A stretch of 64,000 nucleotides of DNA from Mya arenaria (lineage: Eukaryota; Mollusca; Bivalvia; Myida; Myidae), in assembly GCF_026914265.1 (NCBI RefSeq), contig NC_069125.1, forward strand, positions 6,902,117 to 6,966,116. Reading direction: 5' to 3'. The notes below the pieces were generated by a model, which saw only the letters and a list, made by a program, of their open reading frames with translations, was not told the origin of the DNA and searched no databases. Shown here piece after piece: positions 1-64,000 of this stretch. Positions within the stretch are counted from its first letter, which is position 1. Every line of letters starts with the position of its first letter. The position numbers and the translations under genes were made by a program.

Positions 1-315
1 ATAATGGTAACGAAATTAATATTGTTAATAAGTTTAATTACATTGGAGTAGTTTTTACAGATTTTACATCTTTCTCAGAAGCACAACCTCTTATTGCAGG
101 CCGAACCTTAAAGGCAATTTTTACAATGAATAAATACCTGTATAAATTTACTAAGATTACTGTTAGACATAAGTTAGAATTATTTGATAAACTTATTTCC
201 CCCATATTTTAATTATGGCAGTGAAGTCTGGGGAGTTGTTAGAGGAAATTCCATGGAACGAGTACATATGCAATATTGTAAAAGATTACTAGGCGTATCA
301 ATTACCAAGCGTTAA
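1..315 (+). mobile_element. LINE reverse transcriptase fragment
   Basis: The plus strand reads NGNEINIVNKFNYIGVVF, then NYGSEVWG and MERVHMQYCKRLLGVS. These are typical of the C-terminal half of molluscan non-LTR retrotransposon ORF2. One stop interrupts the frame just before NYGSEVWG and another follows the last motif. The element continues off the left edge. Confidence 0.75.
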
Positions 316-514
316 ATCCCTTTGTGATAGTCCCCGGTGATTCCCTGTGATCAAGTTTATAAATTATTCAGAATGTGTGTTCAACCTGAACTGGATCAGG
401 ATCAGACTTATCATTTGTATCACACTTGTATTCTGACTCAATCATACATGTTTCCTGTAGGACAGAGTTTACATCTGACACTGGATTATTACCAAAGCTA
501 TAACTGTCTATGTA

Positions 515-1250
515 TTATTTTAACATTTGATTTTGGTTACGCCTTACATTAATGTTAACAACACAATTAAGATCACTGACTTTCATGTCAACAGCGTATG
601 GACCGAGATATATAGCCAGTAATATTTTGCCAGGTATAGGTAGAAGAGCATGGACAGTATCTCCCTGTTTAAAACTCATCTTTAAAGCAGGCTCGTCATA
701 TCTCTGTTTTCGCCTTGCTCTGTGATATTTTGAGATCGGACCATGCAACTTCACATGCCTTTGACAATTTGCTGCTGAAGCGAATCTACCGAAGTCTAAT
801 CATTTTCTTACTGGAACTTCTCTTTCAGAAATATTAATGATCCACATATAGTTTATTTAAAAACAAGCTCAAAACGCATGAAACCAAGATACCTTTGTTC
901 ATATTTTCTTGCTGTAAATAATAGCAAATGGACGCCCTTGTCCCAATGTTTCGCATTGCCAAAACAGTATGATCCTTCCAATGCACCTTGACTTGCAATA
1001 TTAAAGGCTGGTGATCTATATTGTCTGATCCCTAGCTCATTGATGACCTTTTGGAAAATGCCAGACATAAAGTTTGACCTCTGATCTGATTTCAGAAGAC
1101 CAGCAGATGTGAAAAAATCACTACAGCCTTAAAATTGTCTTTGTTATAGAATTCCTGAAAAGAAGAGCTTAAGGGAAGTCTGTTGAAGCACACTTGGTTG
1201 TCAGAACCCGACTTATTCTAGGTAAAGGACAAGCACAGACTAAAATGATC
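515..1250 (-). mobile_element. Ty3/Gypsy pol fossil (integrase and GPY/F end)
   Basis: Minus-strand pieces resemble the end of a Ty3/Gypsy polyprotein: an integrase-core stretch (about 853-1068, with ELGIRQYRSPA and SQGALEGSY) and a C-terminal module (515-754, with LLPIPGKILLAIYLGPYAV). The element is broken with several interruptions. No LTRs were recognised. It sits between two pieces of LINE and probably inserted into the LINE. Confidence 0.75.
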
Positions 1251-2497
1251 TTGTTAAAAGGCTCATCAAATGCAGGAATAAGCTGTGCATGAGCTGGTTA
1301 GGTTTCCCTTCCATCTAACAAGCATGGCACGATTACCTTAAAACATCTGATTCGCCAAGGTTCCGTGTTAGGCACCTCATTGTTAATTAATGACGTAATG
1401 ATATAGCCGGTCAATTAGGGAGCATAACACGACTTTTTGAAGGCGAATTCTTTTTTCTATTTTATTTCACTGATAAATATGTTCAAATCACTCTAAAACA
1501 ATATAAAACATAAAGACGTAACGTCAAAATGCTAGGCTAATAAATGTAACACCAAAAATGACGTCAATATGTCGTTTTGTAATAATAACGCCAGGATTGC
1601 TTATTTGTTAATGTAGTTCAATTGAAAAAGATATGACAGACCCAAAAAAGTGGTTCAAATCTTTACAATTTTGATCATAAAAATGAACAAATCCCATACT
1701 GATATTCATAAACCAATAGGTTTTGTTTATTTCTTTTCTTAACTGTTACTTAAAACATCGCTTGTACTGTTCAGGCGATAGTTGTCAGTAAATCCTTTCG
1801 AAATGCTGAGCTTGTAGTACAATTTTTAATGTTTAAAAAAATAATGTATAATACTTTTAAAAAGGCAAAAAGATAATTAAAGTTTGTTTGCAAAAAAATA
1901 GTAAAAAGTCGTAACGTCAGACATAACGTTATTGTACATTTTTAAGACATATGAAAACATATGGCATATGGTTCATAGCATTTGCCGAGGAAAACAGACG
2001 TAATGATCAGCTAAAATTTTGCTAATTTTGGTTTTAACCGCGTTTTGTCTTTTTCATCGCATGTTTATGTTACACGTCACATTCGTCTATCCAAATATTT
2101 TTATTATTTTTTGTATATAAAGGGTCGTTCAAAATTAATGTTTTGGAAATATATGGGAGGACGCGCATTTGATTACTGCTTGCATTAATATGAAAATCAT
2201 TTAACTGAGATAAACAATAAGAAACATATGCAAAGATTAACACATTTATGTGTGACGGTTTACGAGTTATCCTGACCTTTTGACGTTACATCAAACATAT
2301 TGCAAATCAATAAATCATCATAATAAGTATTTTACAATCATGGCACAAGGCGCAAATCTCAATGCTGCTCATTTTTAAAAACATTTCAATGTTTTGATGC
2401 TAGTGTGGTCTGTGTGTGGTGTTGTATTTTTGTGTGTTTCGTTCAGTGTCGAATGGGTCCTTGTGCATCAAAACAGGATTAATTGTGCTCATTGAAT

Positions 2498-2860
2498 TAC
2501 ATTGAAGATGAGTCTCATTTTGTATTAATATGTGATAGAGATCATATTATACCTAGTTATTATCTCACCGGACCGAGTTTGCTAAATTTATTACTCTTCT
2601 TAACTCTTAAAAGAAGCCATTTTACACAAACTGGTTATATTTACTATCAACTTTTATAATATAAAGGCAAATCAGATAAGATACTATATAGGTATCATTA
2701 CAATCTAACTTAAACAGGATGTTATTGCTCTTTTGTTGTTATTTGTTTGTAATCATGTTAATTTCTATTCTGTTGTGCTTGTTATCATGATGATCATAAG
2801 CTGTGTATGCTTCTATCTAAATAAATGTTCTGTTCTATTCTGTTAATATATGATTGTTTT
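2498..2860 (+). mobile_element. LINE 3' end fragment
   Basis: The plus-strand reading YIEDESHFVLICD followed by YYLTGPSLLNLLLFLT resembles the extreme C-terminus of the same kind of LINE ORF2 as at 1-315. A short 3' region follows, ending near a repeated 'ctgttctattctgtt' tract. It is probably the continuation of the left-edge LINE, split by later insertions. Confidence 0.5.
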
Positions 2861-3054
2861 TACTGTATGGGTTGTCCATGTATTTTTTCATAGTACTACA
2901 ATCTCGAATTGGCCTCCAGTTCCAAATCGGTGTAGTTCGCGCTATTCATCGTTGATATAGGATTTTCGGTACCATTCTCTGAAAAGATAATTATCGGGGT
3001 TGGTAAAATTTCTTATATATATTGTTAGCATAAAGCTACTTCTGTTTGCTTATG

Positions 3055-3225
3055 CGGTTCTTTACTAGTTTGGGTGGTTCTTTTACTAGTTTATGCGGTT
3101 TTGAGCTTGGTTGTGCGTTTCATAACTAAAATATGTGGTTCTTTCACTAGTTTGTGCGGTTTTGAGCTTGGTGTGCGGTTCATTACTAATATATGTGGTT
3201 CTTTCGCTAGATTATGCCGATCTTG
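3055..3225. repeat. Short tandem repeat, degenerate
   Basis: Phrases 'atgcggttcttt', 'actagttt' and 'gcggttttgagcttgg' recur three or more times in about 170 bp. This is a degenerate minisatellite with no coding content. Confidence 0.7.
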
Positions 3226-3300
3226 CACTTTGAAGACAAACATCAACACTTTAAAAAAACGTGTACCAAGGACTTCATCTAGTTAAAAGTCATTTAGTTT

Positions 3301-3720
3301 CATTGCGCACATATTGTAACATAAAATACTACACTTTGTTTCAAACTTATTTTAAAGGATTATATATTTTCAGATCGTTCCTGGTAGAGTTATGTATATA
3401 ACCTGTATGGGGCAATGTCGAGTAGGTTCTGTCAGGGCCGTTGCGATTGTTTAAGCTCGTATAATGCTCTTGTGCACCTGAAGAAAATCACAACTGTTGT
3501 TAATGCAAGAAGCTACCAACACCTTTTTATTTCATTACGCACATATTGTAACGTAAAATACTGCACATTGTGTCACACTTATTTCAAAGGCGTATACATT
3601 TTCACATAGTTCCTTGTACAGTTATGTATATTACCTGTATGGGGCAATGTCGAATAGGTTCTGTCAGGCCCGTTGCGATCGTTTAAGCTCGTATAATGCT
3701 CTTGTGCACCTGAAGAAGAA
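3301..3720. repeat. Tandem duplication, 232-bp offset
   Basis: About 187 bp starting at 3301 (cattgcgcacatattgtaac) recur at 3533 with few changes, including 'ggggcaatgtcga' and 'gctcttgtgcacctgaagaa'. No gene is visible in it. Confidence 0.85.
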
Positions 3721-4015
3721 CATACACATGTATAATACTTTTTTAACTGATCGAATTCAAACACTAAGCAGTATTATGTTTTTGTGAAATTTGAAAACTA
3801 AATATGTTACATTCGTCTTCCATAGTTGAGTTATCTTCTTTTATCTGGTCCTTCAAGATAAGTCCAATGTCTTAATGATTCTTGTACATATAATAGCTCT
3901 TTGGCCGTAGCTAGGACCATTGCCAATGGAGTACTGAGCATTACCTTTAATGTATAGTTTCAAAGAAAGTGAGACTGTTGCTTGTAAACGTTGATGTGAT
4001 TCCGATGAATCTTTT

Positions 4016-4065
<50 letters not shown>

Positions 4066-4084
4066 GATTCTACGTTGGTATTTC
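4016..4084 (-). pseudogene. Eroded tail mini-exon copy H, overrun by a GA microsatellite
   Basis: On the minus strand an acceptor (TTAATTAG) at 4085-4086 is followed by the usual mini-exon start, reading GNTNVESA. The rest of the exon and its donor are replaced by a (CT)n tract, which is (GA)n on the plus strand at about 4016-4062. The upstream intron still matches the other copies. It lies beyond the presumed last exon and the poly(A) signal, so it is a relic. Confidence 0.7.
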
Positions 4085-4829
4085 CTAATTAAAATAGAGC
4101 GAAACAATTTAATGGTGAATGCTATCTGGTTCTCCAGGATCCTGACCTAACAACCCTGTGAGTGCCTTATATTTTGACAGGATCATTGAATTATTAATGT
4201 GCATGCCGGAATAAAATAGGGCTAAATTGAAATACACAGGTATTAGTAGCATCCCATTTTAAAAACACACAATTAACAGACAATGAACATAAACTGTACA
4301 CACTGATTGTTAAACAACAAGCTGTTTTTGCAATTGCTCAAAAAACTTTTGACAATTTGATTGCGTATGAATACATACACCAATACTTCTGTATTCACGG
4401 ACGAACTTTTAACATGTTTTATGCCGGAAAATACTCGGAAATTCAAAACGCTACATCAACGTTTCAAAGTGTACCCATTTCATTCTGAGATCCACAGCAC
4501 TGCCTAAAACTCCACAAACAGAACAGTGGATATATTCTATATAAAAAAACTAGGTTTGTTTATCAAGGATTGTTAGGTTCCGCCTTGGAACGGCCAGTAA
4601 AATGTAAATTTACTGGGAGTTTACCTTGAATATCTGGGCATTTTCCAATAACTAATAAGCCATCTGACTTTATTTGACACTTGTGTTGTATAAACACTAA
4701 TAACTCTTTTATATCATCTTAGTCCGCTTCGGAGCAAATAGGCCGGTAGATGTTCATCGCGATGTTGGTTGTCATAGCAGTTTGTGTTCACAACCATTTT
4801 TGTCCCAAAAATCGTGTCACCATCACAGT

Positions 4830-4835
4830 TTTATT
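4830..4835 (-). terminator. Candidate poly(A) signal of gene A
   Basis: AATAAA on the minus strand, about 210 nt downstream of the presumed stop at 5043. The position is plausible for a 3' UTR end, but the hexamer is also expected by chance in AT-rich DNA. Confidence 0.4.
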
Positions 4836-5042
4836 GATTAAAGACAGTAGTGCATCGGCCTGGCTTCCTGAGGTTATATTATTCTCTAGGGCCACCATTC
4901 TTTGTATTCAAACTTGAAAACCTTGGGGTGATCCTCCCCTAGCCCAATCGAACGCCTCGAGATAGTACCAAAAACTCGACCAAATCATGTTAATGTAATA
5001 ATTTGTGACTTCTATCGATGTTTTATATCTTCTATGTTTGTA

Positions 5043-5209
5043 TCAAAACACATTCACATAAACTTCGTCATTAACCATCCCAATAATACTATCGTCAATC
5101 AAGTCGGAAGTCCCATCCATTTGATCCAAAATTCGCATCAAAATCGCAATAAAAAGCTTCAATTTACCTCGATTTTTGATTTTTAAAATCACTTCTGCAT
5201 TAAAATTAT
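5043..5209 (-). CDS. Gene A probable last exon, tail ending DEVYVNVF
   Basis: After an acceptor GATGCGCAG the frame that fits the phase-1 mini-exons reads DNFNAEVIL, later MDGTSDLIDDS and NDEVYVNVF, then TGA. The start resembles the mini-exon consensus GNTNAE, so this may be a diverged unit. YVNV fits the YxNx form bound by Grb2-type SH2 domains (family knowledge). A GTAAAT donor inside the exon (after NRG) is an alternative end. An acidic, tyrosine-bearing C-terminus suits a receptor tail, but the assignment is an inference. Confidence 0.4.
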
Positions 5210-5579
5210 CTGCGCATCTATCAGCGTATGACATCCGGTCGTACCGGAAAACATATCAACCGGTAACAATAGAGCCAAAACGAAAGTAAATAAAGTGAAA
5301 GTCCAGTATGTCAAAAACTACACCTTTTGGTGTATCCCGCATGTAGAGGGTGACTATACCAAAATGTGTATCCCGAAAGAAATGGGTCCATTTTCTCAAT
5401 GATCTATTGTACATATAATAGCTCTTTATCCGGAACTAAGGACGTTGCCAATGTTGTATTGGGCATTCCTTTTAATGTTACAATCAAACTCACGGTGTTG
5501 CTTTTAATCGTTGTGGTTCCGACGGAATCCCTCTTCAAGAGAGGAAATAATGTAGTAAAGTGAGCTAACTCTTAATTAC

Positions 5580-5645
5580 CTGACTGAACAGTCCCGTCAT
5601 CCGTTCCATCTATTGTCGTGTAGGCTGATTCTGCGTTGGTATTTC
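5580..5645 (-). CDS. Gene A tail mini-exon G (66 nt, phase 1-1)
   Basis: Acceptor TTATTAG and donor GTAATT flank 66 nt reading (G)NTNAESAYTTIDGTDD then GTVQS(G). It is a multiple of three and symmetric, so it can be skipped or included without a frame change. It is the last clean copy before the presumed terminal exon. It has a tyrosine (AYTTI) not found in the other copies. Confidence 0.65.
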
Positions 5646-6838
5646 CTAATAAGAATATAGCGAACCGATTTAATGATGAATGCTATCTTGTTCTCCAGGG
5701 TCATATATATTGTGTAGAGGATAAAAAATATCAGTGGGATAGCGATTTTATTTTATTGGGTGAGCACCAAAAGTCATTTTTTCACGGGTGGCAAATCCCG
5801 ACTGAAAATACGAACTTTTGGTTATCACGAGAAAAACACTGAAACAACATTTTTTTTCCTTTTCTGTTATGCTTAAAACGAAGGTTTTAGCGTTTTTTCC
5901 CTATCTAATCACCACGACCTTTGACCTACGCACCCCGTTGAGTCCCGAATATTTTGACAGCATAACATAATTATTAAAGTGCATGCCGGAATAAAAAGGT
6001 ATTCGTAGCATCCCATTTTTATGAACACACAATTTACAGACAATTAAATAAAACTGTACATATTGATCTTCAAAGAACAAACTGTTTTTGCACAAAACTT
6101 CAACTCAAAAATTTGATTGCTTTTGAATACATAAAACAATATTGCATTCAGTGAGTCACGGATAAACTTTCAACATGTGTTTATACCAAAAAACTAAGAA
6201 AATTAAATACATTACATCAACTTGTCAAAGTTTTCTAATCATAAACGTGGAAGTAAACAAGCCTTTACTTATCACTGTTACTGTTGTGGGAAATCATGCT
6301 GATTCAATGTATTTTGCGGAGTGATCGAGTGATTTCGAGAGAATGGCGAATTCCTGTTGACCGGAAAATTTGTTTGCTTTGCTGATTATTAATTTTGGAG
6401 TAATTGTTGATGTTGTTAATAATATCCAGCTGCTCGAATTATTGTGAAATAATTGGTTTGTATGTAGCAAAATCATGCACATAAATATTTGCGTGTTTCG
6501 AGCAGTTTAACCTGGATTGATAATGATATTGACCCCTGAACGAGCTCTACTTAAAGGTGTGACAATTATTGCAGAGAAGCAGCCAATAAGTTTGTGATTC
6601 ATTTCAATTTTAATGATGTTTCTTGAAAACAAAATTTCGTCAACTTTTTATTTTTTGTAGCAGACGCCTTAAACATGTATATTATAATATACATGTTCTA
6701 GTCAAAGGACGAAACTGAAGAAATATTTTATATTGTAAAACATTTCATTGTACAATTTTAATTTTAAGTTTAGTTGTAATTCCGAAGAATCTGTTCAAGA
6801 GGGTATTAGCGTATTAAAAGAAAAAAACACCTCATTAC

Positions 6839-6919
6839 CGGACAGAACACTGGAAGAGGGTTGACTTGCATCATCCGTTTCTGCTAGACCCGTGTCGACT
6901 GACTCTTCGTGGGTATTTC
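6839..6919 (-). CDS. Gene A tail mini-exon F (81 nt, phase 1-1)
   Basis: Acceptor TTTTTAG and donor GTAATG flank 81 nt reading (G)NTHEESVDTGLAETDD then ASQPSSSVLS(G). It has the longer form of the unit, with a serine-rich insert before the last residues. Confidence 0.65.
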
Positions 6920-7068
6920 CTAAAAACAATAAAGCTAAATCAATTTAACACTAAATGTTATATTATCTCCAATATAATTGTTTTTTAAGTTAATTATTCT
7001 TGGAATTTGAATAATGTATTAAAAGCCGGTTCTAGAGGGACCTTATCATGGAGAGAACTCTTCATTAC

Positions 7069-7134
7069 CAGACTGAGTACTTGTTACAACCGTTTCTTCT
7101 ACAGCCGTGTCGACCGATTCTGCGTTGGTATTGC
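7069..7134 (-). CDS. Gene A tail mini-exon E (66 nt, phase 1-1)
   Basis: Acceptor CTTTTAG and donor GTAATG flank 66 nt reading (G)NTNAESVDTAVEETVV then TSTQS(G). The short form of the unit, open and symmetric. Confidence 0.65.
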
Positions 7135-7300
7135 CTAAAAGGTTAATAGCTACAAAAATTTAATACTGAATGGAATCTTGTCTCCATTATCTGAATTATG
7201 TATAATTATGTATTATTGATTCTTAGAAATAGACCAACGCTTTTAGAAACCGTTGCTTGAGGACGTTTACAATGTTGTACATTGACGACGAATTCATAAC

Positions 7301-7337
7301 ATGACTGAGAAGCAGACTAGCTCTTTGTTGGTATTAT
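7301..7337 (-). pseudogene. Eroded tail mini-exon copy D
   Basis: Begins like the other units (acceptor TTTTTAG, reading NTNKELV), but the middle is deleted and only 37 nt remain before a mutated donor region (TCAGTCAT then GTTATG). The length is not a multiple of three, so inclusion would break the frame. Confidence 0.65.
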
Positions 7338-7549
7338 CTAAAAAGACTGAAGCTAAAACGATTTAACTTTGAATGCTATATGGTCAACCAGGCTCATTGT
7401 TTATATTTTAATGATAAATTCTTGGAAATAAAATAACGTTTTAAAGCCCGGTGCTAGGGGGCGTTGACAATGCTGTTCTAACGTTCAAAGTACAGATTTA
7501 ATCAAATTGAGGCTGTGGATTTTAAACGAAGCTACAATAATGAACGCTT

Positions 7550-7670
7550 AGGGAACTATTTTTAACATTTGTATTTTCATTTTTTCCCTAAACGCTACAA
7601 GTCGACTTATCCAGACCAATGTAAAATATATTCTTCAAGTGTTACTCCACAATAATTAACACTGTATTGC
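7550..7670. repeat. Dispersed repeat copy, also at 63.9 kb
   Basis: Sequence around 'ccctaaacgctacaagtcgact' and 'ttactccacaata' recurs in the same orientation at about 63890-64000. It looks like a dispersed element in the tail introns. Confidence 0.6.
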
Positions 7671-8029
7671 ATTAAATAAAACCACAAAAGTTACACAAAC
7701 ACTGTTTTTAGCAAATACCTTTCTCTTAATACACTTTCATGAAATACTAATTCAGTTCGACTTCTGTCAACAAGGCATTGCCATTTTGCGTCTGTCTAGC
7801 AGATGCCCGTTATTTTTCCGCTCAATATACTTAGCGCTGGAATCTGTCATTCCGACAAGTGGGATATGGACGCAAAGAGCCGCAAAAACAAAATCGTCAA
7901 AGACTCTGAAGCGGCTGTTTATATGGACCACTTTGAAACGTTGATGTAGTTGTGATTCCGAAGGATCTCTTCAAGATAGTCTTAGTATATTAAACTAAGC
8001 AAACACTTCATTACCTGAAGCCTCTTTAC

Positions 8030-8110
8030 CGGACTGAACTCTTGTAGTGTGTCGACTTTTATCAAACGTTTCATCTAAAGCCAAGTCGAATGATTCTGCG
8101 ATGGTAATTC
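8030..8110 (-). CDS. Gene A tail mini-exon C (81 nt, tandem donors)
   Basis: Acceptor TTTATTAG. The first donor (GTAAAG) ends the exon at 8030 and gives 81 nt: (G)ITIAESFDLALDETFD, then KSRHTTRVQS(G). A second donor (GTAATG) 15 nt on, ending at 8015, would add KEASG in frame. Confidence 0.65.
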
Positions 8111-8390
8111 CTAATAAACATATAGCTAAAACAATTTAACACTGATATCTGGTCTCAATGATCATTGGTTATATATTTGTGAATCTTCGAAATAGACCAA
8201 TGCTTTTAAAAGTGTGTGCTAGGTGGCGTTGACAATGTTTTACTTAGCATTAATTTCGCAATTTATAGTTTCATTTAACTTGAGACTGTTGCTTTTATAC
8301 AATAATGTAGTTGGTTTCTTGAAGGATCTCATAAAGAGAGTATTAATGTATTAAACGGTGCGATCTCTTCATTACCTGACGCTTCATTAC

Positions 8391-8471
8391 CGGACTGAAC
8401 ACTTGTAGAATGTTGACTTCTATCATCCGTTTCTTCTAAATTCGTGTTGACTGACTCTGTGTGTGTATGTT
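8391..8471 (-). CDS. Gene A tail mini-exon B (81 nt, tandem donors)
   Basis: Acceptor CTCATTAG. The first donor (GTAATG) ends the exon at 8391 and gives 81 nt: HTHTESVNTNLEETDD, then RSQHSTSVQS(G). A second donor 15 nt on (exon end 8376, again GTAATG) would add NEASG in frame. The same arrangement is in copy C, so it predates the split of these two copies. Confidence 0.65.
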
Positions 8472-9213
8472 CTAATGAGAATAAAGCAAAATAATGTTAA
8501 CAATGAATTCTATCTCAGAATGGTGTAGTGTATCTGATTGCGATGGATACATAACCAACCAATACAATGAATGGAGTGAATGATGCATGACCTGGAAATT
8601 GACTTAATTTGCATATTGAATACCAACGCTGATCCTCCAGGATCACTGAATATGTCTTACGGATTCTTGAAAAATAGAATAACTCTTTGAAGAGTCGGTG
8701 TCAAAGGGTGTTGGCAATGTTGTACATGGCATTACGCTCAATCTAACTGAGACTGTTGCTGCTATACGTTGATTAGCTGTGAATCCGAGGATCTCTTCAA
8801 CATACTATTAAAGATGCACTCTTACTCCCAAATAAGATTTACCACAATTAATAATACTGTTTTAATATTCCATAAAGGGTGAATAAATCTCGAAAACAAT
8901 GGTTCTTGTGAAGGATACCAAGTTGAATTTGAAGTAAATGAGCATAAAACACGGTATTTCTACCTTATAAAACTATAGTAGACCACAGTAAATCTTTTGG
9001 CATTCACCAATCATTTTATATTTTTTCGCTTTCTGCTATTAAATACACAGTTAAAATCTTGTTATCAGTAATTAATATTTTCCATAAATGCATTATTTTG
9101 TAATTAGTTATAAAAGGTTAATCAATCAAAATTGATGTTTGTTATACATGTGTATGTATGAACTTTGAATTAGAGTGTCACTTTAACTAATTAATGGAGT
9201 AAACGCCATTTAC

Positions 9214-9279
9214 CTGACTGGGCACTTCTGTCATCTGTTTCTGCTAAAGCCACGTCGACTGACTCTGCGTTGGCATTTC
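9214..9279 (-). CDS. Gene A tail mini-exon A (66 nt, phase 1-1)
   Basis: Acceptor CTTATTAG and donor GTAAAT flank 66 nt reading (G)NANAESVDVALAETDD then RSAQS(G). It is the first unit after the constant tail exon, whose phase-1 end it continues exactly. Confidence 0.7.
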
Positions 9280-9728
9280 CTAATAAGACTGTAGCTTAAA
9301 CATTTTTCATTGAATGCTTATTCACCCGTTACTAATAGTAATAACTAAGTTGACGGTAGTTATAAGTGGTAGTTATTGATTTTAATGTTCTATGTTATGT
9401 TTTGGCTAGTTTACGTATACAATTATGTTGATTTGTTAAAACTATATATTGGGTATCTATTATTCAATAAATAAACATTTTGGCCAACTTATTCTAACCA
9501 GAGAATGACCAAGTTTTATTCTCTTGATTGCTTAAAAATATGGATATATTATACCATTTCTACCTTTAGTACACAAAAGATGAATATTATACACGCACGA
9601 CTTTTAAGTTGAGTAGCATAGTGTGTTATCGCACAGAAAAATAAATACATTGAACGAGCATTAGCCGAGATCAATTTGTTATTTCAGGTGCAGTTTAATG
9701 ATTATTATTTAAGCTGCTGAATACAAAC

Positions 9729-9874
9729 CGGTCTGTACAGGACTCAAAACAAGGCTTTCGACATTTTCATCAATTGTGTCATAAGGTGTTTCGTTCTCAT
9801 TAGTTGAACTTTTCGGGTTTCCGGTCCCTGGCCTTAGGAGTTGTAACAATACCGCCATACCGCTAGGTCTATAT
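9729..9874 (-). CDS. Gene A exon 35: constant cytoplasmic tail segment with YDTI
   Basis: Acceptor ATTTTAG and donor GTTTGT. Joined to the transmembrane exon it reads RYRPSGMAVLLQLLRP, then NPKSSTNENETPYDTIDE, then SLVLSPVQT(G). RYR is a stop-transfer-like basic patch. PYDTI is a Yxx(I/L) tyrosine motif of the kind seen in ITIM-like or endocytic signals (family knowledge). Nothing like the catenin-binding block of classic cadherins is visible. It starts in phase 2 and ends in phase 1, exactly what is needed between the transmembrane exon and the mini-exons. Its ending VQTG resembles the VQSG that ends several mini-exons. Confidence 0.65.
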
Positions 9875-10071
9875 CTAAAATAGTGAGATTTTCACTCTAT
9901 TTCTCACGAAGTTATCCTATAAATGTTGTGTTGACTTAGTATTATTTAAGAATGTCTTCCTAATAACCAACCTTAGTAAATGCTTGATATTTGCATGAGT
10001 TAATTGTTATAAAATTTATCGAGTAGTCAAATTGCATTTATTCTGTTTCAAGTACGGTTTTAAATAGTTAC

Positions 10072-10178
10072 CTAATGTAAACAAAGATAACCATGGCGAT
10101 GGAAGCAAATATGCAGACAATGGAACCGATCACAGCTCCTACTACCGTCCCTATATCGGCAGTTTCTATTTCACCAGC
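10072..10178 (-). CDS. Gene A exon 34: transmembrane helix
   Basis: Reads AGEIETADIGTVVGAV, then IGSIVCIFASIAMVIFVYI, an uninterrupted hydrophobic run of about 25 residues followed by basic residues in the next exon. It starts in phase 0 after a TATCATCAAG acceptor and continues exon 33 directly. The single helix gives a type I topology with the cadherin repeats outside. Confidence 0.8.
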
Positions 10179-10576
10179 CTTGATGATAGTAAAGTAATTC
10201 CATTGTGTTAATTGACATATGTGTAGAATAGCAATTGTAAACTAGCATCTTGCTTGCACACAATAGTACCGACACCTGACGTACAGCCGGGCCCGTTTGT
10301 GACGCCCCGACCCACACAAAACGGACAGCGGGTACGTTCAACTTGGCCTTGTTGCAAACTAAAACTGATGTTTTTGTTGTTCATTTTTATTAACACATAT
10401 TATTGAAAAATAAACATCATTATTATCATATTATAATGCAAAAAATGTATATATAACACTAAACACTTTTGATGTATATTCTTTAACCGCCACTTTACTA
10501 TTATGTATATATTTTATTATATATACTATACCCCAGTAATTCTTAGCATATCGAAAATGACAACTTCAATAAATAC

Positions 10577-10663
10577 CGATGTTCTACACGTTGCACTGTT
10601 CTCGATGTCAAGGTATGGATTGCATTGACAAAGATTTCCATACCATTCACCATAGCAAGCACA
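10577..10663 (-). CDS. Gene A exon 33: EGF-like end
   Basis: An 87-nt open exon with acceptor ATTTCAG and donor GTATTT. Reads CACYGEWYGNLCQCNP then SATCRTS. The CxC..G..G..C pattern closes the EGF-like module begun in exon 32. Phase 0-0. Confidence 0.7.
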
Positions 10664-10768
10664 CTGAAATTAAGATAAGACAACATCAAACAAAGAATTG
10701 AAGAATACTATGATATAGCAAATATCAAACTGCTACTTAATAACTGAATTTCAAAGTTTGCTTTTCAC

Positions 10769-10898
10769 CTGAATTATGTCTTCCTCCTTTTCGGCATGCA
10801 CGTTGGTCGAACATATTCCTCCGAAGCAAAGGCTCCCAGATGAACACTAATCTATTTCTTCACATCCTTGTGCCGTGTTCACATAATGTTCCGGACAG
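10769..10898 (-). CDS. Gene A exon 32: EGF-like module with an in-frame stop
   Basis: Acceptor TCAATAG and donor GTGAAA. Reads CPEHYVNTAQGCEEID, then TAG, then CSSGSLCFGGICSTN. The stop sits where EGF modules usually have E or another residue before C. The frame and splice sites around it are intact, so this is a point change or a sequence error. Confidence 0.65.
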
Positions 10899-11094
10899 CT
10901 ATTGAAAGTACACATTAAACCGAGGGAAAAGGAAGCATTTGTGAAAAATAGCGATTTGTTTGGTATACGGGAGCTAGAATTTGAAGAAAAATACAAGATC
11001 TAGATAATGTGCACTGGCGTTGAACAACATGAGACAAGAGGGTTGTCCGAACGGAAAGAGGTGTGTCTACTACAACCTGTTCTTGCATCACCTA

Positions 11095-11390
11095 ATGCAC
11101 AAGTCAATTGTAACCTCCCCCCCTGAAGTCGGGGGGTAAACCGGATATAGCTGGGGAATGGAACGTGTTTCTACCTTTCAGGTGGCCCTAAAGTGCCGAG
11201 TGAATGCGGTGGATTTTTTCGCGCCGAAAATAGCGGGGAATGGGCCTTACCTAGAATGAACCCGGGGTTCGGGGGCATTTGGTGGGTATTTTACCAGCAG
11301 AGTGTTCCCGCAGGGCGGGGTGTTTACCTGGGATTGGCTGGACCGAAAGTCAAATTAGTTCGGAACCGAAAACATGTACATGTATTACTT
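11095..11390. other. GC-rich island in a gene A intron, unidentified
   Basis: About 300 bp distinctly GC-rich against AT-rich surroundings, with runs such as 'cctccccccctgaagtcgggg' in part and 'gggcggggtgtttacc'. It contains a small palindrome (ccccc...gggg). It is open for 66 codons on the plus strand but matches nothing I recognise. A transposon fragment is likely. Confidence 0.4.
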
Positions 11391-11493
11391 TGACTGGACA
11401 AATTCTTTCTTTTTTTATCATCTAGGGTACAGATGCGCGTTATAAAAGCGTTATCGCCGTTTAACAATCAACTGGTTTCAGTAGCTTACTCAC

Positions 11494-11682
11494 GAGCATG
11501 TGAAGTCTTCCCACTTAGGCACACATATTTTGGTGGTGTACACTGGCCAGGGGGACAGTCATCTCGACTGCACTGTTCCTGTACATTTGCTGAAAACACT
11601 AAAACGGCAGCGGGGCTCAATATTGCTTCCTCAAAGGTAAGCGGAAACCAACTGTTGTCAATCCGAACGTCTTTGATACACG
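11494..11682 (-). CDS. Gene A exon 31: end of laminin-G and cysteine-rich link, frameshifted
   Basis: Reads TCIKDVRIDNSWFPLT, the usual C-terminal end of a laminin-G domain, then CSRDDCPPGQCTPPKYVC. After that the frame must shift by one base to give PKWEDFTCS, which continues in phase into exon 32 (CPEHY). Length is 189 nt where 190 is expected, so one base is missing. The donor is GTGAGT. Confidence 0.65.
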
Positions 11683-11794
11683 CTGAAAAACACAAGGTGT
11701 TTGTATTATGAATAAAACACTTATTCTACATCATGCGTTTTATATCATAACACGCTCCCAATCAAGTAAGCTTTTTTTCAAATATAATACATAC

Positions 11795-12086
11795 TGTTCG
11801 ACAAGTCGTCACCGTAATACACAGGCGATCCAGAGGCATAGCTCACTGACGCTCCAGCGACAATTCTATCTTGGCGTATGCTGAAATCCCTAAGTCCGCT
11901 GTCCCGACCTGACGTCTCTGTGTAATAACGCCATTCTCCGCCATCCAATTTTAATATAAACGTGCTGCCGTGACGTTCAAGTGTCACTAAGTGATACTGG
12001 CCGTTGTCAACCCTGATTTCCGAAAGGATTAGCGCCACCTCGCCATCACCCATATTGTACACGAGTTGCAAATGTCCACCTGTAAG
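11795..12086 (-). CDS. Gene A exon 30: laminin-G domain 2, second part
   Basis: Acceptor GCGTTAG and donor GTATGT. Reads LTGGHLQLVYNMGDGE, later RVDNGQYHLVTLERHG and FILKLDGGEW. These are the W/Y-H-L-V and L-Y-hydrophobic strands of a laminin-G sandwich. Open throughout, phase 0 to 1. Confidence 0.8.
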
Positions 12087-12345
12087 CTAACGCCAGCAAC
12101 GGAATCGCATTTGTCAATTTTGATATTTAGGAATAATTTCAACAAAAATAATTATTATACAGTTATCACCGAAACGCCCATGGTAATAAGCCACAGTATG
12201 TACTGGTCATTAGTCAGGATTTCGAAATTGTGAAATATATCTAAAAGTTTTTAAAAAAGAATATTTTCAGCTGAGATAGCTTGCCGAATGATTATCTCGT
12301 CTAAGACGGGGATATGTGTACTAGAATGCATAGAAGTTATCTCAC

Positions 12346-12527
12346 CATGAATGTTATGAAACTGTTTTCATTTGATTGACCGGAAAGAGACAAAATAAGA
12401 CCATCTGAATCTCTGGTGCGGACATGAAAACTGACCGTCGTCTAGCGAACGTTTAATGAATTCACAAACGCATCCTTTAAGTGCCATGCTATAAAACTTT
12501 CTGCCATTAATGAGCGTTCAGGTACCT
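12346..12527 (-). CDS. Gene A exon 29: laminin-G domain 2, first part, in-frame stop
   Basis: Reads VPERSLMAESFIAWHL then KDAFVNSLNVR, TAG, TTVSFHVRTRDSDGLIL and SGQSNENSFITFM. The laminin-G pattern 'V.F..RT.D..GLIL' is clear and the stop interrupts it (CAG to TAG is the simplest origin). Acceptor TTACCAG, donor GTGAGA. Confidence 0.7.
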
Positions 12528-12883
12528 CTGGTAAAATAAAGATTCTTCATTTTATAGATCATGCCAATTGTAATTATATCAACTTATTTCACACACATTT
12601 AAATTAATTAAATTTGTTACAAGTCAAATTAAGAATATTGCATATTTTACAAATAAGATACCATTTTTGTTTTTCTTTGTGAATAAAGACGAAACAAATG
12701 ACAAGCACATAACATTGTGTTAAATAATATTTACTCTATCAAAACATACATTTAAAGTATGACAATTTCAATTTTATAAAATATCAAAATATATTTCTGA
12801 AAGATGTCAATTTTACAGTTTTTAAATATGTCAATTTCATTTTCTACAATCTAAAAAATGACAACAAACAACCACTTTCTCAC

Positions 12884-13076
12884 TTGTGTCACACTTATCC
12901 GAATTTGATTTTCGCCAGCTGTGGTCGCAAACACATGCTGCCTTTAGTTTTCCGGCCACGACATCTGTAACCTGACATTGGCCCCTTCCACAGCTTTCTG
13001 AGCCGCAGGCAGCGTTCTCCAGAGGGCAACCGTCCACAGACCCTGGGAACAGACCTCCCGTGCTTAGGTCATAAAG
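12884..13076 (-). CDS. Gene A exon 28: EGF-like, cysteine-rich
   Basis: Reads LYDLSTGGLFPGSVDGC, then CGSESCGRGQCQVTDV and AACVCDHSW. The LYDL start followed by spaced cysteines matches the linker between the two laminin-G domains in CadN-type cadherins. Acceptor ATTTTCAG, donor GTGAGA, phase 0 to 1. Confidence 0.8.
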
Positions 13077-13646
13077 CTGAAAATATAAGCACACACTACT
13101 GCAAAACATAATGCAGCATTAAATAATTGCCTGTTTAATTCCGCTACTACAAAAAATCAATATCAGTTTCGGCATAAAAACCATCAGATTACGCTTAAAC
13201 TTTATCATGGTAACCAACACAAGTGAATTGTTGCGTTTGGGCGGTACATGATCTTGTCTTCGATGCAAATTTCATTTTGAACGTGTGCTGTTTAACTGAT
13301 TGACAACCACGTATTGGTAAGTAGATGTAACTATATTTTCGTAAGCAGATGATTAGAATAGAAGCAATACATATTAAAATATTAAGATATTTTGGAATAT
13401 GTTTTCCTTTGCTTACAATCACTGATAAGTTTTCATATCAGAACGGTAATTAGTAGACAGTGCTCTTACCGCACAAGTTAGTTGCTTCACTAATACAACG
13501 GTTCTTATTGCACGCTGTTGTTGACACTATGGTCAGTACAAAACAGTTACTACACATTCGGGCTCGTGTATAATTTCAATAACTCAAGTTGTGAGTAAAA
13601 TAACTATTACCGGTTCCATGTAAACCATGATAAAATAAAACCTAAC

Positions 13647-13871
13647 CTCAGTGTTGTGGATAAGGTTCATCATACAGCCCGAAAACCTTTCTCTAACGAC
13701 GTTTCCTGGGTACGAAGGCTCACTTATCCGTCCACCGAGCTGAAGCATGGTGGCTACATTCAGATAAATGGCCTCCCCTCGGGTATATCCGGACGCTTCA
13801 CACCCAGACCTGTCCTCAACTCCGCCGAAAAACACGCTTTCTATACATTGGTCAATTACCATTCGGACATG
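13647..13871 (-). CDS. Gene A exon 27: laminin-G domain 1, C-terminal part
   Basis: Reads HVRMVIDQCIESVFFG, CEASGYTRGEAIYLNV and LGGRI...ERFSGCMMNLIHN. YLNV, then LGG, then F.GC..N is the standard end of a laminin-G domain. Open, phase 0-0, 225 nt. Confidence 0.8.
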
Positions 13872-14278
13872 CTGAATTTAAGACATTGATTACTTTTATT
13901 TACAGCCATTCAAACATTAACATGCTTTAGAACGAAATACATTATTGAACTTGTTTTCTTTAAATAGACTGTCTGTCAATTGCAATAAACTAATGGTAAT
14001 GGTTTACGTTGAAAACTATTTAGGCAAGGTACAAATCATAACCATATGGTCAAATCGAAGGCAAAATCGGTAAATTGGGTTGTTGTGCTGGTGCCATTTC
14101 AATACAGCTTAAATATAATATTCATTAAATGTCTCGCAACACATTACTCCTATTGTATAAACGGCGATTTTTAATTTGTGGGGTTATGTTGCTAAATTGT
14201 AATAATTGTACTTTTAAATGCATCGTAAATAAGAAAATATGACGGACATGTGTGCATCTTCTTTAATAATTAGATTAC

Positions 14279-15850
14279 AAAGCGGTGCTTGTACGGGTAC
14301 GAGACGGTTCTTGTACAGATATAAAACGGTGCTTGTACGGGTACCAGACGGTTCTTGTACGAGTACGAGACGTCGCTTGTACAGATATAAAACCGTGCTT
14401 GTACGGGTACGAGACGGTTCTTGTACAGATATAAAACGGTGCTTGTACGTGTACGAGACGGTTCTTGTACAAATATAAAACGGTGCTTGTACGGGTACGA
14501 AACGGTGCTTGTACGGTTACGAGACGGTGCTTGTACGGGTAAGAGACGGTGCTTGTACGGTTGCGAGACGGTGCTTGCACGGGTACGAGACGGTACTTGT
14601 ACGGGTACGAGACGGTGCTTGTACGGGTACGAGACGGTGCTTGTACTGGTACGAGACGGTGCTTGTACGGGTACGAGACGGTGCTTGTACGGGTACGAGA
14701 CGGTGCTTGTACGGGTACGAGACGGTGATTGTACCGATATAAAACGGTGCTTGTACGGGTACGAGACGGTGCTTGTACTGGTACGAGACGGTGCTTTTAC
14801 GGGTACGAAACGGTGCTTGTACGGGTACGAGACGGTGCTTGTACGGGTACGAGACGGTGATTGTACAGATATAAAACGGTGCTTGTACGGGTACGAGACG
14901 GTGCTTGTACGTGTACGAGACGGTGCTTTTACGGGTACGAGACGGTGCTTGTACGGGTACGAGACGGTGCTTGTACGGGTACGAGACGGTGCATGTACTG
15001 GTACGAGACGGTGCTTGTACAGATATAAAACGGTGCTTGTACTGGTACGAGACGGTGCTTGTACTGGTACGAGACGGTGCTTGTACTGGTACGAGACGGT
15101 GCTTGTACTGGTACGAGACGGTGCTTGTACTGGTACGAGACGGTGCTTGTACGGGTACGAGACGGTGATTGTACAGATATAAAACGGTGCTTGTACGGGT
15201 ACGAGACGGTGCTTGTACTGGTACGAGACGGTGCTTTTACGGGTACGAAACGGTGCTTGTACGGGTACGAGACGGTGCTTGTACGGGTACGAGACGGTGA
15301 TTGTACAGATATAAAACGGTGCTTGTACGGGTACGAGACGGTGCTTGTACTGGTACGAGACGGTGCTTTTACGGGTACGAGACGGTGCTTGTACGGGTAC
15401 GAGACGGTGCTTGTACGGGTACGAGACGGTGCTTGTACTGGTACGAGACGGTGCTTGTACAGATATAAAACGGTGCTTGTACTGGTACGAGACGGTGCTT
15501 GTACTGGTACGAGACGGTGCTTGTACTGGTACGAGACGGTGCTTGTACTGGTACGAGACGGTGCTTGTACTGGTACGAGACGGTGCTTGTACGGGTACGA
15601 GACGGTGCTTGTACTGGTACGAGACGGTGCTTGTACAGATATAAAACGGTGCTTGTACGGGTACGAGACGGTGCTTGTACGGGTACGAGACGGTGCTTGT
15701 ACAGATATAAAACGGTGCTTGTACGGGTACGAGACGGTGCTTGATGTACAGATATAAAACGGTGCTTGTACGGGTACGAGACGGTGCTTGTACGGGTACG
15801 AGACGGTGCTTGTACAGATATAAAACGGTGCTTGTTTGGATACGAGACGG
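14279..15850. repeat. 22-bp minisatellite, about 70 copies, with 440-bp higher-order period
   Basis: Unit 'gcttgtacgggtacgagacg' plus 'gt' repeated head to tail within a gene A intron, with a second unit type containing 'cagatataaaacggt'. The order of unit variants repeats at an offset of 440 bp (14740-15000 against 15180-15440), so 20-unit blocks have been duplicated. 22 is not a multiple of three and contains no stop in any plus frame, so long spurious ORFs appear in all frames. Confidence 0.95.
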
Positions 15851-16091
15851 GGATTATTCGGTGTAATCTAAGTCCTTCAGAAATGAGTCGGCTCATGCAA
15901 GGTGATGCCAATGCCGTCCACATACTAGTACCGCGAAATAAACATTTTATACGAGATACTTCGGATTCAAGATGGAAAAAAATGTCGACGAACTTTAAAG
16001 CCTAATGCATTTTTTTCTTTTTTCAATTTTAGGAAAAAAAACTTCCCGTTTAAGTACAAGAGATTTTCTTAACTTCTCTAATTATACACAC

Positions 16092-16440
16092 TTTTCTACT
16101 TGTGAAAATGTCAATGCTGTGCCACATGCTATCATTTAACTTCCGCCGACCGCTTCCAGTTAATTGGAGAGTAACCTCCCCTGTGCCATGGTTTATACGA
16201 AGCTTCGGGTAACCGTCCAAAAGCTCCAACAGAATAAAAGCTATGGAATCAAGGGGTTTCAGTTCATCTATTGGACCATTGTACAATATCAGCTGGGTTG
16301 CTTTAGAAGTAAGGATCTCAATGCTGGTTCGTGAGTTATAACATTGTTTGAGTGGAAGATACAGCGCGTATCCAGTTCCGTCAAAACTCTGCCTTAGCTC
16401 TTGACATCGTGGTCCTCTATTCCCTTATGGACACGTGCAA
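16092..16440 (-). CDS. Gene A exon 26: EGF end and laminin-G domain 1, in-frame stop
   Basis: Reads CTCP, TAA, GNRGPRCQELRQSFDGTGYA, then SIEILTSKATQLILYNGP and LNDSMWHSIDIF. The EGF end and the start of a laminin-G domain (SF.G.GYA, LI.YNGP, W H.IDI) are unmistakable. The stop stands where EGF modules have a variable residue. Acceptor TTATTATAG, donor GTGTGT, phase 2 to 0. Confidence 0.75.
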
Positions 16441-16834
16441 CTATAATAATATGAGATACCATTCATTTGTGTGTGCAAAAACAGGCTGAAATCGATCAAA
16501 TATACATGCACGGTAGCTCTAGTTATAACCTAAAATCATATTTTAAGTCAGAACCCGAACGAATAGGCGAGTTCTGGGCCGAATTGAGGAGCATTTGGTA
16601 TGAAATGAATGAATTAAACCTGAACTATGGACGGAATGATAATTCCGATTGGAACATTGACTGGTATCACATAGATTCCAGACGTAAAACAAAGAGATTT
16701 CCGGGCGTAAAATAAATCCAGGCGAATTTTAATATGAAAACATATTCATGAAGCTGATTTTTATTAAGTCTTCTCATTCCATTTATCAAAGACGGAATTT
16801 TCAACTTAGAGAAAAGTTCGAACACTTTAAAACT

Positions 16835-17345
16835 TTAGTGGCATATGCTACAATTGTACAATGGTTCATGTTTGACATTTTGGTCTAAATTTTCCCATTT
16901 TAATTGTGAAGACCCGTGTATAAAAGGTGGCAACTCAGGAACAATATAGAGGTGCGGAGCTATCGCTATTTTATATTCGAACATAAATTTATTTATGACA
17001 ATGTAGATAAACTTATTTAAGTTGACGGTATTTTTTAAGCGTTATGGTTTCATCTAATGGTTACATTATCCATTCATCCAATTATTTAATAGCATTATCA
17101 CTGCCAATTGTATCGCTCATCAACCATTATGGTAAATTTCAGCGTGGGCCACGCCATTTTATAAACTTTACAAAGTGTTCTGCAATTATTTTCTATTTTA
17201 TGGTTGCTTGAATGGCATATGTTACTATTGAATATGCTTGACATTTTGGGATGACGACCCAGTTTAATAGTGAAAACTCATAGTGCATAAGAGGTGGCAA
17301 TTCATGAACTATTTTGAGCTGCGGAGCTATCGCGGGTTTTTATCA
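16835..17345. repeat. Imperfect tandem duplication, about 370-bp period
   Basis: Two diverged copies (about 16838-16980 and 17210-17345) share 'tggcatatg', 'gacattttgg', 'aaggtggcaa' or 'gaggtggcaa' and 'gcggagctatcgc'. Intronic and non-coding. Confidence 0.65.
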
Positions 17346-17356
17346 GGCCACGAGAT

Positions 17357-20019
17357 ACAGTACTGTTAAGACCAAACTTTACACTCTTGTTCACTAGGAG
17401 TGCACTAGTAGTGAACAATTTGTGCACTATGGATAAACTAATGTAGTCTGTAGTTTATTAGATAAGCCAGTATTGATTTTCCTGGTGCACTCAGATTGGC
17501 CTTACTATGTTGATTTAATATTACTGATAAGATCATTTCCTCTAGAATATCATTGTTTAACTTGTGATAAAACATTTTAGTATACTGCATTTATTGATGA
17601 CTTTATGATGATCATCATTTAATGGGCCAGTAAGACAAGGGGTTTCTACCCATCATTTACTGGTCATATTTGTCAATTTTTTAATTCTAATGTTGGTGAA
17701 ATAAGAATAAAACATTTCTTAAATAAATCCAATAAATTTCTTTGAAAGCCAATATTTGAAAATAGGGGTGTTATCAATATAATTTTGCTACTATTGTAAC
17801 ATCCAAACAATTGCTTTGGTAAATCAGACATTCAATTAAAGTCAATTAGTGATTACAAAATAATAATTCTGAATCCTAAGTATATAAGTGAACAGCACTG
17901 TTATATATTCAAACAGTAAATGCAAAACCAATGTTTATGATAAAAAAAGGTAATTCTAATTTAAAAGAAGAAAAAAATGCATGCAATGTTGAAAAAAAAC
18001 AACCTCGCCTTAATTAGATTTAAAAATAGAAGCTCAGGCTATTTCTTCAGAAACAGATTTTTCATATATGCATTACATTATAACTTCATCAAAAAGATTA
18101 TAAATACTAATCTAGATGATATTGCAATTGTCTGTAACTTTCCTGTATAGATGTTACGTAACTATATTCACGATTAATTTCATTACTTTTCATAAACAAA
18201 CATCTTAAAAGCCTAGTTTGAGCATTTGATACTGAATGTATCTATTTATCTTTATATATAAAAAGAGCAAAAACGGGAATTATCCTACCAAATGGCCCAC
18301 TAACCAGGCATTAAATTTTAATTTCAGAAAATGATAAAATGCTTATTCATACTTTTGTAATGAGATTACCCATTGTAACAATGTTAGACCCAATAGGTCG
18401 AGGCAATAAACAATACACAGGAAGTATCAGGAACCCTGCTGTGATAACTTAAAAATGGCAAAAAAAGGTAATTATCCTATGCATCCAACCATTAACCAGG
18501 CATTACAATAAATATGAGTTATAATAAACTTGCTATTTGATGTTAAAATACATGATATGCATGGTTAATATTAAATATCTCTACTCTTAACAATTTGATT
18601 AACAAATGATGAAAAGTGTCCTAAAGAAATAGTATTTTTATTTTATAATGCAGTTGCAAAATATAATTAATATAAACTATTTTCCATCTTTTATAAAAAC
18701 ATTTTTGTTAACATCTCTTCTCTTAAACCAAATTCGTAAAAAATATATTGAGTTGCCTAGTTTTAAGAAGATTGTTATGTTAATTCTCTGCTGTGTATCC
18801 CTTGTTTATTGCACTAGTGTCACTGCAGGGGCAATTTCCTGTGTATTTGTTTATTGGCTCGGGGCCATTTGGAGGTGACACCATTTAGAGTAGAAAATAG
18901 CATTATCTTATTAATACACAACCAATTCTTGCATAAACAATATATGCATGGCCAATGTATTAATTTGACTGATGAGAAGTAAATAACAAACAAATAAAGT
19001 AACATTACATTTATGTTGTATGCTATAAATCATATAATGGGATATTATTAATAATATCTAACATTACTCTTATTCTGACTCTAAAAAGTTATCAAAATGA
19101 AACGGTAATATAAACACTGACAGATCTGAGATTAAAGAAGGCTTAGGGTAGCCTTCAATGGATAGTATTTCATTTAATAATGAAGCAGCAGAACCACCTC
19201 TTAAATATATGTTTATCTATTATGTGTTTCAAATTAGAAATGCAATTAATAAATCTAGAAACAATTCAGAAAATATACTATAATAATTAATGGTGTACTT
19301 ATTTGATAATAATTGCTGTTAGGCTATCACCTTAAATTATAATACATTTGTTAATCAAAAATAAACATAAAATTGAAAGTTTTACAATAGATGGAAGAAA
19401 ATCTTGCAACAATTTCACAGTTTGAGCTTGGAACAATAAGGTGTGAACCTTGATGATTAACTATTTTAAATAACGAACAACTTGTAACTATCACCTTGTG
19501 AAACTTATTGTTATAGTTAAAATAAAGGCTTATGAATTCATTTCATCGTTATGTTCAATAAGTGTTTGAAGATGAAACCCTTTAACCCAGAACAAAAGTT
19601 ATATCATTATACCTATCAATTAATATCAAAATAATGCAATGCATATTAATAAAGAAAACAAAAAAAAAACATTAAATATCTTTGTTTGACAATTTCTTTT
19701 TTTATAAAACAACATCAGTTTTTTATTTTAATAAATCTAAATCAGTTACATAAAAGGTCCAAATGGATTATAAGTATTCTCTATCAATTAATTAACATTA
19801 AAACATCTGTTTAAACTACACCCATCATTCTAAGTTTCACTGTAAAGATAGCTTTTATTATAGACTGAAGAAGCTTTATCTGGTCAGCCCCTTGTCTGCA
19901 TTTAGTCTTTCACTGGCCTTCCCCTTGTCTTACCCTAGTGCACTACGAAGTGCACTGATCGTAAACTGATAGTGAACAAGAAGTTCACTTACTGTCAAGT
20001 TTGGTCTTAACAGTACTGT
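17357..20019. mobile_element. Terminal-inverted-repeat DNA element, 2.65 kb, TTAA-type ends
   Basis: The ends are inverted copies: left 'acagtactgttaagacc' at 17357, right 'ggtcttaacagtactgt' ending at 20019, followed by related subterminal motifs ('gtgcactagtagtgaac' left, 'gtgcactacgaagtgcac' right). The TTAA inside each end would suit a piggyBac-type target duplication with GACCAAACTT termini. Alternatively the palindrome acagtactgt is the target duplication. The interior is AT-rich with no recognisable transposase, so it looks non-autonomous. It lies in the intron between gene A exons 25 and 26. Confidence 0.75.
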
Positions 20020-20130
20020 CCGGAAGCAAATAAAGATGGCTGCACCCACTACCGTAACAGTTCATCAATTTTAACTGTATATAAGAACATAATCTCGAAA
20101 CTTGCTTCCACAGAGCTGTTTCCACGCCAC

Positions 20131-20360
20131 GAACCATCATTGTAACAGTCAAATGATGATTTGTTTAATCCAAAATCACACGATGGCTAGGCGGTTATGG
20201 TTAGACCTACGTATGATGATCCAGCAGACTGTATCACGGTCGGTGCGTCGGAAACTACAAGTGATGTATAACAGTCTCCCTCACAACCGTCAAACTGGCA
20301 CATTTCAACAGGAACCATACTTATTTCACCATTTCCAAAATCCGTTAGAATACTCTCAAA
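20131..20360 (-). CDS. Gene A exon 25: cysteine-rich link, in-frame stop
   Basis: Reads FESILTDFGNGEISMVPVEM, CQFDGCEGDCYTSLVV, SSYVGLTITA, TAG, then PSCDFGLNKSSFDCYNDGS, continuing into exon 26 as CTCP to complete an EGF-like module. CadN-type proteins have the same VPV..C and C..SFVG features here. The donor is a weak GTGGCG, chosen because it restores phase 2. CAG to TAG is the simplest origin of the stop. Confidence 0.65.
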
Positions 20361-20869
20361 CTGCAACATATACAAAAGGTGTGTGGTTTGAGAAATAATT
20401 GACAACGTACAATAATTAAGAACCGGTCACATTATTGTGTGTGCATTCATGTTGTATAAACGTAGTAGAAACGCGAAAAAATCCTTAGAAGCGCGTTAGC
20501 CATCTAAAGATGCGAATTTATATATTTTTAACAGTAATTATTTTGAAGCCAATACATTTTTATTAAAGAATAGCCGATAATTGTAATGTTATATAATAAA
20601 TAGTAATAAGATATCAGTTAAAATTATTGATTTAGAACACCGGGGCCTACCGAAATCAAGCTGTATATGTTGTTAGACGAGTATAGTCACTGTTGTAGGT
20701 CTCGATGTAAGAAAAGCATTTTTTAACCTGAAGTTTCGTTGTTTTTTATCGGAAAGATGTTATTTTGCATATACATGAAGTGAAACCTTTGATTAAATAA
20801 GCCATAACTAATGTGCTTATATTTATAAATATGCGTTCATCGGAGGTATTTTAAGGATAATGTTTTTAT

Positions 20870-20955
20870 AAAACATTTGACCTTGATCTTGACCTTGAGC
20901 TTCGACATACAAGTTTACCTCAAATGTAACAGAGGTCATCTACTAGTACAGAGCT
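20870..20955. repeat. Low-copy 'gaccttga' repeat patch
   Basis: 'ttgaccttgatcttgacctt' and a nearby 'gaggtcatc' make a short pentameric patch of the kind common in molluscan dispersed repeats. Intronic. Confidence 0.35.
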
Positions 20956-21321
20956 ATTTATTACTGAAGTTTTATGGTCAAAGATAAAACTTTTATCGAG
21001 TTATGATATGGAAAACGTTTTCAATTGGCTGTTGACCATGCCGTTACCTTAGACCTTAACTCAAAAACAAAAGGGGTACTCTCCTTTCGGTGAAGGTATA
21101 ATAAACGATTGTTCAAAAAATGCACACGAATATCAATGATCACATGGACTTTGCCATGTTATTCAACCCGGTCCGTCAAAATAACGCACCATATTTCGTA
21201 GGCATTTATAAAGAAAGTCCTTCCAATAAAAATTCAGACGTTCCTCTTGTGTTTAACACTCATAACGCAATACCTAGTTCAAGCAAAAATATACAAAACA
21301 TGGACAAACATATTGACGTAC

Positions 21322-21578
21322 TTCGTTTTTATGTGCTGTTACAATGCCGTTCATAATACTACTCTGATATTGTGGACGTCCAAGATTTGCTAATCTAATT
21401 TCCGTGTAAGAATTGTTTCCGACAACGCTAAACATCTTAATTTTTGGAACAACTGTGGCATTCCTGTGTATTTCCTCTGTTAGCAATTTTTGAAACTGTA
21501 TGTTCATGGTATCCATGCTTTTTGTCATTTCCTGAGAGGGTATTCGTGGTAAATGTAGAAAGTCAGCCGGACTTATAC
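21322..21578 (-). CDS. Gene A exon 24: CadN-type proximal domain
   Basis: Reads GISPADFLHLP, FQKLLTEEIHRNATVVPK, KIKMFSVVGNNSYTEIR. In CadN proteins the segment after the last cadherin repeat has the pattern 'I.R.SG....EF' and 'VDIFSV', and this fits. Phase 1 to 0, open. Confidence 0.8.
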
Positions 21579-21732
21579 CTGAAATAATAGAGTTATTAAA
21601 TTAATTGTCAAAAGGGCGCTTTCTTTCTGGCATCAAACTATGTTACGCACATATCTTTGACTTTAATTACATTATATTCGATTTGATAAATACGTGTACA
21701 ATATGCGTATCATTTGAAATAAATGAACTCAC

Positions 21733-21892
21733 CAGTGATTCGGACAGATCCTGCGTTAAACACGTCATTTTCTGTTACATAGACTAATGTTATATGGACG
21801 TTTGTTACGGTTGCAGCGTTTGTCGACTGGTCTTTAACCAATACCTTGACAGAGAAAGCCATTTCCGGAGTATTTGACCTCAAACATATACA
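21733..21892 (-). CDS. Gene A exon 23: start of CadN-type proximal domain
   Basis: Reads CICLRSNTPEMAFSVKV, ATVTNVHITLVYVTENDV, FNAGSVRITG. The 'V.VTE....SG.IR..G' pattern is the hallmark of the non-chordate proximal domain of type III cadherins. It begins after a GAAACAG acceptor, phase 0 to 1. Confidence 0.75.
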
Positions 21893-22117
21893 CTGTTTCA
21901 AACAACTGTTTCAACATTCAGCAATTTAACTTAAACCACAATCATTTGCCTGTACATAACATGGTGCATTGTATTAAAACATGTTGGTCTTTATCTACAT
22001 GTATACTAGTGTTGTAATACAGTGAAATGTAGAACATTCTTAATCCGAAACTCTAAATAAAATGGTAATTAATTTTGCAGCAAAAATACAAATAAAATGA
22101 GCATAAAATGAGTTTAC

Positions 22118-22326
22118 CTTTATAACTGTAACAATAATAAATTGTTCTCCGTCTAGGTTTGTATTGTCATTTGCGTCAGCAATGTCTATTTTTATATATC
22201 TGACGCCGCATTGCTGGTCTTGTCTGCTCAACCCGGCAACGTCACATGTCCTTACAGGCAGTATAACGACCTTTTCAAACTCTCGATCGAATGTTCCAGT
22301 CACGAGAATGAACCCTACATTAGTTT
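22118..22326 (-). CDS. Gene A exon 22: last cadherin repeat
   Basis: Reads ETNVGFILVTGTFDREFEK, CDVAGLSRQDQQCGVR, KIDIADANDNTNLDGEQF. FDRE and the DANDN calcium motif mark the end of a cadherin repeat, followed by a CadN-like linker. Acceptor CTTTGTAG, donor GTAAAC. Confidence 0.8.
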
Positions 22327-23004
22327 CTACAAAGTTAAGTGAGCATAAATCACAAGAAGCTACAAGGATATGCCCGTCAGCCGAAAATAAAACGGAATCC
22401 GTTAATGGGACATATAGTTCAAAGACAAACAGATCCATCTAAGGTCACACAACATAACAAACCAACAGGCCCATATACCAATATACATTCGTTACATTTT
22501 ATCACCGTCAAAGTTTGGGTTACCGCCTTAGGAAGATCGGTGAAGCAGGGTTGAAGTGGTTTTAGAGTAATTAATCTCACACTAGCCCCAACATTAATCA
22601 AATATAGCAATTATTACCGTGTGTTTTTTATAAACATGATAAAATAAAACTAGGTGATACTAAGAATGCATAGTGGTTTGGGCGATTTCATATTGTTTTA
22701 TTCGAGCTTACCTTTAGCTTCAAAAGTACCCTAAAAAAATTGGGGGGGGGGGACATTATCCATGCAGTGTTGAATAGTTCCCCCCCACAAGATCTCAAAA
22801 ATGTTTATCTTTTATCTAATTTCATGTAGTTTATAGTCAAAGTAATTAAATTTTATCAATTCAATATTAATTCAAAACCGAAAAGCCATAAATGGCATAC
22901 AATTTGAACAGTCACCAAACAATTATCTATTTAAGAAACAAATATTTCGCAAGTCACAGGTCATTTTCCAAGATTACGAGTGTGTTTACAAACAATCGAA
23001 ACAT

Positions 23005-23154
23005 GTTCAATTAATTTATGTTGATATTAAAGAACATAATGTTGGAAAGTCATAACTGCACCGGCAAAGGTTCAATTCGTTTCTGTTGATATTAAAGAAC
23101 ATAATGTTGGAAAGTCATAACTGCACCGGCAAAGGTTCAATTCGTTTCTGTTGT
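23005..23154. repeat. 65-bp tandem duplication
   Basis: 'gttcaatt...tgttgatattaaag...gcaccggcaaag' occurs twice in full at 23005 and 23070, with a third start at 23135. Intronic. Confidence 0.85.
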
Positions 23155-24094
23155 GAGAGTTATTCAAAACAGAATCAAAATTAAAGTGTCGTTCAATGCT
23201 GCACATTTTTAGTATTTGCGAGTTTGGTAAATCTGCATGAATACTTTCTTGCCGAATTTCTTGATCAGTGTCATTATCATGCAGAGTGATGGAACTTTCT
23301 GGTCGAGATATTGTTGAGGTTGATTTTGGCAGACTGATTGAGAAGATTCAGCAGCACTGTGTGTGCTTTTCCTCTGACATTTCAGAATAGAAAGGAAGTC
23401 CGTTTTCGCGACCGAACTGACTGACCAATGGAATGTAGATAAACATCACGTGGTCAACAATTCTAATAGAGCAAAATTTAAACGGCACCTTGTTATTCGA
23501 TCGATTTGTATGCAAGTGACAAGATAGTCTGATTTTACGTAAACGCACTTCTAAATCTTGACCCTATGACTTTGAGTTTTAGAACTATGTTACATTTAAG
23601 ACACTTTTTTTATTTATATCAAATATTGCATAAGTGAAATTTAAAACTGAATATGATAAAATAAAAGTTACAAAGACCTCACATTAAATAGTTTAATTGA
23701 AAATAAAAAGGACTATATTTTGTCATATTAAGTAAAAGGACATGGTTGTATTATCCTTTCGGTTTAATTGATAACACCTGACAAAAAGTCCGACAAGTGA
23801 CCTGAAGGAACTTTGTTATCATTGGCGACATACTAATTGTTCATAAGTTAATAATAATTAGGGTCATTAGGCATCCCAAATTCGCATAATTGTACATTGG
23901 ATAGCTTCAACATCCATTATTGTTCTAAAATCTATAGAGTCGCGAAACAATAGGACAATGCAAATTTTAGAACATTTTCAAAAGCAATATTGCCTTACGG
24001 TTGGGGGAAAGATAAAGGATCGATCAGATAAGCAGCAGAATATCTGTTTTTAGGCCTAACTAGGCCTGAAAAGTGTTCGGTTTATGAAATTTAC

Positions 24095-24397
24095 CTGACA
24101 GTGTGTCATATACAAGTTGGAAGAAATTGTTTTTCCCGTCATTTCTGCAGTTTGCTCCAATTCTACAGTCACATTGCGGGGAAGCACCTTTCATATTGCA
24201 GTCAAGTTCAACCATGAAAGGAGCTTCATTTCCTGGTCCATCTGCGTCAGTAGCAGAAAACACCATTAGCTGGTCGCCATTATACTTCTTGTTTTCCATC
24301 AGAACGGGTGAGAAGGTTTGGGCTAAATCCGGGTAGTTGTCATTGACGTCAATCAATGAGACTGTTAATGTTGTCGTTCCTGTATTCTGAGGGATCG
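24095..24397 (-). CDS. Gene A exon 21: cadherin repeats
   Basis: Reads TLTVSLIDVNDNYPDLAQ, FSATDADGPGNEAPFMVEL, DCNMKGASPQCDCRIGANC. It carries a DVNDN linker and a DADGPGN calcium-binding motif, with an unusual cysteine cluster. 303 nt, phase 1-1; three codons longer at its 3' end than the gene B equivalent. Confidence 0.85.
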
Positions 24398-24616
24398 CTG
24401 TAAAAGGAAGATTTAAAACACATTTCTATGTGATTAAGCTAAAATTTAGTTTCGTTCAGACAAACAAACCCAAGTACATGTACAGGGAAGTGACCAAGTA
24501 TAAAGCTACTAATTAGGTATTGAGTCTAACTACGGTAACACTTAAGCGTTGGGACCATGCTACAGACGGGAAAGCAAGATAATGATTATACGTAACAATC
24601 AGAAAAATTATCTTAC

Positions 24617-24756
24617 CATTTATATTGTCAATTGCAAGAATGCGCACCATGTGGACTTGTTGTGTTTCAAAGTCCAGTGGACTTCTAATGAAAACATCAC
24701 CTTCTGTGTTTATCCTGAAACTGTTTGTGCGATCTGATGCAAGGGAAATATAGTAC
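24617..24756 (-). CDS. Gene A exon 20: cadherin repeat segment
   Basis: Reads YYISLASDRTNSFRINTEG, then LDFETQQVHMVRILAIDNIN. This is the LDFE strand that precedes a calcium linker. 140 nt, same length as gene B exon 20, phase 2 to 1. Confidence 0.85.
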
Positions 24757-24958
24757 CTAAAGTAAATAAAGCTATATATCAGTACGAAGCGTTTGCATAA
24801 AATGCTAAAGAGGATGCAAACCGTTCTTACAATATTTATGAACGACTTCCGCAAAACAACACAATAAAATATCCGCTTTGCAACTTAATTACGTAGTTTT
24901 GCTTGTTTAAGAACAATGCATGAACATGGCTGTTTTTATTATTTACAACGCAGCCTAC

Positions 24959-25209
24959 TCAAATTGTGCATAGGCTGGGGTTACATCTCCGTCAAAGGCA
25001 TGGAACCTAACAAAGGCCGTTCCAATAGCTAAATCCTCCAATATTGTAACAGACGTGTACTGTGGAATAAATGTGGGGACCTCGTCATTGTAGTCGGTCA
25101 CCTCAATCTCAATTAGAGTTTGTGCCCAGTGGTTTGGATCAGAATCCACAACGTTAGCTGTCAGGTTAAAACTTCGCTGGAGTTTCTGCACGTCATCGTA
25201 ATCAACAGC
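24959..25209 (-). CDS. Gene A exon 19: cadherin repeats
   Basis: Reads AVDYDDVQKLQRSFNLTA, LIEIEVTDYNDEVPTF, and AFDGDVTPAYAQF. The linker is DYNDE rather than DxNDN. Acceptor TTGACAG, donor GTAGGC, 251 nt as in gene B. Confidence 0.85.
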
Positions 25210-25324
25210 CTGTCAAGTGAAAAACATTTTACTTATATAGACTGATTGACATGTACTTTGGTAATGGTATGTATACGTATCAACGTATGTGTACGTTTAT
25301 TTTAACGTAACGGAGGCAGTCTAC

Positions 25325-25467
25325 CTGGAAGATTGTAAGTACACCCTGGTTTGCCTCTCGGTCCTGCATCATCTTGAAATACTTAAATGAATCCTCATCC
25401 AGAGAGTATGTCAACTCTGCATTCACCCCGATATCAGCATCATACTCCTGAATGCGCCCAAATTCTC
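25325..25467 (-). CDS. Gene A exon 18: cadherin repeat segment
   Basis: Reads GEFGRIQEYDADIGVNAEL, TYSLDEDSFKYFKMMQD, NQGVLTIFQ. DADIGVNA is the DxDxGxN calcium motif. 143 nt, phase 1 to 0, as in gene B. Confidence 0.85.
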
Positions 25468-26051
25468 CTAGAACATATATTTTCAATTCGGTTTCACGGC
25501 AGTTACGGCAAGATTTTGGCTTTATATATCCTAGGTACACGTTATTCAACCAAAAATGAACAATATATTTTATTTAAAATTATACAAACGTTCTCTCATC
25601 ATTGTTTATAGCATTTAGTGTAACGCTGTATACATGTGCATTTGATACTGTACTTGCCAATGAAGGGACACTACTTGTCAATTCTTTAGTGTGCGAGGAT
25701 GTTTTTTGTACATGTAGAACATGGATTTACTATCACTCCATAAATGTATTAAAGCATCGATATGATTTATCATATTTTATAAGGCGTCAATATTTGTTTA
25801 TACCTTTAATATTCGATTAATTAGTTAATTCACACGTTTATTATTTAACACATAAACATAATGCATTATGTTCTCAATTCCGAAAAAAAAGAAAATACCA
25901 TACTTATTGATCTGTGCTTTGGTCTAGATATGATATTATTAATACTAAACAACTATCTTAAACGATTGAAGACATATCTATTATTCATTTTATTTTCTGG
26001 ATTTGACTTCGAATAGCCAATAAAAACAAAACGAAAAAGAAGCGAACATAC

Positions 26052-26369
26052 CCCGATGATGTTCCGATAACACGAATTTGTATGACTGGTTGAAGTAGGG
26101 GGCATTATCGTTGATGTCGGTGACCGTTATTGTCAGTGTTCCAGTTCCCGTCAAGGTGGGGTTTCCCTTATCCACGGCCTGCAGTGAGAGGTAGTACTTG
26201 TCCTGTGTCTCCCGGTCCAGCTTCGATATGGCACTCACATCCTGTACCATCAACCCGAAATGAGGGTTTGTGGAGTCCGGGGTCTGACCAAGTAGTGTAA
26301 GGTCAAATTTGGAGTTGTTATGGTGAGGGTCATCATAGTCCAGAACTATAATCTTGCCAACCTGAATGA
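26052..26369 (-). CDS. Gene A exon 17: cadherin repeat
   Basis: Reads VIQVGKIIVLDYDDP, SAISKLDRETQDKYYLSL, AVDKGNPTLTGTGTL, TDINDNAPYFNQSY. A canonical repeat with LDRE, DxGNP and DINDNAP. 318 nt, phase 1-1, identical in length to gene B exon 17. Confidence 0.9.
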
Positions 26370-26569
26370 CTGAATCAAACATAGCAGTTAACATTTATTA
26401 AATGTAACGTGACTGTGTATCATCATGATACATAACAAAAGAAACAGCTAACATATCAGACTTTTCGTTTCAGCTTAATCCCATGTTTAAACAATGTTTA
26501 GCTTATTGTCAGTTAGCAACAATACTATGATATTGCAAGACCACATATAAGAACAGTATACTTATTGAC

Positions 26570-26887
26570 CTGGATCATGTTCCTCCTGCACACTAAGCTG
26601 CATATACTCGTCCAAGGAAACTGGGGCATTGTCATTCACATCCATGGGTTTCACTGTCACATCTCCATAACCAATTAGTGGCCTCGGAGTTGATGGGGCA
26701 TCTGATACTTCTACAGTGAACTTGAACTCTGTTAAACCGTCAGGATAGTCCCGATCAATAGCTTTCTTATTTTTAAGTCTTCAGTAACTTGGCCGATTTC
26801 AAAGTACTGAGGTCCGATATCATCGGTGAATTTCAGGTTAAAGAAGAAACTATTTACCCCGTTGTTGTCTTTATCAGTAGCATTAAC
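26570..26887 (-). CDS. Gene A exon 16: cadherin repeat, one base short
   Basis: Reads VNATDKDNNGVNSFFFNL and FTDDIGPQYFEIG, then loses one base near TEDLKI, so the rest (TVEVSDAPSTPRPLIGYG, DVNDNAPVS) is in another frame. 318 nt against 319 in gene B exon 16. Splice sites are intact (TTTTCAG, GTCAAT). Confidence 0.75.
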
Positions 26888-27172
26888 CTGAAAATAGTCA
26901 AGAATATATTCACATGTACCTTAGAGAACAATTCCGGTTTGATTTAAAAAAGAATTACATATATTGAATCTGCGCAATCTTACCACATGACGGTTAGTAT
27001 TAAATGCAAACAATAGTGAATACAATATATTAATTTGAAGGCGTTAATGTGGTCAGCTTAATGATAACTATTGTAATTGTATCTTGCTGAAAACATACGA
27101 AAAATTGATAATATGTTTTAAAGTACAACAATCCATTACAAAAAAGAAACTACCAATCTACCATATACCAAC

Positions 27173-27338
27173 CCTGATGAGAGTTTTCCAAAAAAACACT
27201 GAGGTCGTTTTCTGTTATGTTGTCAAACGTGTATGACTGAACTACTGGCGGGTTATCATTTATATCCAGGATGTTTACTGTCACATTTGTGCGGCCTGTG
27301 AACTTCGAGTCAAACACCTCAATTGCAAAAACAAACGT
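27173..27338 (-). CDS. Gene A exon 15: cadherin repeat, one base long
   Basis: Reads TFVFAIEVFDSKFTGRTNVT, NILDINDNPPVVQSY, then ITENDLSVFLE. 166 nt against 165 in gene B. The extra base lies in a run of seven T, a typical slippage or sequencing-error site, and shifts the frame until the one-base loss in exon 16. Confidence 0.75.
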
Positions 27339-27936
27339 CTACAAAAGTAAGAAAGGGCATAATCGTCTGAAAGTAAGAAACTACTTCTGAAAGTGAGCGA
27401 CTTGGGATATTCTAGATCTTGGACAACAATTAAAATAGAAATAAAAATATTAGTAAAACTAGTGGAAGAAATTAAAAATCGGATAAAAATTATAATAGAT
27501 TATTGCCAATAATCGGAGATTCAATCCGATCAGTCATCGATTACATAACCGAAACTGAATCATGAATAACAAATATAACAGCACATGCAAATATTACAAA
27601 GTTGAAACTGACGGATTGAAATGCCTTATGAAAAATGATAGTTCATAAATGACAAATATTACCTTAGTAGGGTCAAGATGCAAAATTTACATGAAAAATG
27701 ATATATTGACAGTGGTCGTGAGAGAGCTGTTAATTGCAACGTTATTGGATAAAGTGATGAATTTATCTATATATGTATATATTGTAAGCGATAATCGATT
27801 TTGAAAACACGAATCAATTATAGCGACTTCAGAGGCAAATAACCAATTTTTTTATAAAATTGATCTTATTTTTATATTACTAGTACTATGTAAAAGTAAA
27901 CTTTGTAAACACATATCGAATCTTGTTTGGCCTTAC

Positions 27937-28058
27937 CCTTTTTCCTTCGTCGTAATCAAGTTCACCGGCTACAGTTATGTCCCCTGTCTGGGGTATGCCA
28001 GAGAACGGTAGCTGCTTGCCAGAGCTCGGGTCCAGGACCCGGTACGTCATCACAGAAT
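27937..28058 (-). CDS. Gene A exon 14: cadherin repeat segment
   Basis: Reads DSVMTYRVLDPSSGKQLPF, then TGDITVAGELDYDEGKR. The LDYDEG strand precedes a calcium linker. 122 nt, one codon longer than gene B, in frame. Confidence 0.85.
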
Positions 28059-28393
28059 CTATAGCATTTGCAATATCTTTAGTAATTTGCATGGAGAATT
28101 ATGGACATTTATTATGTTGAAGTCTTGGCAATTGTTTGCCACATTTGACAAAGCATTAATAGTTGTTCATTAGCTGAAAGTAACAGTGCGTTTTAAGCCT
28201 ACTAGTGCAAGAACAGGAATAAGATTCATCTATAGTCTTTTATCACCAGCCTGAGAACATACTGATGCTATGACGATTATTTTCCTTTACTTATGGTTTT
28301 GATTTTGACGAAGGTCTAATTTTGAATGGACATGCCAGGCAAATGAAACGCAATGCCAGAACGTTCAATACTTCAAGTGCACTTGCATATTAC

Positions 28394-28537
28394 CTGAGTC
28401 TATGTCAATTGCTGATACCCTGGCAACAACTGTTCCAATCTGCAAGTCTTCTTTCACAACAAAGGTGTTCTCTGATTCCTCGAAGTATGGTGCATTGTCG
28501 TTTTCATCGCCGATAATCACCTTCACCGTCACCTGAC
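28394..28537 (-). CDS. Gene A exon 13: cadherin repeat linker
   Basis: Reads GQVTVKVIIGDENDNAPYF, NTFVVKEDLQIGTVVARV, SAIDIDSG. DENDNAPYF is a full calcium linker. 144 nt, phase 1-1. Confidence 0.85.
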
Positions 28538-28942
28538 CTACAAATGGAGTTTAAAATTCACTTTGCTCTGCTAATTGGGAGATGTGTTTATAGAGACATG
28601 ACTTTTACAGTGGTCTAGCCAGCCCTTTGATCCAATTTAGCTAAGTATTTTTTAAATACACAAGCTTCTATTTATATTTGTAGAATTAATTTTGGATATT
28701 ATATTGTGTTAAATGACAAAACTATCCTTATATATTGACATTTTACACCTCACGTTCCCTTGTTTCTGATTCCTTATTTCAACTACATTTCGTGAATGTA
28801 TATGAAAATAATTCAGCAAAGACAATTTCATTGAGCAGTTAACTGAAGATTCATTGACAACTGCAGCCCAACAAAAACATTCATGATGAAATAATAACCC
28901 CACACACTATTCCAAACAATCAATGGTGCCCCTGATGTTTAC

Positions 28943-29348
28943 CTGTATTGTGTTTTCCGTTTGGCCGGAATGATGAGGGGGCAGCATCAACGGCCTCCAC
29001 CTGTATTGTGTTTTCCGTTTGGCCGAAATGATGAGGGGGCAGCATCAACAGCCTCCACCTGTATTGTGTTTTCCGTTTGGCCGGAATGATGAGGGGGCAG
29101 CATCAACAGCCTCCACCTGTATTGTGTTTTCCGTTTGGCCGGAATGATGAGGGGGCAGCATCAACAGCCTCCACCTGTATTGTGTTTTCCGTTTGGCCGG
29201 AATGATGAGGGGGCAGCATCAACGGCCTCCACCTGTATTGTGTTTTCCGTTCGGCCGGAATGATGAGGGGGCAGCATCAACGGCCTCCACCTGTATTGTG
29301 TTTTCCGTTTGGCAGGAATGATGAGGGGGCAGCATCAACAGCCTCCAC
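28943..29348 (-). repeat. 58-bp coding-derived minisatellite, seven units
   Basis: Seven head-to-tail 58-bp units starting at 29348, 29290, 29232, 29174, 29116, 29058 and 29000 on the minus strand. Units differ at only a few positions, such as 'atcaacggcc' against 'atcaacagcc'. Confidence 0.95.
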
Positions 29349-29468
29349 CTGGATCATGTAGAGTTCGGTATGTTCCTTGTCAATGTTTGCTTTAGTAGTC
29401 AGTTTCCCCGATGTTGCATCTATCTGGAAGAATCCACTCCCGTCGGAGGTGATGCGATATTCTTGAAC
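28943..29468 (-). CDS. Gene A exon 12 with 58-bp tandem expansion of its 3' end
   Basis: The exon begins VQEYRITSDGSGFFQIDAT and reads to VEAVDAAPSSF and NGKHNTG. The last 58 nt of the exon are repeated seven times (28943-29348) with slight variants. Gene B has a single copy. The whole is 526 nt, 348 longer than the 178-nt gene B exon; 348 is a multiple of three, but 58 is not, so the second unit meets TGA. Every unit junction is ACAG then GTGGAG, a potential donor. Using the first junction would restore the ancestral 178-nt exon. Confidence 0.75.
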
Positions 29469-29605
29469 CTGGAAATGAAAACTCTAACCGTCACATTTAA
29501 CAACCTGTTTATTTAAAAGAAATATTTTTAATGATTTGAAGACGATAAAAAAGTCAATGCAGAAGTTTTCTTTAGAGATCTTTTTAATGCTGATATTGTT
29601 AAAAC

Positions 29606-29815
29606 CTGATTGTTCGGCGCAGTGCCATCATCATCTACCGCATTTATGGTATCGACCAGTTCCCCATTTTCAAAAGCCTTTGTGTAGTCACCCTCCTGAA
29701 TACGGAGTTCAAGCAAAGAGTTGTCCGGATTAATTCCAAGGAATCTTGGCTCATTGTCATTTACATCAGTGATGGCCACTGTGCAGATTCTTATGGCCTG
29801 CTCGTTTTCCACATC
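29606..29815 (-). CDS. Gene A exon 11: cadherin repeat
   Basis: Reads DVENEQAIRICTVAITDVND, NEPRFLGINPDNSLLELRI, AVDDDGTAPNNQ. A TDVNDNEP linker, then DxDxG. 210 nt, phase 0-0, as in gene B. Confidence 0.9.
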
Positions 29816-30027
29816 CTTGGGTAAGCAGACAGAAACGGAGTGCATAATTCACGTACATAATTTGTGTTTTTATACTCTGCATCTCAACCACAACAATAAT
29901 GAAGTGATAATTTTCATATTTTTTATTATTTACGCAATATTTTCACATCATTAAGTATACCTATATAACTATGCACTTGTCATTGTATTGAATACTCAAT
30001 GAGTATCAGTAAATGTTTTGTACTCAC

Positions 30028-30390
30028 AGTAGCCCTCAGCCTGACAGTATACTGAGTAATTTTCTCGTGATCAAAGTCGTACAGATGACGTAGTGATCCT
30101 GCCTGGATGCGGCCGTTTGATGATAGAGCAAATGTGTAGAAGAGATTATCAAAGCTGTCTGTAACTCCAAAACTAAGGGTTGGCATTGCGGAGCTGGAAT
30201 TTGCAGTAGAATTGACCAGAGCTTTAGCCTTATCATGGTTTTCTGGTACGCTCACTTGGAAGTTGCTCTCGTTCCCAAGCCATTTCGGGGGCTGGTTATC
30301 GGCATATGTTATCAGATTGATCACGACTGATGCTGACGAATATAAAGCAGGGTTTCCTTGATCTCGACCGATTACTTTCAATAACAGTTG
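30028..30390 (-). CDS. Gene A exon 10: cadherin repeat
   Basis: Reads QLLLKVIGRDQGNPALYS, ADNQPPKWLGNESNFQVSV, ENHDKAKALVNSTANSSS, and LYDFDHEKITQYTVRL. RDQGNP and LYDFD are conserved strands; the calcium linker is degenerate (ADNQPP). 363 nt, open, phase 0-0. Confidence 0.9.
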
Positions 30391-30745
30391 CTGACAAAGA
30401 AAGAAACAGTTATTTTCTGTTTATTTACTTGTAGAAATTGATCCTCAAAGAGACATTATTGGTCTGAAAATAGGATGGGATACTACGATTTCTTCAAGAG
30501 ACGAAGTCGTAGCTTCAATGACTCTGTTATAGCCTACTGAAACTTTTTGGAAGGCAATACATTGCCATGGGTAACCGATTGTTTTTAAGGACCTTGAATT
30601 ACCAACATATCAGAACCGACATTCAATTAACCAAGCTTTTATAACCGAATTGAGTTATAGAAATGGATAATGACGAAATATGGACGGAAAAATTTATTTT
30701 TGAATTTTTCATACAAATCTCATTCCTGTAGATATATTTGTTTAA

Positions 30746-30935
30746 TCAGTCCACCACCGTCTGTCCCAATAATATTCAGAGCTATTTTAGTACTCCCGAG
30801 GGTTTCTCTGTCGATTGCTATTCTCGTGTATAAATCCCCAGATGCGCTGTTAATCCTAAATGGGGAGTCCGTGCCTTCGCGCAAAGAATATGTCACCTCT
30901 CCATTAGTGCCGAAGTCTGGATCTCCTGCAGTCAC
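30746..30935 (-). CDS. Gene A exon 9, truncated
   Basis: Reads VTAGDPDFGTNGEVTYSL, REGTDSPFRINSASGDLY, IAIDRETLGSTKIALNI, GTDGGGL, then similarity to gene B stops at 30746. The following 269 nt (a VDDINDNPP linker and half a repeat in gene B) are absent along with the donor, so downstream reading fails. Confidence 0.8.
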
Positions 30936-31440
30936 CTTAAGTGTCACCAGGGACATGCATGTAATGAGTGTGCATCCTATTTGCATAGGTTTCTGACCCA
31001 TTAAAGCAGCTTTTATGGAATACTGGTAATGCAGCAAAATACTATATAATACTGATATACATTAATTGTCTCTGTCGATATTTGGGAAAACCGGTGTCTC
31101 GCAAACATAAACAGTTATATAGAGAAGAAAATAGTCCCCACACGAATCAGTCAATCAACCTTTCGTGTGACATCTACATATATGTAAGTTAAACACATCG
31201 GATCTATTTGCTTCCAATGGCTTACCATGCATAATTTCTTCTCATTTTCTACATTGGATGTCAAATAATGTTGATGTGTTTTTTAAAGTGAATATTGGTC
31301 CTATTGGAACATTTAAGTAAAAAAAACACTATCGCTTTGAAAAGTAACATTCCTGTGTATTGTGGAAGTGTGCATTATGTGTCTTGTGGCCCCTCTCGCT
31401 GTGCTATATGTTGTTGTAATTTATGTTAATATTTATGCAA

Positions 31441-31530
31441 AAAGCTACAGAAACATGCTCAGTAGCAAAAAGTTTAAACATAAACCCGGTTTAGTGGCAA
31501 TGGGCAAACGCCAAAGACATAGAATTTGAA
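31441..31530. repeat. Dispersed repeat copy 1 ('gctacagaaacatgctcagtagc')
   Basis: About 90 bp, from 'agctacagaaacatgctcag' to 'aaacgccaaagacatagaa', recurs at 31859-31945 in the same orientation and at about 48140-48235 inverted. Short dispersed, SINE- or MITE-like; class unknown. Confidence 0.75.
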
Positions 31531-31858
31531 GTTTGAATTTATGTTGTTCGTCGTCAAATGATAAAACGGGAAAGTCTTTAACATGTAAATTGTTTGTCAA
31601 GTAGTTCATACACTACCCAGTTGTTGCAGAACATTGTTTTACCCAAAATGTATGCGTTTAACAAATTAGTTTACGACACAAAGAGTAATGTTCTGACAAA
31701 ACCCATATAAACAACCGTTTTTTCCAACACAATCAACTTACATAAACTTACTCTTAATGTTCATACCAAACATGGTCTGCTTTTAAAGCAAAAGCATTAG
31801 TATTGCCGTAAAAGAACATGCTTAATTAACGGAAGCCATAGTATTACTTATGTGAAAA

Positions 31859-31945
31859 CTACAGAAACAAGCTCAGTAGCAACACAATTAAACATTAAAC
31901 CGGCTTAATAGCACTGAGTAAACGCCAAAGACATAGAACACCAAA
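31859..31945. repeat. Dispersed repeat copy 2
   Basis: A diverged copy of the 31441-31530 repeat: 'ctacagaaacaagctcagtag' in part, ending 'aaacgccaaagacatagaa'. Confidence 0.7.
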
Positions 31946-32500
31946 AAATAATCACAAACAAGAAACAATGCTTTATTTTGCCGAGGGTAGATGTCATGCC
32001 AGCGGCGTGTGCTTTCCAACTTAGGAAAACTTCTATATAGACCCTTTGCCAACTGAGAATTCCGAGGTACTGAGAGACTGAGTACATGGAACCATGTTTG
32101 GAAGTTTATATCCATCGGGAAACCCCCAAAAATATTTATTTTATTTCTTCCACGATGATCTACATATTCGGTATCTTAAGACAAATGGATAGTAAGCCTA
32201 TGGAAAGCCATTGTATGCCCTTTAATGGAAGGAAAACGAGTATCGCAAGCAGATGTAAGTTTTCGGTTGGTCTAGTGGCATAACTTGACAAATATTTAAC
32301 GAGTTATGAGGATAACTGCACGTGCGCAAAAGTGCAAAAAGGTTTATGTCAATCGAACATAGTCTTTTAAGCTTTGGCGACATAGGCCATCGATGCCTGA
32401 CGAGTGACATCGATGAAAGGGACATCGATGCTCTGAGTGACCAAAACACTGTTTAACGTTTTTTTCATTGATCAACAATGTAACTTAGACATATACATAC

Positions 32501-32777
32501 TTTAATTATAAATACATCTGCCTGCTCTTCTTTGACGTGCGGTGTCAAACTCTGACAGTCAGGGAACAGAGGCCGGTTCTCGTTATCGGTGAGGATGTTG
32601 ACGGTGAGTGTACCGGTGCTGGTCCGTGTGGTGATACCACCGCAACATGAGCCATCGTCTACGGCGATCACCTTGAGCAGGTACTCAAACTGCGTGATTA
32701 AACTCTCTGGGTGGAAGCAATTGTCTCATGCAGTGTCACACTTCCAGTGCTTGTATTAAGGTTGAATTTCTGGTAAG
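32501..32777 (-). CDS. Gene A exon 8: cadherin repeat, two bases long
   Basis: Reads TYQKFNLNTSTGSVTL, then after a two-base gain (CAGAGAGTTT against CAGAGTTC in gene B) continues as VIAVDDGSCCGGITTRTS, LTDNENRPLFPDC, VKEEQAD. VDDGSCC and LTDNENRP are a variant calcium linker. 277 nt against 275 in gene B. Confidence 0.75.
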
Positions 32778-32945
32778 CTAAACAAAAAAAATATGTTTAA
32801 CTATACATAGTAGATTTTTTTATATTGCTCGTTATGTTTTATAGTACTTCCGACGTTAAGTGCAATCTTTTACAATTCTATTAAGCAACATTGGTTTGGA
32901 ATAAAATGTTATAAAATTAGGTCTGATTCATTTTTGTAGACATAC

Positions 32946-33195
32946 TTTCCAAAAAGAGGTAGGTGATTATATTACCATCAGCATCAGTGGCCTTGGCCAG
33001 GTAGACATCGGACCCCACTGCCGCGTCATACCGCAGGCCAGACTGCATGTCATTGGGAAACTCCGGAGACTCATCGTTTACGTTTGTCATAAATATCTGA
33101 ACGATAGCGCTTCCTGACTTATGAATGTCTCCATCATCAGTGGCAACTAGGTCAAATTCGTACAGCTTCACCGGCAGCCGTCATAATCAAGTGCT
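32946..33195 (-). CDS. Gene A exon 7: cadherin repeat, one base short
   Basis: Starts ALDYD, loses one base (GACGGCTGCC against GACCGGTTGCC in gene B), then reads VKLYEFDLVATDDGDIHKS, TNVNDESPEFPNDMQS, KATDADGNIITYLFLE. 250 nt against 251. Splice sites are intact. Confidence 0.75.
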
Positions 33196-34129
33196 CTGTA
33201 AAATTGGACCATGTAAGGCTACAATAGATCCGTCTTTCTTAAAATAGTATGATGAAAGCTCGTTTGCGTTTACAATTGTGACATGTACATATGTGACAGT
33301 ATTGTATGTTTATAAGAAATGGTGTACTACTAGCATGAACTATTTTAAAACAAGATACCCGGAGTAGATGTGTTGTCATAGATACCGGAACTGTAAATGT
33401 TACGTTTGATAAAATACATCAACTTCATATCATCAATGAGGATTGCATTGATCTTTATTCGTACCAATTTACAAGCTTGTTCAACTGCATTTGGTGCATT
33501 TATGCTAACAATCCACTACCTTTGTCCCAGCAACAACCGTATAATGATGGATAAGTCAAATGCTATTTTCCATATTGTTTACATACATGATATACTTACT
33601 CAATAACTATGTTGTTCTAGATATTTGGATTTAAGTGGGTACTGAAATTATACTTGTGTATATCGAGGGGGTTATTTTTAAAATTCAGGTGCTTACCTAA
33701 CTGATCTTTTTTTTACTTTCCGTAATCAATGAATGGAAACGAATGAAATGCAGTCATAACAACTCGGCCATATCAGACCAGCTTGGAAAAAATCAGTTCT
33801 TGTTACGTGGAAAGATCGGATTGTGGGTCACGATTCACATATTATTTACGAACTAATTCCTTTTTTGCTAGTGCTACGCATGGGGAAAGGAGTTTCTTTA
33901 GACTATAAATTACTGAAACTACTATTGATAGAAATCATTTCAATCGCTGGAGCTAAAACTTACACCTATTTTATATGTTTTTATTAGTAAGATATGATTT
34001 AATGTCCTAAACTGGACAACATTTAGTGTTTATAACTACAAAGTAAATTATGTTATGGTACTACGTAACTAACCCATTTAGTGCCTCCCCACCTAAAATG
34101 TTAATTGTAAACCAATGGAATCGTTTTTT

Positions 34130-34700
34130 CTCCCGCCTCAGATAAGTAGATCCAAATATTTAATCATGCTAGAAATTCTTATCTTGCCTACGGGCAAAGA
34201 TAAAACTAGTACCCGTATGGAACTCCTTTTTAATGGTCATCACATTGTTATTACCTCCCATGTCGAAGACTGTCGTATGTAGCATCATGGAGACCTTGTC
34301 TTGTGGCAATATTTAGAAACCTAATCAACCATTCCTCGCTTCCAATGGCAGCATAAAAAAGTGTTCACGCTCCATTCAAGAAATAATGCTCCAATCTACT
34401 AAGAACTATTTAAAGACCGATTTCTCTATAAACATAATCTGAATCGCTGCGCGAATATCCATGACAACCACGAATTATGACATATCCATACGCATTTAAT
34501 TTCACTATGCACAAAATAGTTCCAGCAAAAATACATTTTTACTGAATTTTGTTTAATTGAAGTGGGAGAAAAAGCATCTAAGATAGGTTAATCCCTACCC
34601 TCTCGCAGAGTGTTTTGTGGAAAGTCGGTAATCGTCGTTTCCGCTAAACACCCTATGCTCGGGTCGAAATGAAACCTATCACTCTCGGCCATGGAAGATA
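34130..34700. mobile_element. MITE-like element, diverged relative of the one at 43.0 kb
   Basis: The left part has 'ctcagataagtagatccaaatatttaatcatgc' in pieces and 'cttgcctacgggcaaagataa'; the right part has 'agtgggagaaaaagcatc' and 'ctctcggccatggaagata'. The same modules in inverted order make up the 43.0-43.45 kb element. Broken and diverged. Confidence 0.55.
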
Positions 34701-34940
34701 CTTTTAATCTTGTGTTTATTTAACATCTTATAATATTGAATATAAAATGTTGAAGTGATATGTTGTCTTAAACGAAAAACATATTTTACTAAGATTATAC
34801 TGTGTTATCATGTTGTTAAAAGTTTCTGTAAGTATATTGGATACTGTGAATGGTATCCTGTTTAACAAAAGCATTAACATTGGTCTAAATGACTTTGGTT
34901 TATGTACCAGTTAAACTAATATTGTACAATTGATACCTAC

Positions 34941-35067
34941 TTGTTAACAACAATGTTGGCAATATATGGACTAGTTTTGCTTTCTGGATTGAGCGGTACA
35001 ACTCTAAAGTGGTCGTTGTTCACAGAGAATGACATCTTGGTGTTGAGATCGGCATCTCTTGCAGTAA
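34941..35067 (-). CDS. Gene A exon 6: cadherin repeat segment
   Basis: Reads VTARDADLNTKMSFSVNND, FRVVPLNPES, SPYIANIVVNK. RDADLNTKMSF is a DxDxN calcium motif. 127 nt, phase 1 to 2, same length as gene B. Confidence 0.85.
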
Positions 35068-35203
35068 CTGAAATAATGGCGTTATTGATTATTGATCTTT
35101 CTTCATAATCAGATGAAAACGAACAGGACATAACCTGTTGTTACCGATGGAAAAATGTTTTATACAACTCGCAAATTGTACCATTTATTTTAGTCATGTT
35201 AGA

Positions 35204-35433
35204 AACATTGGGTTTCAGAAAAAGCTAAAAACCTTCGAAAAATAACTCTACAAATGACAGTGTACCAGTTAGTAGAATGCTGCCAGTTGGTATATATTCT
35301 CTGACACTTTCTTTCTCTAACATTGGGTTTCAGAAAAAGCTAAAAACCTTCGAAAAATAACTCTACAAATGACAGTGTACCAGTTAGTAGAATACTGCCA
35401 GTTGGTATATCTTCTCTGACACTTTCATTCTTA
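35204..35433. repeat. 115-bp tandem duplication covering the 3' half of exon 5
   Basis: 35204-35318 and 35319-35433 are near-identical. The second contains the last part of gene A exon 5 and its GTACAC donor, so a spare exon-5 end (ESVREYIPTGSILLTG, then GTACAC) sits in the following intron. Confidence 0.9.
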
Positions 35434-35492
35434 AACATTGACGTGGTAAAACTTGGGTCAAACTCATTCTTGTCTGTGACATAAACTTCAAG
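35381..35492 (-). CDS. Gene A exon 5: cadherin repeat linker
   Basis: Reads LEVYVTDKNEFDPSFTT, then ESVREDIPTGSILLTG. Acceptor TTTTCAG, donor GTACAC, 112 nt, phase 0 to 1. Confidence 0.85.
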
Positions 35493-35745
35493 CTGAAAAT
35501 AGGATAATTATGTTCTGCATTTAAAAATCAGCTCAATAATTGTATATGTTTCTTATTAAATGCAGTTTTATTTTTTTACATATCGAAAGATAATTATTTA
35601 GATTTGTAAAGCAAAAAATTAAAACATCGGAAAACAAAACGTGAATTTTAATTGGTCTCGATCCAATTTGTCCCCTTTCCTTAAATGCAGGAAACTTTTT
35701 GGACATCAAAATAATATCTCTTTGAGTAGTTTGTATTCTACTGAC

Positions 35746-35995
35746 TGTGGTGGTGCTGGTGAGGCCAGTTCTGCCTTCAGTTGCCTGGATGGCGAAGCTG
35801 TATATCCGCGGGTCCCTCTCATAGTCGACCACACGCTTCACGTACAGGTCTGCATCGTACACTCCCACTACAGACGAGCCCGACACCAGCGTCTCGAAAA
35901 GATGGAAGGGCAGGCTTAACTCGTCAAGGACCGCCAGAGATATGCTGTTTGACTGGAAACTCTTCACCCTCATTCTGTTCTGAAGTATGGTTATC
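35746..35995 (-). CDS. Gene A exon 4: cadherin repeat
   Basis: Reads ITILQNRMRVKSFQSNSISL, FETLVSGSSVVGVYDADL, YVKRVVDYERDPRIYSFAI. VVDYERDP is the conserved strand. Donor GTCAGT is less usual but is shared with gene B. 250 nt, phase 2 to 0. Confidence 0.85.
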
Positions 35996-36201
35996 CTAAA
36001 TATACAAAGAGATATTGAAATAAAAGTTGATTCAATACGATTGTAGCCGGATTCATGATTATTATCTATATGCATATTTACACCGTAAATAACTGTACAG
36101 AAGACGTAAATAGCCACAATATACTCATATATTTATTGTAATAGTATTTATACCATATCAAATAAAAGTTAATCTTATTCTGGTTTTAGATCGTCACTTA
36201 C

Positions 36202-36451
36202 TTCTGGTTTATTTCATTTTCCTCCTGGAACTGTAAGGTGTATCCATTCTGCATGTTGAATTGCGGGCGCCGGGTGCCGGCCTTGACCTCCACGACACCG
36301 CTCGTCACCTGGGAGCTGGCCCCGGCGGTATCTGTGGCCTTGATTGTGATGCGCAGGAATTGGTCAGGCGTAAACGGCTGCTGTCCTTTCCGTTTTATTT
36401 CCGCCACGGCACTGTTATACGTCACGTCGAAAAACAAACCAGCATTGCCCA
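36202..36451 (-). CDS. Gene A exon 3: cadherin repeat
   Basis: Reads VGNAGLFFDVTYNSAVAEI, TPDQFLRITIKATDTAGAS, VVEVKAGTRRPQFNMQNGY. 250 nt, intact here although gene B has lost 7 nt. Phase 1 to 2. Confidence 0.85.
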
Positions 36452-37354
36452 CTGTAAACAACAACATAACTTGTGAACGCCAACCATATATAGGAATTAT
36501 TGTTCGCTTGAATTCAAAGTAATGTATTATTATTAAACGTTAACTTCTGTTTACGACTTTCGTAGATATTACACAAAACTGCATTGTTACCATTGTTTTA
36601 ATTTTAAACGAGTATCTTCTTTGAAGCCCCAGTTTAAGAATTGTCTTTCTTGTTCATCCACCACTTGAACGGCCTCTTTTTTGGCACTTCTGCCACAGCA
36701 TTTTGCAAAATGTCCATTTCTTTATTTTTAGGCTCATTGCCATACAGGACTTTGTTCAATTAAGTGGATTAACATTGTTTATGCTTTTAATGACCAATAT
36801 TCGTTGATCTGAAATCTGTTCTCTGTCTTGCTTGTTAATCCTCCACCTGCGCGGCCTCTTTTTTGGCACTGATGCCACAGCACGGTGCAAAATGTCCTGT
36901 CCATATTTATAAGCTCTTTGCCTTAGGAATTTGTTCAAAGGAGAGGGGCTAAACATCGTTTATGATTTTTCGTTGATCTCAAATCTGTTCGACGAGAACA
37001 GACACTGCAGGGCAATATGGATTAGGATTAATAAACAATCGTTTGTAATACTCCAGATTTAGGAGGGTCAGTTATAGAAGGGGTAAACCATGCCTTTATG
37101 GAAGTAACGGATCACTGATTTATTGCAATACAATGTTCCTATATCAAGGGATTAAAGGGAATAGACAACATATATCACAATAACGCTTACGACATATTTA
37201 TAGTTTAAATCATTTTTACCATTCATGTAAATGTAGTACAGCCACATACAAGCTCAAGTAGACAACTATAGTCTTGTTTTGGAAAAAAAACTATATTTGC
37301 CGACTTGGGGACTATCTGGAGTCTAGTCCTTTTGATACACAGTGTCATACGTAC

Positions 37355-37540
37355 CAAACTTATGTGAGAGCGAGATGATAGCGCCTCTGTCGGGGTCTGT
37401 AGCGGTGAGGGAGTAGACCTGGCTGTTTGCGGCGGCGCTGAGCAACACGACCGCGTAATACGGGTAAAACTCGTTCGTGAACACTGGGGACTCGTCGTTG
37501 ACGTCCATCAGTATCACGGGCTGCAGGAGCGTCTTCATAA
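37355..37540 (-). CDS. Gene A exon 2: first cadherin linker
   Basis: Reads VMKTLLQPVILMDVNDESP, NEFYPYYAVVLLSAAANS, LTATDPDRGAIISLSHKFG. DVNDESPVF then DPDRGA are calcium motifs. 186 nt, symmetric phase 1-1, as in gene B. Confidence 0.9.
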
Positions 37541-38418
37541 CTGAAATATCGACAAATAACATACAATTTCAGCTTACCCTGTACAAAAGACACAATCAAA
37601 CTGACTAAACAATGATGAATTAAGAACATCTATCCACGAATAAACTACAATGCAGTTCTCTGATTGATTGAAAGAGAACTATATTCAAATGAATTGTAGA
37701 AGTGAAAATACATATAATTATACCTACACTTTTTCCTCAAAACAAGACTTGTAGTGTCCATAGGAGCTTGTATGTGGCCGATAAAACATAAATTTACATG
37801 ATTTAAATAATTACCGCAGCAATCTTGTCGACCCTAACGAAGTCTCATATTGTATCACAAAATGTGAAGGTGTGCCCGTTCAAGACAATGTTTGTATCAT
37901 TTGAAAGGTATTTGCTTGCTGATGACTGATATGGGACATAATATATCAAAAGAACATTATACATTGCCTTTGTGTAACGGCACTTAGCCAGTCAAACAAA
38001 ACGCCTGTATTGAGTATTTATAACTTTGAAAACAAAGAATAAACAATCTAAAATTATGTGCAAAACAAGTAGAATGGTAGTTAAAGGCATAGTTAAAGCC
38101 TTCATGATTCCTTTACTTTGTAATGCGGTTATGTACAGTAATAATGTAGTGCATAGTCAAGGTACAATTTAAAAATTGAATGTATAGTTAAAATGTAAAT
38201 ATGAATATTAATACAGTGATTATTTAAAATACATTAATGAAACGACGTACTGCAATGTACAATAACAATGTGAATAATAATAATTGACAATAGTAATATA
38301 TTGCATGCGTCTACCTTACAAACAGAAAACATTAATATTTTATAATTTTAAGCTTTGCTCAAGGTAAACGATGCGCCTTCAAGAGTTAAAACATAATATC
38401 ACCTAATAGCAGACGTAC

Positions 38419-38815
38419 CGTTATCACTACTGTGTTCGGTCATTGAATTGTCAGAGACTATGATAGTCAAATTGATCATTTCAGAACCGTTGTTAGCCGG
38501 AATAAAGGCTTCATAATCCAACGTAAAGCCTGCCGCGACGGGAACATCACCGCTTACAATGTCTACCCTAAACGCGTTCGCATATGTAGAACTGTTCAAG
38601 ATGTAACGATAGTTGAGCGAATCCAATGAATCTTTAACACTAAATAAAACGCCGGTTGCCGTTTCTTGGACAGCTTTATCCGGTAAGACAATATCAACGT
38701 AACTCTGACGTCGCTTCCTTATACCCAGCACTTGATTATACTGGTAGGCATCCATTTCAATGATATTTGTTAAAATCAAGATTACTATCAAACCCCTAAA
38801 TCCTTTATGTTTCAT
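38419..38815 (-). CDS. Gene A exon 1: signal peptide, RKRR site, first domain
   Basis: The start is ATG at 38815 (MKHKGFRGLIVILILTN), which aligns with the gene B start; an upstream TTG at 38824 is in frame but is not a normal start. A hydrophobic signal peptide is followed by VLGIRKRRQSYVDIVLPD, where RKRR is a furin-type cleavage site as in cadherin propeptides. Then NSSTYANAFRVDIVSGD and AGFTLDYEAF. Donor GTACGT, phase 1. Confidence 0.9.
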
Positions 38816-39030
38816 TGCAAACAATTTTGAGGGATTAAGATATTTGCGTTTAAACTACGAACTAGCATTTAAATCGTTATTTCACGCACCCACTTCGAGG
38901 TTGAGCGCTCAATTCTTCCTGATTGTGCATTTTACAATAGATTATGGTATTAAGGTTATTCGATATGTGTGAGCTATGGTGGCTGATATCTGCCATTTCG
39001 TACGTTCGTATAAACGCTGCGTAAATACGA
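38816..39030 (-). promoter_or_regulatory. Gene A 5' flank, related to the gene B 5' flank
   Basis: Reading minus, 'TCAGCCACCATAG', 'ATATCGAAT', 'CAGGAAGAATT' and 'CTCAACCTCGAAG' recur in the same order just upstream of the gene B start (43540-43726). It must include the 5' UTR and may include the core promoter; no TATA box is obvious. Confidence 0.55.
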
Positions 39031-40130
39031 AAGGTGTTTGTTTCAGTTGTTTTTATTTACTTATAGTAGTCATTCGGTTATAATGAATTGTATATTGAAT
39101 TCTGTACACGATCTATGGAATATTGCATTTGGTCTTAATCGTATACTCACACAGTTGAATTCTCAATACAGGATGTGAACTTCTACATACGGCTTTTGTC
39201 TTACATATAGGATTTTGAGCCTTGTATTTCAAATTATACATGCAAAATATGCATTTTTTTGTAAACGACATTATGACAATAGTGACTAGTTTTGCTTATC
39301 GTAGATTCTCATTTTGGAGGTTATTTTTATAACTACATAAGCAGAGGAACGAAACAAGGAAAACTATAAAATTGACCTCTTGGTATAAGGATATATATTT
39401 CTCTGTTTGAAATTAAGTGTAAGTATAGGTACAATAGAAGTATAATTTATCTCTGGTATTTTGGGGCATAACAGGTTAAAGACTGTGACAGGATATTGCT
39501 TTTAATCGATTAAACGCATTTGTTTAAGAAAAGTAAAGTACATGCATTTTACCCTTACACCACTTTTTAATTATTGACATTTTATAAATTTCACACAAAT
39601 AGCAAGTTTAGTGTACAATTCAAAATCAAACTTTTAAAAACATGATTTTATTTAAGATCAACGAACCGTTGGGAGAAAACTGATAGCACTTGTATTATAT
39701 CGTGTAAGTTATCGTTTGTTGCCTACCTTTTCTGCATTTGAACCAGATAAATTTTCTCAGATTACACCATTGTTTAACGCCATGGTAGACGAAAGGATAT
39801 TGCAATTACCATTATGCTAACTGGAAACAAACATTATTCTAACGGAAGCTTGTCATTGATAAGTTTGTTCAAAGAAAAACATTGTTCATGTTGGGGATTC
39901 AATTGCTTGCTCATTTGTAAGCAGAGTAAGACAACATTTAGAAATAACTAAGAAACATGAACAAAACTGAGGTTTAAAAAATGATTACATAAATTTAGAA
40001 TAAATAAATCAGGCCTGCTTCTTCATGCAGTAAAATAAACAACTGTGTCACAATAAAACCAATACCATTGGATCATGTGTATAGATTGACGGTTAAGTAT
40101 TAAAGGCCTATTTTTAGCCTTCTATAAGCG
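39031..40130. other. Intergenic spacer, nothing recognised
   Basis: AT-rich sequence between the divergent genes with no open frame of note and no recognisable repeat. Confidence 0.5.
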
Positions 40131-40183
40131 ACCCCCCCCCAAAAAAAAAAAAAAAAACAACAACAACAAAAAACAAACAAAAC

Positions 40184-40215
<32 letters not shown>

Positions 40216-40235
40216 CAACAACAACAAAAAAAACG
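40131..40235. repeat. Poly-A and (CAA)n microsatellite
   Basis: A C run, an A run of about 18, then (acaacaacaac)n to about 40235. Confidence 0.9.
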
Positions 40236-41465
40236 TGTATTTATACACAATCTCTGTTAATTGATCTTAATCTCATTGCCTACTTGTCTTATCAGATCTC
40301 CTATCTAAGTATCCTGCTGTGCAATTTGGGATGTTTTATTAAAAAAATGGACCCTAAAAGGCCCTGAGCCAATAAACGAATACACAGGAAATTGGCCCCT
40401 ACTGTGACACCAGTGCAATTAGAAGGAGATGCACAGCAGGGGATTATCATGCCAAACATTCATTAAACTGGGCCTTTAAAGGGGCTGTACTCCGTATGAT
40501 GAAATAGCGAAAAAAAATTAACGAAAACTGACATAAACTTGGTATCGATGTGTACAATGCATGGAAACTTACTAACTGAAGTTCCACATAGTTTACAATT
40601 AATTTACTTTGCGCAGTTTTTTTTTCGTATTTTTCCATTAAAAAGGATTACTAGGTATGTCTACCTAATAGAATTCGTTCCTCGCGTGATTGGCTAGTTG
40701 ATGTTATCACATGATATTATGGCCAAATTATTTATAACACCAAATAATTGTTTGCGTCTAAGCGCTGACTTTATCCATGGAATCCTGCAATGACTTAAGG
40801 GATTATAATTAACATTAAAGTAAGTACGCATATGAGTTTAATTGTATTTACTTATACGGTAGCTTTGAATTAAGATGTAACTGTAAATGTGTTTTCTAAC
40901 ATTTGTATCTTCTGGATTCATGAATATACTGGGAGATTATAACCTTTTAGTAACATTGTGATTTTGATGAAAATGTCAAAACTTTGTTCAAAATAACGGT
41001 CATGTATATGGTGGTCAAATGCAAAGACTAATGTTACAATGAAATTTGATTGTTTTGGTATATTTTTAATAGGATATGCTTAAGCTTCGAAAATGCTTGG
41101 GATATAGCCAGGCCTCCATACCTATAGAAACCATTTGGTGGCTTTAGACCATAGACCATAGAAATGCTTTTTATCGTATGTGAATCGGAAGCTGATTAGA
41201 CTTCATATCCTATTTGTATGTGGTTATTGGAAGAATCTGTGGTAACTATGTCTCTTGTATGATCTCCTAAAGTTTATTTACCCTTAAACATCACAACAAA
41301 TGAATGAATAGAAGTAACTCCTCCTTCCACCAGTTCAAAACATTTACATACATACGAGTTTGTTTGATACTTGTACGAGGTTCTGCCTGGGTTAAAAAGA
41401 CTTTTCTCCGTGATTTATTTTCATTACGACACACATTCAAAAGAGCATTGTTTAATCATGTTTAT
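40236..41465. other. Intergenic spacer, unidentified
   Basis: No gene seen. The stretch around 40467-40700 ('aaaggggctgtactccgtatg' and an A-rich patch) may be a dispersed element, but nothing inside the window confirms it. Confidence 0.4.
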
Positions 41466-41472
41466 TCTAAAG

Positions 41473-41485
41473 TGTTAGTAGTAGC

Positions 41486-41523
<38 letters not shown>

Positions 41524-41524
41524 C

Positions 41525-41565
<41 letters not shown>

Positions 41566-41566
41566 C

Positions 41567-41601
<35 letters not shown>

Positions 41602-41633
41602 TGGTAGTGGTAGTGGCAGTGGCAGTGGTAGTG

Positions 41634-41670
<37 letters not shown>

Positions 41671-41672
41671 CA
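41473..41672. repeat. (GTA)n microsatellite, about 200 bp
   Basis: Continuous gta/tag trinucleotides with a central gtg-rich portion. The poly-valine and poly-leucine ORFs over it are artefacts. Confidence 0.97.
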
Positions 41673-41899
41673 GGTCCATTATTATGATGAATGAGGAGTA
41701 ATGCTTACGGTCGCCAGCAAAAAAAAATGTTTAATTTTGCAACGTAATAATTTAAAATATAGCTGGATATGTTTCCACGAGTATCAGTGTGTTTACGAAC
41801 ATGACCTCGGTAGGGACAAGATAAAGTCTGGTAATTAGAAGAAGGCATTGTTGTTACACTGTTCTGGGGACGAAGTGTTTGATATTTACAAAACTTTAA

Positions 41900-42510
41900 A
41901 TATAATTGACAGAGATGTCAAAGGATGAAACAAAAATTCGGATAATCATGAGTTGCATTATAACGAAGGTGCGTTCAAAAATGTCTTGCAGAAGAAAACC
42001 TTTTTTTACAATAAGATACAATATATTTACATTTATATCAAACATTGTTGTAGCTCCGAAGTCCAATGATCAGAATAAAATTCGTGTGTGCGTGGACATG
42101 CGAAAAGCCATCAAAAAAGAAGAAATGAAACCTTTGAACATGAACGTTACATCATTCCAATAGTGAATGAAATATTACTGGAACTGATTGCATTTACAGT
42201 TTTCAGTCTACTGGACTCATCAGTTGTAACCATCACCTGAACTATGAAAAATGACCATATTCGCCAAACATCAGCATCGAAATGATTCTGAACGAAATCA
42301 GAGAGCCCTTAAATGCACTTAAAGGTGCAATGAATATTAGTGATGATATAATTAAACATGGAACAACAGAAAAAAGCATAACGAAAATGTGAAAAATGCT
42401 CACAAGGCTACATGAAAAGAAGTTCGCATTAAACAGAGACAAATTTTTAGTTGAACAAACAAGAATAACATTCTATGAAAACAAATTTTCAAAAGTTCGG
42501 ATTGAAGATT
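41900..42510 (+). mobile_element. Ty3/Gypsy reverse-transcriptase fossil
   Basis: VVAPKSNDQNKIRVCVDMRKA, then further on EKKFALNRDKFLVEQ and TFYEN, match the start and a later part of Ty3/Gypsy reverse transcriptase. The copy is short and broken with several interruptions; no LTRs were found. It lies in the spacer between the divergent genes. Confidence 0.75.
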
Positions 42511-42903
42511 TTTAGTTTATCTAGTAACGAGTTTAAAAAAGCGAGTTTCGAGTTAAAAAAAGGTGAGTTTAACTAATGGAAAATGAGATTCAGGTAAGAA
42601 AAAAAATGAAATTCGAATAAAAAAAGTTTGTTTCGAGTTAGAAAAGTTGAGTTTTCGGTCACAATGTGTGAGTTAACAAAAACTGAGCTTGCAACCTCCA
42701 AAAGATTGTAGGGGCCTGTAGCAATGTGGCCAGAAGGCACGATGATACGGAGACCTATATACGGGTATAAAAATGGTGAATTCGTACGATTCATAAATAT
42801 GGATACAAATAATAATAATAATATAAATACGAATATGTTACCTAGGAATTAAACACCATTTAGGCACAAACTACTAGTGTGTCACCTGGAGCGCCAAGGA
42901 AAG

Positions 42904-43006
<103 letters not shown>

Positions 43007-43011
43007 ACACA

Positions 43012-43450
43012 AAATAAGAAGATACAAATATTAAGCCATGCTGGAAATCTTAACTTATCTTGAAAGAAGTAAAATTAAAATACAATATTTTTCATATTTT
43101 GTTTAACTGGGGTGGGAGAAGAACAATATACCATGGCCACTCGTGTAAGTTTATAAGTATATTATCAGGCCGAGAGTGTAAGGTATGTTCATCCCAACCC
43201 GTCTGTAGGGTGTCTTGCGGAAATGAGGTTTACCGAGTTCCCGCAGAACACCCTGTGCGAGGGATGGGATAAACCTATTGTACACCTACGACCATGGAAT
43301 ATACTTTTTCTCCCACCTCAGTTAAACAAAATATAGTAAAAATGTATTTCAATTTATTTTTTACATACAAATACATTTCATCATTGCCCTTGGGCAAGGA
43401 AAGGATTTCCAGCATGGCCATATATTTGAATCTACTTATCTAGGGCGGTA
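43012..43450. mobile_element. MITE-like element with long terminal inverted repeats
   Basis: The left arm ('caaatattaagccatgctgg', then 'tttgtttaactggggtggga') is the inverse of the right arm ('tcccacctcagttaaac', then 'ccagcatggccatatatttg'). Arms are about 120 bp around a 170-bp centre. It has no coding capacity and lies immediately upstream of the gene B 5' flank. Confidence 0.75.
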
Positions 43451-43539
43451 GAAAGGTTGACCTTATAATATTAGTCGTCAAATCGTGAATGATTTCTACC
43501 TTATCATCAAATTCATTTACAAAAGTGCGTCAAAATTAG

Positions 43540-43726
43540 AGGCCAAATTACGTAAATACGCAATGTTGCTGGGCGAATACGAATTGCAGGTTTCAGCCAC
43601 CATAGATAACATAATATCGAATTGCTGAATTATATATACCAAACCAGGAAGAATTCAGGGTTCTCAACATCGAAGCGAGTCCATGTAATACCGTTTCAGT
43701 TGTTCGTTGATATAACATATCTAGCG
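43540..43726 (+). promoter_or_regulatory. Gene B 5' flank, related to the gene A 5' flank
   Basis: Shares with the gene A upstream region, in order, 'tcagccaccatag', 'atatcgaat', 'caggaagaatt' and 'ctcaacatcgaag'. This is probably the duplicated 5' UTR and proximal promoter. The transcription start cannot be placed. Confidence 0.55.
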
Positions 43727-44122
43727 ATGAAATATAGGGGTTTAAGAGGTTGGATAATAACCTTGTTTTTAACAAAACTTCTTGGAATAGATGCCTACAT
43801 AAATGATCAAGTGTTGGGTATAAGGAAGCGACGTAGAATAACGCTGATATGACCTTACCGGATAAAGCTGTCCAAGAAACGGCAACCGGCGTTCTTTTTA
43901 GCGTTAAAGATGCCTTGGATTCTTCCAACTACCGTTACACGTTGAACAGTTCTACATATGCGAACGCGTTTATGGTAGACATCGTTAGTGGTGATGTTTC
44001 GGTCGCAGCAGGCTTTACGTTGGATTATGAAGCCTTTGTTCCAGCTAACAACGGTTCTGAAAGGATCGAATTAACTATCATAGTTCATGACAGTTTTATG
44101 GCCGAAGACAGCAGTGAGAATG
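43727..44122 (+). CDS. Gene B exon 1: signal peptide and RKRR site, one base short
   Basis: ATG at 43727 gives MKYRGLRGWIITLFLTKL, then VLGIRKRR. One base is missing relative to gene A directly after RKRR (GACGTAGAAT against GACGTCAGAGT). The rest reads in another frame: LPDKAVQETATGVLFSVKD, STYANAFMVDIVSGD, GFTLDYEAF. Donor GTATGT at 44123. Without the missing base translation ends within a few codons. Confidence 0.8.
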
Positions 44123-47100
44123 GTATGTTACTTATTTAGTTTACTAATTAACTTGCTTATTATAAGTTTACAGTTAAAGGCGAATCATTTGTATTGAGTA
44201 AAGCCTTGAATCAAAGAGGCTTGCATTATATCATTTCTCTACATGACATAATTACTTTTGATTACGATTTAATACATCAAATTAAAGGACAGGCATTTTT
44301 GAAGAAAGAAATAGTTACGAATGTGTCGATTATGCCAACTTCAAACACTAGCTTGCATATTGTGAACACCCGGAGATAACCCACTTGTCCGGCATGGTGA
44401 CCACAAACAAAACTTACCTACACCCAGGCCGGGTGAAGCGAGTTGCTAGCCAATACGTTTACCGGACATATTATAATCATTTGACCTAAATGAAAAACCC
44501 ACACAATCATCATGTAAAACAATGAATTTACAATACAATGGTATGTGACCACTGTTAGAATCGTGCAAGGCGTTCATCATGATTATCAGGCCATTTTATT
44601 TGATTTTAAGGAACGAAATAGAATAAGGTTGGCGTTCAAAAATATTTCATTGCATAAAGGTATATTGAAACAAATATTTAGGCAAGAATCCGTCGTTATG
44701 TTCATGCGTATTACAGATTAATTGAAATTGTGTTAAACAACGCTAGCAACCGGGTAAACCCCTCAAATCTTCCTTTTATTGGGTGCAGTTTGTGAATTAA
44801 TGAAACTGCCATTCTCATTTACATGAATAATAAATAAACAAATAAAACTCAATATGTTAACAGATACGATGAATGGCGAACTGAGTCGATTTTAAATGGC
44901 TTGTATCATGAAGTTCTTTGCTGAATTGGAAAGTTTCAATGGGTAAACGAAGATAAATCAGCCAAGCAGGAAGATTTGTTACTCGCCAACTTATTATAAA
45001 ATTACAATCAAAGCGCTCCTTGCTAATGGCATAACACATTTTGGCCCTGTTTCAAGATATCTTAGTCGTTAGAGAGTGCTCTGATTCATCCGTAAAGCTA
45101 CGGGCAGAATCTATGCGATAGATACGAAGTTTTAGTCAAAAACAGCTGGTTTACGACCATACACCTTAACGATCTATTTTTATTGAAACGGGGTGACATG
45201 TAAACATATTTCTTATAAACTATATTATCGAGTCGCACGAACACATTTTCAATTTGGTTAATCTATGTTGTAATTGTTTATTCTGAAACAGATAGTTTAA
45301 CAGAACACGTAGTTCACAGAGCTAGGTTGAATGGGGATTTAACACAAAGGAATGCATCAGTAATACTTTGACAGATCAATATTTATTGACTTGATATCTG
45401 GTCGATTATTTTTCATTCATTTCATTATTATTAAATATCATTACTAGTATTTTATTTTATTTTTTAATTATTATGTTTCGGGGTTTGTTGTATTGTTTTA
45501 GTTGGGGCACATACAAAAGGTTTTTAATTAGGCACTTAACTACTGCTATACATACTTTGCATACTTTTTGCTTGCATTTATATATACTGAGTGAAGTCCT
45601 TTTCTTTGTCCGGCTCAAGTGGCAACAACAATACAAAGACGATGTATAATACTTAAAGTTTAGTCCTAAAGTTAGCTCTTTGAATCATTTGTAGCGTTAA
45701 TCTTTAACTATTTATGTGAAATATTGGGTCATGTTAAATCCAAGAAGATCGAACGCATACATTTGAAGTATAGTAAACGCATTTTAGGTGTTAAATTATC
45801 ATGTAGCAATGCCGCTAACTATTGAGAACTGCAACGATATCCATTGTATATAAACATATTTTCAAGAATTATAAATTATTGGTTTGAAGTTGTTAAGAGT
45901 AAAAAATGTGTTATAAATGCTATATATAACTCTTAAAAGACTATACCAATGGTAAATCAAACAATGATCGACAATTTTATACATGAATTGCATAGGGAAT
46001 TAGAAAATAACATAGCCTTATCCTTAATATATAAGCATATGAAAACGACCCTTGAAGTACGAACAATATGTGTAATTAGAAGTGCAAAAAAGAGACTCGA
46101 GTCGTTCAGATGAGAACTTTTACACATAGGATAATAATGGTGTCCCTACCTCTATGGACAAGGTCACACGTAGTGTTTGTTTACTATGGAATGCTTGCAT
46201 TTAATGACATAATGTATAGGTGGTCTTGCCTCGGCTGTATCTTTCGCTTGTATAGACATATTTTAAACTAACTTGCCAAATGTGTTCGACAAACCAAGAC
46301 GAGGCGTAGCGTGCACGACCAATATTCCTACCTCGAGCTCTAAGGTCAAGGTAACTCTTTGTGTTTGTTAAATATGGACTGCTGCATATAAGGACATGGA
46401 GTATAGGTGATCCTGTCCGGGCTGTAACTTTCTCTTGTACGGCCAATTTCTAAAACTTTCCACATGTGTTCTATATATCAAGACGATGTGTCGCATTACT
46501 TTCTTTATCCACACATTCTTTTGATTTGTTTTCTCTTTCTAAATGACCTTTGAACACACTTAAGTACTACTTTGAGGTCATTCGTCACTTGCAACGCCAG
46601 ATCTTGTTCTGTCGATATTTCAGTTGTGAAAACGCTCCTGCAGCACGTGATACTGTCGGACGTCAACGACGAGTCCCCGGTGTTCATAAACGAGTTCTAC
46701 CCGTATTACGCGGTCGTGTCGCTCAACGCCGCCGCTTACAGCCACGTGTACTCCCTCAGCGCTAGCGACCCAGATAGGGACGCCCATGTCTCGCTATCAC
46801 ATGAGTTTGGTACGAATCACATTTACTTTTGATTGATCAGATCGCAGATATATGAAAACTGAGCGTCCAAAGCATAACCTTTGTACAGCACCTATTCTTT
46901 CTTATGCGATTAAGTTTAATACTCTTAGAGTTTTATTTGAAATGATTTGTAACGCTTTGATACATTCACAATTTATACTGTTGTGTTAAGAAGGCAATGC
47001 CGGTGATTTCTTCGACGTGACCTTTAGCAATGCCGTGGCGCACATCAAACGTAAAGGACAGCAACGGAGGACCAAGTGCTGCGGATCACGATCAAGGCCA

Positions 47101-50100
47101 CGGACACCGCCGGGGCTAGCTCCCAGGTGACAAGCGGGGTTGTGGAAGTCAAGGTCGGCACCCGTCGCCCGCAGTTCAACATGGAGAACGGATACACCTT
47201 CAAGTTCCAGGAGGACAATGTCATTAACCAGAAGTAAGTGGTGATTTCAACCCGGAACAAGATAGTAAAGGGAAAAAATACTAAAGTTTATATACTATCA
47301 CAACGAAACATGAGTATCGTATGGCTGCTTGTGTCTTCAATACGGCCATTGACAACGTATGCTTCACGCAGATACTACAAATGGATCGGGTTACATTCAC
47401 AATACATCATAATTTATTACAATATCTTTGTTTGTGCTTTAAGGATAACCACATCTCAGAACAGAATGAAGGTGAAGAGTTTCCAGCCAAGCAACATATT
47501 TCTAGTGGTTCTAGATGAGTTCAGCCAGCCGTCCGAGCTGTTCGAGGCAAGGGTTTCGGGCTCGTCTGTAGGGTGTGTGTTCGATGCGGACCTGCATGTG
47601 AGGCGTGTGGTAGACTTTGAGAGGGACCCGCATATATACAGTCTTACTTTGCGGGCAACAGAGAGCAACACTGTCCTCACCAGCACCACCAGAGTCAGTA
47701 ATATCACATTATTCAAAGAGATAATGTTCTAATGTCCTAAGTGTGTACAATGTATTGAGCAGATTTCTAAATACAGAACAGTCTTGTCTTTTAGTACAAT
47801 GATGCTTTTTATTATGAAACTCTATGATCACACAGTTTTTAAACCTTTTATTTTATAAAGCAGACTGTGTGTGATGTTTTTTGGTTTCTAATGATGACTG
47901 CATCGTATCTTTGAAAAGTATTTGCATTAGGTGCTCTGAATTGTTTCCCTCCGTCTGCAGATAGAGTTGGGATCTCTAATCATTGAAGTACTTGGGGTTT
48001 ACCTTTTCGTTTTTTATTATTATTTGTTTTATTTATAAGTTTCCTCAAGTTAATGCATACTTTGATAAGATTTACCTTTTGCGTTTTATCTTTATTAAGA
48101 ATTGTTGGGATAAGAGTGATTTTTCTTGTTTGTGAATTTGTGTTCTATGACGTGGCGTTTGCCCATTGCCACTAAACCGCGTTTATGTTTAAACTTTTTG
48201 CTACTGAGCATGTTTCTGTAGCTTTTTGCATATATATTCTTTACAGCTTGAAGTTTATGTCACAGACAAGAATGAATTTGACCCAGCTTTTTCCGTCTCA
48301 GGATACAAGAAAGATAATGTCAGAGAAGATATTTCCACTGGCAGTGTTCTACTTACTGGTACACTTTTAATTTTGAACGTTATTATGGACCCAACTGTTT
48401 CTAACATTTCTACAACAATTGCAATTATTGGTGATTTTTATGTTTTCAGCCAGATAGAACATAAAGCCCAATTACTCATAATGCTTTATTTCAGTTACTG
48501 CAAGAGATGCCGACCTAAATACAAAGATGTCATTCTCTGTTAACAACGACCACTTCAGAATTGTGCCGCTAAATCCAGTGAGCAATACTAGTCCATATAC
48601 CGCCAACATTGTTGTTAACAAGTGAGTAATATTTGTACAATTACTTGATTATAAACCATAATGATTTTCCAGATAAATGCAAGTTTTATTTAACAAAAGA
48701 GTTCTGAACGCAAAATTAGATATTTTCGGCGTAGCTGCATTAAAATGGTATTTTACCTAGATTTACCTAGATTGAAATTAAAAGCTGAATAAAATTATGA
48801 AGATAAATAGGGGATATTATGATAGTACGTTTTTCTAGTGACCTGTATCCAGTCGAGTTCGGTGTGTAAACACGTATCCGCCAAGACCGCAGGTATTATT
48901 TACCTGCATATTTAATTATTCCTTTTTATTTTTCGGTTTCAATTTGATTTAAATTTACCGCCATCTGTCAAATGCGCGTATGAATTCGAATGAGTTACGA
49001 AGTTTGTATAATGAAGTCAAGGGAGGCTACTACAGCGAAACGAAGTCAGAAGTTACAGAATTAACTTTATTGAGCAAAATAGCTAATACGAAAACAATTA
49101 TTAAATATCAAAGCACAAAAAAGTTACTTATTTTACGAGTAGACACTAATTGTCATTTCCTGTAGAAGTAACGCGGCCATTTCTAACAAAGTAAATATTC
49201 GTGGGATTTTTTGACGATCATAATATGCAGAAGTTCGTGAGTCAATCGCTATTTCTATAGATGACGCGAATTCGCCTCTTGTTTGTATTGGCGAGCTGCA
49301 AGTATGAACTTTGAAATGGCAAACAACTAGTTCACTGAAGTAGCTGTCTAGATAGATTGGAAGTGTTCTCTGCTTCGTGCTTATCCTCATGGTTCTTTGA
49401 AGAACATGAGAACCATGTTCCTGAATATTTACATGCTACTGGAGCGTGAGTAAAGTTGGATAATTTAATGTATTTGAAAGGTTTTACCAGTTTTTTTGTC
49501 ACGCTATTTTTAGCAACGCGAAAGTAGTTCTGTGATTACACACGGTACTCGCATGATACGGAATCAGAACACGACACAATCATGATACGGATTTTTCTAT
49601 ACGGCATGCTGTATTTACAGTGTTGGATATGGAAAAGGAATTTGATAAGCATATAATAAATATGGAGACGGTGTTTAAATATACATGGAATGAAAAGTTT
49701 CCGTTCGTTTACAATTTAAACGCAGAAGCACCATGTGGGTGACACGGAATGCTCTTTAGAGGAATATATCATATCCAATTAATAGAAACATGAAATAAAT
49801 AATTTGTAAGTTTTTGCACCAACGATTGAAATGTACTCCGTCAATGTCGTCGTTTTCAGTAAGTTCACGTCAAAAGATACTCCTTACCCCGTTTCGAGCG
49901 TTAAGCTATACGGTATCCCGTTCCAATCTGATAAGAGCATAGTGATCAACAATCGGATCGCAGTCGGCTTCTCCCGCGTACTAGAACTTTATTGTTTAAG
50001 CTTGTCGGAGATGGCCGAGTTGTCATGATTGCATTTTGTTCGTGTTCATTCATTGATTAAGATATAGATCAATTAGAGCAGCAATTAGATATTGTTCTAA

Positions 50101-53100
50101 AACTAGCCCTACCAAAATATTCTACAATACACACTATAATCCACATTAGTAGGAAAAATGTACAACAATATTGAAAAATAACAGTATTTAAAATTAAATA
50201 TCTTTTATATCGAATACAAATTCTGTTTTCATATTATAGTGCATTTTAACTTATTCAAAATAGTTGAAAATTGCACATTTGTTGTTCGGTAAGTTCTTCG
50301 GAATTCTATCATAAACACACCAAATTTTGTTGAAAATATTTGAAAACTGATACAAACATTGACCAATGTAGTCCATTTGATAATAGAAAAATGATGTATT
50401 TTATCAAACGCAACATTTACAATTCACGTATCTATAGCAACACATGAACGCCGCTTTTTCTCTTCTTGTTTAATAATGTTTGTTAGTAGTATAAACATGT
50501 ATATATGTTACATTACTATCATATATAAACATTTGTAAACACAAGTAATGTTGTGTTGTGCCGATAGTCGATTATAATCGACAATTGATCGGAAAGGCCT
50601 ACGTCGGCGACAATCGATAGTGAAATTTGAACAATCAATTATAGAAAAAAGGGCCGTACGCGACCGACTACCAGTAAAATGTTGTCATGAAAATATGTTT
50701 TGTTTCTGGTTAATGCTAGTTAATGATGAAATGTTAAGGTGTTATTATGTTATCTAGTCATATTCTTATCAAGTAAGTATGTCACCACAGTACCTTATTA
50801 TATTTTTTCTTTGTAATTGAACTGCTAATGGATTGGTTCTCAACTTCTCATATTTGTGGTTTAAACGAGATTTTTAAAACATGTTACAGTTTACTTCTTA
50901 CCTTGTAAGAATTTAGTTTTCTCAGTTTTCTGAAAGAAAATGTTATTGTAAAACATTGAATTTTCAATTGCTTTTTGTGCTTGTTACTGACTGATTATGA
51001 AAAAGAAATTGATATATTTCTTTGTGTTTATTTTACACATGTATACAATACTAAATGTAAGACAAAAATTAGAGACTGTGGTCTCATGTTCTGTAATAGT
51101 AACCTGTAAACACTAAAGGATAGTTGCGTTCTGAATAGATAATGTAATTTATACAAAAAAAAATGTACAAACAATAGAGTAAGGGAACATTGGTGCTTAA
51201 AACTGATGCATGTACTCTATCTGTATGCCTTAAAACTGATGACCAAAGATAATCAAATAATGATTAAATCGCTAAATAATCGATAATTGATCGGTTTCAT
51301 AAACCGATTATCGATAGTATTTTTCTGTCCGATTCCCAACACTAATGTTTAAGGTTAGGAATGCGGTTCTATTGTGGCCGAACTTGTTCAAATTTTACAG
51401 AGCACTTGATTATGACCGGTTGCCGATGAAGCTGTACGGTTTTGACATATTTGCCACTGATGATGGGGACATTCCTAGGTCTGGAAGCGCTACCTTTCAG
51501 ATATTTATGACAAACGTAAACGATGAGTCTCCTGAGTTCCCCATTGACATGCAGTCTGGCCTGCGGTATGACGCGGCAGTGGCGTCCGATGTCTACCTGG
51601 CCAAGGCCACTGATGCTGATGACGATAGAATAACCTACAGCTTTTTGGAAAGTATGTTTGCAAACATGAGTCGGGCATAATTGTATGTCAATTTAAAACA
51701 AATGTTTTTACATAACTTTAAAACCTTACACTAAACGTCTGAAATACCATACACAACGAACCTTATATTAGTTTTCAACTATGTGATTTAAAACATAATA
51801 AATTCATTTAGCTTACCAGAAATTCAGCCTGGATACAAGCACAGGAAGTGTGACCCTGCGAGAGACAATTGCTCCCACCCAGAGTTCAATCACGCAGTTT
51901 GAGTACCAGCTCAAGGTGATCGCCGTAGACGATGGCTCATGTTGCGGTAGTATCACCACATGGAGCAGCACCGGTACACTCACCGTCAAAATCCTCACCG
52001 ATAACGAGAACCGGCCTCGGTTCCCTGACTGTCAGAGTTTGACACCTCATGTTAAGGAAGAGCAAGCTGATGCATCCATAGTTAAGGTATGTATATGCTT
52101 GAAATTTTACTGATGAACAGACAAAGTGTTTGAATTTTTTTTATTTGTTCAACGGATCTTTACATTACATCCAAGGAGTATTCTATTAAACCTGGTAATA
52201 TCAACTGGTCAAATAAACCAATAAAAGCACTTGGGATATATTTTGGTCTCAATCCAAAAGAATGCGCATCTTTAAATTGGGATAATAAAGTAGAAAAATG
52301 CAAAGAGATAGTTCAAAACTGGTCAGAAAAGAAAATTAGCGTTTTTTTGGAAAATTAAAAATTATAAAAACGCTACATATTCCAAAATCCACGTATGCCT
52401 TTCATGCATTGGTAGTTCCGAATCATGTGATAAAACTATGAATCAAAATCCTATTTAGCTTTTTGTGGGATAACAAATATGAAAATAATAAAATGAAGGA
52501 CCCTTATTGCTGCGAAATTAAAAGGTGGTTTAAACATCATAGGTTTAGAATCGTTTATCAATCTTTAATATCAGATGATAAAGCACATTAGAAAATTATA
52601 CCTAAATATATGATGCAAAAGTTTGATAAGGAATTTCTAGTTTTTTTTCTGTGAATTTAGAAAATAATTGCAACAAATCATTTATCTGCCTTTTATCGAT
52701 ATTTAATCACTCTTTTGATAAGGCTAAAAAATATAGTAAAAAATATTGTAAACAAACGCTTTGAAACACATTTACCTGAATCACTTTAGCAAAATAAAAT
52801 TAAGATATTTTACATTTTCAAAAAAATAAAATTGGTTAACATAAATTTGATGTGGCCTGCGAAATATAATTTAGATAAATCGAAAAGTTGATCGTTTGTA
52901 TACAGTATTTCCTACATTACCAGTATTCTCAATTAATAGGTAACAGCACTATTCAGATAAGATGAATAATTATAAATCCATGTTAAGAATTCAATAACAC
53001 ATGTATCTGGTTATATTTAAGGTGACTGCACAAGATTCAGATTACGGCACTAATGGAGATGTGACATATTCTCTGCGTGAAGGCACTGACTCCCCATTTA

Positions 53101-56100
53101 GGATTAACAGCGCATCGGGGAATTTATACACAAGGATAGCCATCGACAGAGAAACGCTAAGGAGTACGAAAATAGCTGTGAACATAATTGGGACAGACGG
53201 GGGTGGACTGAATGGAACCTGCCCACTGTTGATTCAGGTGGATGATATTAACGACAATCCACCCACATTTACAGAATCTGAGTTTGTTTTTCCGGTGTTG
53301 AAGACGGCCCTTTCTGGAACCGTTGCTGGGCTTGTTGAAGCCAAGGATATTGATATTGGAGTCAATGGACAGATTGTGTATTCGTTTACGGATAATCCTG
53401 GGGGTTACTTTCGTTTTGATGACTCTGGGCAATACATAGGCAGCTTCAAAGTCAACCAAAGTCTCCCTCTAGATACAGCTGTAAGTTATTCACTTTTTTA
53501 CATTATTTATGAGAAGTATCTTGTACTTATTGTTTTTATAGATTCGTAAAACTAACCTTTATGTCTTTTGTCGTGTATCGTAAATGGATAATGATGTTCA
53601 CATTCACCTGTTAAAATAATCTGATATCTAAGAAAGAAAATAGTTTTATTTTGGGCTGAAATATATATCACACTATGGTCAAAAAGTCAATTTTAATACC
53701 TTTGAACAATCAAACAGCTCTGTCGTGTGGCTTATCCTACAAGTATCTTATTCGGAATGATGTGGTCACGTTAAATGACAAACAACTAAGAAAATTCATA
53801 GGAAAACTCATCATCTTTATGTCTCAATTTCAGACACGCTCTTTGTCAAATTTATTGGAAAGTATCGTTGTTGTTTTTTTCCTTCAAAATTTATTTCGTG
53901 TCACCCAAGTACCTATTATATTCTTAAATAGTAGGTTTAAACAACTGTTAGCTAATAGGTTCAAATAGGTGTCCAAAACAACCAAATTGTTGCATGTGCT
54001 AGCATATAGGTTTTCAAAGGGCAGTAACAATGTATAGCTTGTCATTAATCAAAGTTTCAGAATAAAAAAGAGTGGTGAAAGCCACAAGTTCTTATCCGGA
54101 AAACCCCGTAGTTACACGCAGCATAATATTAAACCCATATTTTTTTTTATTTTTTTTACTCTTTACTCTTAACCAGTGCATCAGCAGAAAACAACTGTTT
54201 TTGCTAACATTCAGCGACTGGTACTGAAAGTTATGGGTCGCGATCAAGGCAACCCTGCTCTGTCTTCATCAGCAACAGTTGTTATCAACCTGATAACAGA
54301 TGCCGATGCCCAGCCCCCAAAATGGCTAGGGGCCGAGAGCAGCTTTCAAGTGAGCGTACCAGAAAACCATGATAAGGTCATTGCTCTGATTGACTTTACT
54401 GCAAATTCTACCTCTGCAATGCCAACCCTTAGTTTTGGAGTAACAGACAGCTTTGATAAACTCTTCTACACGTATGCTCAAACATCGAATGGTCGTATCC
54501 AGGCAGGATCACTACGACATCTGTACGACTTTGACTACGAGAAAGTTACTCAGTATATTGTCAGACTTAGGGCGACTGTGAGTAAAATGCATTTACTTAA
54601 AACCATTGAATAATCAGTACAATGATAGTTATATAGCTATATGTAATGATGCTTCAGGCGCGTAGGAAGGAAATTGATATTGGGGCCGCGGAAGGGGTGG
54701 GCTCGGGAGGGGTGTCCCCTACCATTGAGATTTTTTTTCAATTTTAAGCATTGAATGACTCGATTTCCAGTGAGTTCAGGTTTAATTTTCATGTTTTTAT
54801 CTAAATCTTTCCGGTTAAAACAGTTGATAGATATAAAACTATTATCGTTTAATAGCATTTATTCATATTTGAGCAGTCCCACAATTTATCAAATGTGTGT
54901 ATACCACGTGATAAATTACGTCATAATGCTACGTCGGAAGGCAAAAATTTGCTTAAAATGAAGACTTAAATCAAAGATAACTTTTCATTTACAACACCTT
55001 TTTTAATGAAACATCGCATTTTTTTATTACCGAAATTTGATGAGGTCATTAGTTTCATCAAACACTTGCAAACCTGTTTCCAAAATAATGTTTGGCAGTG
55101 CTCCGTCAGACGGCCGTATTGTGAAAACGTTTTTCGAAGTGTTTAAAAAAACTTAACTATCAATCAAATTCTGGAAAAAGACCGAAGGTGTGGCTCCGTA
55201 AGCGGCGTAGACTGCGCCAAGTTTCATTTAAAATGGTGAAGAAAGTTATCTTTGTTTAAAGTCTTTTTTCAAATCAAAATATTGCCTTCCGACGTAGCAT
55301 TTATGACGCAATTTATCACGTGGTATAGTACACTGTTTACGTCAAATAACAAATTATCGCAGTTTACCTTTTCATAGTGAAGCCACGAGTGACTTTGGAA
55401 CCATTGCGAGTTGAATGCCATGTGTTCAGGTTTTTTAGTGCCAAAAGATCTCTTCGGAAAACGTTTAGGCTGATTTGGAACGTCCATTTTAAAGTCAAAT
55501 TTTAATGTGACGAGTTTGAAATAATACGTATTGGTGGCTATTTAATGACAATTCTATTTTAACGAGAAATCGCAATTATTACAATGAACTACAGTTTTTT
55601 TTAATATTGCCTCTTCTTTCACTTACCCGTCTTTAATAATCCGCCGACTGTTTTCACGCCATTCACACGCCAATTAGCTAGATGGTCACATGTTTAATTA
55701 TGACATGGTGACCTGTTTATTCAATATCGTGTCAGACTGGTATTGATCTATATGCTCGTAACTTTATTTAAAATACGATCATTAAGAAAATCAGTATCAA
55801 ATATTCGCGGCCCCATTGCCGTTACTAGCCAGAATATTGGGGCCGCGGTCGCGGCCCCTGCGGCCCCAGCTCCTACGCGCCTGTGCTTTATATGATGTTA
55901 TGTTGATATTGAAAGGGAACATATTTTATAACTTTCCATTGTTGTTTATGTTGAGATCCAGTGTAATAATCATACAAACACGCACTATGAACGTCTTTAG
56001 TTCAAGCAGTTTCTGATTTTTACTCCAGGATGTGGACAACCAGCAGGCCATCAAAATCAGCACAGTGACCATTACTGATGTAAACGATAATCAGCCAAGA

Positions 56101-59100
56101 TTTCTCGGAATTAATCCAGACAACTCTTTCCTGGACGTGCATATCCAGGAGGGTGACTACACAAATGCTCATCAAAGTGGGGAGTTGGTCGACACTATTA
56201 ATGCGGTAGATGATGATGGTACCGCTCCAAACAATCAGGTATTAACAATATCAGCATAAGAAATATCTTAAAAGGGACTTGTTATATTTTTGTATTTATC
56301 TCTTTGTGCACCGGGGTTTTTCATTAAAAATAATTACTTTTTAAAAATATACAAGTTGTTAAATGTGACGAGAAGTGTGTCTTTTCCTTTACAGATTCAA
56401 GAATATCGCATCACCTCCGATGGGAGTGGAATCTTCCAGATAGATGCAACATCGGGAAGACTGACTACTAAAGCAAATATTGACAGGGAGCAGAATGAAG
56501 CGTACACAATCCAGGTGGAGGCCGTTGATGCTGCCCCCTCATCCTTCCGGCCTAACGGACAGCATAATACAGGTAAACATCAGGGACATCATTGATTGTG
56601 GCGAATAATGTGTGGGCCATTCATAAATTATAAATTCTTTTGTTGAGCTGCAGTTGTCAATAAATCACCAGGTGATTGCTCGAACTTAAACTATCTTTAG
56701 TGATTGCGTTCATATACATTAAATCAATGCAATTTGAATAATGAATAAGCTACATTAACCAAAGAGTATTAATTAAATAAGGAAGTTTGAGATGTTCAAT
56801 GTCAAAATGGAAGGACAGTAATATTGATGTACGACATAATATCCTAAATTAATTCTACAAACATGCATGCAAGTGTTTTTTAAAATGTTTTACCTAAATT
56901 GAATGGGCTAGAAAAACTGGAAAAACCATGTCTTTATGGTAACATCTCCCTACAAGCACAGAACATTGAGCAAGGTCAATTAAAAACTCCGTTTGCAGGT
57001 CTGGTGACGGTAAAGGTGATAATCGGCGATGAAAACGACAATGCACCATACTTTGAGGAATCAGAGTACACCTTTGATGTGAAAGAAGACTTGCAGATTG
57101 GAACAGTTGTTGCCAGGGCATCAGCAAAGGACCTAGACTCCGGTATATGGCATGTGTACTTGAAATACTAAGCGCTAAGGCATTTAATCTTCATTTGCAT
57201 TGCAAATCAATTCAAAATAATTTATTTGTATATTATCAAAAGTAAAGAAAAACGAAATTCCTAACACCCGTGTATTCTCTGAACGATGAACATGACTAAA
57301 AGATATCATCCCTGTGCAGGCATACAATTTTATTTCGCAATGTTTCATTCAACCTATTACTACCATTCTATGAATTTTGAATCAGCTTAATCATTTCCAG
57401 TCTCTAAACAGTCTGTCAAATATAAATTTTGTGGAAAGTGGCACACGATGGCATAGGCTTCTGGATAAGTGTGAAAGCAATAACTTTCATACAATTTACT
57501 ATTTTGTAAATGGTACAGCTTCTGTGATGACGTACCGTATCCTGGACCCGAATTCTGGCCAGCCGCTACCGTTCTTCGTCCTCCAGACAGGGGAAATAAC
57601 TGTGGCTGGTAACCTTGACTATGACGAAGGAACAAGGGTAAGGTCGTACAAGTGTACATAAGTAAATTTGTTCTATTAAGTAGTTGGATAAAACAATGAT
57701 CAAATATTGTCGATGTCTGGTTGTTAGCCTCTGAAGTTTCAGGTTAATGCCTCTCTATTCTGGTTTTCAAAGTTCGATTATCGCTTGTTTGAATATATAA
57801 TATACATGCGTATATCTCACAAGGATAATGTTGACATAGGGACAGTCACTAACATGTGTTTAACCCATAACATCATAACATTGCAATTGTCAAATCATTC
57901 TTGACCAATGTCATTCGTGTTTAATCATTTTGTATAATGCATTAACATCCGTCAGTAAGAACCAGGTTTAGAACATATGGAATAATGCATACTCGTTTCT
58001 ATTGTTTCTTAATTATTCAGTTTCGATACTGAAATCGATGATTGGTCGAAATGGAATCGCAGATTATGGCAATAATTTATTATGGTTGTGTCCGATTTTC
58101 AATCCCAAGCACTAGAATTTAAATAAATTTTCGTTTTTGCTGCTGTTGTTTTCATTGTTGTCCAAGATCTATAACTTCGAAGTGATCACTCACTTTATGT
58201 GGCCTTTTCCTTTTTTCTTAGATTTTTTTTCTTTTACAGAGACATGGTTTTGCAATTGAGGTGTTTGACCTGAAGTTCACCGGACGTACCAATGTGACAA
58301 TAAACATCATGGATGTTAATGATAACCCGCCAGTAGTGCAGTCATACACGTTTGATAACATCACAGAAAATGACCTCAGTATAGTTGGAAAAACTCTTGT
58401 GAAGGTTGGTAGATTGGTAGATTAATGGCTTGTTCAGAAAGCTGTTCTCATGAACTCCATACAAAGTAACACAATTGTATTCACTATTGATTGCAACTGA
58501 TACTACTTATATTTGTCATCGTCACTTACAATGATTAAATATACATACTTTCATTCTTAACCAAACTAGAACTGTTCCGGACCTTTATGACACATTGTTA
58601 ATCATTTACAGGTTCATGCAGCTGATAAAGACAACAACGGGATAAATAGTTTCATTTTCGATCTGAAATTTACCGATAATATTGGACCTCAGTACTTTGA
58701 GATCGGCCCAGTTACTGGAGATTTAAAGATAAAGAAAGCTCTCGATCGAGACTTTCCTAATGGGTTAGCAGAGTTCAAGCTCACTGTAGAAGTATCAGAT
58801 GCCCCATCAAATCAGAGGTCACTGATTGGTTATGGAGATGTGACAGTGAAACCCATTGATGTGAATGACAATGCCCCAGTTTTCTTGGACGAGTATTTGC
58901 AGCTGAGTGTGCAGGAGGAACAAGATCCAGGTGCATAATTCTAGTGCTCTAGTAGTCTTGACATATTATAAAATTGATTTTCTCTGGAATCGAGTTAAGA
59001 AATTCACATGTTATGTCATTTTAGCTGTTTCTTTTATTTTTATGGGCCATGGTGATTCGCAGTTACGTTATATTCATTTTAACTACATGTACATTCTTTA

Positions 59101-62100
59101 ACACAATTATGTATGTTTCAGTTGTTCAGGTTGGCAAAGTTTCAGTATTGGACTATGATGATCCTAAACATGACAACAGCAAGTTTGATCTTGCACTTCT
59201 GGGTCAGACCTCGGATTCCACAAACCCTCACTTCCAGTTGACGGTACAGGACGTGAGTGCCATATCGAGGCTGGACCGGGAGACCCAGGACAAGTACTAC
59301 CTCTCACTACAGGCCGTGGATAAGGGAAACCCCACATTGACGGGAACTGGAACATTGACAATAACAGTCACCGACATCAACGATAATGCCCCGTACTTCA
59401 ACCAGTCATACAAGTTTGTCTTCTCAGAGAATCAGAGAGGTATCATCGTTTTCTTATGTAATTCAACTTCATTATTGCAGTCAAATCATTACTTTGTTTA
59501 ATTGCAAAAAATGTTGTTGTTTTTTAAAAAAAATACTGTTAAATCATTATATTCCTGCACTATGGTTACTTTTGACACTTAACCTGGCTTTTCTTAAACA
59601 TAATGTTTGTAATTTCCAGGTGAGTTTGGACGCATCCAGGCGTATGATGCTGATATTGGGGTGAATGCAGAGTTGAACTACTCTCTGGATGAGGATTCAT
59701 TCAAGTATTTCAAGATGATGCAAGACCGAGAGGAAAACCAGGGTGTCTTAACAATAATTCAGGTAGACTGCCTTCTTTTAGATTTCTGTATATGAACAAT
59801 GATACTAATACATGCCTTTTACAGAAAAGACAAGAAGATTAGAGTTTATTAGTTATAATCGTGTCAATTGAAATTCCATGACAGGCTGTTGATTACGATG
59901 ACCGTGTGAACATCCAGCGAAGTTTTAACCTGACAGCTTACGTTGTGGACAGTAATCCTGACCATCGGGCCCAGACTTACATTGAGATTGAGGTGACCGA
60001 TTACAACGACGAGGTCCCTACGTTTACGGAACCGCAAAAGTCTGTAACACTAAAAGAGGATGTAGCTGTTGGAATGTACATTGCTAAGTTTACGGCCACC
60101 GACAGTGATGTTAACATAGAATATTCGCATTTTGAGTAGGTTGCATTACACAGTACAAACTCATGTATTTTCTTTCAGTAAGACAACCTATTTGATAAAT
60201 TAGCAAGATGTTTCATGTGTTGTGTTTTGCATAAATATTTAATCTACATATTTAGAATTGGTGGCATCCTAAATGACAATTACTATATGGCATTGTATTT
60301 TAATGTTGGTACATTTACCTTTCGTCGCAAATAGGTACTATATTTCCCTGGCATCAGATCGCACAACCAGATTCAGGATAAACCAGGCAGGTGAAGTGTT
60401 CATAAGCAATCCACTGGACTTTGAAACACATCAAGTCCACACATTGCACATCCTTGCCATTGACAATATAAATGGTAAGAAAACGTTCTCTGGATGTTCG
60501 GTGTAGTCATTCCCTTGCTGCCACTTCCCCGTTTGTTACATATTGTTGTCATCGCTGTATTGCTGCCGTAATATGTCAACAAATTACGAGTCCAGTGGCT
60601 TGACACCGAGTTATTTCTCTATAATTTAGATTGGCTGTCTGTACCTGAAAGTCAAGGATACTCATATAAAATGTGTTTTAAATCTTCCATTTACAGCCTT
60701 ACCCAAGAATACAGGAACGGCAACATTGACAGTCATACTGACGGACATCAATGACAACTGCCCTGATTTCGCCCAAAATTACACACCCTCTCTAATGGAA
60801 AACAAGGCGTATACTGGCGACCAACTGCTGGTGTTTTCTGCTACAGACACAGATGGACCAGGAAATAAAGACCCTTTCATGGTTGAACTTGACTGTAATG
60901 AGAAACGTGCTTCTGCGCAGTGCGACTGCAGAGCAATAACGAACTGCAGAAATGAAGGACAGAACAATTACTTCCAGCTTACTGAAACAGGTAGTTGTTA
61001 TAGTTATACACGAGAAACCTATTTAAGTTTAAGATAAATATGCTTCTGCTGGTACGACCGATGGTATATTTGATCCCTTACCATAAGTTAACACCAAAAT
61101 GTTGTAGGTGGCATACAGTCCTTCTGTGAGTACGTCCGACCTTATGTGTGTCCCGAATCATCGTGTGTCCAACTCCTACACCATTTACGGCTGCAAACTT
61201 CAACAAAGTATAAGTCACTTTGTACAGTTGACTAAAATGAATAAGTTCGTCCTGCGTCAATTAATTCCAATCGGAATTATGGTCTAAGCGAATCAATGGT
61301 ATATGTCACACTAGTCATGAACCTTTTGGGTAATTTGTTTCAAACTTTCGCATATGATTAGACATCATATGCAGATGACTGTAAAAGAAATATATTTCTT
61401 TGTTCGACTAGAATTACTGCCTTGTTTACGTTTTACTGATTTAAAGTAAAGTGTAAACATGTGTGAAACTCCTCGTACACTTTTAAAGGATTTTCTTCCA
61501 ACTTACTGAGATGACAGGACAACCTGAGCATTTAACTGTTAGGAAATAATGCTAGAATATATTGTTAGGAAATATTGTTTTTGTAATAGCAAACAGTCGG
61601 TTTTTGTTCAACGGCTCATTCACTTTCCTTTGCTTGTGCAAACTTGTGCTTACTTCCAAAGCGGAACTCATATGATAATATATGTTTGTCGGGACATCAG
61701 TGCCATTTTAACACAATTTATATGGCACGCAAGACACTAGTCGGAGGTCGTTTGTCAGAGGTGGTCAAAGCTATCTATCTAAATATACATGTGCTGTTAT
61801 TCTTAAAAAGAAAAAAAAATCACAAAAAGATATAAATCTTCATAAAAAAGAGTCTCTGATTCTGAAATAATAAATTATGAAATAATATTCCCTTCATTGG
61901 TCATGTTTGAATTTAAACTTCTTGTTTATTCACAACTAATTATTTCAGGCCTTGGGAACTATAATTCTAAATATATTTGCTATTGAATTTTATCTTTGCA
62001 ATGTTGATATAAAATATTTTGTTTTACATAGTTCCAAAACTAATAACTTGACGTCAAAGTTTTAGACGTGCATTTATATTCAAATAAGGTCATTTCCTGT

Positions 62101-64000
62101 GTTTTTAATCAAGTGATCAGATCTGTTGATTTCACAGAACTATCATGTTAATGATAATGCATTTAAAAGTGTTTGTTATTGTACTTGAAAGAGCTATTAC
62201 TATAAACTTGGTCTCAGGATAGCCGTTTCAATAGACCACACTGATCGCGTCACTTTTATAATGCCAAGTGGATCTCCTATAATTTTTGCCGAGTTGTGTT
62301 AGGCTATTAATAAAAAAAACATATAAAAACATATACATACAATTTTGCCCTAATTGCTAACTGTCGGAAGAATTTCGAGATTGATTACTCGTTAAATGGT
62401 TCAACAACCAATGCTCTCCTGTTTCGCAGACCGTGCAAAGGTGATAACCAAACCTTTGCAAGTAATGTAAACGAATGTACAATATATAATTATTATACCC
62501 CACTTTTGTCTACAATGGTAAAATCCACTTACCCAAAAAAGAGATATTTTGAATTTCAAAAAAACATGTTCAACCTTTTTGACACGTGACCAAGCGAAAA
62601 TTCACTTTCAGGTCATGTGACCGGAATGACATTTTGGATGCCATATAAGGGCAAATAACTGCTTCTTTAAATTAGCTTAATCATGACGTGATTGCTTCCT
62701 TTATACAAATACAGCAGTGACGCCACTCTTCATTGTGTACACAAAAACATCAGACGACAGGAACGGTCAGTTTTTGAAGAAATTTTAGCATAATTAACTG
62801 TGGAATTTTGTTCTAGATTCTTTTTTTATTATGTTATATTTTGTTTACCCTTTTAAACTTGTTTAATTAAATGAATTAAAAACATTTTAAAACTTTTTAT
62901 CTACTTAATTTTGTTCGGTATAATAGGTAATGCTAACGCCCGAGGCGTAAGCCGAGGGTGACATTCTGTTTCAAGGGTTGACAATATCAATGTCACACAT
63001 GCTGCCATATGATATTTATTTTATCATACCGAACATAATTAAGAACGTATTTATGTTTTAAAATGTTTTTAATTCATTTAATTGAACAGGTTTAACCAGG
63101 TGAACAAAATATAACATAATAAAATAATTAGATAATGATTTAGCTAAAATATTGAAGGAGTTATTTGCCCTTATATGACATTCAAAATATCATTACATTT
63201 TTTGCTTGGTCACGTGTCAAAAAGGTTGAAAATGTTTCTAATATAGTCAAACTGTCTCCTTTTTGGGTAATAGGATTTTACCATTGTAGACAAAAGTGAA
63301 GTATAATTATGGTATATGTGTTTGCTTAAGTGTTATTTTAATTGCCTCTCATTGTGTCTTCGAAGCGAATGTCCCCTTAAAACGTTCCTTGTTTCTTTCA
63401 GCTGACGGGGTTGTCCCTGTTTCAATTGTATTTATAAGTTAAACCCTAATTTGAGGCACTAACATGTGGACCCTTTTCGTCATTGGAACATTCGATCGAG
63501 AGAATGAAAAGGTCGTGTTACTGCCCATCAGGATGTGTGACGTTGCCGGTTTGAACAGGCAAGACCAACAATGCGGCGTCAGATTCATGGAAATAGAGAT
63601 TGCTGAGAATAAAAGCTCAGATGGAAATCAATTAAATACTCTTTATAGTTATATTTATCTATATGTATCTATAATGTGTTGCTCGCATTTCATTAACTAT
63701 GTTTTTGGTTAAGATAATTACTATTCTGTTTTAGAGTATTCAGATATAGAATGTCCAAATGTTCGATGAGTTTCAACACAACTTTTTTCGTAACCATTAA
63801 ACGTTAACAATAATTTTATATTTCTTACATATTTATATTTTACTTATAAAATATTGTCATGAGTGTTTACTAACCACAATAATCCGCGTATAAGGATTTT
63901 TTTTAACATTTGGATATTCATTTTGTTCCCTAAACGCCACAAGTCAACTGAGCAGTACCAATGTTAAATATATTCATCAACTATTACTCCACAATATTTA
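43727..64000 (+). CDS. Gene B: neural-cadherin-like paralogue of gene A, 3' end outside window
   Basis: Twenty-two exons match gene A exons 1-22 in order, phase and nearly all lengths, transcribed divergently. The part present encodes the signal peptide, RKRR site and all the cadherin repeats. Laminin-G, EGF, transmembrane and tail exons would lie beyond base 64000. Exons 2 and 4-21 are open and have good splice sites. Exon 9 is complete here (459 nt) although truncated in gene A. Lesions seen: a 1-nt deletion in exon 1 just after RKRR, a 7-nt deletion in exon 3, and exon 22 with a weak acceptor, no clear donor and a lost DxNDN motif. This copy is less damaged than gene A, but as read it would not give a full protein. 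Low-quality sequence is the alternative explanation. Confidence 0.65.
44123..46120. other. Gene B intron 1, first part
   Basis: AT-rich intron sequence; no coding or repeat structure recognised. Confidence 0.5.
46140..46510. repeat. Imperfect tandem pair, about 190 bp each
   Basis: 'acaaggtcacacgtagtgttt' in part, 'gtataggtgg', 'ggctgta' and 'caaatgtgttc' recur about 190 bp later in diverged form. A dispersed molluscan-type repeat is likely. Confidence 0.6.
46624..46809 (+). CDS. Gene B exon 2
   Basis: Reads VVKTLLQHVILSDVNDESP, NEFYPYYAVVSLNAAAYS, LSASDPDRDAHVSLSHEFG. 186 nt, phase 1-1, open, acceptor ATTTCAG, donor GTACGA. Confidence 0.9.
46991..47233 (+). CDS. Gene B exon 3, seven bases short
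   Basis: Reads EGNAGDFFDVTFSNAVAHI, KRKGQQ, then a 7-nt loss where gene A has FTPDQF shifts the frame; the remainder in the other frame reads ITIKATDTAGASSQV and TRRPQFNMENGY. 243 nt against 250. Acceptor GTTAAG, donor GTAAGT. Confidence 0.75.
47444..47693 (+). CDS. Gene B exon 4
   Basis: Reads ITTSQNRMKVKSFQPSNI, FEARVSGSSVGCVFDADL, VRRVVDFERDPHIYSLTL. 250 nt, open, donor GTCAGT as in gene A. Confidence 0.85.
48140..48235. repeat. Dispersed repeat copy 3, inverted, abutting exon 5
   Basis: The reverse complement of the 31441-31530 repeat ('gcgtttgcccattgcc' to 'catgtttctgtagct'). It ends about 11 bp before the exon 5 acceptor, so it supplies or neighbours the branch-point region. Confidence 0.75.
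48247..48358 (+). CDS. Gene B exon 5
   Basis: Reads LEVYVTDKNEFDPAFSVS, then DNVREDISTGSVLLTG. 112 nt, open, acceptor CTTTACAG, donor GTACAC. Confidence 0.85.
48495..48621 (+). CDS. Gene B exon 6
   Basis: Reads VTARDADLNTKMSFSVNND, FRIVPLNPVS, SPYTANIVVNK. 127 nt, open, donor GTGAGT. Confidence 0.85.
48622..51400. other. Gene B intron 6, long and AT-rich
   Basis: No gene seen. Near both 50565-50640 and 51260-51340 there are patches rich in 'atcgat', 'cgattat' and 'aattgatcgg', in roughly inverted arrangement, suggesting the ends of an unidentified inverted-repeat element of about 0.8 kb. Confidence 0.4.
51401..51651 (+). CDS. Gene B exon 7
   Basis: Reads KALDYDRLPMKLYGFDIFAT, TNVNDESPEFPIDMQS, KATDADDDRITYSFLE. 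251 nt, open, phase 2 to 1. Confirms the one-base loss in gene A exon 7. Confidence 0.9.
51812..52086 (+). CDS. Gene B exon 8
   Basis: Reads TYQKFSLDTSTGSVTLRE, VIAVDDGSCCGSITTWSS, LTDNENRPRFPDC, VKEEQADASIVK. 275 nt, phase 1 to 0, open. Confidence 0.9.
52140..52760 (+). mobile_element. LINE reverse-transcriptase fragment in gene B intron 8
   Basis: INWSNKPIKALGIYFGLNP, ECASLNWDNKVEKCKEIVQN, then FLWDNKYENNK match the region just C-terminal to the reverse-transcriptase core in L1/Tx1-like LINEs (YLG..FG, LNW..K, FLWDNK). There are several stops and frameshifts. Gene A has no copy at this place, so it inserted after the duplication or was lost from A. Confidence 0.75.
53022..53480 (+). CDS. 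Gene B exon 9, complete
   Basis: Reads VTAQDSDYGTNGDVTYSL, IAIDRETLRSTKIAVNI, LIQVDDINDNPPTFTES, AKDIDIGVNGQIVYSFTD. Two half-repeats joined by DDINDNPP. 459 nt, phase 0-0. Gene A keeps only the first 190 nt. Confidence 0.9.
54215..54577 (+). CDS. Gene B exon 10
   Basis: Reads RLVLKVMGRDQGNPALSS, DADAQPPKWLGAESSFQV, and LYDFDYEKVTQYIVRL. 363 nt, open. The acceptor chosen is ACATTCAG, which aligns with gene A; an upstream AG at 54178 is also in frame. Confidence 0.85.
54655..55886. mobile_element. TIR DNA element with nested palindrome, 1.2 kb
   Basis: The left end 'caggcgcgtaggaaggaa' is the inverse of the right end '...ctcctacgcgcctg', each followed by GC-rich 'ggggccgcgg'. A 5-bp TGCTT flanks both sides. 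Inside, about 50 bp at 54898-54947 (with 'ccacgtgataaattacgtc') is inverted at 55280-55327, so a second inverted-repeat element is nested. No transposase is seen. The ends recall hAT-type elements, but the class is unsure. Confidence 0.7.
56029..56238 (+). CDS. Gene B exon 11
   Basis: Reads DVDNQQAIKISTVTITDVND, NQPRFLGINPDNSFLDVHI, AVDDDGTAPNNQ. 210 nt, open, phase 0-0. Confidence 0.9.
56395..56572 (+). CDS. Gene B exon 12, single-copy form
   Basis: Reads IQEYRITSDGSGIFQIDAT, VEAVDAAPSSFRPNGQHNTG. 178 nt, phase 0 to 1, donor GTAAAC. It has the ancestral single copy of the 58-nt segment expanded in gene A. Confidence 0.9.
56999..57142 (+). CDS. Gene B exon 13
   Basis: Reads GLVTVKVIIGDENDNAPYF, YTFDVKEDLQIGTVVAR, KDLDSG. 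144 nt, phase 1-1. Confidence 0.9.
57519..57637 (+). CDS. Gene B exon 14
   Basis: Reads ASVMTYRILDPNSGQPLPF, TGEITVAGNLDYDEGTR. 119 nt, phase 1 to 0, donor GTAAGG. Confidence 0.85.
58240..58404 (+). CDS. Gene B exon 15
   Basis: Reads RHGFAIEVFDLKFTGRTN, NIMDVNDNPPVVQSY, ITENDLSIVGKTLVK. 165 nt, phase 0-0. Confidence 0.85.
58612..58930 (+). CDS. Gene B exon 16
   Basis: Reads VHAADKDNNGINSFIFDL, IGPQYFEIGPVTGDLKI, LDRDFPNGLAEFKLTVEVS, DVNDNAPVFLDEYLQ. 319 nt, open, phase 0 to 1; donor GTGCAT is weak. Confidence 0.85.
59122..59439 (+). CDS. Gene B exon 17
   Basis: Reads VVQVGKVSVLDYDDP, SAISRLDRETQDKYYLSL, AVDKGNPTLTGTGTL, TDINDNAPYFNQSY. 318 nt, phase 1-1. Confidence 0.9.
59620..59762 (+). 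CDS. Gene B exon 18
   Basis: Reads GEFGRIQAYDADIGVNAEL, NYSLDEDSFKYFKMMQD, NQGVLTIIQ. 143 nt. Confidence 0.9.
59885..60135 (+). CDS. Gene B exon 19
   Basis: Reads AVDYDDRVNIQRSFNLTAY, YIEIEVTDYNDEVPTF, VAVGMYIAKFTATDSDVN. 251 nt, phase 0 to 2, donor GTAGGT. Confidence 0.9.
60335..60474 (+). CDS. Gene B exon 20
   Basis: Reads YYISLASDRTTRFRINQAG, LDFETHQVHTLHILAIDNIN. 140 nt, phase 2 to 1, donor GTAAGA. Confidence 0.9.
60697..60990 (+). CDS. Gene B exon 21
   Basis: Reads TLTVILTDINDNCPDFAQ, FSATDTDGPGNKDPFMVEL, ASAQCDCRAITNCRNEGQ. 294 nt, three codons shorter at the end than gene A, phase 1-1, donor GTAGTT. Confidence 0.85.
60991..62489. other. Gene B intron 21, first part
   Basis: AT-rich; no coding or repeat structure recognised. 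Confidence 0.5.
62490..63313. mobile_element. Fold-back (long inverted repeat) element, 0.8 kb
   Basis: The left arm from 62490 ('cacttttgtctacaatgg', 'ttcaacctttttgacacgtg', 'taagggcaaataactgcttc') returns inverted in the right arm down to 63313, and the match continues inwards ('ttttaaaacattttt', 'cggtataat') to a centre near 62960. An extra block near 62690-62770 is in the left arm only. No coding capacity. It sits between gene B exons 21 and 22. Confidence 0.8.
63456..63610 (+). CDS. Gene B exon 22, degraded
   Basis: Reads GTNMWTLFVIGTFDRENEK, CDVAGLNRQDQQCGVRF, MEIEIAENKSSDGNQ, then departs from gene A. The aligned acceptor is a weak TTTGAG, the DANDN calcium motif has become AENKSS, and the donor is not found where expected. 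Confidence 0.6.
63890..64000. repeat. Dispersed repeat copy, also at 7.55 kb
   Basis: 'ccctaaacgccacaagtcaact' in part and 'ttactccacaatatt' match 7560-7665 in the same orientation. Cut by the window edge. Confidence 0.6.

Follow-up and report, generated by a model that had tools for sequence, protein, structure and literature searches.

What does a row of short, similar exons do at the 3' end of a cadherin gene? The 64-kb stretch of clam DNA analysed here (the window) carries such an array, and it could be either a working device for adjusting a receptor tail or the remains of one. Our analysis favours the second answer: judged from the DNA sequence, the array is probably a relic of optional tail cassettes, situated in an unprocessed pseudogene of a neural-cadherin paralogue.

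Results

The array comprises six units with an open frame, each 66 or 81 nt long, between 5580 and 9279 on the minus strand, at the places given by the initial annotation (Table 1). As that annotation had also claimed, every unit begins and ends in phase 1 (6/6), so that any subset can be joined without a change of frame. Acceptors read TAG and donors GTAA in all six, leaving the 24 splice dinucleotide bases intact. The phase-1 frame is open in 6/6 units, and stops are present in 11 of the 12 readings of the other two frames. In u2 and u3, use of the second GT would preserve the phase. Homologous, short, of one phase and divisible by three in length, the units have the structure of a tandem array of symmetric cassette exons.

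Table 1. Features of the window.
Feature	Coordinates	Strand	Description
Gene B	43680..63676	+	paralogue, head-to-head with gene A
Gene A	10540..38860	-	decayed neural-cadherin paralogue: cadherin repeats, Ig_Shg-like, LamG, EGF
Putative transmembrane exon	10072..10190	-	GEIETADIGTVVGAVIGSIVCIFASIAMVIFVYIR, donor AG/GTAACT
Constant tail exon	9729..9874	-	TTTTAG/..G/GTTTGT, RYRPSG..NENETPYDTIDENVESLVLSPVQTG
Mini-exon u1	9214..9279	-	66 nt, NANAESVDVALAETDDRSAQS(G)
Mini-exon u2	8391..8471	-	81 nt, HTHTESVNTNLEETDDRSQHSTSVQS(G); a second GT 15 nt further on could act as donor
Mini-exon u3	8030..8110	-	81 nt, ITIAESFDLALDETFDKSRHTTRVQS(G); a second GT 15 nt further on could act as donor
Truncated unit e7	7294..7337	-	acceptor retained; 13 residues NTNKELVCFSVML, then stop
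Mini-exon u4	7069..7134	-	66 nt, NTNAESVDTAVEETVVTSTQS(G)
Mini-exon u5	6839..6919	-	81 nt, NTHEESVDTGLAETDDASQPSSSVLS(G)
Mini-exon u6	5580..5645	-	66 nt, NTNAESAYTTIDGTDDGTVQS(G)
Truncated unit e4	3960..4084	-	acceptor retained; 40 residues in phase 1, then stop

An HMM built from the six units with their flanks (reporting threshold E <= 10) was run over both strands of the whole window and matched eight places, every one within the array; no further copy of the unit was found outside it. The six full units, which had themselves built the model, gave E values of 5.4e-45 to 4.4e-43. The other two matches, 4064-4141 (E 2.4e-15) and 7314-7396 (E 8.7e-14), correspond to the units previously described as eroded, which proved to be truncated copies. 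The confinement of all eight places to the array points to local tandem duplication well beyond chance and rules out a dispersed repeat. Each mini-exon is embedded in a longer duplicated unit that includes intron sequence, and in e4 a (GA)n microsatellite has taken the place of the exon body. Both truncated units retain an AG acceptor, and their phase-1 frame runs on until it meets a stop, so that they could act as terminal exons; a separate 3' terminal exon was not identified.

The array is placed 3' of a putative transmembrane exon and a constant tail exon, in agreement with the earlier view that the mini-exons follow the transmembrane-like exon of a cadherin gene. The transmembrane call was made by eye from a hydrophobic stretch, its 5' boundary is approximate, and its likeness to the Mya transmembrane segment is weak (13/34). 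The constant tail exon ends in a phase matching that of the mini-exons and would, if unspliced, reach a stop after LYSAA. The motif YDTI occurs once in this exon, and YTTI once in u6. We do not claim that the mini-exons were copied from the constant tail exon: shuffle fractions were 0.27-0.72 for u1, u2, u3 and u5, and suggestive for u4 and u6 (0.003 and 0.048). An apparent frameshift at 9768 was discounted, as the 13 tail residues aligned there match by chance.

Upstream of these exons, gene A is about 79% identical to the Mya arenaria neural-cadherin (P0001) over 1570 codons, and 33 of the 37 chosen P0001 stretches were colinear with it in a frameshift-aware alignment, as also in tblastn (rows below 50% identity left out). 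Colinear cadherin-repeat, LamG and EGF exons place it in the neural-cadherin family; among the window stretches compared with Pfam, Cadherin exceeded the cut-off in 2 of 3 and LamG in 2 of 3, and the single Ig_Shg stretch fell below it. The cytoplasmic domain that also marks the family (PF01049), carried by P0001 itself, was not found in the window with the C-terminal 330 residues of P0001-P0006 as query, P0002 being partial and without a tail. The sole tail match at E <= 1 was serine-rich and low in complexity (E 0.3-0.7, near 41.6 kb). The classical tail of gene A could lie beyond position 1 of the window. Compared with Pfam, the transmembrane segment, tail and units gave nothing above cut-off, only sub-threshold matches, and the new tail matched none of 2792 candidate proteins of about 970-3085 residues and none of 2809 of about 312-992 residues at E <= 10, the length limits being computed from a 0.55-1.75 rule.

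Gene A looks broken, with lesions scattered over its cadherin ectodomain. Across the 33 aligned P0001 stretches there are five frameshifts, near 33179, 32706, 27194 (near an exon end), 26770 and 11530. In-frame stops at 12444 and 10849 are firm, while one at 16427 is counted as doubtful because it may be an intron end (TTAG/GG). Half an exon has been lost after 30747, and a 58-bp sequence has expanded 7-fold across an exon end. With introns retained and the reading frame disrupted, gene A has the make-up of an unprocessed pseudogene, and the earlier proposal that this gene could yield tails of many lengths is not supported for the host in its present state. Assembly error might account for the single-base indels; it is a less ready explanation for the two firm stops, the missing half exon and a 7-nt exon deletion at 47062 in gene B. 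Gene B is colinear with the N-terminal two thirds of the Mya arenaria neural-cadherin, and its tail falls outside the window. With Mya as outgroup, gene A carries 167 private amino-acid changes versus 96 in gene B over the 1570 codons (alignments scoring below 60 left out), and dS between A and B is 0.36. The unit-to-unit dS of 0.37 is close to this value, so that array and gene duplication may be of similar age.

In six-way alignments, the mini-exons differ by 0.263, compared with 0.29, 0.313 and 0.408 for the 20, 40 and 70 nt upstream and 0.343 for the 70 nt downstream. Exons are thus less diverged than flanks on average, as had been supposed, but the difference disappears where flanks align well: 9 of the 30 flank comparisons align clearly (at least 0.10 better than shuffled sequence), and in these the difference is 0.20-0.31, much as in the exons (0.21-0.30). 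Exons align in 15/15 pairs with a gap of at most 15 nt, the sole length difference among the units, none of which has a frameshifting indel; flank alignments contain 2-10 indels, which are owed in part to poor alignment. Differences are flat across codon positions (0.255, 0.293 and 0.241). Synonymous and non-synonymous change, a comparison suggested in the initial annotation, gave a unit-to-unit dN/dS of 0.86 (interval 0.41-1.99); these sequences reveal no clear constraint, and the ratio neither shows nor excludes past constraint at the protein level.

At the frameshift rate of the N-terminal part of gene A (4 per 4752 nt), the 441 nt of mini-exons should carry 0.37 lesions (P0 = 0.69), so that intact frames would be no surprise even if the gene is dead. 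All six were stop-free in about 10% of neutral simulations with substitution from the consensus, and retention of all 24 splice dinucleotide bases would have P of about 0.02 under neutrality. Past selection, formerly read from open exons amid diverged introns, remains a weak claim: it is favoured by splice sites that have been retained and by units free of frameshifting indels, and weakened by the flat codon positions, the dN/dS and the well-aligned flanks.

Discussion

Because the host copy is broken by frameshifts and stops, the array looks like the remains of an adjustable tail and not like a working one. At the 3' end of a neural-cadherin paralogue, an exon-plus-intron unit would have been duplicated locally and in tandem. 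In the once functional gene, splicing may have included or skipped any unit with the frame unchanged, every inclusion lengthening the short tail by 22 or 27 residues, and the stop may have been supplied by an unspliced or truncated unit. Gene A would later have lost its function, leaving the array behind.

A tail that is still alive, with gene A or an allele of it functional and varying subsets of units tuning length and motif content, would fit the six intact, phase-compatible units, their splice sites and the lower average divergence of the exons. It would also fit the donors: G at +5 occurs in 0/6 mini-exon donors, as expected for weakly recognised, skippable exons, versus 29/46 cadherin-exon donors of A and B, although the 46 were hand-listed, best-score picks and the six share ancestry. 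Given the lesions upstream, the lack of a tail homologue in both sets of protein candidates and the missing codon-position signal, we regard such a tail as quite unlikely. It appears decidedly improbable that the array is still used, whether through an intact allele or in the paralogue that runs out of the window at its 3' end; in that case the paralogue would have exchanged, in one bivalve lineage, its catenin-binding tail for a short tail with optional phase-1 cassettes used in combination.

The units may never have been exons: a tandem DNA repeat could have received its one open frame and its splice-like edges from one ancestral sequence and retained them by chance. Near-equal change across codon positions, well-aligned flanks that differ as much as exons and the neutral probability of stop-free units agree with this, as does an intact count of 6/8, not 6/6, once the truncated copies are included. 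It accounts less well for exons that align in every pair when flanks do so clearly in less than a third, for the indels of the flanks (with the above caution on alignment), for the kept splice dinucleotides and for a phase that fits the end of the upstream tail exon, and we judge it unlikely. The transmembrane, tail and mini-exons might also be part of another gene that is still alive, or of a short transcript whose promoter lies within gene A; the cadherin lesions would then be irrelevant. A tail unlike the classical one, the weak transmembrane match and the open transmembrane and tail exons are in line with this idea. However, the adjoining upstream exon (10540-10675) is the last EGF exon of the cadherin, and no other ectodomain or start exon was recognised in the ORF list, making a separate gene or transcript highly improbable.

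Symmetric mini-exon arrays are a cheap route to adjustable protein length, and one in a cadherin tail without a catenin-binding domain would show the rewiring of an adhesion receptor. As a relic, the clam array would record both the birth of such an array, through duplication of an exon together with its intron, and its fading, as growing microsatellites or deletions remove copies; the survival of open frames would be owed to shortness as much as to selection.

The neural-cadherin of Mya arenaria (CadN type, P0001) shares colinear cadherin-repeat, Ig_Shg-like, LamG and EGF exons with gene A, but ends in a PF01049 tail, whereas gene A is disrupted and has a short, unrelated tail followed by the array. 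No precedent for a cassette array in a cadherin tail was found in the open-licence PMC papers searched. In Dscam, also a cell-adhesion gene, exons are duplicated in tandem clusters; those exons are mutually exclusive and encode ectodomain, whereas the clam units are short, symmetric and placed after the membrane segment.

Symmetric short-exon arrays already have precedents in the micro-exon genes of schistosomes, a forerunner of which, tandemly repeated exons encoding 81-base repeats, was reportedly described by Davis et al. in 1988. According to PMC10526429, these genes resemble the clam array in their rows of short exons, which measure up to 81 bp and in most cases a multiple of three; they also have long introns, and splice isoforms are described. 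They encode secreted proteins with known isoforms, mostly from 15-bp exons; the clam units follow a transmembrane exon in a broken host and are known from sequence alone. Micro-exon genes proper combine a signal peptide, a coding region made mainly of micro-exons and a secreted product; with the larger exons of a cadherin gene, and units placed after its transmembrane-like exon, the clam gene is not of the schistosome type. Within the same gene family as the clam array, PMC2655722 describes duplicated, mutually exclusive exons in arthropod N-cadherin, one pair including part of the transmembrane segment. Both systems have duplicated exons that are, or may have been, alternative; by contrast, the arthropod exons come in pairs of larger exons (54-70 residues) in the ectodomain and membrane segment, and the clam array is multi-unit, symmetric and located in the tail.

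Results

The array of mini-exons lies in a gene (gene A) whose family, judged by its ectodomain, is that of the neural cadherins. With the C-terminal part as query, six of 7995 scored candidate proteins reached E≤0.001, the best being a Mya arenaria neural-cadherin-like protein, P0001 (2966 aa), and the second a Dreissena polymorpha protein. Over 1570 codons shared across the N-terminal two thirds, identity to P0001 was 79% for gene A and 84% for its head-to-head paralogue, gene B, and the two genes were 79% identical to each other, with a dS of 0.36 (0.32-0.41) and a dN/dS of 0.34 (0.30-0.41). With P0001 as outgroup, gene A carries 167 private amino-acid changes and gene B 96. No classical cadherin tail turned up in the window, the only matches being serine-rich low-complexity ones near 41.6 kb (E 0.3-0.7). 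For the tail of gene A together with its units, searches of two size classes, with 2792 and 2809 candidates, gave no homologue at E≤10.

Features of the mini-exon array and of the two cadherin genes
Feature	Position	Strand	Description
Gene A	38.9 to 10.5 kb	-	Colinear with P0001
Mini-exon u1	9214-9279	-	Short open unit, 3' of transmembrane-like and tail exons
Mini-exon u2	8391-8471	-	Short open unit, 3' of transmembrane-like and tail exons
Mini-exon u3	8030-8110	-	Short open unit, 3' of transmembrane-like and tail exons
Truncated unit e7	7314-7396	-	HMM match
Mini-exon u4	7069-7134	-	Short open unit, 3' of transmembrane-like and tail exons
Mini-exon u5	6839-6919	-	Short open unit, 3' of transmembrane-like and tail exons
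Mini-exon u6	5580-5645	-	Short open unit, 3' of transmembrane-like and tail exons
Truncated unit e4	4064-4141	-	HMM match
Gene B	43680-63676	+	Colinear with P0001; divergently oriented to gene A, runs off the window; tail outside the window

The initial annotation had described six open and two eroded units, and coordinates, lengths, phase and an HMM search bear this out. The open units (consensus NTNAESVDTALEETDDRSQHSTSVQS) measure 66 or 81 nt, are directly preceded by TAG and followed by GTAA, and enter and leave in phase 1, so that any subset can indeed be joined without a frame change. This frame is open in all six, and a stop is present in 11 of the 12 readings of the other frames. An HMM of the six units with their flanks, run over both strands of the window, matched eight places, namely these units and the two truncated ones, which keep their AG acceptor and read in phase 1 to a stop after 40 (e4, across a (GA)n microsatellite) and 13 (e7) residues. 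The constant tail exon ends at 9729 in phase 1 (ACCG/GTTTGT), and its unspliced read-on reaches a stop after LYSAA; no terminal exon was identified. A second in-phase GT lies 15 nt beyond the u2 and u3 donors (8367-8395, 8015-8029) and would add five codons. Downstream of the array are tandem repeats of 232 bp (3293-3717) and about 60 bp (3046-3217), and two minus-strand ORF fragments at 518-1128 which, judged by eye on a motif, resemble pieces of a retrotransposon integrase.

The suggestion that open exons between diverged introns reflect past selection stood only in part. In six-way alignments, exons differed by 0.263, below the flanks (upstream 0.29, 0.313 and 0.408 over 20, 40 and 70 nt; downstream 0.343 over 70 nt), which speaks for the suggestion. 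However, flanks that can still be aligned substitute at about the exon rate, since the nine of 30 comparisons of 100-nt flanks that beat shuffled sequence by at least 0.10 differ by 0.20-0.31 and the exons, pairwise, by 0.21-0.30; the remaining 21 were within 0.09 of the shuffled level, or worse. Comparison of synonymous with non-synonymous change gave a summed dS of 0.37, a dN of 0.31 and a ratio of 0.86 (0.41-1.99, bootstrap over 26 codon columns), with 88, 101 and 83 pairwise differences out of 345 at the first, second and third codon positions. A single length difference of 15 nt separates the exons, and flank alignments carry 2-10 indels, partly from the poor alignment of many. All six units keep their splice dinucleotides, which at the observed divergence has a probability of about 0.02, and all are stop-free (about 0.10 under neutral substitution); both figures take the units as independent and are uncorrected for the initial annotation having selected open ones. 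We take this as modest support for the units having formerly been spliced as exons. Because the lesion density of the N-terminal part of gene A predicts only 0.37 lesions in 441 nt of mini-exons, their openness is no proof of a live gene.

Gene A itself looks broken. In a frameshift-tolerant alignment of 37 chosen P0001 stretches, 33 aligned with scores of at least 97, and residues 1945-2000, residues 2125-2200, the transmembrane segment and the tail gave only short or weak matches. The aligned stretches contain frameshifts near 33179, 32706, 27194 (near an exon end, less firm), 26770 and 11530, in-frame TAG codons at 12444 and 10849, each flanked by homology, and a TAA at 16427 that is possibly the last bases of an intron. 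P0001 residues 910-999, retained within one exon of gene B, have no counterpart in gene A, and a 58-bp unit, single-copy in gene B, is repeated 7.1 times across the 3' end of a gene A cadherin exon (28941-29351), bringing additional donor-like AG/GTGGAG sites. Gene B has a 7-nt exonic deletion at 47062 and, near 43835, a 1-nt gap relative to gene A that was not called as an event relative to P0001. The single-base shifts could be assembly errors, an explanation that fits the two nonsense codons, the 7-nt deletion and the missing half exon less readily. Elsewhere in gene A, a 115-bp tandem duplication includes the end of a cadherin exon (35203-35440), and two LamG exons flank a 22-bp minisatellite of about 71 copies (14283-15850), which creates long spurious ORFs on both strands.

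Discussion

The array is a true, unusual arrangement, and most likely a relic. In its former working, it would have extended the short tail (RYRPSG..NENETPYDTIDENVE..) of a membrane protein by optional blocks of 22 or 27 residues, with the stop supplied by intron retention or by use of a truncated unit. The constant exon holds one YDTI and u6 one YTTI, sequences that resemble tyrosine-based sorting or signalling motifs. All six mini-exon donors lack G at +5, compared with 17 of 46 cadherin-exon donors of genes A and B (best picks, listed by hand), as expected of weakly used exons, though the six share ancestry. Because unit divergence is close to that between genes A and B, the 3' end of gene B beyond the window may carry a sister array; transcripts, or an intact array there, would raise the interest of the arrangement.

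Arthropod N-cadherin has three mutually exclusive exon pairs, one including part of the transmembrane segment, with no mention of a tail array in the passages on these exons (PMC2655722). The schistosome micro-exon genes are described as having short exons of 3-81 bp, most of them divisible by three in length, and as giving rise to splice isoforms (PMC10526429); the same source cites early work on exons in tandem repetition that code for 81-base repeats. As arrays of short symmetric exons, these genes and the present array would work alike.
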